Source of the DNA: Prorocentrum cordatum
Lineage: Eukaryota > Sar > Dinophyceae > Prorocentrales > Prorocentraceae
NCBI GenBank assembly: GCA_963575745.1
Contig: CAUYUJ010017838.1
Location: forward strand, 62,001 to 126,000
Length of the DNA stretch: 64,000 nt
Direction: 5' to 3'
The number at the start of each line of letters is the position of its first letter. Position 1 is the first letter of the stretch. The notes beneath the pieces are model-generated. The model made no database searches. It was not told the origin of the DNA and saw only the letters and a list, made by a program, of their open reading frames with translations. The position numbers were made by a program, and so were the translations under genes. Shown here piece after piece: positions 1-64,000 of this stretch.

Positions 1-1010
1 TACTCCGTCTTGAGCGTAGCCCAAGTCCGCTTCTCCTCAGCCGCTATCCTTGAAGCTGTAGTTGACAACTCCTGTGCTCTTCGATTGGTGAGCTCGCCTC
101 TCGTATCTGACTTGCGCACACCTCTCGCCGCCAGGGATATCTCCAACTTCTGGCCAGTCCCGTCGTTCGAGCTCGCGTCCTGACGACGGATTGCATCTAT
201 CTTGACAGTGTCGCAAGTCTCCTCATCGTCGCAATCGTCATTCTCCAGATAGGCATAGCCACCCCTGACCACGTCCATGCACGTCGCGAGGTGCACGATC
301 GCGTCGCCCCGGGATGACTTGAGCTCCATGCGCTGTAGTACCGAATCCTGGTCATCTCCAAACTGCGATACATCGATACCCAGGTGTGTCGTATTCTTCA
401 TCTTGATCAGAGGTACTGTGATTCCCAATGCCGAAAGCTCTAATTTCTTTGACTTCGCGTGAATGTGGCCGTCTAGCATGTCCAGGGCAGGTATGGAGAT
501 CAACAGTGGAGTCGTCCCTGTCGGGATCTCGGTCGAATGCGCCTCTCCTCTGAATCCTCCAATGCCAATCGGGATCACGTAGACGTCACCCTGCTGCTTG
601 GAGCCGTTCGCGAAGGTGAACTTCCGCTGGATGTCCGTCTTCCTGCAGGTAAGGTCGGGGGGTAAGTGCTTCTCTAACCTCTCCCTCCAGCTCTTGCTGT
701 GCATGCAAAGGGTACAGGCGGTGTCCACGAGGGCCACCACGTCGCAATTAATTGTGTTGCAGTCAGTGCGCCCCACGGCGAAGGCGAACTGTGATTGTCC
801 CAGCCTGCTACCGCTAACCTGGCCCCTGGCATTGAACGGGGCGAGGCTCTGCGGGTCGAGCTGCACGGCGGCGAGCTCGTCGGGCGATGCTAAAATGGCT
901 GCCCACGTCCTTGACCTAAGAGGCTCCTCAAGACGGCTTATGCGTCCTTGACTGAGGGACGTCGAGCCCCCTCCACGGTCTTGCCCTTGCTTAGCGTCGA
1001 AACGAACGGC
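1..1010 (-). CDS. retropepsin-like protease segment of a Gag-Pol retroelement (partial, runs off left edge)
   Basis: Reading the minus strand in the frame whose codons end at position 3 gives an uninterrupted reading of about 330 residues with no start codon of its own, so it would be missed by a start-to-stop search. It contains Val-Ala-Leu-Val-Asp-Thr-Ala-Cys-Thr (around 725-750), in the place where retropepsins have Asp-Thr/Ser-Gly. This is followed by FANGS, an Ile-Gly-Gly-Phe-Arg-Gly-Glu segment, TTPLLISIPALDMLD and a His-Leu-Gly-Ile-Asp stretch, an order I associate with aspartic proteases of dinoflagellate retroelements. It overlaps the end of the upstream Gag in the +1 frame and stays open back to about 1310, so a Gag-Pol fusion by +1 frameshifting is possible; a one-base indel is equally possible. 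The rest of Pol would lie outside the window. Confidence 0.7.
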
Positions 1011-3129
1011 CCGAAAGACCGCCGTCGCGTAGCATCTGCTGACCAGTCGTCCAGTTGATCGTGCCCTTGCACCGCATGATGGTGTTGAAGTCCAGGCATC
1101 CGTAGAACTTGTTGCCGTCCAGGTTGTTGCTCTTCACTTGCATGCCCTGGCGGCGGCACTTCGGACAGGTCAGCTGCTCGATGAACGTGTTGTCGTCGTT
1201 CACAAACTCCCAGGATGTGGACGCTCTCGATGACGTAGCTGCTGCCTTTGGCCTTGCGCCCAGTGACTTGGCGCCAATCTCCGCCTGCTGCTTCGAGATG
1301 TCCGGCTCGGTCAGCGGGACCTCTGCGACCTTCTCCAGATCCTGGCGCTGCTTCGCCTGCTGGTAGGCCTCCATCTCGGCGCAGAGCGGGCAAAGCTTGT
1401 CTCCTCCATGATGTCCGTACTTGCCGCAGTCCGCGCACTTGATGTTCTCGCCCGGTGCTCTCGTCGAAGTCCCGTCCGAGAACGCTGCTGCGGTCCTCGA
1501 AACACTGCGCCCCTTCTTGACCTGCGCCTTGCCCGAGTAGTGCCCCTCGAGCCTCTCGATCAGGATATCCTTCTTGCCTTTGGTCTGGAGCCCGAGCTCG
1601 CTGAGGTGACTCTTGAGCTCGTACTGCTTCCAGGCCCTGAGATCTGGCGTGGTCGGGATGTCCTTCGGCGCTGCCGACGGCCTTGGGGCCGCCTCTCCAC
1701 TGCTTGCCGCTCCTGCCGACTTCTTCCTGTCCTTGTCGTAGTCCCTGCTGTGGTGGCTGTCGTCCTCGCGCTCGTTGTCTATCTCCTCCTCCGAGTCCGT
1801 GTAGAACGAGTCCTGCCCCTCGACCGTCCCGTCGGTGTCGCACGAGACGTCGTCGCCGCGCGCCATGAAGGAGGTCGCCTCTTCCATCAGTTCATCATCG
1901 TCTGTGGTGCCATCGAGCGTGAAGTACGACTTGCCTCCGCGCCCAGGCTTAGCCTTGGGCTTGCCGCTCCCGCGGCCTCCGCCTCGTCCTCCACCGAACT
2001 TCTTGTCGCCTTGCTTACCTGTCTTCGGGCACACGGCATCTCCTGCCCAGTGTCCGATGCGACCGCGCGCTCCGCAGCGCGTGCGCTTCTTTTCCTCCTT
2101 GATCTGCTCCTGACGCTCCTCGAAGGTCACCTCGCCCTTGAAGAATCCGCGCTGCTCCTGCGTGTCCTTCAGCTTCTTCCTTGCCGCGTCGTAGGCGCTG
2201 TAGGCCTCGAACACGTCGTCGTCGTTGCTGGCTCCGGCGTCGCTCGCAAACTCATGGTCATCATCTGCCGCGTTGGCGCCCTCTTCGAACTCCTCATCCG
2301 TAATGTCGTCCTCGTCGCCGCTGTTGTTGTCCTCGACCTGATTCGCCTTGCCTCCGCGCCGGTTCTGCCACTTCTGCTTGTGTGTGTTGGCCGGCGCACT
2401 CCGTCTCTCTTTCTCGTGCAGGTCGTGGAAGTTGACCCTCAACGTATGCTGGAACATCTCCAGGTTGTACTCCGAGTTGCTGTTGGGAACGAAGTTGCGC
2501 TTCTGCTCGTCCGTGAGGTTCGCGCCGTCCAGTAGAAAGTGTGCCATCAAATCGTCCGAAAGCGTGGTGTTCTCGTCGCGCTCCTGCAAGTCCTCCCACA
2601 GCTTCTCTTTGTTCGAGAGGTACTCGCCCATATCAGTGCCTCGCTTCCGGAAACTCCGCTTGAAGAAATTATCGAACGGCATGCCCTTCTTGACGATGGC
2701 CTCCTTGTCGAGCGTCGCCAGCGCCTCGAAGATCCGTCTCTCACCGCCGTCCGCACGTACTTCTGCGGTCTCCTGTGCGAGGTGCTCTGCTCGTCGCCAT
2801 GCTCGACCATGTAGTCCGTCGAGCAACTTCACCCTGAATCTGCGTGTCTTCTTCTCGAGGCTTTGCGCGATTGCTTCTTCGTCATCTCCACTACCTTCCA
2901 ATCGCGCCAGCGCCAGGGTGACTCTCTTCTTATACTCCTTGAGCAAGTCAGGATTCTGGCCGGTATAGTGAGGCAGCCCATCTCTATCCACAACTATCTC
3001 ATCATCACGGTAGTACGACCGTCCAGCTCCTTGATCGTTCATCTCGCTGCTCTTGCTATTCTTGGGCTCTACGTTGGTCCTGGTGAACGTTCGGCCACGT
3101 CCACAATCTCGGAACCACCAGCTCCGCAA
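991..3129 (-). CDS. Gag-like protein with SAP domain and zinc-binding motifs
   Basis: A 712-residue reading frame. The N-terminus (a Gly-Leu-Pro-His-Tyr-Thr-Gly motif, then Leu-Leu-Asp-Gly-Leu-His-Gly-Arg-Ala-Trp) resembles Gag proteins of dinoflagellate Copia-like elements. Residues of about 360-380 form a zinc-knuckle-like motif in which the second cysteine is replaced by arginine (Cys-Gly-Ala-Arg-Gly, then Gly-His-Trp-Ala-Gly-Asp and a final Cys). Near residue 495-530 is a SAP-type helix-extension-helix (Trp-Lys-Gln-Tyr-Glu-Leu, then Leu-Gly-Leu and Lys-Lys-Asp-Ile-Leu-Ile). It is followed by a second knuckle (Cys-x2-Cys-x4-His-x5-Cys) and a C-terminal topoisomerase-like zinc ribbon (Cys-Pro-Lys-Cys to Tyr-Gly-Cys). 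The longest start is at 3129, but a Met at 3042 just before the conserved region is at least as likely. The protein probably coats element RNA in a particle. The protease frame follows directly. Confidence 0.75.
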   Translation of the reverse strand: MRSWWFRDCGRGRTFTRTNVEPKNSKSSEMNDQGAGRSYYRDDEIVVDRDGLPHYTGQNPDLLKEYKKRVTLALARLEGSGDDEEAIAQSLEKKTRRFRVKLLDGLHGRAWRRAEHLAQETAEVRADGGERRIFEALATLDKEAIVKKGMPFDNFFKRSFRKRGTDMGEYLSNKEKLWEDLQERDENTTLSDDLMAHFLLDGANLTDEQKRNFVPNSNSEYNLEMFQHTLRVNFHDLHEKERRSAPANTHKQKWQNRRGGKANQVEDNNSGDEDDITDEEFEEGANAADDDHEFASDAGASNDDDVFEAYSAYDAARKKLKDTQEQRGFFKGEVTFEERQEQIKEEKKRTRCGARGRIGHWAGDAVCPKTGKQGDKKFGGGRGGGRGSGKPKAKPGRGGKSYFTLDGTTDDDELMEEATSFMARGDDVSCDTDGTVEGQDSFYTDSEEEIDNEREDDSHHSRDYDKDRKKSAGAASSGEAAPRPSAAPKDIPTTPDLRAWKQYELKSHLSELGLQTKGKKDILIERLEGHYSGKAQVKKGRSVSRTAAAFSDGTSTRAPGENIKCADCGKYGHHGGDKLCPLCAEMEAYQQAKQRQDLEKVAEVPLTEPDISKQQAEIGAKSLGARPKAAATSSRASTSWEFVNDDNTFIEQLTCPKCRRQGMQVKSNNLDGNKFYGCLDFNTIMRCKGTINWTTGQQMLRDGGLSGRSFRR

Positions 3130-3410
3130 TACCAGTCTGAAAGCGTATGGTAGATGCTGATGATAAACCTGTTTATCTCATCCACGGCCCCGCGCGGGCC
3201 ACGAGCTATCTGCGGGGGCGCCAGGCGCCCAATACAACAAGCTCTAAAGGCCGGCCTTGCGGGCCGAGACGGGCAGCGGGCAGCGAGCAGCGGGCGAGAG
3301 GGCAGAGGCAGGTGCACTCAGAGGGGGGAGTAGACGAGGTACTGGTAAGAGAGGGTCAGGGCTAGGCGGGCTCCAGAGGGGTCCTCGGGTACACCTCCAG
3401 GGGATCTCAG
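3130..3410. other. sequence upstream of the Gag frame; no gene seen
   Basis: If the Gag element is intact, its leader and left LTR should lie here on the minus strand. There is a short repetitive run around 3270-3310 (gggcagcgggcagcgagcag), but I could not identify LTR ends because the partner LTR is outside the window. Confidence 0.3.
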
Positions 3411-4128
3411 ACTAAGCTAACGCTAAGCTGAAGCTGCGCCAACGCTAAGCAAACGCTAAACTAAAGCTAAGCTAAAGCTAAGCTAAGGCTAAGCTAACAC
3501 TAAGCTAAAGCTAAGCTAAAGCTAAGCTGAAGCTAAGCTAAAGCTAAGCTAAAGCTAAGCTGCTAAGCTAAGCTAAGAAGCTAAGCTAAAGCTAGCTAAA
3601 AAGCTAAGCTAAGCTGAAGCTAAGCTAAAGCTAAGCTAAAGCTAAGCTGAAGCTAAGCTACAGCTAAGCTAAAGCTAAGCTACAGCTAAGCTACAGCTAA
3701 GCTAAAGCTAAGCTAAAGCTAAAGCTAAAGCTAAAGCTAAAGCTAAGCTAAAGCTAAGCTAAAGCTAAGCTAAAGCTAAAGCTAAAGCTAAGCTAAAGCT
3801 AAAGCTAAAGCTAAGCTAAAGCTAAGCTAAAGCTAAGCTAAGAAGCTAAGCTAAAGCTAAGCTGAAGCTAAGCTAAAGCTAAGCTAAAGCTAAGCTAAAG
3901 CTAAGCTAAGCTAACACTAAGCCAAGGCTAAGCTAACACTAAGCTGAAGCTAAGCTAAAGCTAAGCTAAAGCTAAGCTAAAGCTAAACTAAAGCTAAGCT
4001 AACACTAAGCTGAAGCTAAGCTAAAGCTAAGCTAAAGCTAAACTAACACTAGGCTAAAGCTAAGCTGCAGCTAAGCTACAGCTAAGCTAAAGCTAAAGCT
4101 AAAGCTAAGCTAAAGCTAAGGCTAAAGC
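3411..4128. repeat. tandem repeat of GCTAA/GCTAAA-type units
   Basis: About 720 bases consist almost entirely of AGCTAAGCTAA and AGCTAAAGCTA variants, with occasional gctgaagct, gctacagct and aacactaag interruptions. It is not the dinoflagellate/plant telomere motif (TTTAGGG). Reading frames in it are repeat artefacts. Confidence 0.95.
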
Positions 4129-4559
4129 TCCCAGGGGACTGGGGGAACCGCGGGGCGGGGACTGGGGGAACCGCCCGGGGCGGTTTCCATTGCCCGGCCC
4201 CTTTAAGCTAGAGAGTAAGAACCCTCCTAGGCAGAGCCTAGGTAGGGAACATTCTGCCTGATGGGACCCCAGATAATCTGGAAGCGAACGAGCCCGTTCA
4301 ATACCCGGAACGACCAACCCTTGGGAAACCCGATTGCAATGCCTGCTGCATCCTGGTGACCACGGGGCTACGAGAGACGCGTCGTTCTGTGAACTTTCGC
4401 TCTACCTGAGAGGCCCCGCCAATCTCGGCGAAAACGGGCCCGTGCAGCACCTCTGGTCGACCCCCGCCCACTCGGGAGGCCCGGGTGCAATATCTGCTCT
4501 GTCGCGGTGGCCATGGGTCTCTGAGAATCGACGCGTCTTTGTCTGTGAGCGGGTCAGAG
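4129..4559. other. unassigned intergenic DNA with a 23-bp tandem duplication
   Basis: GGGGACTGGGGGAACCGC occurs twice at 4134 and 4157. The stretch near 4270-4300 (taatctggaagcgaacg) matches one half of the composite repeat found again at 54.9-56.1 kb. No coding signal recognised. Confidence 0.4.
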
Positions 4560-5060
4560 CATGAGTGTTTATGAGTATTAGCTTCTAGACATTGGTCAGT
4601 GCGGTTATGAGTGGTCAGGCTATGGCTGAGTCTGAGGAAGCGTGGGTGAGTCTGAGTTTGAGTGGGTCTGAGCGCGAGGGAGCATGTGTGTTCCAGCGTT
4701 GGCTCCACGTAGGTATCACGAGGAAGAGGAAGAGGATGAGAAGGAGCAGGAGGGGGAAGGAAGAGAGGGAACATGTATGTGAGAGTGAAAGAATCCGGGT
4801 GTGAGTGAGTCTGGGCATGAGCGGATCTGAGTATAAGTGGGTCTGAGCGCGAATGTATCTGAGTATGAGTGGGTATGAGTGTGAGTGGGCTTGGAGTGAG
4901 GTGTCTGCGTCTGAGTGAGTCTGCATCAGGGTGAATATGGAGATTGGCAAATGTAGCTCTGAGTGGTACGACCGTGGTTGAGTCTGGGTAAGTGTGACTG
5001 AATCAGGATTGTGCGAGTCTGAATACGAGCGGGCATCAACATGAGCGACTGGTTGCGTGG
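4560..5060. repeat. degenerate GAGTCTGAGTGGGT minisatellite
   Basis: The stretch is dominated by interleaved tgagtatgagt, tgagtgggtctgag and gagtctgagtgagtctg motifs with a period of roughly 12-18 bases. A related, sparser motif reappears at about 5765-5850. No gene is supported. Confidence 0.7.
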
Positions 5061-5259
5061 GTGTGAACATGTGCGAGTCTAAGCACACCATGCGTAATGA
5101 AGAGAGGGAGTGGGAGGCGGGCAGGGGAGATACGTGAATGAGGCTGGGGCGTCACACGATCAGCAATGGCCCAACACACTGGATATAGGGATGAACCGCG
5201 TTTACCACCGAGAACGGCCAGTCTACCTGAGAGGGTCCAATCTAGATTGGCGTTGAGCG

Positions 5260-5415
5260 AAGGGAGGAAATGAGAAGGAGAAGGCCTTCTCAGAAGGCTC
5301 GGAAGTCCCCCGCCTTCTGAAACATTGTCCAAGCCTTCCCCGAGGATACCAAAAACCTCTGAGAAGGCGAAAGAATTTCTGAGAAGTCCCGCCGCCTTCT
5401 GAGAAGACCTTTCCG
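5260..5415. repeat. cluster of CCTTCTCAGAAGG-type palindromic motifs
   Basis: CCTTCTCAGAAGG and its partial forms (cgccttctga, tctgagaaggc, ccttctgagaag) recur six or more times in both orientations. The segment near 5320-5360 resembles a half-unit of the composite repeat at 55.7 kb. The surrounding 5060-5820 has no recognisable gene. Confidence 0.55.
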
Positions 5416-6529
5416 TTTTCACTTCCCCCCACTCGCTCGCACCCGCCTAAATGTGAACGGTCCCAAAGGAGAAGGAACCACAAACAACACATCTGGCGGC
5501 TTTCCCTTGGGATACCCGAGCGCGGAGTCTGCGGGCATCGCGGGGGTCACGGACCACGGGTATCCCTGTGCTCTGACGTGAACCTCGCTGTGAGCGAATC
5601 CGCGCGCGACTGAACATATTCACTCGGGTTTCATAATAGCTTGTCGGTGAATTATTTCTTCTAGGGGCGTGTACACTTGCATGATTTGTCAAATGCCGTC
5701 TCCATTTGTGGGGCGTGCGCGGCCCCCGCGCGCGATCGGACCTTGCGTGCTTGCTTGCGCGGGGATATGAAAGTGAGTGAGTGAGTTTGAATTTGATTAC
5801 AGCTGGGTGCAAATGAGTCTAAATCTGATCGGGCCTGAGTGCGAGCGAATGTGAGCATGAGAGTGCGACCGCGAGAAACGGAGGCGGGAGGTGAGAAAGA
5901 GGCGGGGGCGTCACAGTGGTAACAAGAAACCCATTCACAGTGGTAACAAAAACCCAAAACTCCCCGCGGCGACCCCGACCCGGGGCGGGGAACGACCCGA
6001 CGCCCAGGCCGGCGCGCCATAAGCCGTCCAGCACGGCGGCGTATTTCGACCCAGGCCGACCCCCAGAATGGCACCCTGGACGAGGGGTCCGACGGCCCCA
6101 CCCCTCACCTGTCCACCGGGGACGACGGCGCCCCTTGCGAGCCGCTCGTCGGGGCTCTCCACGGGGAGCGAGCCGCCCGTGCAAAACAGGCGGCGGTGCA
6201 CCCGCAGGGCGCGCCAGAAGCGCGACGGCGGCGAGGAGGGGCCGGCGGCCTCGCCGGGCCCCGCTGGCGCGAACCAGCGGAGCCGCGACAAGGCGCTGGA
6301 GGCTTGCCAGCCACCCCCAAGCGCCCCCGAGCGCGTCACTCGCGCCCAGCGGTAGCGCTACCCCTACAGAGAGAAGGTCGGACGGACCGCCGGCCGCGCG
6401 AGCAGCGCGAGCATTAGCCGCCGGAGACAACGGGGCCGGGGCGGAGCTCTCCGCTGCAGGGACACGCTCGGCGAGGCGACGCCGCTGACGCTGGCCAGCG
6501 CAGGGGGACCTCGCCAACGCGGCCCGCGT

Positions 6530-7066
6530 CGAACGACCGAAATACACTTGGATCAGCGTGGGCCTGCACAAAACCCCCGTCCGAACGAGCGGGGCGCAGA
6601 CCATGCCGATCCGACCTTCCTCCTCGGCGCTGACGACGACCTTGTGGACCGCGCCACGGGTCCGCTTTCCAGGGTGCTGGACGAGGCCCGCTCTGGGATA
6701 CCCGCGGTCGCAGGCGGCGAAGACCATCTGATCGTGACGGGGCGGGTCATCAGGCTGCGGGGGATCACCTGTCCAGGAGAGCTTCTGGAAGCCCGCGTGA
6801 TCGTCGAGATTGAACATCTCGACGAAGGGGCCGCGCGGAAAAGGGGCGCGATGCACCGCTTGCTCCTCAGGGCGAAGAACCTCGAAACTGCGCAACACAC
6901 CCTCATGAGCGGAATTGGAGATCTCAACGGCCATATTGTCGCGAGCGCGTTCAGGCACGGGGACACATCGAGCCCTTCCAGCTCGGGTCGCCATGCCTGA
7001 ACGACTTGAACGACCCGCAAGGAACCGCACTCGCAACGCATTCCGTTTAGCCCGCATCGGTGGCAC
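6530..7066 (-). pseudogene. reverse transcriptase fragment with x-Asp-Asp motif
   Basis: First ~180 residues of a frame opening at 7066. It reads Arg-Ala-Lys-Arg-Asn-Ala-Leu near the start, then Asp-Asn-Met-Ala-Val-Glu-Ile-Ser-Asn-Ser-Ala-His, a Pro-Phe-Pro-Arg-Gly segment and Asn-Leu-Asp-Asp-His at residues 86-90, in the order expected for RT motifs B to C of the dinoflagellate family. The frame remains open to 5819, but below about 6530 it has the Arg/Ala/Pro-rich composition of GC-rich noncoding sequence, so I exclude that part. Confidence 0.55.
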
Positions 7067-7482
7067 CTTAAGGCAGAATAGAGCTCGCGCAAATCATCAC
7101 ATGACGCAACCAGCCACTCGCCAGGAGCCAGGCTCATGCGGCAAAGCAAGGAGCCCTGGCCTAGGCGGCGAGTTCTGGAGGAGATGCTCTGACAGCGACT
7201 GTTCAACACCGTGGGATTGAGGATCTGACAATCGAAATCGTCGCCCTCGGGGACTCTGGGCGCCCCGCACGCCTCGTCCCATGCGAGGTCCGAGGAGGGG
7301 GCCAGATACAGAGCGCCGCAGGAGTCCCATGTCCGAAGAAGCTCCCACAGCTCCGCACCAGTCATATGGACCCGAGCGCCCCAAAGCCCTTTCGACCACC
7401 CCCCGCGCGGAAGGTGCAAGACCTCGGGGTCCAGAAAGGCAGCGTGGACCCGAGTGGGAGAGGAGGAATGGGGTGGGATCAA
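6553..7482 (-). pseudogene. reverse transcriptase fragment with motif A (element at 5.8-8.7 kb)
   Basis: A 309-residue frame whose first ~135 residues look genuine. The run Pro-Gly-Glu-Trp-Leu-Val-Ala-Ser-Cys-Asp-Asp-Leu-Arg-Glu-Leu-Tyr-Ser-Ala-Leu matches the region around the first catalytic aspartate in dinoflagellate reverse transcriptases. After about residue 140 the sequence becomes Arg/Ser-rich nonsense, and the real protein continues in the neighbouring frame, marking a frameshift near 7060. The upstream part mentions an Asp-Leu-Ala-Trp-Asp-Glu segment typical of the connecting region. Function is inferred from motif order only. Confidence 0.5.
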
Positions 7483-8720
7483 CCGTAGGCGATTAATCCC
7501 GCTCGACGCGGGACGCCCCGACCTTCAGGTCAAAGGGCTCGGCGCGGGAGGGGCCCCAGGCCGACGCAGAAGCCGGCGAGCAAGCAACGGGCGCGCTACC
7601 CCCAGGGGGGCGGGCACGATGGAAGAGGAAGAAAAGGAGGCCACAAGAACTGTAACATGGATGGCCAGGCCATGGGGCGAGACCTCGGCGGCGTCGAACT
7701 TAGCGAACGTCCGCCCCAAACCGCTCTCGCCGCCTCGGGCAAGGCGAACTGCGATCATGCAGAGCCGCCCAATGCGGATCCACAGACCCTTTTGGCAGGG
7801 AAGACCGCTGCTCGCCAGCGAGTCCTTGGGGGCGCGAGGCTAGGCCCTAGGCTCACCAAGAGTCAGCAGGTCAAGCGCAATCACGGAGTGCTGCGCTAGC
7901 GCGCGCGCGGCGCGCTTCAGCCGCCAGCGCTCACGAGAGCGACTTGTAGAAAAAACCGCAGGAGGCTCGAGAGCGGGGGCCGAAGGGCACGGCCAAGGGC
8001 CGCGGGGGAAGTACTCCTCGGAAGGAGGAGCGCCCCGGACCGGCGCGCGTAGGGACGGTTGGGGGAAAGGCGCAAGAGAACAGAGCACCCTGCCCCACCT
8101 GGGCCAGCGCGGCGGCCGAGTGGGTGACATCGGTGTTCGCGCCTGGGAAAACGGCGCAGCAAGGCAGCGATGTCCGCGACGAAGGACGCGATCTTTGCAG
8201 GAGTGCAGGTGGCGGGCGAACGAGCAAGGAGGAACCCCGGGTTCCGTCGGGGCATGAGGGGAGCCCGAGGCGGAGCGAGGGCCGCGACCGCGGAACGCGC
8301 ATCTCTTTGGGGGCCGTAACAGCATCGGTGGAGTAGCGCATTTCCACGGCCGCGGCTCCGCTCAGCCTAGGTGCGCTGGGCGGTCGCAACGTCGCGGTTT
8401 CCGCCCACGGCCACCGCGCGCAAAATGCGCGGCCCCCCCCCCATCGGGCCCCGCTGGGCATCTGGGGGGAAAGGACTTCCCTCCCTTGGGCTTTGCACTG
8501 AGCGGGGTCTTCGGCACGGCCGCCGCGGCGGCCGCCGCACGCCCCGCCCGCTCGGCGCCGAGGCGAGAACGGAAGAAAACCATCTCCTTCGCGCAATCGC
8601 CCCGAGCCAGGCAGCGAGGATCCACGAGCGGAGAGAAATGCAACTGGGCCTCCCTCTCCGCGAGGATCCGAGTCGCATGCACTGGGGGCACCTCGAGTCC
8701 CGTCAGGAACCGAGCGGGTT

Positions 8721-8900
8721 CTAGATAGCCGCGGTCCCCTGCCAGTTCACATTATCTTCCCCCTCCTTCTCCTCGTCATCCTCTCCCTCTTCCCCGCCCC
8801 TATTCCTGCTCTCCTCCTCCTGAGGCGCACTCGAAGTCATCGGGCGAGACCGCGAATAGAGAGAGAGAGAGAGAGAGTGAGAGAGAGAGGGCGAGATTTC
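8721..8900. repeat. CTC-rich and GA-dinucleotide microsatellite
   Basis: A pyrimidine-rich stretch (cctccttctcctcgtcatcc) is followed by (GA)n at about 8860-8890. Confidence 0.7.
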
Positions 8901-8915
8901 GACCCCAGGACAAGG

Positions 8916-9158
8916 TCCACCGAAGGCCCCAGGGCACGGTCCATATGCGGCGCCCCGCCATTTTCGCCACACCCCTCGCGTTTCGTGGCCTCATACGGAC
9001 CTCCACCGAAGGCCCCAATAGCTGCGTCTGCATGCGGATCCACTTCCATGTAGGCGCACCCCTCGCAAGTTTCGCGGCCCCATCGGAAGCTCCACCGAAG
9101 GCCCCACCAAGCGGGGGGGGCCCACATGCGCCCCATAGGTAGCTCCACCGAAGGCCCC
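8916..9158. repeat. four copies of a repeat carrying TCCACCGAAGGCCCCA
   Basis: The 16-mer TCCACCGAAGGCCCCA occurs at 8916, 9002, 9091 and 9143. The sequence between copies is also related (cccctcgc, ttcg/tttcgtggcc, catgcgg), giving an irregular period of 86, 89 and 52 bases. Homopolymer runs of C (9231-9246) and G (9351-9367) follow. Confidence 0.75.
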
Positions 9159-10190
9159 AGTGGGAGGGTGGCCGTAGAATGGCAGGCACGGGTCCTGGAG
9201 TAAAGGGGTTCTGGGCGCGATTCGTTTAGTCCCCCCCCCCCCCCCCAGTTAGGAAGCAACAACTCAACGGCGCACGCACAACGGCATCTGACAAAAATGT
9301 GCGCGTGCTCCGCGGGAGCGTTTTGTTTATTGATGTATATATTTTTTTTGGGGGGGGAGGGGGGGGGCGCCGTTGCCCGACCAGTCCGACAGTTGCCAGT
9401 TCACCGCGCCATCCTCGCAGCTTCCCGCGCCGCTACGCGGTCACGGATAGCTCCCAAGCATGGTAGCGGGGCGGTAGAAGCCGAAATGGCACCCTTCCGC
9501 GCCACCTGCAAGACAACGTCGGCCTCCTTCCTCTGAACCTGCTCTCCAGGTTCGGCGCAGGAGACCGCCGCGATGCGCAGAGGGCGGAGGCCCCGACGAA
9601 GGCGCGAAAGGAATTGGCCTTCACTGCACAGACTGCCTGGCTTGCATCGAGCCGCCAGACTTCTTACCTTGCGCTGCGAATGCGCACCGCGCGCCATGCA
9701 GGAGAACAACGGGAGAGCCTCGTTCCCCACTTGCGCGCTCGCGAGCTTATGGCCGTGGTCAGGCGCCGACGCCAGAAACTCGGCCACTCCCTCAGAAAAA
9801 CCTTCGCATCCTAGCTCGGGACGCTCGCTGGCCCGCCCACCGAAGAGCACAAGACACAGCGAGCACCTAAAACCCCACAGACAACTCTGCCAAGAGTGCC
9901 AAGACGCGGCCACGTCAAAGACCTTCTTGGGCTTCAGACGGACGGGGGTGAATCTGGTGGCCTGCTTAGCCTCGATGTCCGCTCTCCAATTGGCCTGCCC
10001 GATCCTACGTTCTGGCTGCGGCGGGCTATCTATGACTTCCATCGCACGATGGACAGGTGCGTGAACAGCTGGGACGAACTTGTTATCACACATGTGGACC
10101 AGGGCACCTCGCCTCGGGCCCCCATATCTCTGCTTCGGGGAGGTTTGATCACTGGCAAGCTCATTGTGCAACTTGGCGGCATTCATACAA

Positions 10191-10955
10191 TCACTGTAGA
10201 ACTCCCGCGACAACTGCGGCACGAATATCGGCAACGGCTTCGCGACAGAACTGATCCGTAACTTTCGCCGCCTCGCGTGCCGCTACCACGCCCTGGCGCT
10301 GGCAGTGGAAGAGGCGGCGCCCGACCGAGTCGGGCTGCTGGCACAACGGGCAAAGTCCAAGGCAGAGGTATCCCGAGGCTCTCGCACGATTCTCAGATCG
10401 CAAACCATTGCAGAAAACAGCCTTAACCAAAGATTTGCATTGGGCACTCAGCCCTATTCCCTGGGTGCACGGGTTGACCTGGCGCTGAATTGAACTCGAG
10501 CCCCTGAGGGCCGCCCGCGTTTCGCGGCCAGGGCCCTCTCGTGGCGTCGTTGGACACCCTTCTCCAACAGAGAACTGACGATGGATGGGGGTGGTATGCA
10601 CCAGACTATGTTTGGCAACCTTGTCATCAATCCAGTCCAGCGGCCAATCCGCCTTCCAGCCTATGCGGCCCAGCGACAAATGCATCCTGCCGAATGGTCC
10701 CCTGGATTTCCCCCAGCTGAGCCCTTCCCTGTAGACCTCCCTCCACGTCGAGCACAGCTCCTTGACGGAGAACTGCGCAAAAGCTGGTCGCGCGACGGCG
10801 CTCCACACCGCCTGGGCCCAGGCCAGCGCGGGCGCGACCATGCCCCTTCCAAAGCGGGTCTCCCACAAGGGCAACCTCGGCACGCATGGAAACACCGGCG
10901 TGCCTCGGGGCTTGGAAGAACAACAACGCGCCGCGCGCTCGCTTAAGTTCCGCAT
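10191..10955 (-). pseudogene. LINE C-terminal domain with CCHC-like zinc motif
   Basis: A 254-residue frame. It reads Trp-Ala-Gln-Ala-Val-Trp and Gly-Pro-Phe-Gly-Arg-Met-His-Leu-Ser-Leu-Gly-Arg-Ile-Gly-Trp in the middle, and near residue 204 Leu-Cys-Pro-Leu-Cys-Gln-Gln-Pro-Asp-Ser followed by Phe-His-Cys, the C-terminal zinc motif common in LINEs. A downstream frame at 9401-10234 may hold a further part (low confidence). Confidence 0.65.
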
Positions 10956-10958
10956 CGG

Positions 10959-11564
10959 TCACACCGACGATGGCGCCCCCAAAAGTGAGCGCAGGCTTGG
11001 CCCCAGCGATGTATATCCTACCCATGCGGCCACGATCCCGAAGGGGGGCCCTCTGGCATCGCTGAAGCACGTGATGCCTCTTAATATGTCTTGGAACCGT
11101 TTCCGCCGCATGGTAAGGCGCCTCCTCTTACTACGCTTACCCCCACGGGCCAAATCACACCCTGTGGAGGTCACATGCGTGCCCGCCAGGATTCCGAGCC
11201 GTTCCCCGAGACGACGAGCAGCATCGGGGTCAGAGGCAACAGTCATCAACTTGTCTGGGGCCAGGTCAACCCCGAGCTCCTGCGCGAACACTGCGCGGAG
11301 GTCAGTCGCGGCGCGCGCCAGCGACTCTATGACAGACTCCTGCTGTCCATAGCTGCTGACAGTGTCATCATCGATGTGCGACGACAAGTCGACGTCGGGG
11401 TTGCGCCCAACGAAGCCGTCGAACGGCTCCATCGCGCACGCTCGAACAAAAATATCGTTGAAGCACGATCCTGCAGGCAGTCCGCTGCCTGCGTACTGGA
11501 CAGCCAGGCTGCGGTCCGCCCCGAGCCTCAAAATCCCCGGACCTCTCCAAACATTGAAAACCAT
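10959..11564 (-). pseudogene. LINE reverse transcriptase, palm with Asp-Asp motif
   Basis: A 201-residue frame. Gly-Leu-Pro-Ala-Gly-Ser-Cys-Phe-Asn-Asp-Ile-Phe is RT motif B; Ser-Ser-His-Ile-Asp-Asp-Asp-Thr-Val-Ser near residue 65 is the catalytic motif C. The later Lys-Arg-Ser-Lys-Arg-Arg-Arg basic patch and Cys-Phe-Ser-Asp-Ala-Arg-Gly segment fit the thumb region of the same family. The enzyme would copy element RNA into DNA at the nicked target. Confidence 0.75.
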
Positions 11565-11635
11565 TTTGGCGATGACGGGCTCCAGCCCCGCCGAAAACTT
11601 CTTTGCTTGAGCTTTTCCGAATTAAAGATTTCACA

Positions 11636-11890
11636 CTACTTCGTGCCATCCCAAGGGGACCCAGCCGCGACTCCTCCCTTTTCAACATGGGCTTCCGCCT
11701 TCACCGCCTGGGCCCACACGCAGGCTTCCGCCGACTCCCCAGCCCCGAAGGCCCAACACTTGCGCGGGTGTGGCTCGTTCAGGGGGGCAAGGTAGGGACG
11801 TCGCAGCTTCCCCCGCAACCTCACAGGGGCAGAGCATGACAGGATGGGCCCCAACCCCCCCGTAGGTTTCTCGAGACGGGGAACAAACAT
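11636..11890 (-). pseudogene. LINE reverse transcriptase, fingers
   Basis: An 84-residue frame with Val-Pro-Arg-Leu-Glu-Lys-Pro-Thr-Gly-Gly-Leu-Gly-Pro-Ile, the conserved start of the RT fingers (usually Pro-Lys-Pro-x-Gly-Gly-x-Arg-Pro-Ile). It continues with Arg-Gly-Lys-Leu-Arg-Arg-Pro-Tyr and Cys-Trp-Ala-Phe-Gly-Ala-Gly-Glu-Ser-Ala-Glu. It abuts the preceding fragment exactly, so a single indel near 11890 explains the break. Confidence 0.7.
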
Positions 11891-12865
11891 TCAGTGCAGG
11901 GCCCTGGGAAACAATCCAAGGCGTTCAGACGCCTGAAAAATGCACGCCAAGGCGTCCAACCCCTCGCCGGACAAGCAGGCAAACTCTCGCACATGCACCC
12001 CATCCAGGGATTGCGCCGTGCGCGGCGAGAAGCTGCGCGCGGCGGCGCGGATCGCATCGGCACTGAGGCGACCTAAGCATCTCCCGCTGGGGACTTCAAC
12101 TGGTGGGGGCGAAGAGGTAGCGCGCCAAAAGGTTCGCAAAACGTCGGCCTCCTTGGCCAGCAAAACCCTCGGGTCCAACGTAAAAACTCCAAGAGTTTTC
12201 TCGGTGACCGTGGGCTCCCATTTAGCCTTGGGTCGGGCAAGACGGCGCATCTTGCGAGCTGAGCCAGCGAGCGCTTCAGCTTGCCATTGATCCCACCCCT
12301 GTCGTTCCCCCCCTTCCAAGCCCGCCCTCGCCTCAGAGAAGTCCTCATCCCACTCCCCCAAAAGCTCGGCAAACTGGTCAACCCACTCGGCCAGTCCAGC
12401 CAGAGACCGCGGCCACTTGGCCAGCATGTCGCGGGCCTCGGCGACCGCAGCGCCAAGCCTAGGCGGCAGACCTTCAGCATCGAAGGGCTGGGTGATAGTA
12501 TCAAGTATGGCGCGCACCGTTTGCACCTCGGATTGATCGATAATGGAACTCATCTGCGCAAGCAATCGTCGACTAGTGTTAAGCGCATCTTTAATGTTTT
12601 GCTGGAGCCAAACCCACCCCGACCAAACGCGAATCTCATCATTTTCCTTTCTCCTCGGGGGAGTCAAAACCGAGGCCCCCATTCTTGCGAATGGGGGTGT
12701 CCAACCTACTCTCGAGCTCCCTCCCCATTTCATCCGAGAAAGTTTTCCTAGCCACGCCCAGCGCAACCCAACCTTTACTGACGTCTTGGGCGGCAGCGGC
12801 AAGGTTGGCGTGCTCTGACTGGCGGCGCGCCTCGCTCCAGTCACTGGGGCGGCTACGCGGCCCAT
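11891..12865 (-). pseudogene. LINE connecting region and start of reverse transcriptase
   Basis: A 324-residue frame; the part from about residue 75 onward looks genuine. A helical, Trp/Glu-rich stretch leads to Leu-Arg-Thr-Phe-Trp-Arg-Ala-Thr, Cys-Leu-Gly-Arg-Leu-Ser-Ala-Asp-Ala-Ile-Arg-Ala-Ala, Ser-Leu-Asp-Gly-Val-His-Val-Arg and Ala-Cys-Ile-Phe-Gln-Ala-Ser-Glu-Arg-Leu-Gly, which I recognise as the N-terminal RT region of dinoflagellate LINEs. The continuation (Val-Pro-Arg-Leu-Glu-Lys-Pro-Thr-Gly-Gly) is in another frame starting at 11890. Confidence 0.7.
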
Positions 12866-13736
12866 AGGGGAGGTCCGTGGGCGGCCCCTGGTGGCTGGCG
12901 TAAACCAGTTGATGCAATTTTGCCGCCCCTGGCCTGAGACGAAGCAGAACAGGTCGATGGGGCCTCTTGCGCCATTGGGTATCCACGCGCACCCCCTGCA
13001 CCAGCTTACTTAAGGCCGTCGAGGACACAAAATAATCGACGGTGGTATTTGCCTGCGGCGTCGCGCGTGTCGTCGCATCGGGCTGCATAATGAGCATTCC
13101 CACTCGGCGAGGCATGCCCGACATCTCCAGGCAAGCGGAGTCGAAGTTCCAATCAGCTCCACGCATGGCAAGGTGCCGTCCTTCCATGGTCTGACCTGCC
13201 ATCCGTATGATATGTAGGTTCCGCTGACTGAGTCCCTCCCCCGTATGCAAATACGCACCGCCAACAAGTAAATGAGGCCACTGGGGTATGTCCACCACGG
13301 CAAACATCAATATGTGAGGTATGAACATGCCGCGAAGAAGAACATCAGGCCATCGCAAACCACCTGCGATTCTGGCAAAGATGGCCAATCCTGCAGACGT
13401 CAGGCCTTGCGCGCAAACTACAACAGGCGAGCACAAACTGTTCCATCCCAAAACCTTAGCCGAACAAGTGCACATTCCGAAACGCTTTTCCGTGATCCCC
13501 ACTTCTGGGGCACACACCACTAAGGCCGTAGATGAAGCCAACCTCTCCTCAAGTGTGCCCCAGCTGCTCCCGTTATAGTTTTCAAAAACATGCGCGGTGT
13601 CCACCCCCTGCTGCCGCGGGGCGGGTCTGGGCGGACGTCCTACCCCATGAGCAGCGAGTTTGAAACCAATGCTGAGCGGTAACACTGCATCGCTCACGTC
13701 CCGCGAGCACGGGCCACACGGGCCGCCCGACGGCAT
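12639..13736 (-). pseudogene. LINE endonuclease (EEP fold)
   Basis: 365 residues; about 60-250 form the endonuclease. Visible landmarks are Asn-Tyr-Asn-Gly-Ser-Ser-Trp-Gly-Thr-Leu-Glu-Glu-Arg-Leu near the start, a following Val-Val-Cys-Ala-Pro-Glu segment where these enzymes have their catalytic Glu, Gly-Ala-Asp-Trp-Asn-Phe-Asp near residue 194 (the Gly-Asp-x-Asn motif) and Val-Asp-Tyr-Phe-Val-Ser-Ser near residue 233. These enzymes nick the target DNA to prime reverse transcription. The final ~100 residues (Arg-Pro-His-Arg-Pro-Val, then Tyr-Gly-Pro-Arg-Ser-Arg) are the usual linker. The frame ends at 12639, but homology continues in another frame from about 12865. Confidence 0.75.
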
Positions 13737-13815
13737 CTGAAAAACGTCTGCGTAGGTATCCGAACAAATCTGAGACGGGAAGCAAGAGCTCCGTCCAAGA
13801 CTCTTCTATCTGAGC

Positions 13816-14376
13816 CTACCGATGGGACACTCTTTCCAAATGCTGGAGGAGTCTGCGCTCTGTTGCGCAGGCGCAGCACACGCCTTCGGCCCTCGCTTGC
13901 GATTGCAGCAGCGGCGGCAAGGCAAAAACCGTTCCGAGATCGTTGGCGGCCTTGGCGAGCCAGCAACCAGGCGCACGCCCTGGACGAGCAGCCATCGACT
14001 CTTCCGTCTGATGCCCTGGACGGGCCTGCTGAGCTAGGAAGCGCACACCGTCGGGAACTTTGGGATAGCGTGTCGCAGCGGTGGCCCCGGCAGCACGCTG
14101 TGCCTCACAAGCGGATTGCGTGTCGTTCCGCTCCGAGCTGGACGCGTCGCCGCCGCCCACGCGCCGGCGGTGCTGCTGCCGTTTCTGGTGGGCCTCGATC
14201 TTCCTCGTGGGCGTGAGGAACGCCACCTGGCTGCCCCGCGAGAAACAGGACGGCTTCCAGTCCTCGGGGAAGGATCCTTTCATGACCGACAGGTTGCGGA
14301 AGACGACGAGGTTTCTCTGCAGGCCCTGCCGATTGCTCCAGCTCACGGTGGACGCCTTCAGGCCCAGGATCTTCAC
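13816..14376 (-). CDS. short frame upstream of the LINE endonuclease, unrecognised
   Basis: A 186-residue minus-strand frame immediately 5' of the endonuclease. It begins with an apparently structured stretch (Ser-Trp-Ser-Asn-Arg-Gln-Gly-Leu-Gln-Arg-Asn-Leu) and becomes Arg/Ala-rich. It could be the end of the LINE's first open reading frame, but I see no diagnostic motif. Confidence 0.25.
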   Translation of the reverse strand: MKILGLKASTVSWSNRQGLQRNLVVFRNLSVMKGSFPEDWKPSCFSRGSQVAFLTPTRKIEAHQKRQQHRRRVGGGDASSSERNDTQSACEAQRAAGATAATRYPKVPDGVRFLAQQARPGHQTEESMAARPGRAPGCWLAKAANDLGTVFALPPLLQSQARAEGVCCACATERRLLQHLERVSHR

Positions 14377-14559
14377 GGACCACGCTTGGAAACCCTGGAA
14401 GCAGCGCAGGAAGCGGGCAGCGACCTCTGAAGTGAGAAAATCGAAAAAGCCGTACCGAGCGCCTGACCAGTTCTGAAATCCCTGGGCAAATACACGGGGT
14501 GGAACTGCCCACGGTGAGAGTTGGTGGCTGTCATCACCCTAACTCTGGAGTGAAGACAG

Positions 14560-15200
14560 GAAAAAGGCTGGACATGTCCGTGGAGCTCCAGGGCTCGCAC
14601 GGACATGTCCGGCGTGAGCAGATGCGGCACGTTGCGGAGCTGGTCCTCCTGGTGCTCCTGCGAGCGGGAGAACGTCTTCTGGATCACGGGCGCAGCATGC
14701 CTGGCCTGGCCTGCCATGGCGCGGCATGGCCATGGGCCCTGGGTTCCCCGACGCGGAAGCGGGCGGCAGTGGCATTGGGCCGACATGGCTTGGGCCAGAG
14801 TGGCCACGGGGCCCTGCCTGAAACAGGCATGAAGCCGGATTAGGCTGGATGTGGGCCAAGGGATGTGCAGGGCCCATGCTGGATTCAGCCTCGCAAGGGC
14901 CGCAACCTCAATAAAGAGGGAAAGGGCGGCCCAAGAAATCCGCGCGGGCATCCGAATCATTGCTTACGCTGTTCACTGACTTCTGTCCATTCAGCTCGTG
15001 GGCGAAACACATCTCCGTATCCGCGGCCTCGCGGGCCGGGCCCCTTGGCCGCGACCCCGCGAAAACGGGGCGCTTGTTCGCGGATGCCCCGCGCAGAACG
15101 CACCCGTGCTACCGCGCATCCGCGGGATCGCGTTCGCCGCTCGTGGGTAGCAGACCCGGAGGGGCCCTCGAGGGAGCGGCGGCAGGTTGGGCCGTGGCTC
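14560..15200. other. unassigned GC-rich DNA
   Basis: Contains runs such as ggcctggcctgccatggcgc. No motif-bearing protein or RNA gene was recognised. Confidence 0.3.
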
Positions 15201-15216
15201 TAATCACCCTTCTCGC

Positions 15217-15337
15217 CATCGCTCGGACGTCCATTTCCCATGCATGTTACAGCTTCGTGCGTGCATTCTGTCGTAAACTGACCCCAGCTGCTCCTCGATG
15301 GCCCTTCCCGGTAACAGACGTACACGTCCGAGCGATG
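15217..15337. mobile_element. small inverted-repeat element, copy A (121 bp)
   Basis: Begins CATCGCTCGGACGT and ends with the exact reverse complement ACGTCCGAGCGATG. The interior shares catgcatgtt and ctcctcgatgg with copies B (16.3 kb) and C (32.2 kb). There is no coding capacity. It could be a MITE or an introner-like element; no flanking target duplication was evident. Confidence 0.75.
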
Positions 15338-15514
15338 CCTGGCTTCAGCCCCCGCGGCGGCCAGGTGGACCCTCCGATGACCTTCCGCCTGCAGGGCGAG
15401 GCGAGGGCCCGCAGCCCGCGCAGGCTGCTCCGAGCTCTGGGCCTCCACGCTCCGTCCACGGTCGAGGATCTCCTGACCCGGGTCAAGCCAACCTCGGGCC
15501 ACCCAGACCTCGCA

Positions 15515-15600
15515 GCATCCTGCAACATCCTGCAACATCCTGCAAGACCCGGCACCAAAGCCCGGGTCGATGCGACCATGGCTCGGCAGGATCCTGCAAT
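15515..15600. repeat. short CATCCTGCAA tandem repeats
   Basis: CATCCTGCAA occurs three times in tandem near 15516-15545, and related atcctgcaat follows at 15590. Confidence 0.7.
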
Positions 15601-15749
15601 ATCCGGGGGTCTGACTGACCCCGTTTGCATGGACCCCCGTCTCGAGGCCCCCGACATGGCCCCGCTTTTGATGGGGCACCGGGCGCTGCTCCGTGGGGGG
15701 GCAATACACGGGGGGGAATCCTGAGATCCAATGTCTCAAAAGTTGAGAA

Positions 15750-16270
15750 GCCGTGAGAAATCGAGCCTGGAGCCCTAGACCCCATCTTTCTGCGCCATGT
15801 TTCGAGCTGGATGGGTCTGCTCATGCGAAAACGCCCGGCTCGACAAAAATTGAGTCGCCAGGATCTCAGGGAAGACAAGTGCACGGGCCCCTTTGCGCAC
15901 GGGCCCGCCCCGAGACCACGCCGCTGGCCCAGGGCGAGGCACACGCCGCGAGGCCGCACGGAGCCAGCGAGGACGAGCGAGGAAAAGCGGGCGGGGCCGC
16001 CGGCGGGGGCGCCGGCCCGAAAGCCGCAGCGGCAGCGGCGGCGGCAGTGGAGGCGGCGACGCGGCGGCGGCGACGCTGCGGCGGCGGCAAAGCGCCGACG
16101 GCGGCGGCGCGCCTGCCGCCGCCAAAGCGGGCCGCACCAGCTCCGCCGTGACCGAATGGACCGCTCCAGCGCCTGGCCGGCGGGGGGGGGCGGCGCCCGC
16201 CCCAGACCCCGAGGCGCCCGCGCTGAGCGGCGGAGGGCGAGCTGGCACTGCTCCCGCCCTCGGCGGCGAT
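15750..16270. other. GCG-rich unassigned DNA
   Basis: Extremely GC-rich with many gcggcg and ggcggcgg runs. All six frames are open because stop codons are rare at this composition, so the long open frames here are not evidence of a gene. Confidence 0.5.
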
Positions 16271-16282
16271 GCGGCATCTTGC

Positions 16283-16390
16283 CATCGCTCGGACATTCAG
16301 TCTCCCATGCATGTTTCAGCCTCGCGCGCTGATTTGTCGCACGATGCTCCTCGATGGTCCTCGCCAAGAAAAAAACACGTCCGAGCGATG
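16283..16390. mobile_element. small inverted-repeat element, copy B (108 bp)
   Basis: Begins CATCGCTCGGAC and ends ACGTCCGAGCGATG. The interior contains cccatgcatgtttcagc and ctcctcgatggtcctcgcc, matching copies A and C. Flanked by ggcatc on both sides (16273 and 16395), which could be chance. Confidence 0.75.
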
Positions 16391-16547
16391 CCAAGGCATC
16401 GGCGTGCGAGGCGAGCACCGGGACGCGCGAGCTCAGATCGCGGCGAGGGATCGTCTCTCTTGCGACAGATCGCTCGCCGACATCACGAGACTTTCCGACG
16501 ACAACACACGACACGAGACTGGCAAGCGCGCGCCCCCTGCTATCGCT

Positions 16548-16935
16548 CACCTCCCGCTTTCGCTCGCCCTTCGCTTTTGCTCGCCTCCCGGCTTCGCTCG
16601 CTTTCCAAATTCCGCTCGCCTCCCACTTCCGCTCGCGTTCCGCTTTCGCTCACCTCCCGCATTCGCTCGCCTACCACGTTCGCTCTCGCCTCCCGCTTTC
16701 GCTCGCCTCCCACGTGCGCTCGCCTCCCACGTTCGCTCGCCTCCCACGTTCGCTCGCCTCCCGCTTTCGCTCGACTCCTGCTTTCTCTCGGCTTTCTCTA
16801 TCGCCTCCCGCTTTCGCTCATCTCCCATGTTCGTCCCTCACTGTCGCTCGCCTCCCGCTGTCGCTCGCCTCCCGCTTTCGCCTCCCGCATTCGCCTCCCG
16901 CTTCCGCTCGCCTCCCGCGCTCGCCTCCCGCTTTG
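16548..16935. repeat. CGCTCGCCTCCCGCTTT minisatellite
   Basis: About twenty imperfect copies of a 17-20-base unit (tcgctcgcctcccgctt, tcgctcgcctcccacgt). It begins about 160 bases after inverted-repeat element B. Confidence 0.9.
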
Positions 16936-17109
16936 ACCCCGTGTCGTGAGTCCGTCCCGTCCGTCGCGAATCAGTCGCCTCTTGTCGTGGGAAGAGCCCT
17001 CTTCTGATCGCGGCCCCTCGCGTGCGGCGCTCGCGCTCGGGCTCGGGCCAGGGCCATGTCCTCCCTCATGGGCGATGAGGGCAGGCCAGGGCGAGCGGCG
17101 GAGGAAGAA

Positions 17110-17420
17110 GAGGAACGATAGTAATACAAATAATAATGGCAAGGGACTTCATAAAACCACCCCGAGAAATAATACGAACAATCAGAGGAACGACGATAAG
17201 ACTAGCAAGAGTAATACTGATAGTTATAACAATATGAAATGCCATCACTGCTACTACCAGTAATAATGATGATAGAAATAATACGGATAATACGAATACT
17301 AATCATCATACTACTAAAACATAATAACAATAATGACGAAGACGAACGTGACAAACCATAATGCCATTACTGGTACTAGAACGACGAAGCATACTAATCA
17401 GACTAAGGAGAGGCAAGAAA
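17110..17420. other. A+T-rich island with AAT/ATA triplet bias
   Basis: Contrasts sharply with its GC-rich surroundings: aataataat, ataacaa and atacta motifs dominate. No gene seen. It resembles an old, mutated triplet microsatellite. Confidence 0.5.
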
Positions 17421-17810
17421 TCGCACGCGCGAGAGCACGGCGACCCTACGCAGTGGCCTGCGCACGCGGCCGGCCAGCGCGGCACGCCAGCGCGGCACGC
17501 CAGCGCGGCACGGCGCGTGGAGGGAAACGGGCGCTTCCGCGGGCGGCCTGCCTGCGCGGGTAGCAGGCGCGCTAATGCACGCGCAATCTGTCCCCTGGAC
17601 TCTGGGGGCACGGGCTCGGACTCGGAGGGGGCCCTCTGCGGCCAGACCAAGGCACGCATGCTCTTGGTGTCCGCTCTCCCGGGATCCGCCTCCGGGAGCG
17701 GCGAAGGCCCGCGCACCTGGACTCAACCAGTCCTCCCCCGCCCTTTTTTCTGTGCTGCCTGGCCCCCCATCCAGGTCCCTGCTGCAGCTGCTTGTGCTGG
17801 TGTCAGTGTG

Positions 17811-17975
17811 CTGTTCCTCCTGCTGCTCCTCCTCCTCCTCCTCCTCCTCCTCCTCCTCCTCCTCCTCCTCCTCCTCCTCCCCCCTCTCCCTCTACTTCTC
17901 TCTCTCCCTCTTCCTCTCCCTCCTCCTCCTCCTCCTCTTCTTCCTCCTGCTCCTCCTCCTCCTCCTCCTCCTCTT
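17811..17975. repeat. (TCC)n microsatellite
   Basis: Long runs of cctcctcct interrupted by ctctctctc. Frames reading poly-Ser, poly-Pro or poly-Leu here are artefacts. Flanking 18.0-18.9 kb shows no recognisable gene. Confidence 0.95.
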
Positions 17976-18919
17976 CAATATCTCTCATTTCTCTTCCTCA
18001 ACCTCTTCAACGTTGTGGGTCTATCGACGCCTCGCCTGTGTCGGAGTCGGGCGGGGTCACCAGCAGGCTCGGCGCCTTCCTCAGCGAGCGATGCTCGAGA
18101 ACTTCCGACGCCTTCCGCCCGCTCTCCTGGCGGCAGCTGCCTGCCGCATCCGTGGAGGCTGCGCAGGGGCACGGCACCGTGCCCCGTGGTACAGTCGAAC
18201 CTGGGACAGAAAACAACCTTCAGAACCACGAGACACCGCGCCAGCCAAAACATACAGAACGTCCTAGGGTAATTGCCCTCCCCAGGATGCACAAGAGCAT
18301 CCCGCAAACACGAAGAGCATTAGGGTACTTCGGTCCGACTGTGGGAGAAGGATGTGCTCCGAACTCCCGCCCGCTCGGGAGGCACTGCTTTCTCTGACGC
18401 CACGGAAGAGGGGTGGGCCTCGCTGGGCTCGGCTCCTCGCGGTGCCCCTGCCTGCCGCTGCTGCTTCCTTCGACGCCCCATGGCCATGAGTCGTAAGTTG
18501 GGGAGCGAACAGGAAAAAGAGCGCGCCAAAGCCAATGAAGGGAGGAGAAACCATCCAGACCCCGACAATTGTCGTGTACTAGACGGCCCTGGACGTTTAC
18601 TAAACAGCCCTGCCCTGTTCGATGCCTTCCTTGGGTGCGTTTACTAAACGGCTGCGCTTGTCGGGGTGCTCATTTTAGGGGTTGGGGGTGGATGTTTTGC
18701 CCTCGACCCAAGAGGGCCAGGCTGGCCCGCAGGGCCCAGGAATTTCAACCGCTGCAGGACCGGGCGCCCAGGTCAGGTCCAGCCCTAGACTGCGGCAACC
18801 AACGGGCACATGCATGCGATGCCCTGGGCGCCCGACGCACCAGGCGCCGGGTGGGGGAAGGAAGAGAAACGCAGAGAGATGCGCGATCGGAGGGCGCTTT
18901 GGGCCGCATCAGGGGTAAA

Positions 18920-20542
18920 CTAATACATGATCATAAGCATCTGCGTAATCATATACTTTCGTGGGTCCGCGCGGTTTCCTTGGACCGACACAGGAAAATC
19001 TTCCCTGCCGCGGGGCGCGCCAATCGAAGAATCGGAGTACCCAGCGCCGATCGAAGAAATCACAACGGACCTCTCCGAAAAACAATGCCAGTGCAGAGTT
19101 GTCCTCGTCGAAAGAATGAGGATCAACGTTGGTGTTGCCAGCCCCCTCGCTTGAGGCTGCCAACAGCAAGGGCGAGGTGTCCCCGCCAGGGCCAGCAGCG
19201 GCACGAACGCCGACGACGCCTCCAGCACGGGCCTAGCATGGCGTGAACTCTGGGGCACGGCGTCGGCAGCGCAAGCCGGGCTGGAAAGGAGGAAGAGGAG
19301 GAGTGCAAGTACCCCAAGAGGAAGAGACGAGGGCAGGCGGGCACGAAGCGAGACGAGGGCAAAATGACCGTCCGCTCCAAGCCGACCGCCCGCGACTACT
19401 TCCAAAGCAGAGCTTTGGCGGCGCTCAACCCCTTCAGCAATTGTGGCTGGGGTCGGCGCGGCGTGCTTCATTTTGTTATAGAAATGGAGAGCGAGCACAA
19501 TCCGCTGAATCGTCCGCGTCAACGAGAGCTCGTTCGCGGGTTCGGACGGATATGCTGCCGCGGGGCCCAGGCCCCAGTGTGTAAGCGTGCTGCGGAGGGG
19601 GAGCGAGTCAGGAGACCAGAGGAGGCTCAGGAGGACCGAGCAGGAGAGGTAGTGGGGAAATGAATCGGGTGCATCGGGGCACCCAAATACACACGACTTC
19701 TGCTGGAGAACGTGCATTCGATGGGTCGTAGTCCAAGCGCCTGCGAGTGTCTTGTACACCGCCCAGCGCCAGCTCGGGCGGACAGTGCGCATGGCATCCG
19801 TGAGAGCAGCCCAGCGGGTCGCGAGCTCAGGGGGTGGAGGCGGCTGAGGAACTCCCCAGGCTGCGATGCGCTTCGCAAGCGTGACCGTGAATGGCGATGA
19901 GAGGGAGGCCCGCTGCAGAGTGAGCGCAATCGCACGCTGTACCTTGGGGTGGCGCGGTGGCTCAGCACTCGGGGCCTCACGAATTTCGCGGGCAGCTGCA
20001 CGGATCGCCGCTGTCACGGCTGCTGCTGGGAAAGGAGCGGCACTCTTGCCGCACGCAAGTGCATGGTAGAATTGAACGATGGCCGTGGGTTCTTCCCAAA
20101 AATGTGGGGACCACTGACCTTGGAGCCATCGATGGAAGCTGTGTGCTGTACTCTCCTCCCACGCAGTGTCCTGCAGGCGGGTGCGGAAAGATTCCCATTG
20201 CCCTCGGAGCGTGAGGGTGGCCGAGCGAATGGCGGCGGCAACTGTAGAAATCTGAGCGGAGCGGAAAGGAGGAAGAGGAGGAGGAGGAGGAGGAGGAGGA
20301 GGAGGAGGAGGAGGAGGAGGAGGAGGAGGGGCCAACCTGGAGCATAAGGCTTTCCTCGGTGCAGTCGCGGAGGGCGCCCGCTCCTCGCAGGAGGAGATCC
20401 CCGACATGTCTGCGCACGGCCTGGGCAGTATGCTGCTCCTGGGCCGCGCTTCTTTTGTACAGCTCCCATGGCTACGACGGATGGCGCGCGGCAGGACTTC
20501 AGGGAGGGCCCCTGCGACTGGCAGGCCCGAGCGTTGTGGCAA
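18920..20542 (-). pseudogene. 3' end of a LINE: C-terminal reverse-transcriptase zinc region
   Basis: A 540-residue frame. Residues of about 262-300 read Trp-Ala-Val-Tyr-Lys-Thr-Leu-Ala-Gly-Ala-Trp-Thr-Thr-Thr-His-Arg-Met-His, then Cys-Val-Phe-Gly-Cys-Pro-Asp-Ala-Pro-Asp and His-Tyr-Leu-Ser-Cys. This is the characteristic Trp-Thr-Thr-x-Arg-Met plus Cys-x3-Cys-x7-8-His-x4-Cys ending of a dinoflagellate LINE family distinct from the one at 9.4-13.7 kb. A proline run near residue 70-90 comes from a (GGA)n microsatellite (20,272-20,331) and is probably not original. The region after about residue 400 looks noncoding. The RT core upstream is missing. Confidence 0.65.
20272..20331. repeat. (GGA)n microsatellite
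   Basis: About 20 perfect GGA/GAG triplets inside the LINE remnant; it expands a poly-proline run on the minus strand. Confidence 0.95.
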
Positions 20543-20720
20543 CGCTGTTGTGTTGCTATCCTCCTACTGCTCCCGTTGCAAAAGGAAAACCAAAATCTGG
20601 CATCGAGCACAACACAGGGAACGATCCTGCCTCAGGTAATTTCCCGCATGCCTGTCGATAAAACCCTGTGGAGCTCGGTTCGCAGACGCCTGCAGCAAAT
20701 ACTGAAAACAACCCTCGCTA

Positions 20721-20845
20721 CTGCTCCTCCTCCGCCTCCTCCCTCCTCCTCCTCCTCCCCCTCCTCCTCCTCCACCCTCCTCCTCCTTCCTCCTCCTCCT
20801 CCGCCTCCTCCTTCTCCCTCGAGCCTCGACGACGACGACGACGAT
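20721..20845. repeat. (CTC)n then (CGA)n microsatellite
   Basis: cctcctcctc runs, followed by gacgacgacgacg near 20826-20842. Confidence 0.95.
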
Positions 20846-21034
20846 GACCGAGCGCCCCTGGCGGGGTGCAGCACGGTGCGGCCGTCCGCGCAGAGCACCA
20901 GAGGCGTGCACCGGTCGCAGTCGACAACGTCGCCACGGTGGACCAGGAGGGACACGCCTGCGCTTTGCTGGGGGCGGGGGGCTCCCGGGCGAGGGAAGGC
21001 GACCGGGGGAAGAAAGGGAGAGAGACGGAGAGGG

Positions 21035-21265
21035 GGAAGAGAGAGAGAGAGAGAAAGACAAGGTGATGTATGAAATCGCGGCTTTCATATCGACATACAT
21101 GCATGTGATAGGGAGATGATTATGAACTTGTGTATGTATGTGTATCCGGATGCATGCAACAACGTCCACACACTTAAATATGCAGACACATCTATGGATA
21201 CATCGCGTGGTGAGTGTGCATGCGTGCTCACACGCTGCAAATTTATATATGCATATAATTATCTG
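21035..21265. repeat. (GA)n and ATGCATGT-type microsatellites
   Basis: gagagagagagagaaag at about 21040, then alternating purine-pyrimidine tgtatgtatgtg/atgcatg motifs to 21265. The following 21265-21445 holds ctctctc-type repeats including cgcgctctctgtgattgt twice. Confidence 0.7.
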
Positions 21266-21447
21266 GTCGCCCCCCCTGTGATCATACATCTCCGTCTTCC
21301 GTGTTCGCTCTCTCCCTCTCTCCTTCTCTCTCGCTCTATCCCTCTCTCTCGTTTTGTTGTTCTCTCTTTGCGTTTGTCTCTCGCGCTCTCTGTGATTGTC
21401 TGCTGCTGTCTTCGACTGTTTGTCTTTCGCGCTCTCTGTGATTGTGT

Positions 21448-22236
21448 TTGAGCTTTTCCAGCTTTTCCTAAAGATTACCCTGGTGAAAAACCTTGTGTTT
21501 TCCAGCTTTTCCAGCTTTTCCAGCTTTTCCCAGAGACTACCCTGGTGAAAAACCTTATGTTTTCCAGCTTTTCCAGCTTTTCCCAGAGACTACCCTGGTG
21601 AAAAACCTTGTGTTTTCCAGCTTGTCCAGCTTTTCCAGCTTTTCCCAGAGACTACCCTGGTGAAAAACCTTGTGTTTTCTAGCTTTTCCAGCTTTTCCAG
21701 CTTTTCCCAGAGATTACCCTGGTGAAAAACATTGTGTTTTTCAGCTTTTCCAGCTTTTCCCAGAGACTACCCTGGTGAAAAACATTGTGTGTTTCCAGAT
21801 GTTCCAGCTTTTCCCAGAGACTACCCTGATAAAGAGGTGTTTCACCAGGGTAGTCTCTGGGGAAAACTGGAAAAGGTAGAAAACACAAGGTTTTTCACCA
21901 AGGTAGTCTCTGGGAAAAAACTGGAAAAGCTGGAAAACTCAAAGTTTTTCACCAGGGTAGTCTCTGGGAAAAGCTGGAAAAGCTGGAAAAGCTGGAAACC
22001 ACAAGGTTTTTCACCAGGGTAGTCTCTGGGAAAAATTGGAAAAGCTGGAAAAGCTGGAAAACACAATGTTTTTCACCATGGTAATCTCTGGGAAAAGCTA
22101 GAAAAGCTGGAAAAGCTGGAAAACACAATGTTTTTCATCAGGGTAGTCTCTGGGAAAAGCTGGAAAAGCTGGAAAAGCTGGAAAACACAAGGTTTTCGCT
22201 AAGGATACCTCTGGGGGTAGCTGGAAAAGTTGGAAA
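21448..22236. repeat. ~790-bp inverted repeat built from ~60-bp tandem units
   Basis: The left arm (21,448-21,828) repeats a unit containing AGACTACCCTGGTGAAAAAC followed by TTTTCCAGC runs, six to seven times. The right arm (21,846-22,236) carries the same units as reverse complement (GTTTTTCACCAGGGTAGTCT and GCTGGAAAA). The arms meet at a 17-base spacer. Transcripts of either strand could fold into a hairpin of nearly 400 bp. Open frames on both strands are by-products. It could be a foldback element. Confidence 0.9.
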
Positions 22237-22560
22237 CATGACAGATCCCCATGTGTTGCTTGCGACAAAGCTGGAACACGTAGAATGTCATATGGGAAGC
22301 ACATTTGCTAGCGAGGAGGCGGTGCAAGTTCTCAAGTCGGTGGTAGCATCACTGATGTTGAGCCGTTGCTGGTGTCCTTGCGTAACAGGCGTCCGACCAT
22401 GTGGCCTTGTGTTCGGGCACAGTGATGGTAACCCGTTTTTGGGGTTCCCTCCTGGGCCCGCGTCCGCCACAGAGGGGCATCCTTTTTTGAATGCCCCTCC
22501 AGAGTAGCGCCGTGGAAGTGCTTTGCAGTGTCGAAGACTTGGTTTGTGTATGAACATGTG
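22237..22560. other. unassigned unique-looking DNA
   Basis: Between the inverted array and microsatellites. No coding motif found. Confidence 0.3.
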
Positions 22561-22564
22561 GGGA

Positions 22565-22790
22565 GGAGACAGGTTGAAAGGAGAGGGTGGGGAGGGAGAG
22601 GGGGAGGATGAGGAGGAGGAGGAGGAGGAGATGAGGATGATGATGATGACGAGGAGGAGGAGGAAGAGGAGGAGGAGGAGGAGGAGGGGAGGAAAAGGGG
22701 GAGGATGAGGAGGAGGAGGACGACGACGACGACGACGATGAGGATGATGATGAGGAGGACGACGACGAGGAGGATGAGAAAGAAGGCGAA
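22565..22790. repeat. (GAG)n/(GAT)n/(ACG)n microsatellite
   Basis: gaggaggag, atgatgatg and gacgacgac runs in one continuous purine-rich block. Confidence 0.95.
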
Positions 22791-22814
22791 ATGTATGATC
22801 ACAGGGGGGGCGAG

Positions 22815-23260
22815 CAATTATATATATAATATGTATACATATCGGTAAATGTGTGCATGATCGTACGCATGTATGCATGAGGGCGTGCATGTATGTGTAT
22901 GTGTGTATGGTGTTTCGTGTATGCATGCACGCATGCACGCATGGATGTATGTATGTATGCATACGGATGTATGCACGTGGGTATGCATGCATGTACAGAT
23001 GTATGCATGTCTGCATGCATGTATCAATGCATGCATGAATGTGTGTACGCATGCATGTATGAATGCACGTGTATATGAATGGCTGTATGCATGCATGCAT
23101 GTATGCATGCGTGTATCCAAACATGTATGCTTAGATATAGGTGGTTGGGCAGGTACGTATGTATGTGTGTATGCATGCATTGTCTGCATGGGTGCATACA
23201 CGTACTTAGATGGATGTATGTACGTACAGACAAATAAACACACGTATATGTCTGTATCAA
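22815..23260. repeat. ATGCATGT alternating purine-pyrimidine repeat
   Basis: About 440 bases of tgtatgcatgcatg and tgtatgtgtatg variants. Alternating Pu-Py sequence can favour left-handed DNA. Both strands give spurious Cys/Met/His/Thr-rich frames. Confidence 0.9.
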
Positions 23261-23329
23261 CAATTGTACATATGATATCCGCCACCGTACCGCGAGACAC
23301 TAAGCGGAGTGCCCTCAGGTCCCACTTCA

Positions 23330-23900
23330 AAGTGAACGCCACCCAGAGTTCTGGGCGCTTCTGGGCGCTCTCCAGGGTTCCCGTGCCCCCGCGTGACTTC
23401 TCCCGAGGCAAATGGGCCCCAGTCGGGCCAAGAAGGCCCCAAGAGGGTCCAATAGGCCTCCGAGACGGCCAACGAGGGCGCCAAGAAACATAAGATGGTC
23501 TAACGACCGCAAAAGAGGCCACCAAGACGTCGCATGAGCGATCCAAGGGAATCCCCCAGAAGGCACCATTGAGCGAAATTCGTTGATGTTACTAGAAAGT
23601 TTTGGAGCGAATTGAGCGTTCTCGCCTTTTCGGGCATCTCAAGCTCCAAGACAACCTGACAAGCCCCCAGGATCGCTCCAAGATGCCTCATGAGGCCCCC
23701 AAGAGAACCGCAAGACGGCCCAAGAGGGCCCGAAGAAGTCCCAGGAAAGAGCACGGTGTATTTTCCACAGGCCCAAGAGCGAGGCTCTAATAAACCTCCA
23801 GGAGGCCCTCAAGAGGCTCCCTAAGAGGGCCCCAAGATGCTCCCCAAGCGGCTCCAGAGAGCCCTCCTTGGTTGGGCCCCCGAGAGGCATCTCAAGAGAC
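23330..23900. repeat. CCAAGAGGCCCC-type degenerate minisatellite
   Basis: Repeated gccccaagagggtcc, ccaagacggcc and ccaagatgc modules with a 10-12-base beat, interrupted by gttctcgccttttcgggc at 23611-23628. The same family occurs at 36.24-36.46 kb (opposite strand) and 60.87-61.42 kb. Confidence 0.8.
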
Positions 23901-24109
23901 TCCCATGTGCATCCGATAAACCTCTCGCCCACAACCCAGGCACGGTGGCGGGATGCGCCGAAGGCCACCACATGGTACTAGATATACAGAGAAGAGGAGG
24001 AGACAGAGTGTTGCGTTGTTGGAGGGCCAATGGAAAAGGAGGGAAACAGAAAGACATCGATAAGGATGTGGGTAGGACAAGGAGTCAGCGAGGGAGGGCG
24101 AGAAGGAGG

Positions 24110-24265
24110 GGAAAGACAAAGAGAGAGAGAGAGACAGAGCGAGAGAGAGAGAGAGAGAAACAAATAGAGAAAGAGACAGCGAGAGAGTGAGAGAGAGAGA
24201 GAGAACTAGACAGAAAAGGAGAGAGACAGAGACAGAGACAATAGGGAGAGATATAGCCAGAGAGA
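24110..24265. repeat. (GA)n microsatellite
   Basis: gagagagagacagagcgagag continuing to agagagatatagcc. The adjoining 24.27-24.79 kb is unassigned and contains a C homopolymer at 24,580-24,597. Confidence 0.95.
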
Positions 24266-24788
24266 AATGGACGGGGCGCGTAGGCATGCCGCTCGCCCGC
24301 GGGCGCGATGCCCCTGGAATCCACAAAAGTCTCCAGAGGTATCGCGAGATTTCGGGACCCTCTGGAAACGGGCGCCTTCACGGGGCCTCGTGGGCACCAC
24401 TGTGCGGACCCCAACCGAGCCAAGGTCTTCCGCGGCGACGGCACAACCGATAAGCGACCGCATCGACAACGAAACCGGGACAACCCAGACGGGCGCAGCG
24501 ACGCAACAACGACGCAACAACCGACCGAACCCAACCGACGAAAGAGCGCTGCCTACCGCTGCTGGCTGGGGGGGTTCTGCCCCCCCCCCCCCCCCCCTCA
24601 AAACCAGGTACCAAATGTGACGATCCCGACCGCCCCTCCAGAAAAAATGAGCGGACGGGTCCGGAACCACACCCCGCCCAGGGAAAAATAATGGGAGGAG
24701 TCCAGAATCCCCACCAAAACCCCTGCACAGGGTCTGGACCCACCCCTCTGGGAAATGTATATTGGGAGGTCCGCAAGCCCCCTTCTCC

Positions 24789-25255
24789 GGCGACGACGAC
24801 GACGACGACAACGACAACGACAACAACGACGACAACGATGACGACAACGCCGACAACGACGACACCGACGACGAGGACGATGACAAAGACGAAAACGACG
24901 ACGGAAACGACGACGAAAACGACGACGACGACGCCGACGCCGACGCCGACGACGCTGCCGACGACGACGACGACGGCGACGGCGACGACGACAACGACAA
25001 AGACGCCGACGCCGACGACGACGACGCTGACGACGACGCCGACGACGACGACGCACGACGCACAGCGCACAGCGCACGACCCACAACGACGACGACGACG
25101 ACGACGCTGGCGCTGCCTCCGACGCGGCCTCCGACGCTGACGACGACGACGACGACAACGCTAACGACGACAATGACGACGACGATGACGACGACGACGA
25201 CAACGACAACGACGAAGACAACGACGACGACCACGACGACGACGACGCCGACCAC
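24789..25255. repeat. (ACG)n/(ACA)n triplet array
   Basis: About 465 bases of gacgacgac, gacaacgac and gacgccgac triplets, in phase almost throughout. The Asp/Asn/Thr-rich open frames are composition artefacts. Confidence 0.95.
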
Positions 25256-25263
25256 TCTCATGC

Positions 25264-25382
25264 GCAAGAGGGGGAAGAGGAAGGGGGGGAGGGGGAGGAG
25301 GAGGGGGAGGAGGAGGAGGAGGAGGAGGAGGAGGAGGAAGGGAGGAGGAGGAGGAGAAAGAGGAGGAGGAGGAGGAAGAAAA
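25264..25382. repeat. (GGA)n microsatellite
   Basis: ggaggaggag runs directly abutting the ACG array. Confidence 0.95.
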
Positions 25383-25424
25383 AGTGGGTGGGGCGGGAGC
25401 CGCTTGGATTACTTGAGCGACCAC

Positions 25425-25580
25425 CGCCGGCGCCGTCGCGACAAACAAACAGAATTGCGACCACCCCCCGCGCCGTTGCGACAAACATTTAAGGTTTTCA
25501 AGCCCCGCAGGCGCCGTCACGACAAAAAGTTAGGCCACTAAACATTGGAACGTCCGCCGGCGGCACTGCGACATAAAGTT
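25425..25580. repeat. four ~42-bp units with GCGCCGTCGCGACAAA
   Basis: Variants of CGCCGTCGCGACAAAC occur near 25,431, 25,473, 25,511 and (weaker) 25,559, each separated by a short AT-richer segment. Confidence 0.6.
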
Positions 25581-27193
25581 GGCATTGCCCGAGCCTCAGA
25601 AGCAGACAACTCGCGCGATCACTTTGAACTTGTCGATTTTGGTCTGCACCTCACGGGCCAGAGACCCGCCGGCCTCCTGCCCTTGCTTCTCCCCGCCGCC
25701 AATGGCGACCAGGCGCGCGACGACGGCGCGGAGGACGGGCTTGATCTCTGGCGCGACGACCATGTGCAACTGCGCCGAATGCTCATCGAACGATTTGCAG
25801 AACTTGCACCGAAAAACTGTGCCAATCAACTCGTTCGGGTTGCTGATGGCAGTCTGATTGGCGAGAACTGTGTCCAAGGCCTTTGTGGGCGCTCGCAACT
25901 CTCGTCGGTCGCAATGGCGCTCGCGACGCGGCGCCGCAACAAGGTCTGCTTCGGGCCAGCGTTGGGCGCGTCGCCTGATTTGTTGAGCTCTTTGAGGTTC
26001 TCCTCGCAGTTGTTCATCCCGGACTGCGCTGCTGAAATCGGGGCAAGTTCCTTCTTGCAAATGAAGACCGTGATAACTGCCGCGCGTAGTTCGCGGGCGC
26101 CCAGGTCAAGTTGGAGAGCCAATTGCGCGATCAGCACGGGGTCCTGGCACCGCGGCTTCACGATGCACTTTTCCCCCGAGCTTCTCAGACACTCCGCTGA
26201 TTCTTCGCCTTCGGGCCACCCTGCAAACGCATATTATCCGTGAGAGAGGAAGTCGGGGAGATGCGTCTGGGCGCGCGCGCGGCGTGCTTCCAAACAGGCG
26301 CTCTCGCGGCTGCAGACTCTGCGACGAAAATGAACAGGATCAGGGCCAGCGACGACGCGATGACACGCGCTGCCTCCCCACCCTCATACCGCCCGCGGTT
26401 GACTCGCGCAAGCGCGCGGTCGCGAGCCGAACGTTTGCTCGAGTGCGTGTTTTAACGCCGCGCGCATTGGTTCGCGATGGCCCCGACTGCGCCTGGATGC
26501 CTCTGCCGGCGCCCCGGTCTCTCACTGCGCGCCGCGGCGAAATTCGCCGCAGATCGCCCCATCGGGCATTGCAACATCGCATCTGAACAAAGGCTGCAGG
26601 ATCGATGACAAGATCAAGGGCAGGAGGAGGAAGAGAAGAAGGGGGGGATGTCATCGGGATTACGAGGCCCATCCGGAACAGGCGGTTGAACGAGAGATTC
26701 CATAAAGTCACTGCTATGATCCTCGGCATGGGCGCGACGAAAATATCGCTCGAGCGCGGTGGAGACAAAAACTACTGCTCGCCCACCGACAGGCGTAACT
26801 GAGCCGTCCATGAAGTCTGGGATAAGGCCTGTAAATCTGCGCAGAATAAATCCGCCCACTCGCGGAGGGCATCGCAGCGCTCGCCAGCGGGGGGCGCGAT
26901 GGGGCGCGGAGGTCCACGGAGAGCTCCCGAGCGTGGTCGCCAAAAACTCATCGTGGGCCTCCGCGGCCCTAGAGACCCGCCGCCGCAGCTAGAGCCGTCG
27001 AACTTGCAGCGCAATGCGGGGTGGGGCAGATGGGAGATATCGCCGATCCGCTCGAGCAGATAATGCAACATACATGGCAGCGCCGTCCCCCCGCTCAACC
27101 CGCTCGCGCGCTGCGACGAGCATGAGCTTGCGTACTTTCGTTTGCAAGAGCACGCCCAAACGTCCATACTCTGTCACGTTGAGAACAAAACAT

Positions 27194-27960
27194 TCAAGAC
27201 CCGACAGCAGAGGGACACGCGCCACATGCAGAAATACCAGACTGACGGTTCCCCCCCCGCGGCAGCGGCGCCAAAATTCCCCCATGGTCGACCGCCCCAA
27301 ATCCCCGGCACGTTCCGAGTAAGCTCAGGGCCGGCGCTGCCAGCGCGATGCAGACAGATAAGGGCCGAGGTATCTCGCGCGAGGGGAAAAACCCTGCAAT
27401 GGGGTCTTGCTGGTATACTTGTCGCGCGAGCCCATCGGCGTACTTCCCGCTGCCGTGCATGATGTGCTCCTGCTTGCCGTGTTTCCGCTGAAAGTGCATC
27501 TGCGCCGACGCATTGTCCAAGCGTGTCTTTGAGCTGGCAAGCTGCAACGCGCCATCGACATCAAGAGGCAAATGCGCCTTCGAGTTATCGTCAGCACGCG
27601 TGGTCGCCAAGGCATCAGCTTCACCGTCTTCGTTGGGGCGTCAACCCAAAAAAAAAGCTGCGCATCGCGAGCGCGCGCGCGCGCGCCATCCGCCCGCCAT
27701 CGGGTGGCCCACCTGCGGGAAGAGAGGGCCGGCAAGCACGTCGCATTGCAGCACCCCGCTGCCAAATCGCATCGGCGACTGCCCATCTGCTGCTCGCGCG
27801 GACGCGGCTGAATGGCGGCGCCGCCGGCGGAGGAGAAGACGGCCCTCTGCCATCGCAACGCAATCGATCGCGGAATGCAGGACAGAGACAGGCGGGCTGA
27901 GGAAAGCGCTGGCGACGTCGTGGAAACTGATCGCATGCGACTTCTTCGCCTGACGGAGTC
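27194..27960 (-). pseudogene. decayed LINE reverse transcriptase core
   Basis: Read across frames: a His-Asp-Val-Ala-Ser-Ala-Phe segment, Gly-Val-Leu-Gln-Cys-Asp-Val-Leu-Ala-Gly-Pro-Leu-Phe (compare Gly-x-x-Gln-Gly-Asp-Pro-Leu-Ala-Gly) and Arg-Ala-Asp-Asp-Asn-Ser-Lys followed by Leu-Asp-Asn-Ala-Ser-Ala. The two catalytic-motif changes and frame breaks show it is inactive. Confidence 0.45.
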
Positions 27961-28427
27961 TACTGGTGAGCGCATGGCGTTGGCAAATTGCTGCCTAGCG
28001 GCTCCGTGAAATAATGCGCATATGGGCGATCGGCGGAATGTTTGGCTCGTCTCCACGGGTGTCCATATTGCGGCTTGCCCAGGGTGTCCAAGGCATGAGC
28101 CAATCGGAGGCCCTCGGCTCCCATCTTGCGTCTGCTTTGGGTAGGTTGGCATGCTTCGCTGTGATGCCGAGAGACGGGCGCGCGTTGGTACAACCGTATA
28201 CTGCGTAGCAAAAAGCCAAAACACGCGCTTAAAATTCGGATCGTCAAAATCAAAGTCGTTCTCGTCCGGGTCCCGGGCAATATTCGGGCGCGGCAACATG
28301 CGACGAAAATTCGGCGGGCACGGTGCCTGGAAGAAGAGCAGTGCGCAGCTTGGCGCGCAGGACCTGCATCGAGATGCCTCGGAGATCCTGACGAGCGGCC
28401 CCCAGCGCTCGGCGACGATGCTCGGGG

Positions 28428-29156
28428 TCAAATCTGCGACGGGCGGGTGTACGCGGGCGTTCGTAGTACCTGGCGCACTGCCCCCTTCAACGCCCGAGAT
28501 GTGCTGCGCCTGAAACAAGTCCTCCGACTTGGAGGGCTCCGGGGCTGGCCGGTGATGCAAACGCCTATTGGGTCCAAATCTAAATCCCGAAATTCGGCGA
28601 GCAATCTCTGGCTAATGGAAAAATCTCTATCTCGACGAGGCTGGTGTGCATGACGAGCGAGTTCACCATCATAACGACAACGGTTTATTTTAAACCAAAT
28701 TTGCACGTGCTGGCGTCGAATTTTAAAGCGCACTCGGAGAAACCAGGCCTTGAGCATATACTGGTGGAGCAACGACGAGCTGTGCCAATCAGGCGCCATG
28801 CGGACGATATCGGGATCTGGAATAAACTCCTGGATGATTTGTTCCGCCTGCAACACGTGCTCGATTGCCTCGGATGTCTGCAAGGATCGCTCCCAAACCC
28901 GATTCGCGGTGACGAGCGTCGCAGGGGTGCGCTTGAAGCAATCGGCGACCATGGGGGGACGATCCTCAGGGGTGGGGGGTTCTTCAACATCAAAATCAAT
29001 ATCCAAAAAACTGTTTTTAAGTTCGCCCGTAGTTTGCTCATCAACCTGGCACGCTCGATGTGCTGCACGGGCCACCTGGGCCTGGTGTCGACCCCACTTG
29101 AAACTTTGCGATTGAGGGGCCATGGGGACGGAGGGAATGGTGGATACAACAAACAC
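28428..29156 (-). pseudogene. connecting region of the decayed LINE
   Basis: A 242-residue frame with non-repetitive, protein-like sequence: an acidic stretch Asp-Ile-Asp-Phe-Asp-Val-Glu-Glu-Pro, then Ala-Pro-Asp-Trp-His-Ser-Ser-Ser-Leu-Leu-His-Gln-Tyr and Phe-Lys-Ile-Asn-Arg-Cys-Arg. It lies between the endonuclease and RT remnants in the same orientation. No specific motif identified. Confidence 0.4.
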
Positions 29157-29532
29157 TGGGTATATGATACCGCTCCCCTGGAGCCGCCATGTATTGAAGC
29201 GCGCGGCCTTTCCGCTCCAGTACTCGGCACCACTGAACTGCTCCGAACTGACTGTGGGACATAACAGTATCCTATATGTGTGACGCTATAAAAGCACCGT
29301 GACATGCGAGGCCACCTCCAATACTTGCGTTGACAGCGCAACAGCCTCGTCGTTCACATAGCCAGCGCAACTCCGATCCATTAAAGTGTTCGCGTTGTGC
29401 GGTACGTGCCCCAATTTCCAGGCCTGGAGCACGCAGCCAAACTCGGGGAGCTGTTTCTCGTAGTCCTGTCCAGCCGTTGACCCCCCCGAACAAAGTACAA
29501 AACGTGCGATGTGGTAACGGCGATATGTATTG

Positions 29533-29946
29533 CTAAAACCATAGACATAGACGACGGGCCTGCCTGGGTCCAGCATCTCCTTCGGTTTCCACATACATAT
29601 AGAAACATATGAGCGTGATATCAACGTCCCCCCAGATGAGCACGGATGATGAACAGGTGACCGCGGAACTCGGATGGTGCGTGAACACGCCGTAGCTGAT
29701 ACGCTGTGTGAATGCATCGACTAATTCCGATGACAACTCCGCAATGTTTGCTTGGTTTTGTGCCATCGCGACCTGCATGTAGAATCTATGCTCAGCTTGC
29801 GGCAAGCACTGCACCCCCGCGGGGTCAGGCTTTGCCGTCCCCGCCAGCCCGACGAACTGGTAGCTGTCAAAGGTGCGCGATAGCTGCTCGGGTCGGCCTG
29901 CAGGGTACCACACCATAAGATCGTAAGAAACCACCCGCCATGGCAT
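29533..29946 (-). pseudogene. LINE endonuclease fragment
   Basis: A 137-residue frame with protein-like composition: Phe-Asp-Ser-Tyr-Gln-Phe-Val-Gly-Leu-Ala-Gly-Thr, Gln-Ala-Glu-His-Arg-Phe-Tyr-Met-Gln-Val and Val-Leu-Ile-Trp-Gly-Asp-Val-Asp-Ile. The last resembles the Gly-Asp-x-Asn active-site motif of LINE endonucleases with Asn changed to Asp. Homology appears to continue in the frame of 29,286-29,717 (Glu-Val-Ala-Ser-His-Val). Confidence 0.4.
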
Positions 29947-29999
29947 CGGAGGAACAAAAACAATGAAGAGCTGTTCAGGGCAGACGTCTAAGCTGTAGC

Positions 30000-30640
30000 C
30001 ATGGTTGGAGAATCACCTGCGGCAACACCGCCAGAGAAAAGGCTGGGGCTGCCCCATAGCGGTTAGCTGACGTGGCAGCTCCGGAGGGCTTCCCAAGGTC
30101 TCGCCATCGGCTCTGGACATGCTTCTTGTGGTGTTGACGTCTGCGCTGGTGCGGGGGAGGATCCCAGGAGTTCGTAACGGGCGATGGTCCCGAGCCCCCT
30201 CAAAGCCGCCTGGACCAGGAAACCTGGCATGCGGCAGCGCGCGCGTCGGACCCCCTCCAGACGGCAGACTTTCGCGCGCGCGCTGTCGACGGTCAAACCG
30301 CGTTGTTGCTACTAGAATCCGAGATCTCGACGTGTCGGGGAAAATTCTGTCCGTCCTGTTGTTCCACGCTCCCGGGACCTGCAACAACGGCGTTGTTGTT
30401 GGTAGAAGCCGAGGACCCGATGGTTCGGAACGGGGCAAACGTCGGGCACGCACCCCACGGAACCACAGGGCGACCTCGCCGAGGCTCCGCGGGGGCTCCA
30501 GGACGCTGACCTCGACCGCCCGCAACAATGGTCGCCCCCCTCGGTGGCGCAAGATCAGAAAAGTTCAGAATGATCGAATCCACGTGTCCCCTCAAGGAGG
30601 CACAAGAAAATATCAGCCAGCGTTGGCTCCAAATAGATAG
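30000..30640. other. unassigned DNA with a diverged ~85-bp duplication
   Basis: cgcgttgttgctactagaatccgag (30,299) and cggcgttgttgttggtagaagccgag (30,388) are diverged repeats. No gene recognised. Confidence 0.3.
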
Positions 30641-30870
30641 GAGGACAGGAGGAGGACGAGAGGAAGATGGGAGGAGGCCGAAAGGAAGACGGGAGCAGGA
30701 CGGGAGGAGGACGGGAGGAGCAGCATCAAACAAGCGCAAGCAAGCAAGCGGAAGCAAGCAAGCGCAAGGAAGCAATAAGAAGCAATCAAAAACCAGCGAT
30801 CAAGTGCAAGCAGGCAAGGGCAAGCACGAGCATGCAAACGAGAGCAAGCACAGGCAAGCCTGTTTGGAGA
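30640..30870. repeat. GGGAGGAGGAC and AAGCAAGCGC minisatellites
   Basis: Two adjacent short-period repeats: gaggacgggaggagga (to about 30,722), then caagcaagcgcaagcaagc (30,730-30,870). Confidence 0.75.
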
Positions 30871-32215
30871 ATCTCGCGCGTTGGCCCAGACAATACGGAC
30901 GACACTACCCTTTTGTTCTGCATGGTGCGTACTACACCGCTTTTGCCTTTTTACGCAATGTTGTTGGGTGGCGATCGACTTGGTCCGTGCCAGACTGAAA
31001 CACGTGACGTGCACGTGCAACTATTCCCTTTTTGGTTCTTGGCATTTGCGCGCCAACCCGGCCCTTGGGTGAGACCCAGCTCTTCCGTCCTCCCGACTGG
31101 TCCCGAGGGAAGCCAGAGCACGCTGTCACGGGGCGACACTCCCCCGAGCCCGCAACGGCGGCGGCCACCAAAAGGCTTGACATTCGGGGGTGGCGACGGC
31201 CGCCATTGCCGAAATTACAAGCAGCCCTTCTCTCTTCTGCAGGGGGTGGGGCGCGCAAGGGGTGGATAGCCCAGGGGGGGGGGGGGCGGGCACTGCACGC
31301 ATTCGCAGGGGAGCCCCGTTGACGACATGGGCGCTCGGAGCCCCTGGATAGACGCACCCCTTCCCCCCCGCCCCTGGGATGTCCGGCCCTGTTGCAACCG
31401 CCGATCTACCTGGGCCTCGAAATGATCGCCGCGCGCCGGCGCGCGCGAGCACAGGGCGAGGATAGGGCGCGCGCGCGCCGGCAGCAGCAGCGGCGGCGGG
31501 AGGCAGCAGCCGCAGCAGCAGGGAGCAGAAGCACAGGTGCAAGGAGAGAGGCATAAACCTGCCTCGCGTCACCCGCCGGCCTCCTGCTATAATCATCAAT
31601 CCTCCTCCCTCGTCGCTTGCCTCTCTTCTGCCACCTTCCCTCTATTCTACATTCATCCCTGCTCCCAGCTGCCAACCCCCCGTCGTTCCTCTCGCTGCTC
31701 TCCTGGTTTGTCCCTCTCGCAAGCCGCTCCTCGTGCGAACTCCGAAGCGGCAGATTCTGGATAAGCGGCGTTCAACCTTGAACGCGCGCGCCCGGGTCGC
31801 CGCCGCGTCGACACGACAAGAACCTGCCGTAGCCTTGCCTCTAATGCCAATGCAGTCAGGCAGCGTCCTAATACCCCCAGGAAGAGGGCGAGGAGGGAGA
31901 GGAGGGAGAGGAGGGAGAGAGAGAGAGAGAGACAGCAGCGAGGGCGAGGAGGAGAGAGGAGGGAGGAGAGGGCAGGGGGAGGAGGCGAGAGCAGGAGGGA
32001 GGGGAGGGGGCGGAGGAGCAGCGATCCCGAGACGACCCTCCGCGACCGCACTGGAGCCGTGGCGAGCGCCCGCGCCGGGGGTCCGCCGCCGCGTCGGCGC
32101 GGGCGCGAGCTCTGCGCCCTGCGTCGCCCTGCGCGCGCGCGGGCCTGCGGCCGAGTGCTTCGCTGCGCCCCCCCCCCGCAGATCACCGGACGAAATCAGC
32201 AACGCAGGCTCTCGC
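30871..32215. other. unassigned GC-rich DNA
   Basis: Contains a G homopolymer at 31,276-31,287, cagcagcggcgg runs near 31,480-31,530 and gagagagaga at 31,915-31,935. No protein or RNA gene recognised. Confidence 0.3.
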
Positions 32216-32336
32216 CATCATTCGGACGTCTACTCCGTGAGCATTTTTCGGTATCGTACGTGTATTGTTTCGCGAGGTGCGCAAGATTGCTCCTCGATGG
32301 TCCTCGCCGAGAAAGCAATCACACGTCCGAGCGATG
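32216..32336. mobile_element. small inverted-repeat element, copy C (121 bp)
   Basis: Begins CATCATTCGGACGT and ends ACGTCCGAGCGATG. The interior carries ctcctcgatggtcctcgcc as in copy B. Length matches copy A exactly. Confidence 0.75.
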
Positions 32337-32887
32337 CCAAGGGCTGCTGCCCTGCACGCTCTCGCTGCGCACTCTCGCCTGCAGCTCCGTCCGCCTGCGT
32401 CCACCCGGTGGCAAAGACCACGGGCACCCAACTCGTGGCTTGGCGAGTGCCGCAAGCTCCACCCCAAGAGGCATCCGCCCGCGGGCCTGCGCCCACAGAG
32501 CGCGCGCCCGACGTGGCGTCGCGGTACGCGTCCCAGTCGCCGTGCTTGGTGCCGGTGGCGGAGGCGCCTCGCACGACGTTGGCGCCGAAGGCCGCCAGTC
32601 GCCGACGTCGTGGCCGCCGACGGAGGGCGGCGTGCCAGATCGCCGACGATGTGAGTTTGCCCCCCCCCCCCCCCGGAGGGCCCCCGTTCCGGGCCGCTCT
32701 CTCCTGCAAGCCTCGGTTCACCCCACATCGTTGCTGCCCCCCCGCCGCCGGCCGCTCGCCCTCAGCGGGCCGTTTTCGGGCCCGGGGGCCGTCAAGCACA
32801 GTTCTGGGGCCAAAGACTACCTCTTGGGGGGGAGTCAACAGACAAAGCAGAAGCATACGGATACCGATGAAAAAACCTGATCAAAGT

Positions 32888-33515
32888 CTCTTTAGGGCTA
32901 TAGGGCTATGGGACTGTTGGGCTATAGGGCTATGGGGCTATATGGCTATGGGGCTATAGGGCCATAAGGCTAGTGGTCTATAGGGCTATGGGGCTATAGG
33001 GCCATTGGGCTATAGGGCCGTAGGGCTATAGGGCTCTAGGAACATAGGGCTATAGGGTCATAGGGCTATAGATCTATAGGGCTATGGGGCTATGGGGCTA
33101 TGGGGCTGTAGGGCCATAGGGCTATAGGGCTATAGGGCTACAGGACTCTAGGGCTCTAGGGCTCTAAGGCTCTAGGGCACTAGAGCCATAAGGCTGTAGG
33201 GTTATAGGGATATAGGGCTATAGGGCTATAGGGCTATGGGGCTATTGGGCTATAGTGCTATTGGGCTGTATGGCTATAGGGCTATTGGGCTATAGGACTA
33301 TAGGGCTCTAGGGCTCTAGGGATAGAAGGCTGTATGGCTATAGGGCTATGGGGCTATAGGGCCATAGGGCTAGTAATATATATGTATATATATGTGTGTA
33401 TATATGTATATATATGTGTATGTATATATATATATATATATATATGGCTATAGTGCTATTGAACTATAGGGCTCTACGGCTATATGGCTATAGGGCTATG
33501 TGGCTTTAAGGCACC
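32888..33515. repeat. GGGCTATA minisatellite interrupted by (TA)n
   Basis: ctatagggctatag and ctatggggctat units with a period of 8-16 bases. A tatatatgtatatata block (33,373-33,446) splits the array. Confidence 0.95.
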
Positions 33516-33519
33516 TGGG

Positions 33520-34640
33520 CACCCAGGCACCCAGGCGGGCTGCGGAAATCGGTGACACACCTCACCCAACCATATGAATCCGCTGGGACCCGTACAGAGG
33601 CAAGCTCTGATTTGAAAAAAACTCGGAGGTCCGCGCGAATTTCTCAGATCGGCCGATCCGACTTATCGATCGCTGGCCCCGGCGAGGCCGAGCCTCGAGG
33701 TCTCCCCAGGTGGGGTCTGAGCAGGTGGGGTCAGCACCGCCTCGCGAGTGCATCGGCAGGGTGGCCCGATGTGAGGAGTTCCAGACGGGGCCTCGCCTTC
33801 GAGGGTCGAAGGAGTTGGCATCTCTTCCTCGACGGAAGGCCGACAGACGTAAAACGAGGGCGGCTCCGCCCGCGGAAGCCTGCGGAAGTAAAAGATGCGT
33901 TTTCACAAGATGGCAACATTTTCGGGTTCAGGGTTGCCGGAATCGGCCACGTAGGTGGGCAGGTCTCGTCGCAGAGGGTGACCACCTGAAAACTCCTGGA
34001 GGGGAGAGGGGGCACTTGTGATCCCTCTGGTGTCCGCTGGGGCACTGGCCAGCCCCAAAAAGAATAACAGGATTCCTGGCAATCCTGTTGCTTCTAGTAT
34101 CGGCCGGACCAGCTGATCTCACTGAACTCCATGTGAGGCAAACGGAGTGGACTGGGGCGAGGGTGACGGCGGACAACGATTAGAAGGCGTAGGCCCTTAG
34201 CCGTAGACGGACAAGGTGAGAAGCGATGGGCGTCAAGGGGGATGAGCAACCGCTGACTGCCCTCACTTTGTGCTGAGAAATCCTAGCCGAAGCTCAGGCG
34301 CTACACCCTCCTGGCCCTGAGTATTCACGTGGGGCTCGCCCCTTCCTCAGGCCCTCGTCTGGGCGGGTCCTGGCCACAGTTACGGATGAGCCCTCTGCTG
34401 CAACATCGCCCATAGCACCCGCCCTGTCAGGAAGGAGGGGTGAAGGGATGGTTGGAGGAAAGGGGAACTGGAGGAAAGAGGGGAGGCAGGAGGGGGATCC
34501 CCAAGAACCCGCTAACAAAAAAAACCTCTCTCGAACCCTCCTTCCTCCTCCCTCCTCAGGACGTGGGCCCCGCCGCGGCGGCGACCAGACGGCAGCGAGG
34601 GCTCGGCGAGCGCTGCGGCCCGCCTGGCGCTGCAGGCTTT
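33520..34640. other. unassigned DNA
   Basis: Mixed-composition sequence with modest open frames on both strands and no motif I recognise. Purine-rich gaggaaaggggaactgg at 34.45 kb. Confidence 0.3.
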
Positions 34641-34644
34641 CGCA

Positions 34645-35376
34645 GTGGCGGCCGCGCTGCATGACGTGAGGATGGGAGGCGGCGATGCAGACTGGAGGAC
34701 CGCGGAGGAGCAGCTCGGGGAGCACCTCACGCGCCTCCCCGAGCCAGGGGCAGCTGCTCGACCACCTCACGGCGATGGTGGTGGAGATGCGGCGCCGTCC
34801 GCCGCGCGGGCTGCGGGCGCTGCTGGCGTGGGCGCTGGTGCTGGCGCCGCTGCCTCAAGTCCTGGTTCAGGCAGTTGGGGGCAGCCTGCGAAAAATTGCC
34901 CTAGCGACCAACGCAAGGTAGACTCGGCACCCCAGCTGGGGTCGGCCGAGAAGGGTCGTCACCACGTCACCGACGAGGTGAAGGAGATGGTGTCGGCCAC
35001 GAGCGACGGCGACGTGCTGATCTTCGATGGCGGGGACCTCAAGCGGTGCTGCTCGCCCGAGGCCCCTTGGCGAGGCGAGCGGCGGCGCATGCTGGAGGCT
35101 GAGGTGGCGAGGCCACCCGCGGCTCGGCGGAGGAGGGCCACTTCGCCGCCTGGCGAGCGGCGGACCCAGCGGGCGCGGCTCGACGGCCAGCCGCAGCCGC
35201 CCGCCCGCGCCCCGAGTTTCGCCGAGCTAGTGCGGCTGGCGGCTGGCGCACAGCCCGCTCGGGGCCGCAGCGCGGCGACCCGCGGGGCGGCCTCACCGCC
35301 TGCCGCCGCCGCGGCCGCGGGCTCCGCCGCCTGCGGGCGCCTGGCTGAAAGCACCTCCGCCCCCGTGGGCGGCTGA
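34645..35376 (+). CDS. hypothetical Ala/Arg-rich open frame, doubtful
   Basis: A 243-residue plus-strand frame, the only sizeable plus-strand candidate that is not simple repeat. A central stretch looks protein-like (His-His-Val-Thr-Asp-Glu-Val-Lys-Glu-Met-Val-Ser-Ala-Thr-Ser-Asp-Gly-Asp-Val-Leu, residues about 105-125). The flanks are Ala/Gly- or Arg/Pro-rich, as expected of random GC-rich DNA. It could be an exon of a host gene or chance. Confidence 0.25.
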   Translation: MAAALHDVRMGGGDADWRTAEEQLGEHLTRLPEPGAAARPPHGDGGGDAAPSAARAAGAAGVGAGAGAAASSPGSGSWGQPAKNCPSDQRKVDSAPQLGSAEKGRHHVTDEVKEMVSATSDGDVLIFDGGDLKRCCSPEAPWRGERRRMLEAEVARPPAARRRRATSPPGERRTQRARLDGQPQPPARAPSFAELVRLAAGAQPARGRSAATRGAASPPAAAAAAGSAACGRLAESTSAPVGG

Positions 35377-35436
35377 GGGGGGCGAGCCGTCGAACGCGGC
35401 CGACCGGACTCGGATTCGCCTCCTGTCGGGAGGCTC

Positions 35437-35780
35437 CAGATTTCTCCTCCTCCTCCTCTTCCTTCTCCTCCTCCTCCTCCTCCTCACCCCCCCGTTCCTC
35501 TTCCCCCTTCCAACCTCCTCCTCCTCCTCGTCATCGTCCTCCTCCTCCGAGGACGGCCACGACGCCGACCAGGCAGCGCCGAAATCTGAGGGCGCCGCCG
35601 AAGCGAGGTGCGGCCCGGGAGACAGCCTGCCAGGCGTCGCCACCTGCCACCCCCGGCCGTGAGAAGGGGGACGAGGGGCCTCCTCCAGCCACCTGGTCCG
35701 GTTCCTTCTCCTCCTCCTCCTCCTCCTCCTCCTCCTCCTTCTCCTCTTCCTCCTCCTCCTCCTCCTCCTCCTCCTCGTCC
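35437..35780. repeat. (CTC)n microsatellites
   Basis: Three ctcctcctc blocks at 35,440-35,480, 35,512-35,550 and 35,705-35,779. Confidence 0.9.
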
Positions 35781-35906
35781 CCCGACATCAAACTAAGGAG
35801 CGGCCCGAAACCCACAGCCACTCCCGAGCCCGACACGGTTCTTACTTCAGCGCCCTGATCGTATTGCAACATCGCTGATGCACATTCGGCTTACTCGTGT
35901 CCTCCC

Positions 35907-36080
35907 CCTCCTCCTCCTCCTCCTCCTCCTCCTCCTCGAAGACCAGGACGGGGAGGAGGTGGAGGAGGTGAAGGAGGAGGAGGCGGAGGAGGAAGAAGAA
36001 GAGAACAACGACGACCACCACGACGAGGACGAGAAAGGCAACGAGGAAAACGAGGAACACGAGCAGCAAGAGGAGGACGG
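35907..36080. repeat. (CTC)n followed by GAG/AAC-rich repeat
   Basis: ctcctcctcctc to 35,936, then gaggaggtggaggagg and gacgacca to 36,080. Confidence 0.9.
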
Positions 36081-36239
36081 GGATGGAAGGATACGACACA
36101 GACGTACATATGTACATATGTGTATATATATATATGTATATACTCGAACCGCGCGCACTTCAGGAGCGTCTGGGGCCGTCGTGGCCACTGTTTGGACTGA
36201 AAAGCAAATATACCGGAGAAAACATCTTTTTCAATCGGA

Positions 36240-36460
36240 AGTGCTTGACTTGTGGCATTGGGGGGCCTTCTCGGCGGCCTCTTGGGCCGCCTTGAGGGCC
36301 TTTGTGGCCGTCTAGGGACAATCTTGGGCTGTCTTCGAGCGTTCGTGGCTCGTCCGGGGGCCATCTCACTGCGCTCTTCAGCCATCATCCAGACAACCTG
36401 GGGCGTTTTGGGGACCTCGTGGGCCAGCCTGGGGGCCTGGGGGGGTCCGGGGCCCTCCCT
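36240..36460. repeat. GGGCCNTCTTGGG-type minisatellite (reverse strand of the 23-kb and 61-kb families)
   Basis: ggccttctcggcggcctcttgggccgccttgagggcc and similar modules; the reverse complement matches the CCAAGAGGCCCC family. Confidence 0.7.
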
Positions 36461-36539
36461 CTTGGAGCCCCCAGCGCCTCCCCGGACCGCCATGCATACC
36501 AGTGGCACCGGTTCCGGGCCTTCCTCCGGCCTACTCCGA

Positions 36540-36540
36540 T

Positions 36541-36571
<31 letters not shown>

Positions 36572-36665
36572 AGTATACATATAAATAGATACACGTATGT
36601 CTGTACGTAGATCTGTATGTATGCATGGATGTATGTATGTATGTGTGCGTGCACGCGCACACCTT
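36540..36665. repeat. (TA)n and TATGTATG microsatellite
   Basis: tatatatatatatatatatatat to 36,566, then atgtatgtatgtgtg to 36,665. Confidence 0.9.
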
Positions 36666-36699
36666 CACGTACATGCGCACTGCTTGTGTGAAGATATGT

Positions 36700-36812
36700 G
36701 CAATAAGTCCGCTTTGGACATCCTCGCATTGTGGCCCCTCTGGGGAACGAAAACCAACGCCTCGCCCGAGACATCCTCAACATCTGCTCCGAACGCCAAA
36801 AAAGTTGGGTGG
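36700..36812. repeat. left part of the composite repeat split by the LTR element
   Basis: cgcccgagacatcctcaaca at 36,762 matches modules right of the LTR element at 55,027, 55,888 and 56,050. Confidence 0.7.
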
Positions 36813-36817
36813 GTAAA
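36813..36817. repeat. target site duplication GTAAA (left)
   Basis: Directly abuts the left LTR and is repeated at 54,924-54,928 directly after the right LTR. Five bases is the normal Copia duplication length. Confidence 0.95.
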
Positions 36818-37012
36818 TGTGTATGGGGTTGAAGTTCAAGGGCACAGAACCCCTGATCCGTTGGTAGAGGGAAGGAGGGATAGATGGATGTCTTTCCCTC
36901 CTGCACGATCAAGGTCTGATCGATCTTCCCAATACCTGAGCCCAAACGGCCAGGCGCAGGAGAGGTGAGGATAAGGAGTATATATGAAGGTATTACACGA
37001 GTTCTATTCACA
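36818..37012 (-). repeat. 3' LTR (195 bp)
   Basis: Aligns end to end with 54,728-54,923. The minus-strand sequence begins TGTGAATAG and ends CATACACA. A tatatat run (36,979-36,985) might serve as a promoter element, but this is not established. Confidence 0.95.
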
Positions 37013-37023
37013 CCCCCCGTCCC
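37013..37023 (-). promoter_or_regulatory. polypurine tract
   Basis: The minus strand reads GGGACGGGGGG immediately before the 3' LTR, the position where plus-strand DNA synthesis is primed. One C interrupts the purine run. Confidence 0.7.
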
Positions 37024-37395
37024 GAATCCCGCCCGTGAGGGTAGGACTCGGGAACGGAGGAAAATAATCCGTCACCCTTTTACTCCGTCAATCCTCAGGT
37101 CTGCAGGCAGCTGAGCGCAAAGTCAGTACAGCCTCAGCTGCAAGGTAAGGTAAGAAGGAACACCCAGGGTCCCAATTTCTTCGCCAAGCACGCTTTGGTG
37201 CCCCCTCGGTGCGCCCCCCAAAACGCTTCGGCACTCGAAGAGGAGAAGAATGAGACACGGGTGGGCGGAGAAAGAGGATCTGAGCAAGTTAAAGCAACTT
37301 ATAATCTGCCTCGCCTATGCGAGGCAGGTGTTGCCACTAGCTGCCATATCATTCTCAACGCAATGGAGTTAGGCTCTAAACAGTACGCAGTCTGA

Positions 37396-37417
37396 GATCG
37401 TGTTGATGAACACGATC
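37396..37417. promoter_or_regulatory. perfect hairpin, copy 1
   Basis: GATCGTGTT, a GATG loop, then AACACGATC: a 9-bp perfect stem with a 4-base loop. RNA from the minus strand would have a CATC loop. Confidence 0.7.
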
Positions 37418-37485
37418 ATGTTATGAAGCGCATCTATATATATATATATATATATATCAAAACAAATGGCTGGCCAGACGAAAGG

Positions 37486-37503
37486 TCGTGTTGATGAACA
37501 CGA
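37486..37503. promoter_or_regulatory. perfect hairpin, copy 2
   Basis: TCGTGTT-GATG-AACACGA, a 7-bp stem with the same loop as copy 1, 90 bases away. The duplication of both stem and loop argues for a selected or duplicated RNA structure rather than chance. Confidence 0.7.
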
Positions 37504-37716
37504 AAAGTTGCATGTATATAAACTCTCTATATGGCGACACCCGTTGGCGTTGCTCCTTAGGAGGCTGCCTTGGGTCTCGCAAAATATGTGTGTATGCGTG
37601 GCCACGTGCGTTGTCTAGTGAAGTGGCCTAGAAGTAGATCATAGCCACCGCTCAAGGCGAACTTGTATTATAATGAAGTTCAAGCCTATCGAGCGGTGGG
37701 CCTCGCGGCCGACTCA

Positions 37717-39684
37717 CTACGCGCTGCCGTTCTCGTAGAACCTGCTGCCCCACATCCTGTGGCCATCGCGCGTCACGTAGCTCGTCGTGAACGTCTCCCA
37801 CGATGTCCTTGGGATCCAGTGGCGAAACCACTTGTTGTACTGGATGTCGCGGATGTATACGAACTCGTCGTTGTTGAGCGCGATGTAGATCCAGCAATTG
37901 ATGTGGTAGCTCCAGCACCTGAGGCCCCAATGGCTGTCCTCTAAGTCGTCGCGCCACCATGCGGCGTAGTCTGTCGTACGCGCCCTCTTGGCGCGAGGTC
38001 TGTAGCTGTCATCGCTATCCTGCCGCTGCGCTGCAGTGCCGCGCGGCCCCGCGGGCGCGTGGTCATCCGCGCCAGAGGCGCTAGACCGTGCAGCATCGCC
38101 GGGGGCAGGGCGCGGCGGCGGCGGATGGCGCGGCTGGCGCGGCTCCATGGCATCATCAGAGTGTTGGGAGTGTGTATCATGGTCGATCGGATCGGTTCTC
38201 ATCCCTGAATCAACCCCCCTCTGGTCGGTGGAACCCAAGGCAGAACCCATCAACCCGTAAGCAAGCGCAGCAAGCTTGCGCTGCGTGACTTTCTCACGGG
38301 TGCCATCCCGCCTGGGGGGGGCAATCGTGGCAAATCCGCGTGCCTGCCGCGTCTGCCCGTCGAGTCTGCCTTCGTTTAACCACCATTTCTTCCGACCAGC
38401 TTGGCCAGTCCTGATGCTGGTCTCGAGGATTTCACATGCATCTCGCATGTCCTCAACGGTCCAGGCCTTCTTGCCCACGTTAACGCGAGCGCCTGTCATT
38501 TGGTGGTGGAACTTCAAATCATTGAGAAAACGCTGAACGAGATTGGCATATGGATGGTATAGAGGTCTGTCGTCTTCAGCCTCGCCCATCAGTCTGCACT
38601 CGCGTGCAGGAGGGCGGCCAGAGTCGACCCACTTCTGATACCTCTTCCTAGCGGAATTGGTCATTCTCCTCAACGCATCTTTCTCATTGCCTGGAAATGA
38701 GCGCTTGCCCGTCATGATGACTTGCGCTCCGTCTCTCATGTACCTCGTGATGTCGTCCTGGAAGAGCGTCATCTTGATCCAGTGGGTCAGCTTCTGGAGG
38801 TATGCTAGGTCGCTCTGGACGGCTGTACTTTTACCCGTAGCACCCACGGATACAGTGTACTGCCAGCAGATGTCACAAAGGTTACCATCATTTGTAACGG
38901 TCCCTAGGGATAAGATGCGACCGCAATTCCGACATCGCGCGATATCATGCTGAATATCTTCTGGGGCTCCGTCAATCGTGAGGTGCTCACGAGATCCCCA
39001 GCGAGTTTCCCGACCACGAGCAAGACTGCGGCCGATCTGATCCGTGGCATCGCGGTTGATCTCGGCGTTGCGTCGGGAAGCGATCGATCTGCTCATTCCC
39101 TCGATCTCGATCTTAGACAATCTGTCCCCTGGCAGTCCTATGCGCTCTGTCGTGTCGTTGCCCGCATCCTCAGCATCGCCATGACATGCGTTTTCTGTAC
39201 GGAGACGGCGAGCCTCCACCTGCAAGGCGGACTCGTTGTCGCCCTCCTCGCGGTTGACTCCCGTCTGTTCGGCTATGATCCGTACCATGGTTTCTTGATC
39301 AGGAGCTGCGGGTGCAATGCTGCCTGGGTCCTGGGGAATGTCCTGCTCCGCGCCTGGGCCACGTGGCGCGGCAGGTGTTTCCACCAGCTCCGTCCATACG
39401 GGGAAGCCTGGATTGCCGAATGTCTTGATGCAGTGCGTAAATAGATCACGCAACGTTTGGAGTGCGGGATGATTCTGATGAATAACATCTTTTGTGAAGT
39501 CACGGAGCTCCCCGATACTGTCCAGCAATATGTTTTCATACACTTTGGAAATCCATTGAAAGACGCCTGTAGTCGACTCCTCGATGGTCTCTGGGTCCAG
39601 GTAGTGCACCAACTTTTTGAAGAAGCGATCTGCACTGCAAATCGGTAAGTCACGTGCCCACTTGTGGGTATGCTTATAATCCAA
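37717..39684 (-). CDS. post-pol protein segment C, with Cys4 zinc ribbon; unknown function
   Basis: 655 residues from a non-ATG (TTG) start; it is in frame with the upstream 655-residue frame, separated only by a TGA at 39,715-39,717. It is therefore probably the C-terminal part of one longer protein (segment B plus C). Around residues 248-270 is Cys-Arg-Asn-Cys followed by Cys-Asp-Ile-Cys, a four-cysteine zinc ribbon. The region after it is helical and basic (Arg-Lys-Arg-Tyr-Gln-Lys-Trp), then a Pro/Ala-rich linker (about 510-560), then a compact Trp/Tyr-rich C-terminal domain. No family recognised. It sits last before the 3' untranslated region. Confidence 0.7.
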   Translation of the reverse strand: MDYKHTHKWARDLPICSADRFFKKLVHYLDPETIEESTTGVFQWISKVYENILLDSIGELRDFTKDVIHQNHPALQTLRDLFTHCIKTFGNPGFPVWTELVETPAAPRGPGAEQDIPQDPGSIAPAAPDQETMVRIIAEQTGVNREEGDNESALQVEARRLRTENACHGDAEDAGNDTTERIGLPGDRLSKIEIEGMSRSIASRRNAEINRDATDQIGRSLARGRETRWGSREHLTIDGAPEDIQHDIARCRNCGRILSLGTVTNDGNLCDICWQYTVSVGATGKSTAVQSDLAYLQKLTHWIKMTLFQDDITRYMRDGAQVIMTGKRSFPGNEKDALRRMTNSARKRYQKWVDSGRPPARECRLMGEAEDDRPLYHPYANLVQRFLNDLKFHHQMTGARVNVGKKAWTVEDMRDACEILETSIRTGQAGRKKWWLNEGRLDGQTRQARGFATIAPPRRDGTREKVTQRKLAALAYGLMGSALGSTDQRGVDSGMRTDPIDHDTHSQHSDDAMEPRQPRHPPPPRPAPGDAARSSASGADDHAPAGPRGTAAQRQDSDDSYRPRAKRARTTDYAAWWRDDLEDSHWGLRCWSYHINCWIYIALNNDEFVYIRDIQYNKWFRHWIPRTSWETFTTSYVTRDGHRMWGSRFYENGSA

Positions 39685-39714
39685 ATAGTATGTCTCTGCG
39701 TTCCATGCTTTGGA

Positions 39715-41682
39715 TCAGAATTGAATGTCGACTTGTAAGTACGACTGTACTTTATCCACCACAAATCTGTCCACGCCTGTGTGCACCTCAATGATTTGCT
39801 TCATCTTTATCATAGGTGAGTTTACCAGAAGCTCCGACACCCAGCGGTATATGCGGTGGTCGTATGATTGTCTGGTCCACCTTGTGTATTCCTCTGGGTC
39901 GTAGTCGGGGTGGTTGAGGAAGTCCTCTGGCGGGTCAATAATATTGTCGTGGATGATCGCGTCCACGTGCTCATCTGCTTGGATCTCTGCCAATAGATCT
40001 GCTTTCATATTGTCATTTGCCGCTTTTTCTTCGGCAGCGAGTGGTATGTTTGATATATCCACAATAACGGTAACCAGAGGTTCGGCAGATTGGCCTGCCT
40101 CTTGTTGGGGTCCATCGTCCGCGGGAGCAGTATCCTCGGCAGGTGTGGCCACCAGCTCTTCGGGATCGGGTGTCCGAGGAGCGGGCCGTCTGGTCGGTGT
40201 ACGTGGGATACGTGGCTTATAAATGCTCGGCATGCCGAGATATGGCAGATCACCATCTCTGTTGTGCTGAAGTATTTTGTCGCGGCATGAGGATGGGCCT
40301 TCCAGGGCAGTATTCATATGTGTCGGGTCAATGGCATATTTGTCGGCACGAATTGGTAAAGCAAAGATAACGCCCTTGAGAGGCATGCTTTTGTCATTGT
40401 ACCATATGTTTACCCATCGTAAACCGTAGTTGAGGATGGGTATTTGTACCGCAAAGAACTTGTCAAAGACTCCGAAATGAATGATTGGGCCGTATATGTG
40501 GCCCTTGTTCATGAGGACCTTGGTTTTGTGATTGCCCTTGGGGTAGTGATTGTCGTAATGATAACAATTGGTAGATCCCCAATTCTCGGTGACAATGAAG
40601 TCCCCCATGCGAACATCATTAAATGTAGGCAGACGATCCCAATCTTTCTGTGTAATCTTTGATGTAATGGGTCGAAGAGCCTCTCGGCAGTATGACATAG
40701 CAATTAACCAATCTTTGTCGTCTGTTTTGTGGTCGGCGTCGTCGATCATAGCACGGACTATTTGTCCATCCAAGGCGTCGGCGCCAGATATGCGGCCAGC
40801 AGGGGTTGCCCCCAGCTGAGGGGCAATCGGTCGCTGAGCCGAAGATGCTGACGCTGACGGCGTCCTTGGCTGCTGATCCATGTCGTGATCCATGTCGGCT
40901 GGTGTAATCCCAGGAGGGTTATCGATGAACTCCTCTCTGGGAAGATAGGCGCAAATTTCGTACTTACTCAATGGTTGTCTCGCGGCCAATGGCGGACAGT
41001 CCCAGGAGGAGCCCTCCGGCCATATCTGCTGGCCGAGCATGTGGCGTGGTTGGAGACGGCGAATTGCAATGACTGCCGCTGCTGGAGCCACGTCCTCTGT
41101 CATAATAGCGCCTTGAGCGCCAAACCAGAATCTGCAACCAGCTTTTGTGGCGATCTCCATGTTGATCACCAGCTCGACCTCGTTCTTGCAGTGATTGAAT
41201 TTGTATGACTCTACCGAGGTGTGGGGATTCTTCTGGACATTGTCTATATATGTGCTGGAACTGAAGAATGCCTCCGTGCGTTGCGATGGTTTATGATGCT
41301 TGTCTCTCTGAGAAGATGTATCGACGTAGCCTGGAATGATCCCTGTCTTGGGGATGTTGCGCCAAGCACGGAATGTCGTGCCATGGTGGAGGTATTTCAC
41401 GTCTGTCCATTGTAGGCTCTCCCAGCCCATGTTCCATGGTTTGGAAAGTGGGTTGACGCAACTGTGGCCTCCAACACATCGAATGGCAATAACGCTGTTC
41501 CAATCGAAACAGCTGGGATCACCTCCCTCGGGGATTGGTTTGGCGTATATATCGATCCGATTCTTCTGCGGGTCAATATGTTTCTGGAACGCACGAATGA
41601 TGAAGATCGGGAAATAATCGTTCCAATCGCTATACCCATCTTTCTCCCCATCTTTCTTGAAGTGCGTCATGGCCGCGTCCAT
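39715..41682 (-). CDS. post-pol protein segment B with Tpt1/KptA-like RNA 2'-phosphotransferase core
   Basis: 655 residues. Residues 64-200 carry signatures of the NAD-dependent Tpt1/KptA family: Ile-Arg-Cys-Val-Gly-Gly-His-Ser (67-74; family Ile-Arg-Ala-x-Gln-Gly-His-Ser), Leu-His-His-Gly-Thr (98-102; family Leu-Tyr-His-Gly-Thr), Gly-Ile-Ile-Pro-Gly (114-118), an Arg126/His129 pair where the family has Arg-x-His-Val-His, and Gly-Ala-Gln-Gly-Ala-Ile-Met-Thr near 185-192 (family Gly-Val-x-x-Thr). The missing N-terminal Leu-Arg-His motif is at the end of the preceding frame. Known family members remove the 2'-phosphate left by tRNA ligation using NAD. A Pro/Ala linker near residue 270 and a second unrecognised globular region follow. 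It overlaps the previous frame by 16 bases in the -1 frame. Confidence 0.7.
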   Translation of the reverse strand: MDAAMTHFKKDGEKDGYSDWNDYFPIFIIRAFQKHIDPQKNRIDIYAKPIPEGGDPSCFDWNSVIAIRCVGGHSCVNPLSKPWNMGWESLQWTDVKYLHHGTTFRAWRNIPKTGIIPGYVDTSSQRDKHHKPSQRTEAFFSSSTYIDNVQKNPHTSVESYKFNHCKNEVELVINMEIATKAGCRFWFGAQGAIMTEDVAPAAAVIAIRRLQPRHMLGQQIWPEGSSWDCPPLAARQPLSKYEICAYLPREEFIDNPPGITPADMDHDMDQQPRTPSASASSAQRPIAPQLGATPAGRISGADALDGQIVRAMIDDADHKTDDKDWLIAMSYCREALRPITSKITQKDWDRLPTFNDVRMGDFIVTENWGSTNCYHYDNHYPKGNHKTKVLMNKGHIYGPIIHFGVFDKFFAVQIPILNYGLRWVNIWYNDKSMPLKGVIFALPIRADKYAIDPTHMNTALEGPSSCRDKILQHNRDGDLPYLGMPSIYKPRIPRTPTRRPAPRTPDPEELVATPAEDTAPADDGPQQEAGQSAEPLVTVIVDISNIPLAAEEKAANDNMKADLLAEIQADEHVDAIIHDNIIDPPEDFLNHPDYDPEEYTRWTRQSYDHRIYRWVSELLVNSPMIKMKQIIEVHTGVDRFVVDKVQSYLQVDIQF

Positions 41683-44468
41683 GGATGGTCCGTTGTGGTT
41701 TTACGGTCACTGAATTTCCATCGGACCATATCCTGAAAGGATTTCCAATTACTTGGGATCTTCCACTCACGATCTGTTGTCTTCGGCCAAATGTTGATAC
41801 GTCTATCGTGAAATTGATTGATGTAGAACTTCATGTAGTGTATCTCGTGGCGTAACATCGTCGCGATGTCTTTGCTCATGTATTTGGGTTCTCCCAGCCA
41901 CTCATCAAGTAATTCAGGACCATAACGTACGTCGTCGTAATGTGGTAACGATATCCACTTCCATTCTGGAAAGCAACCAAACTGTGCAAGATCAGGAGCA
42001 TGAGCAATCACACAACCGTCATGTTGCAGTTGGTCGAGCCATTCGTCGTCTTGCAGGCAAGCGAATCCATTGACCGCGGATGTGCCCCGCAATACTGGAC
42101 AAACGTATGGATGGTCGTCCTTGATGCCTGCTTGCAGCTTCCACTCTCGAATAGTGCATGCGTTATCGAACATCCCGACCTGGCTGATGTCCTCGTACAT
42201 AGAACGCTCGCAGCTGCCCTGCCATGACAATAAGTTCATCTCGTGTGGAGAAGAGTCGTCATCGGCAGGAGTTGCCTCCAGCTCCATAGCGTCTAGGTCA
42301 GTGCCGTCGTCTGGGATCGGGACTGCCTCGGCTTTCGGGAGCTGAACTGCTGGCTGCTGGTCTGCTGGCGTACGGTGTAGGGGTGGGCCAAGAGTCGATG
42401 ACTTTGGCACGGCTATCGGTTGCGGGCCAGGTTGCAGTGGCTCAGGCAATGGGCCCGGTGGTGCTGGCTGGTCCGCATCGGCCGCCGCGCGCCACACGGA
42501 AGTCGGAACATCAGGATCGTATCCCAATGCCACGCGATCCAGTGCATTCTGTCTGAAGAATGTTTTGCGTGTCTCGATGGTCTGTTGGTTCTCGGCAGCA
42601 GGGCCGATACAGTGAGATTTCAACCTGTTGTTTTCTGCAATGAGTCGTGCTCTGGTCGCGTTATCGTCCCCATCCAAGTCGGTAGTCTGTTGTAGAAGCT
42701 GCTCAAACACAACCCAAGTAACTGCATGTGCATCTTCAACCGTTTTGGTGATCTTAGGGTGGAGGAGCTCGTGTTTCTCGACTGTTTCCCAGGATGCCCA
42801 TGCCCCAGGGTAGTCGTTGATCAACAGTAAGAGGTGCTTGAATAAGTCGTCGTATGCAAGACCAAATGGATCATTTTCAGGAATAGCCTTGTTCGGCTCG
42901 CGAGGATCAAGTGCTGGTGGCCGTATCGTAATTCCAGTGATAGGTACGCGTATGTCGCCTGCGGTAGCAGGCAGTGATGCCGGCAGCGTACCATCGGCAC
43001 ATGATGCCATCCACGCACAATGAGCCATCTCGCCTGCCGTCGGTGTCATCAGCGTCGTGAGGCTGAGATCTCTCTTCCATTCGTTTGTCATCCTCTCTCT
43101 GAAGTCGGGAGCCGCCATGATCTCCTTGGCCTGTGTGTAGGCCTGCTCGTCCGTGACGGGAGTCAGTATGGGAGGCCTGAGTGGATACGGCTGAGAAGGA
43201 AGTGACTGGATCAAAGCACAGAAGTTACGATAGCATGCTGCGTCGCAAAACTGTGTCGTGAACATCGCCATGTTGTGGTTGTTCTGTTTTGCATGCCAAG
43301 CCTGTGGGGTGATTCTATCATACGCTTCTATCCAGTGGTCTGATGGAAGAACTGTAATACCACGATTTTGCATAATCCTGATCAGATCGTCCGTGTGATA
43401 ATCAAAGTTCGGGTGCACGCCCCACTGTGCTGCTTTGCCAGGCCCCATCACCGTGGGACAACGGAAGTACTGCATCACATCGACAAAACGTGATACATCC
43501 ACTTGTACATGCATTGGCATGAGCGTCGGGACGCCGCCCTCACATTCCATTTTCTGGAGCTCACGCACGGCAGTAGGTGCGCGATCCTGATGGCGACGCA
43601 TGTCCACGGTGTTCTGTCCGTGGTTGGCACATGCGATGTCATTCGCGCTCCATACCACCATGGCGTTGAGGCCTCTGCAATAGTGTCTTTGTTTCACATA
43701 TGCAGGAAAATCATTGGCCCAGTAACCCCAGATGACCTCGTTTAGTTCACGCCACCTTTTGACGGAGGCATTGTCGCTGTGTAACATGAGGCCCCTGGCC
43801 TCGCGGATCATCTTGATCATGTTGCGCTGCTCGAGGGTGGACTCAAACTGGTTGTTGAGAATAGCTGCGGTACGGCTCTCCTGTGTCTGCGTACGCTGGT
43901 TACGCAGTTCTTCCATACCATAGCGGGTGTCTCCACCAGCCTCTGGCCATTGAATGCAATCTTGGCCGATCGGCGTGTCGTTCTGTTTGAACCATTCTTT
44001 ATAATTGCCAAACAAGAATGCCCACATCATGATGTCGTCGCGGATGATAGTCGACAAATGCTCGAGGGTAGCGCCACCCATGCATTCCGCGCGATTGAGG
44101 CACGGCATAAATAACGGTACAAGAGCAACATGTGATACTTTGGCGAGGTGTTCTCGCTTCTCTGCATTGTTGAGCTCGTCAATGCCGTGACTTGGGTACT
44201 TCTTGTGCTTTGCACCCTTGGCCCCTTTCTTGTGCTGCATAATGCATGTTGAATCGGTGTGCAAGTTGGCCCATTTGCATGCGTGCCCTGATGGACCAAA
44301 GGCATGATGCAAGAGAAGTCCCAGATCTTCGTGCACGAGTGAATACCACCCATTATCTGAAAGAAGAGTAGAAACCAAACGACCACCACAGAAAGCGCTG
44401 TACTTTGCTCGTTCAAGCTCGAGTGGGTCTATATCAGGACCAGGAGTAAGACCAGGGTTTATCTCCAA
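41667..44468 (-). CDS. post-pol protein segment A (933 aa), unknown; ends with the first motif of the Tpt1-like domain
   Basis: A long, non-repetitive frame with normal protein composition. Residues 1-620 are probably globular (many Trp, Cys and His; e.g. Asp-Asn-Gly-Trp-Tyr-Ser-Leu-Val-His-Glu-Asp-Leu-Gly near the start). About 680-770 is a Pro-rich linker. 775-933 is a second globular region ending in Ala-Thr-Met-Leu-Arg-His at 869-874, followed by Asn-Trp-Lys-Ser-Phe-Gln-Asp-Met. Leu-Arg-His plus a Gly/Asn-Trp segment is how Tpt1/KptA domains begin, so the domain continues into the next frame. The N-terminal residues come from a tandem repeat at 44.43-44.53 kb, so the true start lies upstream in another frame. 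No family recognised for the first 770 residues. Confidence 0.75.
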   Translation of the reverse strand: MEINPGLTPGPDIDPLELERAKYSAFCGGRLVSTLLSDNGWYSLVHEDLGLLLHHAFGPSGHACKWANLHTDSTCIMQHKKGAKGAKHKKYPSHGIDELNNAEKREHLAKVSHVALVPLFMPCLNRAECMGGATLEHLSTIIRDDIMMWAFLFGNYKEWFKQNDTPIGQDCIQWPEAGGDTRYGMEELRNQRTQTQESRTAAILNNQFESTLEQRNMIKMIREARGLMLHSDNASVKRWRELNEVIWGYWANDFPAYVKQRHYCRGLNAMVVWSANDIACANHGQNTVDMRRHQDRAPTAVRELQKMECEGGVPTLMPMHVQVDVSRFVDVMQYFRCPTVMGPGKAAQWGVHPNFDYHTDDLIRIMQNRGITVLPSDHWIEAYDRITPQAWHAKQNNHNMAMFTTQFCDAACYRNFCALIQSLPSQPYPLRPPILTPVTDEQAYTQAKEIMAAPDFRERMTNEWKRDLSLTTLMTPTAGEMAHCAWMASCADGTLPASLPATAGDIRVPITGITIRPPALDPREPNKAIPENDPFGLAYDDLFKHLLLLINDYPGAWASWETVEKHELLHPKITKTVEDAHAVTWVVFEQLLQQTTDLDGDDNATRARLIAENNRLKSHCIGPAAENQQTIETRKTFFRQNALDRVALGYDPDVPTSVWRAAADADQPAPPGPLPEPLQPGPQPIAVPKSSTLGPPLHRTPADQQPAVQLPKAEAVPIPDDGTDLDAMELEATPADDDSSPHEMNLLSWQGSCERSMYEDISQVGMFDNACTIREWKLQAGIKDDHPYVCPVLRGTSAVNGFACLQDDEWLDQLQHDGCVIAHAPDLAQFGCFPEWKWISLPHYDDVRYGPELLDEWLGEPKYMSKDIATMLRHEIHYMKFYINQFHDRRINIWPKTTDREWKIPSNWKSFQDMVRWKFSDRKTTTDHPWTRP

Positions 44469-44532
44469 GAGTAAGGCAGGACCAGGAGTAAGACCAGTAT
44501 ATCAGGACCAGGAGTAAGACCAGGAGTAAGAC
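44430..44532. repeat. tandem duplication of CAGGACCAGGAGTAAGACC inside the coding region
   Basis: Complete copies at about 44,435 and 44,504, with partial gagtaaggcaggaccagg copies between. It lies exactly where the 225-residue frame ends and the 933-residue frame begins in another frame, so the repeat expansion probably broke one continuous protein. Confidence 0.8.
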
Positions 44533-45111
44533 AGCGGGGGCCTCGCCAATGAAGACATTGCCCTCGTTGTATGGTTGCCAACGATAAGTACTTGTCATAG
44601 TCTCGTCGTGCTCTGATATTGCCTGCCAGCCTTCTGGGCGATCGGATGGTGTTGCCACCGTCTTGGCGTATGATCCGGTACCGCCGAAGCCTCCGCGTGC
44701 AGTCAACCATGTGCTGAACTTGCGGCGGAATTTGCTTGTCTGGTTAATGTCGGAAAATGCTCGCATTTCGGTGACCAAATTATCTTCAACAGCGTGGCCG
44801 ATGTGTCCCGAAGTATCTGATGTCCTGGCTAAGCCAGGTGGGCGTGTGGGTACCTTGATCGTTACACGCTCAAGTGTAGGAGCATAGCATGGAGTTGTCA
44901 ATCCATTGCTGTATACATCAGAGGGTGCACAAAGACCATTTCCATAGTAGTGTTTTGTATCCTGAACGCTGTCCTCGGCATATGGTCCCAGTACTGCACT
45001 GCCAATTTTGGACCAATCATTGCGAATCATCATCCACTCCGTCTTCAATATCATCGTCGTAAGCTCCATTGGCGGGCACTTGCGGTGCGCTCCTGGGATC
45101 ACTGCGTTCAA
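44434..45111 (-). CDS. post-pol protein N-terminal segment (225 aa), unknown
   Basis: A protein-like frame (for example Trp-Met-Met-Ile-Arg-Asn-Asp-Trp-Ser-Lys-Ile-Gly-Ser-Ala-Val, and Gly-Gly-Phe-Gly-Gly-Thr-Gly-Ser-Tyr-Ala-Lys) up to about residue 200. The last 30 residues are Leu/Val/Ser repeats encoded by the tandem duplication. Most likely the N-terminus of the same protein as segment A, disrupted by the duplication. Its own start could be the Met at 45,111 or further upstream. Confidence 0.6.
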   Translation of the reverse strand: MNAVIPGAHRKCPPMELTTMILKTEWMMIRNDWSKIGSAVLGPYAEDSVQDTKHYYGNGLCAPSDVYSNGLTTPCYAPTLERVTIKVPTRPPGLARTSDTSGHIGHAVEDNLVTEMRAFSDINQTSKFRRKFSTWLTARGGFGGTGSYAKTVATPSDRPEGWQAISEHDETMTSTYRWQPYNEGNVFIGEAPAVLLLVLLLVLIYWSYSWSCLTLGDKPWSYSWS

Positions 45112-45151
45112 ATGATCATGTAAACCACGAACACTGTCATGTACAGACGGG

Positions 45152-45832
45152 TTACGAGTGAAAAGGCTGGAAAATCATGCACATAGCCCTCATGAAAGAT
45201 AGCCATGGCGTAGCCGTAAACGTGCTGTACTCGTAGTTGGCGTCGCCGCCGACTGATCCACCAGTATCGCTGATCCAACTCTTGACGTCGGCGGACGCAG
45301 AGCGGGCAATTTCTCGAATAGTGGACTCGTCGGGTACGCGGAGAGCAAAATCTGCGCTGCGATCAGCGCGCCGTTGATGTACGTATATGTATCCATCATC
45401 AGGATCACGAGGACGACCAGTTTGAGCGTGGTGCGTGAAGCCCACGCGGTCGTCGTCCTTGGCGATCGGGTCGTACTCAGCGTCGCAGCCGATGGGCCAG
45501 CCGATGAGGTGGAGCGGCTGTGCCTGATCCATCTCGTGGATGGGGGAATCGGGATTAGAACCGATCTCACTTATTTTCGCCTCGCACACGGCGAACAGGA
45601 TGCCTGTAAGCTTTGTAGCTCGAGTCGTAAAACTGCTGCGGCATGAACATATAATGAGTGTCCTGGACCTCTCTGTATTCTGTAGAGGCGAGGGAGGATG
45701 GCGGGGATGTCTACCGTGCGGGGAACGTGCTCTTGACCGAGGTGTGCGCGAAACAATAGCTGCGGCAGGTACACCAATGTGGTACATACATGCGCATATG
45801 CCCTCGTGATTGGCTTGTCCAACGCACTGCAT
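45152..45832 (-). CDS. small post-pol frame, unknown
   Basis: 226 residues; from about residue 75 the sequence is protein-like: Val-Cys-Glu-Ala-Lys-Ile-Ser-Glu-Ile, His-Leu-Ile-Gly-Trp-Pro-Ile-Gly-Cys-Asp-Ala-Glu-Tyr and Ser-Trp-Ile-Ser-Asp-Thr-Gly-Gly. The first 70 residues look like a wrong frame. It sits between the end of RNase H (about 45,887) and the larger post-pol block and ends 40 bases before the next frame, with different phase. It could be a separate small protein or a frameshifted N-terminus of the next one. Confidence 0.45.
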   Translation of the reverse strand: MQCVGQANHEGICACMYHIGVPAAAIVSRTPRSRARSPHGRHPRHPPSPLQNTERSRTLIICSCRSSFTTRATKLTGILFAVCEAKISEIGSNPDSPIHEMDQAQPLHLIGWPIGCDAEYDPIAKDDDRVGFTHHAQTGRPRDPDDGYIYVHQRRADRSADFALRVPDESTIREIARSASADVKSWISDTGGSVGGDANYEYSTFTATPWLSFMRAMCMIFQPFHS

Positions 45833-45886
45833 TCCACATTCTGATCCTACCTCGCCCCATCTTTCTTTTTCTGTAAGTAATATGTT

Positions 45887-46717
45887 TCATACTTCCGGGC
45901 ATCCATCCAGTTTTGGAGGTTCTGCAACATGAGGTAAACCGACGGGCCCCCGAGGCCCTCGTAGTGGTTTCCATGGTTCCTTTGGAGGACACTGTGCCGG
46001 AGTAGCGGGAAAGATGAGCGAGTGTTCCAAGAGGTCCCTCCAGAGGTCTGCTTTCTTTGGCTCGAAATGTTTGGTCATCATATCTGCAATCTGCTCTTTT
46101 GTACCTACATATTTGAGCTCGATATGTTCGAGTTATCATGTCTCGCATATCCAACCCAGTTTGATACGATGAGTACGATGAAGATGACGAAGTGCTGGTG
46201 CACGTCCCTTTTGGACAATTTTGATCACGGCCTGGTTATCCTCGAGGACGATAAGACGCACTTTGGGAGAACTAATCTCCTGAGCTGGTTCTGGATCCAC
46301 GTGCAATACGGTACCCTCATGGGATATTGTACGCCTCTTTGGAGGCGTAGGTAACTCCGTATTTAGCGGTAGTTGCCTACGGCTAGGAGAAGATCCCCTT
46401 GTGGGGGGTGCCTTGCGAGGCGATGGCCTGCGCTTCTTTTTGGCGGCCAGCGTCGGACGCGTCGCCGTGTCGGCGCGTCCCTGGCAGCTCAGGCAAGTAT
46501 TCTTCTCTTTGCATGTGTTGGCAACTCCCACCACGGCTTCCCAGAATGAGAGTAATGGTAGCCCTTCCAGTCGTAGTGCTGAGTCAAGAGCAACGATCTC
46601 GGATTCTGTAGATAAATGCGACACAACCGTTTGTTTCTTACAAAGCGCTGACCGGGAAGAACGTATTGGGTCCAACAAGCGCGGCGAAGACGCCGGTAGT
46701 GGACTTGGATGATGCAA
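45887..46717 (-). CDS. Copia RNase H, C-terminal half (with two in-frame stops)
   Basis: Continues the RT/RNase H in the -1 frame. Ser-Ala-Leu occurs in both frames at the junction near 46,640. The sequence then reads Ser-Thr-Glu-Ser-Glu-Ile-Val-Ala-Leu-Asp (catalytic Glu region) and Glu-Asp-Asn-Gln-Ala-Val-Ile-Lys (catalytic Asp), then His-Arg-Thr-His-Arg-Ile-Lys-Leu-Gly-Trp. TGA and TAA codons stand in tandem at 46,133-46,138. The same frame resumes with His-Ile-Glu-Leu-Lys-Tyr-Val-Gly-Thr-Lys-Glu-Gln-Ile-Ala-Asp-Met-Met-Thr-Lys, the canonical Copia C-terminus, and ends at 45,887. A Lys/Arg/Pro-rich insertion near 46,350-46,480 is unusual. Confidence 0.8.
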
Positions 46718-48107
46718 TGCAATCGGCGAACGAGGCGTCAGTGAAGAGCATGATGGATAACTTGTCTGACGAATCGCCTATCCATCCGTGTAAACAATGT
46801 GTGCGCGTCGTTTTGATGTAGCATATCAACCGATGTAGACGTTTATCGCACGTGGTATTCCATTTGGTAATTTCTCTGGCTAACATACATACTGGATGTA
46901 GAAGATCGAAACGACAGCAACGTGCCAGGTAGAGAATCTTCATCAGTACACTCGCCGCGTCCTGGCCAAGGATGCCCTCGTCGGAGTAATCGGAATCGGT
47001 GAAGGAGGTGTCCTCGATGCCAGGGGTTTCGGCGTCAGGTAGGTCATCGTATGTGACTGGTATGGGATCTGTTGTAGTAGATGTCGTATCGACCGATCTT
47101 GCTGGGCTGGATGATCGCGGCCGCGCGTTGAGCACGCTAGTAGGTCTGGCGACCGACCCGGAGGATGCAGGCGATTTGGATCGCGAAGTCCTCGGCGAGT
47201 CGGATCGTTTCCGACGTGACCCCGGTCCCTGGGCGCGCTTGGAAGCGCATTCCAGGTACCGCTCAATGCACTGATCAGTAAAACCAAGCATATCATGTCG
47301 AATTCCACGAACTTGTTTGGCTGTATTGTAATCTTTCTCATTGTGTACGGGCAACATAGGTCGTATGGTAGACGTTCTTTTGTCGAAGATGTTCTGCGGT
47401 ACCTCGTATGCCTGTTGTCCACAGCCAAGATATTGTGAGTATGGAGTAGGTGGATCCAAGTCAATACCGCTTTTGCGGATATAATCCCATCCAGCTGGTA
47501 GATTGTGAGCTGGTCCGGCTAATTTGAAGTCGTCCACATATACTGAAAGTATCAGTCCCAGTTTGTTGTGTCTCCATACACATTCCCATCCTGGAATAGG
47601 CTCGAAACCAACGCTTTCTAAGCATGTGCGACACGTTCGTTCCCAAAAGACCCCTGCTAGAGGGTGTCCGTATAGTGCCAATCGTAATCGGCACGCTGGA
47701 TTCTTGTATTTTGACCAGGATGTCGGTTGTCGCCATTTAGGTATGGTAATCCAACTATCAACTGGATCGATTCGTCCGTCGCCATATAGTAATGCTTGCG
47801 TATAGACTCCAGGTGCATCACTTTGTTCGCCCGTATACTGTGGCAATAATGCAGTAGCATCGCAAAGTTTGGAAGCCTCAATGTGCGAAGCACTGGAAGC
47901 GGCGTCGGCGAATATGGCGGACAAACCAGTCTCATCTTTGCCTGTATTGCCCTGAACCACTACTCTGCCCTTGAATTTACGTAAATCAGGTGGAAGTTCT
48001 TCGTGTTTGACTGAAGATAGTTCCAAGATATTGAAGACATGAGCTTTCGTCCCAGTGCGAATAGCTTGTGACTCAATATCAGCTTTTTCTGCAACAGTCT
48101 TCAACAT
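46638..48107 (-). CDS. Copia reverse transcriptase and N-terminal RNase H
   Basis: 489 residues. Phe-Lys-Gly-Arg-Val-Val-Val-Gln-Gly-Asn near the start, Leu-Tyr-Gly-His-Pro-Leu-Ala-Gly-Val-Phe-Trp-Glu near 145-156, and Ser-Val-Tyr-Val-Asp-Asp-Phe near 187-193, the YVDD catalytic motif. After a Ser/Arg-rich linker, RNase H begins with Leu-Phe-Thr-Asp-Ala-Ser-Phe-Ala-Asp-Cys and Ser-Ser-Lys-Ser-Thr-Thr-Gly. It is in the same frame as the upstream Gag-integrase frame, separated by TAA (48,168-48,170) and TAG (48,126-48,128). The sequence between those stops still reads as conserved polyprotein (Ala-Leu-Arg-Arg-Glu-Tyr-Glu-Arg), so the stops are recent mutations or read-through sites. Confidence 0.9.
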   Translation of the reverse strand: MLKTVAEKADIESQAIRTGTKAHVFNILELSSVKHEELPPDLRKFKGRVVVQGNTGKDETGLSAIFADAASSASHIEASKLCDATALLPQYTGEQSDAPGVYTQALLYGDGRIDPVDSWITIPKWRQPTSWSKYKNPACRLRLALYGHPLAGVFWERTCRTCLESVGFEPIPGWECVWRHNKLGLILSVYVDDFKLAGPAHNLPAGWDYIRKSGIDLDPPTPYSQYLGCGQQAYEVPQNIFDKRTSTIRPMLPVHNEKDYNTAKQVRGIRHDMLGFTDQCIERYLECASKRAQGPGSRRKRSDSPRTSRSKSPASSGSVARPTSVLNARPRSSSPARSVDTTSTTTDPIPVTYDDLPDAETPGIEDTSFTDSDYSDEGILGQDAASVLMKILYLARCCRFDLLHPVCMLAREITKWNTTCDKRLHRLICYIKTTRTHCLHGWIGDSSDKLSIMLFTDASFADCIASSKSTTGVFAALVGPNTFFPVSAL

Positions 48108-48167
48108 CCACGTTTGTTTATTTTCCTATCTCTCGTATTCTCTTCGCAGGGCTTCCTGTGCACGTGG

Positions 48168-51100
48168 TTATGCGGCAAACTCTTTCTTACTCAGGCTTCT
48201 GGTAACTAGGGCCGGGCGTGCCCATGAGGAATCGGGGATTTTGTCTCTGTGTGCCGATGTGTAGGTCGTCTCACGTGGCATAGTGGGTATTGCTACCGAC
48301 TGGGTGAACTGGCGTATGAGCGGGTTCATGGTCCCAAAGTCGGTTCCTTCACGATCCACAAGTACCAAAGCACGTTCTTCTCCAGCGTGCTGTTGTGGTG
48401 TGTGGCGGTAGTACAGTACCGTAGTAATGTCACGTGGCCCACCAGGTACTTTGGCATACAGTATTTCTTTGTTCGTCACGCCTTGGACGTTCTCGTCGCG
48501 GATGACTGCGCCGTTGTCAGTGTCGCATGTAATCCTTCGTTCCACAGTATTCCATGTGGGTCCGCCGGCTGCAGTTGCACGGAAATTGTTGACCTGTTTA
48601 ACCTGTCTTGTCCACACTCGAAGTGCAGCTCGGTCACGAATCTCACGAGCTCGTTTGACATCTTCGGCGTACTCGATTTCTTTCTTCTGTTGTCCACGAG
48701 ATAGTGTTTTCCAATGTTCGGGAAGAGTGTGATCAGGACGTGTAGTAGTCTGTATACGTGTCTCGCGGCCGCGGACCACCATTTTGCCATCTGGCGTTAT
48801 TTTTGGAAGCTCATAGAATCGAACCGTGCCGGTCCAGGGCTCGCTCAGCTCCCTGTGGTCGTTGGCGCTGACACCGTCCCAAACATCGCGAAAGTCACTC
48901 TCTCCATCAAAAGTAGAAGTCGTCTTGAAATCTCGTGTCACGTCGAGTTGATCAACAGGTACAAGTATGTTCATGACGTCGTCCGTCGGGATGAACAATT
49001 TCTTGCGTGGAGTACGAATATGTCTGATGACGCAATATCCGCGCTGTTCCCAGTAGTCGGGTTCTGGCGCTGGTGCATCAACGTCAGAGGCCGATGCGTG
49101 GATATCGGCGTTGTTATCTTCCGTTGTCATCATAGACGGGTCATCCCATTCTTTAAGATAGGAAAGTGGAGGATCGGGCATTGGTTTGTCGCCCAAGGGT
49201 CGAGAAGTAGATGCCTTGACCTCGTCGCGTGCCTCAGGGTTATGATGTCGTAGAGTACCTTCTTTCACCGGGTAGGTGAACTTGCCATCAGGGATGATGA
49301 TGTCTTTGACTCTGTGCACGTGACACAGTTCCCCATCAGGATTCTTGGCGTATGTAGCCGTGTCCAAGACAAGGTAGTCACCTGACCATCGTCCACCAGA
49401 GTGTAAATGGTAACCCATGAATAACCCTCCTCGAGTATTTTCTTTAAACTTCGCAGTCTCGTTGTTAATTTCTGGGTTGAGGCATTTCCAGAAGATCCGA
49501 GCACCGAATGGCACGCAGTGCCCGGGAAAGCTTTCACCAAAGCGTATTTCATGAGCTGTCTTATCTGCATGCTCCTCGTTGAGGGCAGCAACGCCCGTGG
49601 ATGTATGCCCAAAATTATGTCCGCAGCAAAAGGCTTGCATGGCCTCTTTCCACCATTCATGTCCCAGACCAGACATATGCAACGCAGCTCTCGCACCGAG
49701 AATGACAATTTGGACGATGCGCTCGATCAATCCATTCGTTTGTGGACGATGCGGCGCACTCGTGTCGCGTCTCCATCCCAGTTGGCGGCAAGCCTTCTGA
49801 AGCTCTCCAGAATTGTCTGTATAGATGTGCTTCACCTCATCGTTCGCGGCAATGAACTGTTGAAAGGATGCCTTTGTGGTAGCTGCGTCTTTGTGTAGTG
49901 CTGGGTAGGCCATGAAGATGCCGGTGTATCTATCCAGGACAACAAGTGCATACTTGTCGCCGTGCTTGTCCGCGGCATCGTCTTTGGCCAGGACGATATG
50001 GTCGGCAGTTAAAGCTTCGCCAAACTTCTTCGGGACAAAAGCTTCGTGGGCTTTATCCTCGTCGGTGGGGTCTGCCGGTGGATGTGGTTTGCGCTGTCGT
50101 CGACACGGAGCATTCTGCGCCATCGTGCGAGAACAAATCTCACAGTCAGGGTGTTTTGGACTGTGGGTCATGTAATGCATCGGGTCAATCGGTTTCTTCT
50201 GTCTGTTTGGAAGAACGCGATCATTGTCGTGGTGCAGTCGTGTGAGCGTCTCCGTCAGTATGTCGTTATCTGCTTGAGCTGTATCTGCTAGCCCCCCGCA
50301 TGTTGGAGGAGAACACTGCGTTTGAGACGTGGGCGAGTCGGTGGGTGTGTCCACGTTAGGCTCGTGTTTGTTTGTGTCGGGAAGTTCTTCGACCGTGTCG
50401 GTCCGTGCTCCTCCTCCCTCTCCGACATGCGGTCTCTTGGGGCAGGTCCCTATGTGGGCCCGTTGCTCATCTGCGGTTGTTGACTGCTCTGTCGTTTTGC
50501 AGCACCAACATATGTCGTTGCAGCGGGCGGACGAACGCTTACGCTGACGACGTCGGGGGGCTGACGAAGTGCATAGACGTGGTGGTGGTATCAGTGTCAG
50601 GTCGTCGAGTCGTAATTCTGGAACTCTATTGTTGACTGGAATCCTATACCATTGGCCCCCCGGATCCTGAAGCAAGTAGCCCAGCTCAGGATCCCAAAGC
50701 TGCCGAAAACCATCAACCTCAATCAATTTCCCAACTGGTAGTAATGATGGACAGTCTGGCAAGGCAAGGGCTGAACTGTGTAAGCCAACCTCGGGTAGCC
50801 GTATGTCGTAGTGCTCGTTGACGGTACGATCACCATTGGCAGTTTCCAGAATATGCTCTTCGCGAATAGATATGCGATCCGATTCGGTCTGCGTCAGTTC
50901 GTGTTTACCTTGAATGTGATGAGCAGAACCACTGTCGAGAACCCAAGATCGTGTCAATGCAGCAGTCGAACGTGGTGGGTCGACTTGCATCATCGTTGTC
51001 GTCGTCTGGGCTGTCTTTGATGACTGCTTGGTAGCGTCGTCATATTTTCGGATCGCAATTGGTGTGGCCACCGACTCCTTGTTGTGTCGGTAGTCGTATA

Positions 51101-54100
51101 GATCTTCGTACCATAGCTGTGCCTCTTTCTGACATTCTCGTAGAGCGTCTGCACTTTGATCCCACCATCGTTGTGGTAACGGGTCTGGTACGTTGACAAT
51201 GTCGCCCTCATTCGGCATCTCCTTCCATGTGTCCAATCTGGCCCTGCCAGATACAGTATGTAGGTAGTGTTCCACATTACGTGTGCCGAATCGTATCCGA
51301 CGGCGTGATTTGGTAGATGTCGTAGTAACCTTAGTGTTGGCCATGAGGGTCTTGTCACGAATGACGTAACTGCGGTCGGAACGGCGTGAACGTCGATAGT
51401 TGGCAGAAGAACGTGCTCTGGCGTGGGGAGAACCACGGGACGAACCACGGCTCGGGGAACGTCTGCCACGTCCTCTGTCACTACCATATGATCTATCACG
51501 GCCGCGTGGGCTGCCGCGTCCGCCTCCACGGTTGTCTCGTCCTCGGGAGGTAGACCTCGAAGATCTATCGTATCGACTTCTCGATTGACTGCGAGAGTCT
51601 AGAGACCTCCTGGATGTTGAACGAGGTCGGTCGCATTGGCGTCGGTTGTCACGTCCATGGCGTGAGTCGTTTGCGCAGCGGAACCCCCCGCGTTGTGAAG
51701 AACGTTGGCTTCCTGATCCGCGGGGCGGTGACCGGCCACGACTATCCTGACTGGAGGTCCGTTGTCGACTCGGGCTTCGCTCGGGAGTCTTCGCACCAGG
51801 TGTGAGATGTGCGTATATGCATTTGTCGCCCTTGGGGCACTTGTTCTGTGCGAAGTCTTTACATTGTGCAACGTGTGGGAAGTTGCACTTGTCGCCTCTA
51901 TTGCATGTGCTGCGCTTGGCGAAATCGAAGCAAAATGGTTTCGATGTTGGCTTCTTGTGATTCGCAGGGGTTGGCGCGCTGCGGCGGGAGTTGCCACCAG
52001 CGGTCGATGATCTGGAAGATCTCTTGTTCTTCCAATCCCTGGAATAGGTATGCAAAGCCTTGCATCGTGCACCATTGTGACAGTTGCCTTTCTTCCAGGC
52101 AGCGCACGCATTCACTTGAGAACGTGTCTGATGCTCGTGCCGTAACTTATTTTGATTATTCTCCAATTGTTTGAGCTCCAGTACGTCGAGGACGCGCTGT
52201 CGGAGCCAAGCATAGGTACGATTCGGGTCGCTGATCTTCATGCGCTGGTACTCGTACATGTCTTGTTTCATCCAGGCATGTCTCCGAATCTGTGTACGAA
52301 ACAGATATTCTAAGATCTTTGGGTCGGGTGCTTCTCGGCACTCCAATAATAAAGCGTCCCAGTCAGTGATGAAACGTTGCAAATCCTCATCTCTCATCCT
52401 CAATTCTTTAAGGCGCTCGAAGTCGTGCAGGTCATCATCAACCTCTGTCACTTTGTAGGACTGTAGGATGTGCCAATAGATCTGGCGTCCTTTGAGCATG
52501 AGTCCTGCTTTGTGCTCTCTGGTTTCGATGAGCCTGATTTGGTAGCGCAAGTCTGAGGATAAGATGTCGCTCAGAGCGGTAGCGAGTTTGCAATCGATGC
52601 TCTCAAAGTCTCCACTGTCTCGTAAGTCCTCGAAGGTACACTCGGGCTGTTCAGCCACGCATAGGAAGGCATATGCTTTGGATGGTCGCCCTGAGGCGGC
52701 CCCAAAGTTCTTCCGTACCTTTTGCTGCCACTCGAGCAGCTGCGTGATCTTAGGCAAGACAGGGACTCGGACGGTGTCTGACTCCTTGATAGGAGTTGTA
52801 GTATGGACCGAAACCGCAGACAGTGGTTGTGAGGGTATCGGTACACCGTCAGTAGTCGGTTCTGTGCGCACAGGAGACACATGGCGTGTCTGTGCAGAAG
52901 CTGCCGCGGAGGCTGCTCCTGGTGACGTACGTCGTTGTTGGCCTGCAGAAGCATGTGGTGCTTCAGCGGACGCTGCCGTCGGCCTGTGCAGGTCGGTTGC
53001 AGGTCGAAGGTGGAGACCGGTGTCGTTGGTGTGGTCGATCAGCTGATTCGTCCAGCTCGTCATGTCTTCGTGTATTTGGGCCACCTTTTGGCGTGTGTAC
53101 TCATCAGTATCCCGAGAGAGTTGTGAGTGCCGATCAAGTCGTTGCTCGTATGCTCGGAGACGGGCGCTCTGTGCCTCCAGCTCGCTTTCCAGACGCGCGA
53201 GGTGCCCCTCAACACGTACTTTCTCAGCATCTCTTTCACGAATAACCTGGGAGAGCTCCAACTGCGTGTGGTCCGCCGCCTTCTCAACCTCCTGCAACCT
53301 GTCAGTGAGGCGGGCGAGATCGTAAACCGTGGGAGGAGAATCCAGCTGATCAGTCTGGGCTCGTCCGACACGCAACTCTGCCAGGGCGTCCTGTACGCCA
53401 GGAAAACGCTGCTCGATGTCAGAGATCCGGTTAGCGAGTGGCTGCACGACAGCGTTGGTCGCATCAAGCCTTTGAGTGATGACTCTCTCAGTACGTTGCA
53501 ACATGTCGATCAGGTTCGACGAGTTGGTGTGCGCTTCGTTGCGAAGCGTCGCCGTAGTGTGGTCTATGTGGGATCGAAGATCATTGATCTGAGACTGAAC
53601 GTCGCCAAGGTCGGTGGCCTCGGCTGGTGGTGGTCGGTTGCGGAGCTGGTCGTGGATCTCATCGTGGAGGATCCTGACTGCTGAAACGCCTGTGTCGCGT
53701 ACGAGCACAAGCTGTTGCTCCATCTGCGCTAGGTAGTGGCGCAGATTCTCGACCATCGCCGTTCGTTCACCTGAGTATGACATCTCACGATCAACCTGGT
53801 ACTGCAGTTCACCTATGATGCGTCGATCCTCGGCAATCCTGGGATCGATGATCCCTAAGGCGCCGTCAAGATCGTGGCGCATGGCTGCAGTATCGGCGGC
53901 GTTCGTCTGAACGCTCTGCAGTAGTCCAGAGTATTGCCTGGACACGAAGGTTTCAACCTGGTCTCTGAGCTCAGCTATTTCACCTGCGGCGGACGTTGCC
54001 GCCAGCTGATCGTCTGAGATGGAGATGTGGGGAGCGTCAGCTTCACTCTGCCCCCTCTCGCGAGGAGTGCTTGGCCTCTGACAGGCAGTACGCGGGCTCG

Positions 54101-54185
54101 ACCTACTCTCGCCGCATGGGCCTGGGGCCCCACGACGGTTGCGCGCGGACGAGCTGCGACTAGGACCATGTGTGTGGTGTCTCAT
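48168..54185 (-). CDS. Copia Gag-protease-integrase polyprotein (2005 aa)
   Basis: Domains in order: a Ser/Arg-rich start; a long heptad-rich coiled coil (about 60-390); a Gag capsid-like helical region (about 470-680); three CCCH zinc fingers, not the usual CCHC knuckle (Cys-x7-Cys-x5-Cys-x3-His near 693, Cys-x8-Cys-x5-Cys-x3-His near 752, Cys-x7-Cys-x5-Cys-x3-His near 775); an Arg/Ser-rich RS-like segment (about 800-950); an aspartic protease with Trp-Val-Leu-Asp-Ser-Gly-Ser-Ala-His-His near 1084; a His/Cys integrase zinc motif (His-Pro-Asp-Cys-Glu-Ile-Cys near 1346); and an integrase core with Thr-Ala-Asp-His near 1394, Tyr-Thr-Asp-Asn-Ser-Gly near 1456 and Asn-Gly-Leu-Ile-Glu-Arg about 35 residues later (DD35E). 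It ends at a TAA inside the conserved link to RT. Confidence 0.95.
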   Translation of the reverse strand: MRHHTHGPSRSSSARNRRGAPGPCGESRSSPRTACQRPSTPRERGQSEADAPHISISDDQLAATSAAGEIAELRDQVETFVSRQYSGLLQSVQTNAADTAAMRHDLDGALGIIDPRIAEDRRIIGELQYQVDREMSYSGERTAMVENLRHYLAQMEQQLVLVRDTGVSAVRILHDEIHDQLRNRPPPAEATDLGDVQSQINDLRSHIDHTTATLRNEAHTNSSNLIDMLQRTERVITQRLDATNAVVQPLANRISDIEQRFPGVQDALAELRVGRAQTDQLDSPPTVYDLARLTDRLQEVEKAADHTQLELSQVIRERDAEKVRVEGHLARLESELEAQSARLRAYEQRLDRHSQLSRDTDEYTRQKVAQIHEDMTSWTNQLIDHTNDTGLHLRPATDLHRPTAASAEAPHASAGQQRRTSPGAASAAASAQTRHVSPVRTEPTTDGVPIPSQPLSAVSVHTTTPIKESDTVRVPVLPKITQLLEWQQKVRKNFGAASGRPSKAYAFLCVAEQPECTFEDLRDSGDFESIDCKLATALSDILSSDLRYQIRLIETREHKAGLMLKGRQIYWHILQSYKVTEVDDDLHDFERLKELRMRDEDLQRFITDWDALLLECREAPDPKILEYLFRTQIRRHAWMKQDMYEYQRMKISDPNRTYAWLRQRVLDVLELKQLENNQNKLRHEHQTRSQVNACAAWKKGNCHNGARCKALHTYSRDWKNKRSSRSSTAGGNSRRSAPTPANHKKPTSKPFCFDFAKRSTCNRGDKCNFPHVAQCKDFAQNKCPKGDKCIYAHLTPGAKTPERSPSRQRTSSQDSRGRSPPRGSGSQRSSQRGGFRCANDSRHGRDNRRQCDRPRSTSRRSLDSRSQSRSRYDRSSRSTSRGRDNRGGGRGSPRGRDRSYGSDRGRGRRSPSRGSSRGSPHARARSSANYRRSRRSDRSYVIRDKTLMANTKVTTTSTKSRRRIRFGTRNVEHYLHTVSGRARLDTWKEMPNEGDIVNVPDPLPQRWWDQSADALRECQKEAQLWYEDLYDYRHNKESVATPIAIRKYDDATKQSSKTAQTTTTMMQVDPPRSTAALTRSWVLDSGSAHHIQGKHELTQTESDRISIREEHILETANGDRTVNEHYDIRLPEVGLHSSALALPDCPSLLPVGKLIEVDGFRQLWDPELGYLLQDPGGQWYRIPVNNRVPELRLDDLTLIPPPRLCTSSAPRRRQRKRSSARCNDICWCCKTTEQSTTADEQRAHIGTCPKRPHVGEGGGARTDTVEELPDTNKHEPNVDTPTDSPTSQTQCSPPTCGGLADTAQADNDILTETLTRLHHDNDRVLPNRQKKPIDPMHYMTHSPKHPDCEICSRTMAQNAPCRRQRKPHPPADPTDEDKAHEAFVPKKFGEALTADHIVLAKDDAADKHGDKYALVVLDRYTGIFMAYPALHKDAATTKASFQQFIAANDEVKHIYTDNSGELQKACRQLGWRRDTSAPHRPQTNGLIERIVQIVILGARAALHMSGLGHEWWKEAMQAFCCGHNFGHTSTGVAALNEEHADKTAHEIRFGESFPGHCVPFGARIFWKCLNPEINNETAKFKENTRGGLFMGYHLHSGGRWSGDYLVLDTATYAKNPDGELCHVHRVKDIIIPDGKFTYPVKEGTLRHHNPEARDEVKASTSRPLGDKPMPDPPLSYLKEWDDPSMMTTEDNNADIHASASDVDAPAPEPDYWEQRGYCVIRHIRTPRKKLFIPTDDVMNILVPVDQLDVTRDFKTTSTFDGESDFRDVWDGVSANDHRELSEPWTGTVRFYELPKITPDGKMVVRGRETRIQTTTRPDHTLPEHWKTLSRGQQKKEIEYAEDVKRAREIRDRAALRVWTRQVKQVNNFRATAAGGPTWNTVERRITCDTDNGAVIRDENVQGVTNKEILYAKVPGGPRDITTVLYYRHTPQQHAGEERALVLVDREGTDFGTMNPLIRQFTQSVAIPTMPRETTYTSAHRDKIPDSSWARPALVTRSLSKKEFAA

Positions 54186-54715
54186 CCGATGATACCTTGG
54201 GGTACTGCGTCTGCGGCTGTGCCGTCACTGGTCTACTGAGTTCCTCGAAGGTGGCTACGTGCTCCGCAACAGGAACGGTCGCAGGGCTGGGGGTTCCAGC
54301 ACCTGAGGTCCATCGGCGGTTAGCGCGAAAGCGCCCTGGAGTATCAGGACCAGTGAGGCTTTCGCCTGACGCAGTTGGGATTGCTCCCGACTGAGGAGGA
54401 GATGGAGGATCGAAGGTAGGCGTGTGAAACTCCTTCCTACCTGTTCCTACTCCTTCTCCTGTCCCCCCGCGGGCGGCGCTGCGGTGAAGTTCAGCAGCTA
54501 GCCGCGCCTCGGGTCCGTCGGAGCTGGGGGGGGGGTACCTGGGACACCAACACAGTCCGCACTAAGGCTCTCCAACTCATCACCGAGCCGTCGCGCCGTC
54601 GGAGAGCTCGGACGCGAGGCCCCGATGGACCCCTTACGGCGCATGCGCCGCTTGGGTTCCATCGAGGCCGCGTGCGAGATCGCGACGCGGGGTTCGATGA
54701 ACAGTGAGCTTTAAA
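54186..54715 (-). other. 5' leader of the LTR element
   Basis: About 530 bases between the primer site and the Gag start codon; no conserved frame. The antisense side contains a C/G run (54,527-54,535). Confidence 0.5.
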
Positions 54716-54727
54716 GGGCTGATAACC
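54716..54727 (-). promoter_or_regulatory. candidate primer binding site
   Basis: The minus strand reads GGTTATCAGCCC immediately inside the 5' LTR. TATCAG is shared with the initiator-Met primer site of many Copia elements (TGGTATCAGAGC), but the match is imperfect; a different tRNA or an internal tRNA fragment may be used. Confidence 0.45.
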
Positions 54728-54923
54728 TGTGTATGGGGTTGAAGTACAAGGGTACAGAACCCCTGATCCGTTGGTAGAGGGAAGGAGGGATAGATGGATG
54801 TCTTTCCCTCCTGCACGATCAAAAGTCTGATCGATCTTCCCAATACCTGAGCCCAAACGGCCAGGCGCAGGAGAGGTGAGGATAAGGAGTATATATGAGG
54901 GTATTACACGGGTTCTATTCACA
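54728..54923 (-). repeat. 5' LTR (196 bp)
   Basis: Partner of 36,818-37,012. Differences: T/A and C/T near the outer-left end, an AAGG/AAAAG change that includes the one-base indel, and two A/G changes near the other end. Confidence 0.95.
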
Positions 54924-54928
54924 GTAAA
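54924..54928. repeat. target site duplication GTAAA (right)
   Basis: Identical to 36,813-36,817. Confidence 0.95.
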
Positions 54929-56080
54929 CAGGCAAATCGCTCGAGACATCCCAGCAATCTGGACGCGAACGGATGAATGATATACTCCCTGGCGGCCCCC
55001 CATTGGGGGTGCTGAAACCAGCGCCTCGCCCGAGACATCCTCATAATCTGTTCTGAGCACAAACGCGTCTGGCCACCAAAACAAGTCGACCGCTCGAGAC
55101 ACCCTCGCCGTCTGGGCCCCCTGGGGCTCGAAAGCCAAAGCGTAATGCATAACAGTGCCAGCGAGAAGCCTGCTGAGATCTGATCAGGTCTAAGGACATC
55201 CCACACACTCATGGTACTCCTAGGGATGCTATGTTCTGCTCAGCATTCCGCGCATTACACATCAACCCCACCAAGGCACCGCAACCATGTAAGAGGTCGA
55301 GGCATGCTCCCACAGACAGGGGGCGAGCGGGAGCAGGCCCAGAAAGGGCCGCGATTGCGCGCGCGCAAGCGTGCCAACCGCACGCCGCGCGGGGTCCTTT
55401 GCTGACGCGGCTGCCAGCCAAGGCGGCGGCCGCGGCGGCGACGCTGCGCAGGCGGTGGGTTGCGCCATTGCAGTTGCGAGGCCGCTCCCCTGCAATCTGG
55501 CGGCCTGCAAGGCCACCTGCCGCGCGCGCCCGCGCGCTCGGAGTGCGGCGCTGGGACCTTGGGGCGCCGCGCGACAGATGTGCTGGCGCAGGGCCAGTCC
55601 AGTCGGCATCTGTCAGTGCGAACTAGGAGGTGGAGCAGTTGCAGCTCCTGCGCGTGTTTCCCAGACCGTGTGGAATATGCGCCCCATGCAATCTGGCAGC
55701 CTGCAAGGCCTGTGCTCTGCAATAGGCGCTGATCTAGAGCATCGCCAGAGACATTATCAAGACCTTTTCCGAAAGCGAGAGAATTTTGGGCAGTCAAAAA
55801 GGCAGATCGAATGATGCACCCCCACAGTCTGGCCGCGAACGGGCCCGCGTCATACCCCCTGCCGCCCGCCCTTGGAAATGCGGAAACCAACGGCCCACCT
55901 GAGACATTCTCAACATCTTCTCCGGAGACGAAGAATTTCAGGCAACCAAAACGGGCAACCAACCTGAACATCCCCAAAATCTGGGCGCGAACGGGCCCGT
56001 GTCACACCCCCTTCTGCCACCCCCCCTTGGGAGTGATGAAACCGCGCCTCGCCCGAGACATCCTCAACCTCTCCTCCGTC
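54929..56080. repeat. composite dispersed repeat (GAGACATCCTCAACATCTG / CTGGGCGCGAACGGGCCCG modules)
   Basis: Alternating modules: ctcgagacatccca/cccgagacatcctca at 54,941, 55,029, 55,091, 55,745, 55,890 and 56,050, and tctgg(a/g)cgcgaacg(g) at 54,957, 55,829 and 55,978. The same modules occur left of the LTR element (36,762) and, weakly, at 4,275 and 5,320, so the LTR element inserted into one of these repeats. 55,150-55,740 is GC-rich with gcaatctggcggcctgcaagg repeated at 55,492 and 55,688. Confidence 0.7.
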
Positions 56081-56084
56081 GTCA

Positions 56085-56515
56085 TCATCACCAGCACCAT
56101 CAATATCAGTATCAATATCAGCATTGTAAGCACAATTACCACCAGCACCATCACCACCACCATCACCATCACCATCACCATCACCATCATCATCATCATC
56201 ATCATCATCATCCTCGCCCTCTTCCTCGACATCAGCATCGCCATCCGCATCCACATCATTATCAACATTATCATCATCGTGATCATCATCATCCGCATCA
56301 CCACCCTCATCATCCGTATCACCAGCATAATCATAATCATCATCATGATCATCGGTATCATCATCATCATCATCAGCATCATCACCATCATCATCATCAT
56401 CGCCAGCAGCATCATCAACAGCATCATCGTCATCATCAGAGTGGGTACTGAGAGTGACGTTGAGTAGTGAGGGGGAGGAAGAGGAGGAGGAGGAGGAGGA
56501 GGAGGAGGAGGAGGT
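56085..56515. repeat. (CAT)n then (GAG)n microsatellites
   Basis: catcatcatcaccatcac-type triplets to 56,445, then gaggaggaggagg at 56,475-56,515. Confidence 0.95.
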
Positions 56516-56548
56516 GGGCGTTCCTCGTCGGCGCGTGCGAGGGTAGCA

Positions 56549-56645
56549 ACAAGGACCCTATCGTTAGGACATCGGGAACAACAAGAGACCCATCCTTAGG
56601 ATATGAAAAATTACAAGAAACCCATCCTCAGGATATTGGGGAAAA
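56549..56645. repeat. three ~35-bp tandem units (cccatcctNaggatat)
   Basis: accctatcgttaggacat, acccatccttaggatat and acccatcctcaggatat recur at 35-36-base spacing. Confidence 0.75.
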
Positions 56646-56649
56646 CATC

Positions 56650-59620
56650 CAAATTGGAGGGTCTTGATCCTCCTGGCACCTTCGCTCTTCACTCGGGCAC
56701 GACGAAAGAAGGGGGGCAGCAAAACTGGGGGGGGGGTCGCGTCATGGCCCAAGGCACGTCGACGCGCGGCTGGTGGTGAGCAGACGAAAGGCATCTTGAA
56801 CTGCGGCGGCGGTAAGCGTTGTGGTCCGCGGCTCGCCGCGCGGTTTGGGGCGCGGCTCTGTCGCGTGACCGGTGTCATAAAACCTGCTTGTGCGTCGGCC
56901 ATCCGCGCCTCCCCTGGTAAGATGATGTGATCAGTCGGATGAGGCGTTTGCATGGGTGCAGCGTTGGTTTTGGCGCTGCTGGCGTAGGAGCTCGATGTCG
57001 AAAGTGCGCGCGTGCTGTCTACCCGACACTGTGAACGTGGCCCGCGGCCGCTGATCCTGTAAAGCACTGCTGCCGTTCTCGGTAAGCCCACTGCCACGTC
57101 TCCTCCGATGAAAGTACCACAGTGCCACGACTGCAATTGCCGTGGTGGGTCTGGCGTCAGGCGCTATAGTGTGTAATCTTCGTTTGTCGTGGATATGCTG
57201 GTTGGCGAGAACTACGTCACTGCGGAAATCAAGGCCGTGGTTGCACCTGTCCTTCGACTGCGGCTCCAAGTCTCAGTCTAGGTGCTGCTGCTGGTCGCGG
57301 TGGTGATGGTGGGACATGTGAGCCTGCTCGTGTGGCGGACTTGATAAGTCGCTTGGTTGGCTCTGCTGGCGGTGTCGCGTACCAGGTAGCGCCTGAAGAC
57401 CTGCCCGCGAAGGCGGGCGCGCCTTTGGATTTGCCGAGGCACCTGTAAAACGAGCCGAGAAGAGGATGGTCTTTGGGAGCTTGCACGCGTAGCTGTTGTC
57501 CAACTCGATGCAATGTAGGAGATCACGCGCTGCCAGCTGTCTTCGTTCACGTTGTCATCCGCGGGGCGGTGCGCTGTCCTTTCCAGTGGGCAAATGCATG
57601 TCGTGCTGAGGGTGTGGCGATAGGGACGCGGATGTAAATGGCGTGGGTTCGTCGCTGTAGTTGTCGCTGTCGCTGCCATCGTTGCCGCGCTGGTCGTCGG
57701 CAGGTGCTGATGCGGCTTTGGGGGTAGCAATCGTCGCCGATTGTGGCAACCTCGCGTTGTCGTAGTCGGCGGGGCGTCGTGGGCCTGTCGCGGTTGCTGA
57801 CGTAGATGCCTTCGCCATGGGTGGAGGGGCCATTGGAAAGGATGTCGGTGGTGGCATTTTCGGTTGGGTGGTGGACTTGGCGTTGGTGGTGGAGTTGGCT
57901 GCTGTGGCTGGCCGCACTGTTGCTTCGGTGGGTTCGGTGGTCGGAAGTCGACGCGCGGGAGGGCGTGGCGCGGCAGCGTGGGTGGCATATGCCCAGTGCA
58001 ACGCATCCGTAGCGTCCTAGTGTTCGTTCTCTGTTTGCACTATAAGTCGTCGCTCTTCCATCTGTTCATGCATCCTGCGGTAGCATGGGCGATCGTCGCC
58101 TACGTTCGTGTAGTATCCTTCATGTCTTCCTTAGTGGCACATAACTAATTGAAAGCGTCACCCATTGGGTGTGGCATGCTTGTGATGACCGAGGGCCTCA
58201 TCGCGTGCACTTCCGGAATGACGGGGGGAATGTTCGGGGGCGGCCACGAGGGGGGCGTCCAAGAGGGGGGGGGTGCAAATCATGGCCGTCGGCATGTGCG
58301 CGGCCCAGGGGGGGGGGCAAGGGACGTAATGAAATAAGGAGAGGCGCCATGAAATCTGGGGAAATAATATGGCTCCCGGCATGATATCCACCCCCCTAGT
58401 CACCCCAGTCATCACCCCCCCCTTTGCCGCCCCCGAAATATAGTGCTTGGGTAGATACCGGTGATAGCCATGAGGAGTGAGAGTTCCCCGCTTGTCACGG
58501 GCCACTTGGAGTTTGCCGACATGGGCGCTAGTAGCTCGTAGCGGGTCGGTGCCATGGTTGGCCGCATCGGCGGTGGTGGTTGTCTTACCGTACCTGTTCT
58601 TTGGTTGAACCGTCGCATGAGGTAGTCTGGTGCTGGTCGTACTTCGACGTAATGAGGCTGCTCATGTCGCGTTGGTGGCGTACGTGTCGGTGTGATTTGT
58701 CAAGTACGACTGTAGCCCAAGGTTGGTGGAGAGCTGCTGCGCCAGATGTGCGCAGAGAGTATGAAAGTAGGTTGGTCACTCATAGGAACTCTGATCCACT
58801 AGCAATGTTGCTGTCGTTGTTGGTCATTGAGCAAGTGAAGGCATTATATGTTGCGTCCTGGCGTCTCGAATGTCTGCCGCTGTTTTCACCGACTGCGAAG
58901 TCGCAACGTTTGCTGATTTGCTGCTGGTAGATTGTGTACCGAGTCTGCTTGAGATCCTTATCTCTGCTGTTGAGGCTGTAGCGTGGGTGGTTGAGTCGAA
59001 CTTTGTTGTGGTCGATAACGGTGCTTATTTCTCCCCATGCCATAGCAATGAATTTGCTGTGTCGGATGTCGTGGCCGTATGTTTCCTGGTACAACGGGTG
59101 GGTCGTCGCTGCGTCGTTGAAGCTGAAGAAAATAGATCGTATGGTCCAAGCGCCCAGTGGCTAGCGATGCCCGTGTACTTGATTAATTTGGTCGATGTTG
59201 TAGCAGTTGAAAGTAAACTTCGTTGGTGTCAGACAAGTAGGTGGGAGTGATGTGGACTTGCTCTGTAGCGTAGCTCAATCATGCAGAAGTAGGGATTCGT
59301 TAATACTTGTAGCAGAGCCATACGGAGATGTACACGAAGCGCCTGTCCAGATCAATGTTCATCACATCGTCTTGTATGTTGCGTTGCAACTGCGTTCGTA
59401 GGCCTGTAGCTTCTGGTGGATCGTATGCATGGTTAGGCGTGGCTGCGCGTTGTCGTGGTTTGTTGTGTATGATATGTTTATTATTCGCCAGTGGTGGTGG
59501 CTTCGTCTCGTCTCCACAGACGTTGTAATGAATGATCGGTGTGCGATAATGTGCCACCACTATGTGACTGCGTTCGCATGTGGGCTGGTCCTCTCCCTTC
59601 TCGGACTGCGTCATGTACAT
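56650..59620 (-). other. unassigned lower-GC region with weak minus-strand coding appearance
   Basis: Unlike the GC-rich DNA elsewhere, this stretch has moderate GC, and several minus-strand frames of 60-240 residues have protein-like composition (56,931-57,269; 57,273-57,513; 57,555-58,001; 58,780-59,094; 59,300-59,620). None carries a motif I recognise and they are in different frames. Composition resembles the LTR element, so a decayed relative is possible. C/G homopolymers interrupt at 58,268-58,275 and 58,310-58,318. Confidence 0.3.
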
Positions 59621-59654
59621 CTCAAATGCTGGTGCCCATGTGAAGCGTGGAGCG

Positions 59655-59745
59655 TCGGCCTCCTCCTCCTCCTAATCCTCCTAATCTTCCATTTCCTCCT
59701 CCTTTTCCTTTTCCTCCTCCTCCTCCTCCTCAACCCCCTCTCCCC
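59655..59745. repeat. (CTC)n microsatellite
   Basis: cctcctcctcctaatcc and ttttcctcctcctcctcctc. Confidence 0.9.
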
Positions 59746-60530
59746 TCGTATCTCCTCCACTCCACTTTCTCTCCCACCGGTACCCTCTCCCTGATTGCTG
59801 CCCCCCGGTCCTCCCCCTCACCCTTCCCCCACAACGGCGACGACTACGACGCCGCGGCCGCTGGCATCGCCGCTCCCGTGGAGCCGGCGACGACAACGAC
59901 GCCGAACACGACGACGACGACGAAGACGACGACGCGGCTGCCGCCGCCGCCGCCAGCCGCTGCCGAGTGCCGCCGCCGCCGCCGTCGGCCCCGAAAAGGC
60001 CGGCGACCAGCGCTCGGCGGCAGTGCCCGCAGCGTGCAGCGGACGGCCCCGTCCGCGCCGAGCTCCACCCGCAGCAGCCCCGGCGGCTGCAGCGACGGGG
60101 GCTCCGCCGCGGGCGCCTCTCTGGCGCGCGGCGGGGACCCCCCCATGGAAGATCGGAGATCGAGGATTTGAGCCGGTACCAGGGAGAAGGAAAAGGAGGA
60201 GTAGGAGGAGGCGGAGGAGGGAGGGAGAGAGGGAGGGGGGCAAGGAGCGAGAGAGCGAGGGCAATGCCGCCTCGGCAGTGGTAGCTTTTGGCTATGCCTC
60301 TTCGGGGGCCTCCGGCGGGCTTCTCGTCGCCACGGCTCGAAGCCCGCCTCAAAGTCCCGCGGCCATGGCGCGCCCCTGGACAGCTCCGGGAAACGGCAGC
60401 TCTTCCGAGCGCCGCACGCAGGAAAAAGCGTCGGCGGCGGAGAAGCGACGGCGGTTACGCCGAAGTCGGGAGGAGGATGGGGAGGAGGGCGAGGAGGACG
60501 AGGATGTGGTCAAGGGGCTCTGGCGCGTGC
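59746..60530. other. GC-rich unassigned DNA with CGG/ACG triplet bias
   Basis: gacgacgacg near 59,905-59,935 and gccgccgccgcc near 59,940-60,000. Long frames on both strands reflect composition. Confidence 0.4.
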
Positions 60531-60540
60531 CGAGCAGTAC

Positions 60541-60569
60541 TGGTGATGCTGATGATGCTGATGATGATG

Positions 60570-60601
<32 letters not shown>

Positions 60602-60720
60602 GATGATGATGGTGATAAGGATGATGGTGGTGATGCTGATGATGAGGCTGTTGATACTATATGTAAATATGATGATGTTGATGCTGAAGATGATGATGAT
60701 GATGGTGATGATGAAAACAA
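60541..60720. repeat. (GAT)n microsatellite
   Basis: gatgatgatgatgatgatgg runs over about 180 bases. Confidence 0.95.
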
Positions 60721-60869
60721 TGAGTCCCACCAGCCCTCTGGGCGTAGGTGGTCTAGAGCAGATCCTCTTCCACCCCTCCCTCTTCCCCCTTGGGGAGGGG
60801 TTTACCCCTCCCCCTACCCCCTCCCCTGGACCTGGACGGGGGGGGCCGCGGGTAGTTAGAGCGTCCCAG

Positions 60870-61420
60870 ATGGCCCAAGACGGCTCCAAGAGCGCCTCAG
60901 AGAACCCAAGATGAGCTCCAAGATGGCTCAAGATAGCGCAAGATCGCTCGAGATGGCTCCTAAGATGGTTCCAAGAAGCCCAAAGACGGCCCCAAGATAA
61001 CTCCAAGTGGCCAAACAGCTCCCCAAGGAGGCCCCGAAGAGGCCAAAATCGTCCCAAAACCTAAGGAAAATCAATGATTTTTGCTTTCTCGCCTTTTCGC
61101 TTCCGATGGCCATCCGAGGCCTGGAGATGGCTCCAAGATGGCCCAAGAGGGCCCCAAGAGAGCCCCAAAAGAGCCCCAAGACGGCCCCAAGAGCGCCCAA
61201 GAGCACTCCAAGAGCGTTCCAAGAGGGGTCCAAGAGGCGATTTTAGGGGCTTCCGAGGGGGGGCGCTAATTAAACCCCCCCTCTTGTTTGATCGACTCCC
61301 TCCAAGATGGCCCCAAAAGCGCCCCGAAGGCTCCCCAGAGCGCCTCAAGAGGGTCCCAAGAGGCGCCCAAGATGCCCCAAGGCGCCCAAAAAGCCCTCCA
61401 AGAGGCCCTCAAAAGACCCC
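60870..61420. repeat. CCAAGAGGGCCC-type degenerate minisatellite
   Basis: ccccaagagagccccaaaag, ccaagatggc and caagaggcgcccaag modules, with tttctcgccttttcgcttcc (61,086) in the middle. The same arrangement, including the ctcgccttttcg core, is seen at 23.3-23.9 kb. Confidence 0.8.
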
Positions 61421-61434
61421 CAAGAAGCTCCTTC

Positions 61435-61560
61435 CCCTCCTCCTCCTCCTCCTCCGATTCTTCCTCCTTCTCCGTCCTCCTCCTCCTCCTCCTCCTCCTC
61501 TCCTCCTCCTCCTCCTCCTCCGACGACGACGACGACGACGACGACTCCTCTTCCATCCTC
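61435..61560. repeat. (CTC)n then (ACG)n microsatellite
   Basis: ctcctcctcctc to 61,521, then gacgacgacgacgacgac. Confidence 0.95.
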
Positions 61561-61696
61561 CCCCTCTCGGGGTCTGTGACAGCTTCCCCCGCCCTTTGTT
61601 ATTCTGCATGCTCCCCGACTTCCCTGATCACCTCAACTCCCCTGAGCATCGTTTCTGGATGGGCTGGTGGGGATACGCGAAGCGTCAACAATTTGG

Positions 61697-61698
61697 TA

Positions 61699-61756
<58 letters not shown>

Positions 61757-61804
61757 CTATGCTGATGATGATGCTGATGATGATGGTGATGGTGATGGTG
61801 ATGG

Positions 61805-61864
<60 letters not shown>

Positions 61865-61875
61865 CGATGACGATA
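61697..61875. repeat. (GAT)n microsatellite
   Basis: About 180 bases of gatgatgat with occasional ggt and gac triplets. Confidence 0.95.
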
Positions 61876-61919
61876 GTGGTGGCGGTGGGGATGTTTCTGA
61901 TAATGATGCTGATGATGAG

Positions 61920-62570
61920 TAGGACGAGGAGGAATGAGGGAAGAGGAGGCCAAGGGGAGGACGAAGAAGAGGTGGTAGGAGGGGAGGGCGGAAGGAGGGG
62001 GGAGGATGAGCAGGAGGATGCACGGAGGAGTGAAATTAGATAACGATGAGAGGAGGAGGAGGAGGAGGAGGAAAGCAGGAGCATCTGGAGAAGATGGATA
62101 TGATGGTATCACACATCACTGGGAAATTGCACGGAGCAGGAAAGAGAAGGAACAAAGGGAAGGAGGGGGGAGGATAACAGGGAGAACGAGGACGGAGAGG
62201 GAGGCGGCCGAGGGGGCCCGCGCCAGACATCGGCCGAGGCCGCCCGGACCTGGCGGCTCGCAAAGAGGGGTGGGTGAATGGGGGGCATCTGCGCAGAAGT
62301 CACGGTGGCATCTCGGAAGCCGTCCCCACTCTTTTTTGTCGCAATGGCGAGGGAGTCACAGGCGCGGTTGAACTGGAAGGGGGGCGCGGCCCGGCGAAGT
62401 GCGCATCGAATCCAGAGGAGAAAATTGTCTACACATCAACTCTCGACGGTCCGCGCGGAATTTTTGGATCTGCGCTGGCCCCTCGCCCCCGCCGCGCGGA
62501 GCGCGCCAGCGGCGGCGCCGCCAGGGGAGCCCAGCATTTATCCCGCTAGCGATGGCATCATCGTGGGCTC
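61920..62570. other. purine-rich and unassigned DNA
   Basis: ggaggaggaggaggagg at 62,054-62,072 and agggaaggaggggggagg near 62,157. No gene recognised. Confidence 0.35.
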
Positions 62571-64000
62571 ATCGGTAGCATGTCCAGGAGGGCGCAACTA
62601 CCGGAGTATGCAACCACAAATGGCCTGAGAGGAGGAGAAGGAGGGAGAGGATGGTCTCGGCCACGGCCCTGCACCTGGACTGCATGAAAGAGAATATCAG
62701 CGGCGCCGAAATCTGATCGCGATCACGCAAAGCATGAAACATGGAAAAGAATAGGTCAGAAGAAATCCCCTGGCAACTGAAGACGACTCCCGGAATAGAC
62801 TTTGCGGAACAACACTCGGCGCTGAGAGAGGACTTCCAAAAACACACGCTGGCAGGCCAGGGGCAAGCTTAGCTGGGGCACTCTGAGCTACAGGACGTTC
62901 ATCGTGAGGTCGTATAGAATCTCCTCCCGCCACCCTGCATCATGACCTATACGTCACAATCACCCCAGGCGTGTCTACATCCCCGAGACGTGCACCAGCC
63001 ATTGCATATGGCTCTTAGCCGGCCATTAATGATGTTGAAGGGCAGGTCCCTGGTCACAACCCAAAAATGTATAAAACATACGATCTGCATCAGCCCGCGT
63101 AGCCAGCGAATAAAAATGTTAAGGGCGAGAGGGAAGCAACTGAGCAGCAGAGGGGATGTCGGAGCGGGCAAACAGGAACTCAAAGACACGCTCCTGGAGG
63201 TTGGAGGAGGGACGACGGACCGGGCCACGGTGAGCAGCTTCGATCAGGTCCTGGGCCCTGAACAGATGACCAGAAGTCGGCAGGTCAACCTGCGGCGGGT
63301 ACTTCGGCGCAAACGCGCTCATCATCGCCCAATCCCTCTTCCCAGGACCGCTTCGTCGATATCTGGAGGGGTGGGTAGGGCGTGGGTAGCTTCTTGCAGA
63401 CCAGAGTGGTGCGCGCAGGGACATAGTTTTATCCCCAGGCGGATGCTGCCTTGCCCGATCGTGGAAGAGTGCATCTGCAGGCCCATCCCTTGTGGGAGCC
63501 CGTCACGCCACTGGTCAGCAGGCATGTAGCGAGGCTGGGCGGAGCCTACCTGCGCTCCTAAATGGTCAGTTGACTGCGCAGCGAGGGTTTGCGGGCGAAC
63601 AGCAGCGCGGGCCATGCGCCTGGTGCGGGGGTCGGAGGCCGCGTCGACGCGGTCCTGAACGCTGCGCGGCGTCTGCGGGGCGCGGCGGCCACAGCCGCTC
63701 GCAGGAGTGGCGGTGAAGATCCGGAATTCCTGCGAGCCAGCAGCGATGTAGGCGTTGCCTCCGAAGGCGCCGGCCATGGCGTCCGACGCTGTGCTGCGGA
63801 TCAGTTATCTGAACCATCTGCTGGTAGTTCTCGGAGTCAGGGTGGAATGCGAAGACCCGCGTCGCTTGCTCTACCGCGTCGGTGCCGGCCGTAGCTTCAA
63901 TGGCTCCCACCAGTGCGGGAAATTGTGCTTGGCCCAGGTCGGCGATGTTCCACCCTAGGGGGAACCCTTGCTCGGGGTCGGTGGGCCCCGCTTGTGCAGG
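62570..64000 (-). mobile_element. decayed 3' part of a LINE (runs off right edge)
   Basis: In the frame 62,947-63,228 the minus strand ends with Arg-Leu-Arg-Ala-Ile-Cys-Asn-Gly-Trp-Cys-Thr-Ser-Arg (around 62,987-63,023), which matches the Leu-x-x-Trp-x-Thr-x-Arg region preceding the C-terminal zinc motif of dinoflagellate LINEs. A Pro-Ala-Cys-Val-Phe-Gly segment follows about 130 bases downstream in another frame, where the zinc motif is expected. Upstream frames (63,119-63,424; 63,322-63,777) are protein-like but unrecognised and interrupted. Confidence 0.4.

Follow-up and report, generated by a model that had tools for sequence, protein, structure and literature searches.

Enzymes of the Tpt1/KptA/TRPT1 family (Pfam PF01885) use NAD+ to remove 2′-phosphates from RNA and can also ADP-ribosylate 5′-phosphate RNA ends; a tetrad of residues (Arg-His-Arg-Arg) is essential in the known enzymes (PMC6333775, PMC6582358). 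Members of the family have been described from viruses. KptA is found within the polyproteins of Beihai picorna-like virus and Botrylloides leachii nidovirus, and it also occurs in sawfly NPV, Bodo saltans virus and jumbo phages (PMC9503650). Enzyme cargo has likewise been described from retroelements: DNA methyltransferases (DNMTs) are carried by retrotransposons in dinoflagellates and charophytes, where they were captured more than once and are kept in many copies. In Symbiodinium the DNMTs lie in LINE and DIRS families, and Copia elements are said in the same account to lack them (PMC5890265).

The sequence analysed here (the window) is a 64,000-nucleotide stretch of Prorocentrum cordatum DNA. 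It contains an LTR retrotransposon that almost certainly carries a domain of the Tpt1 family. The arrangement resembles that in the virus polyproteins (PMC9503650) in that a KptA-like domain sits within the polyprotein of a replicator based on RNA, but those carriers are RNA or DNA viruses and here the carrier is a retrotransposon. It resembles the DNMT-carrying retrotransposons (PMC5890265) in the retention of an enzyme domain in many copies and, as seems likely, in more than one capture, whereas here the cargo is an ADP-ribosyltransferase (ART) of RNA-repair type and the carriers are Copia-type LTR elements. The words ‘retrotransposon’ and ‘retroelement’ are absent from the main text of PMC9503650, and among the literature matches listed none describes an RNA 2′-phosphotransferase in a retrotransposon.

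Layout of the LTR element

The window element is of Ty1/Copia type, lies on the minus strand and is complete but decayed, with a full span of 36818-54923 (18,106 bp; Table 1). Its 5′ and 3′ LTRs (196 and 195 bp) have TG..CA ends and agree at 190 of the 196 positions aligned. Both are bordered by TTTAC, a 5-bp target-site duplication that was read by eye from the flanks, and a purine-rich tract, GGGACGGGGGG, precedes the 3′ LTR. The LTR pair, the target-site duplication and the order gag - protease - integrase - RVT_2 reverse transcriptase (RT) are those of Ty1/Copia elements, with the integrase and RVT_2 matches lying below their Pfam cut-offs. The 2018-codon ORF contains three CCCH zinc fingers at aa 707-806 (PF18345, E 4.8e-7, above the cut-off; also PF00642), a protease-like DSG motif near aa 1097 (motif scan) and an integrase core at aa 1419-1494 (PF00665, E 5.1e-6, below the cut-off). 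The RT ORF matches PF07727 with E 7.2e-6 and 26.2 bits, below the cut-off of 31.6. The remains downstream of it in the element, which we take from a Copia-type motif to be those of a broken RNase H region, gave no Pfam match.

Following the RNase H remains in element order, ORFs of 944, 661 and 665 codons occupy 37720-44501. The 944-codon ORF matched no Pfam family. The 661- and 665-codon ORFs share one frame and are separated by a single TGA; the latter has no significant Pfam family (best match E 0.12). These extra ORFs, with the Tpt1-like domain among them, set the element apart from Ty1/Copia elements, as do its length of 18.1 kb and its CCCH fingers in a gag ORF in which a motif scan found no CCHC knuckle. 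Outside the element, a tandem array of an 8-base unit with 55 registered copies lies at about 32798-33500 of the window.

Table 1. Features of the window element (window coordinates) and the family B regions scanned for a RING finger (coordinates within L010, L012, L014 and L016).
Feature	Position	Strand	Basis or remark
Target-site duplication, 3′ side	36813..36817	-	TTTAC in element orientation; by eye
3′ LTR	36818..37012	-	Begins TGTGAATAG, ends CATACACA; aligned with other LTR
665-codon ORF	37720..39714	-	3′ of Tpt1 module
661-codon ORF	39718..41700	-	First ~203 codons (41092-41700) form larger part of Tpt1-like domain
Tpt1/KptA-like domain, whole	41092..41879	-	N-terminal (LRH) piece separated by frame break
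944-codon ORF	41670..44501	-	Between pol and Tpt1 domain; LRH within last ~70 codons
Broken RNase H region, presumed remains	45890..46777	-	Copia-type motif
Copia-type reverse transcriptase ORF (RVT_2), 495 codons	46641..48125	-	Pfam PF07727
2018-codon gag-protease-integrase ORF	48171..54224	-	Pfam and motif scans
5′ LTR	54728..54923	-	Aligned with 3′ LTR
Target-site duplication, 5′ side	54924..54928	-	By eye
Family B copies scanned for RING	L010:1-2694, L012:3-2663, L014:2-2665, L016:3331-6000		

The Tpt1/KptA-like domain and its copies in the genome

A preliminary description of the window, made from the letters and their translations, had listed a series of Tpt1/KptA motifs, all of which are present on the minus strand in the place and order that it gave. 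Leu-Arg-His (LRH) lies at about 41847-41855, Ile-Arg-Cys-Val-Gly-Gly-His-Ser around 41480, His-His-Gly-Thr around 41385 and Gly-Ala-Gln-Gly-Ala-Ile-Met-Thr at about 41098-41121. Because LRH belongs to the 944-codon ORF, close to its end, and the other motifs to the 661-codon ORF, the window copy of the domain is split by a frame break and falls across two overlapping ORFs, as was implied by the joined reading proposed at that time. While the motif list stands, its Arg-x-x-His (QRDKHH) is probably not the source of the fourth catalytic residue; two alignments, the sole basis for this assignment, favour the Arg of QRTEAFF at about 41278-41280.

The 661-codon ORF matches PF01885 with E 2.7e-4 (21.5 bits, below the Pfam cut-off of 26), and this is the only Pfam-A family that it matches at E up to 1. 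When a profile built from the genome's other Tpt1 domains was run against all ORFs of the window at least 60 aa long (628 in number), the 661-codon ORF was the only hit above the inclusion line (E 0.002). Both tetrad residues that fall within the window piece, R134 and R201, are kept.

The genome (4.13 Gb, 21875 contigs) was searched with the 267-aa domain piece; this gave 1499 candidates, and the best 144, all of which were scored, match without exception. Apart from the window itself these are 85-93% identical, and 125 are stop-free over the query (19 have stops). Two of the copies (L068 and L070) cover window positions 41085-41879 at 95% identity (blastn). Ten copies of this family (family A) were read, selected to cover a range of identities and, in most cases, because their open frames are long; in nine a single frame runs uninterrupted across the whole domain, beginning ahead of LRH, and the tenth has one stop. 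The comparison with the PF01885 HMM, suggested earlier for the joined window reading, was made on the naturally intact copies instead, and it supports the identification: all nine match (E 1.7e-7 to 8.7e-5), seven above the curated cut-off and two below it. One of them aligns over profile positions 7-176 of 177, and the next-best Pfam family in any of the nine has E 0.041.

The Arg-His-Arg-Arg tetrad (R10, H11, R134 and R201 in copy numbering) is present in 10/10 family A copies read and aligns with that of the other Tpt1 sequences. Family A shares with Tpt1/KptA/TRPT1 this conserved tetrad and the motif order LRH - K-x-R - IR..GHS - HGT - R. It differs from them in being retrotransposon-encoded, in a long insert after LRH (by alignment) and in two motifs that are common in canonical members but lie outside the tetrad: Glu-x-Phe stands in place of the His-x-His that follows the fourth Arg, and Gln-Gly-Ala in place of the Asn-Gly-Val (NGV) near the end. 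Its identity to nine further Tpt1 sequences of this genome in the alignment is 18-25%. It is on the Pfam match, the motif order and the tetrad that we base its assignment to the Tpt1 family, a family with a two-lobe fold (a winged-helix lobe for RNA and an ART lobe for NAD).

The RT of the window element was used in a second search (21401 candidates, best 86 scored). A contig is shared with a listed domain copy by 42 of these 86 RT copies, the window's included, and in 42/42 the domain lies downstream of RT on the same strand. The distance between the two is 4718-4941 bp (4.7-4.95 kb) in 40 of the 42, the other two having 3919 and 6781 bp. For the remaining 44 RT copies there is no domain copy among the best 144 of 1499, which has no bearing either way. 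At the RT place predicted from the domain in three copies, 450 bases were read and RT sequence was present in all three (93-95% identity). The starts of RT and domain share a frame in just 15 of the 42 linked copies, so that most of the listed copies have a break or shift in the reading between the two; in two (contigs C9957 and C16132) RT and Tpt1 lie in a single frame, with reported open lengths of 4721 and 3577 aa that N bases could have increased. With LTRs and a target-site duplication enclosing both RT and the domain in the window, and the same downstream position in every linked copy, the earlier claim that an LTR retrotransposon carries the domain holds.

Purifying selection in other copies, which the preliminary description had proposed as a check, was found. 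The median dN/dS is 0.164 over 55 pairs (ten copies and the window piece; Nei-Gojobori), with a range of 0.056-0.719 and a median dS of 0.30. In simulated neutral decay of 265 codons, 47%, 17%, 3% and 0.7% of sequences remained stop-free at 0.02, 0.05, 0.10 and 0.15 substitutions per site. The copies come from top-scoring lists and were mostly chosen for long frames, and both biases raise the share of intact copies and depress dN/dS; the figures therefore show retention of the domain in the lineages that spread, and do not mean that each copy is alive. Within that scope the domain has very probably been kept by selection. In copies taken throughout from top-scoring lists, it has a fixed place in the element, is present in many copies and is under purifying selection, and we have good confidence in the joint reading that it is both a Tpt1-family domain and selected cargo of the element.

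A Pfam search of the genome also identified a second Copia-like family (family B) with a Tpt1 domain (2877 first candidates, of which the best 150 were scored and 150/150 were above the cut-off). The first seven of the 150 rows are other Tpt1 loci; 31 of the remaining 143 were sampled. All 31 align as one family, one of them with a stop. The Arg, His and Arg of the tetrad are kept in 31/31 and the fourth Arg in 30/31, and of the His-x-His the first His is present in 28/31 and the second in 31/31. The domain matches the solved structure of tRNA 2′-phosphotransferase 1 (PDB: 7yw3, E 3.2e-13), and its median dN/dS is 0.176 (465 pairs less those with saturated dS). The four B copies with both flanks read each have an LTR pair (97-99% identical), and target-site duplications were seen by eye in two copies. 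ORF1 of family B (about 2940 aa) has the Tpt1 domain in 4/4 LTR-bounded copies (E about 1e-23), followed by a RING finger in 4/4 copies scanned (E 1.2e-8); a zinc knuckle was found in 2/4, at or under the cut-off. ORF2 has RVT_2 in the three copies whose 3′ part was scanned. Family B places a canonical Tpt1 domain and a RING finger upstream of pol. The RING finger is a possible ubiquitin ligase domain.

The coding regions of families A and B are alike over only one 73-aa stretch (33-34%), and their Tpt1 domains sit on different sides of RT, which makes two captures of Tpt1 seem likely. The tree joins A and B with support 39/31 and does not decide between one capture and two.

Candidate roles of the domain

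A retrotransposon copies its RNA from a tRNA primer, and internal 2′-phosphates would be expected to hinder reverse transcription. The simplest reading of the locus is that the domain would act beside the polymerase and clean or mask RNA ends and junctions. It would be made within, or beside, the pol polyprotein and, using NAD+, would act on RNA inside the particle or close to it. There, resealing of the element RNA or the tRNA primer after splicing, or after cleavage by a metal-independent nuclease, may leave 2′-phosphates; the domain would remove them, and reverse transcription would thereby not be stalled. We predict that the domain is catalytically active in intact copies, which we regard as likely. 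A possible account of both families, which we put forward with reserve, has two or more captures of Tpt1 by the Copia-type elements of this lineage; carried in the particle, the NAD-dependent enzyme would repair or cap RNA, keeping the element RNA or its tRNA primer readable for RT.

An active ART could instead have the job of capping 5′-phosphate RNA ends with ADP-ribose, as a protection against decay or host sensors. Human TRPT1 and a Streptomyces KptA ADP-ribosylate 5′-phosphorylated RNA, which the adduct shields from phosphatase, and in TRPT1 the reaction needs every tetrad residue (PMC6582358). The tetrad is conserved here, and the altered His-x-His of family A could mean an altered reaction. 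The role known for the family in yeast, however, is 2′-phosphate removal, and as the same tetrad is needed for both reactions its conservation cannot separate clean-up from capping. For this reason 2′-phosphate clean-up as the specific role is offered tentatively; capping as the job of the domain we consider rather unlikely.

It is also conceivable that catalysis has been lost and that the domain now binds RNA or has a structural function in the particle. The replacement of the canonical His-x-His and Asn-Gly-Val in family A would fit such a loss, as would its very long branch in the tree (3.16 changes per column), but the full tetrad in each of the ten family A copies read, and its near-complete retention among the sampled family B copies, make loss of catalysis unlikely.

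A third possibility is counter-defence, in which the domain would undo host RNA cleavage or modification aimed at retrotransposons, or would ADP-ribosylate a host factor. RING fingers are among the domains often employed on host proteins, and family B bears one beside its Tpt1 domain. A response to host RNases has been discussed for KptA in viral polyproteins (PMC9503650). Counter-defence overlaps with the preferred explanation, and as a separate role we think it doubtful.

That a diverged Tpt1/KptA copy looks selectively maintained in the copies examined hints that some retrotransposons may mend or shield RNA for purposes of their own. The account with two or more captures and a particle-borne enzyme, if true, would amount to an RNA-repair system encoded by retroelements and would imply a host defence that cuts RNA against retrotransposons. 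If the domain is active, a role of Tpt1 outside tRNA splicing becomes testable, as does the question of whether retrotransposons must mend or mask RNA ends in the cell. The high copy number and the two unlike architectures in one genome are natural replicates for such a test.

Two further readings, which concern the identity of the domain and not its role, fare far worse. A chance resemblance of motifs in an ORF unrelated to Tpt1 would be in keeping with the weak scores of the window piece, with the finding of no PDB match by sequence for the family A domain, with a weak profile-profile score (family A against the genome's other Tpt1 domains, E 0.0014 and probability 17%; window piece alone, E 0.034 and probability 1.5%) and with two AlphaFold2 models of very low confidence (pLDDT 32 and 33). 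Against these stand the hit of the own-genome profile, the PF01885 matches of all nine intact copies, with the next family at E 0.041, and the agreement of motifs, order and tetrad in the alignment, and we reject chance as very improbable. An accidental insertion of a Tpt1 stretch into one element, as a passenger or nested host gene, is what the window copy alone could not exclude, and it is rejected as more improbable still in the light of the 144/144 matching copies (best 144 of 1499), the RT found at its predicted place, the near-constant RT distance, the single frame shared with RT in two copies and the low dN/dS.

Relatives in other collections

In bacterial and archaeal contigs (genome_contigs) 12 stretches fit a search pattern and none was confirmed as a relative. 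Against a protein collection, the 661-aa ORF gave 4558 candidates, none at E 0.01. For the B element no relative of ORF1 size was found (196 candidates, none at E 1e-5). A viral scan found 11 stretches that fit a pattern, and three IMG/VR contigs (L081, L082 and L083; 185-257 kb) encode a KptA relative that is 27% identical in the best segment; in L081, the one read, it is an ordinary KptA-like ORF. EukProt contains three B-type fragments (P0001-P0003), labelled Pyramimonas sp. AAC, a name absent from the NCBI taxonomy, that are 69-74% identical to the B domain and fall inside the B radiation. B-like elements thus occur in, or contaminate, the data set of another alga; contamination by a further alga is possible.

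A third kind of Tpt1-like ORF was also observed (L057, L058 and L059, on contigs C13309, C15736 and C16367). It is 316 aa long in two copies and degraded in the third, and lies within a repeat of several kb that is 93-97% identical among the three contigs.
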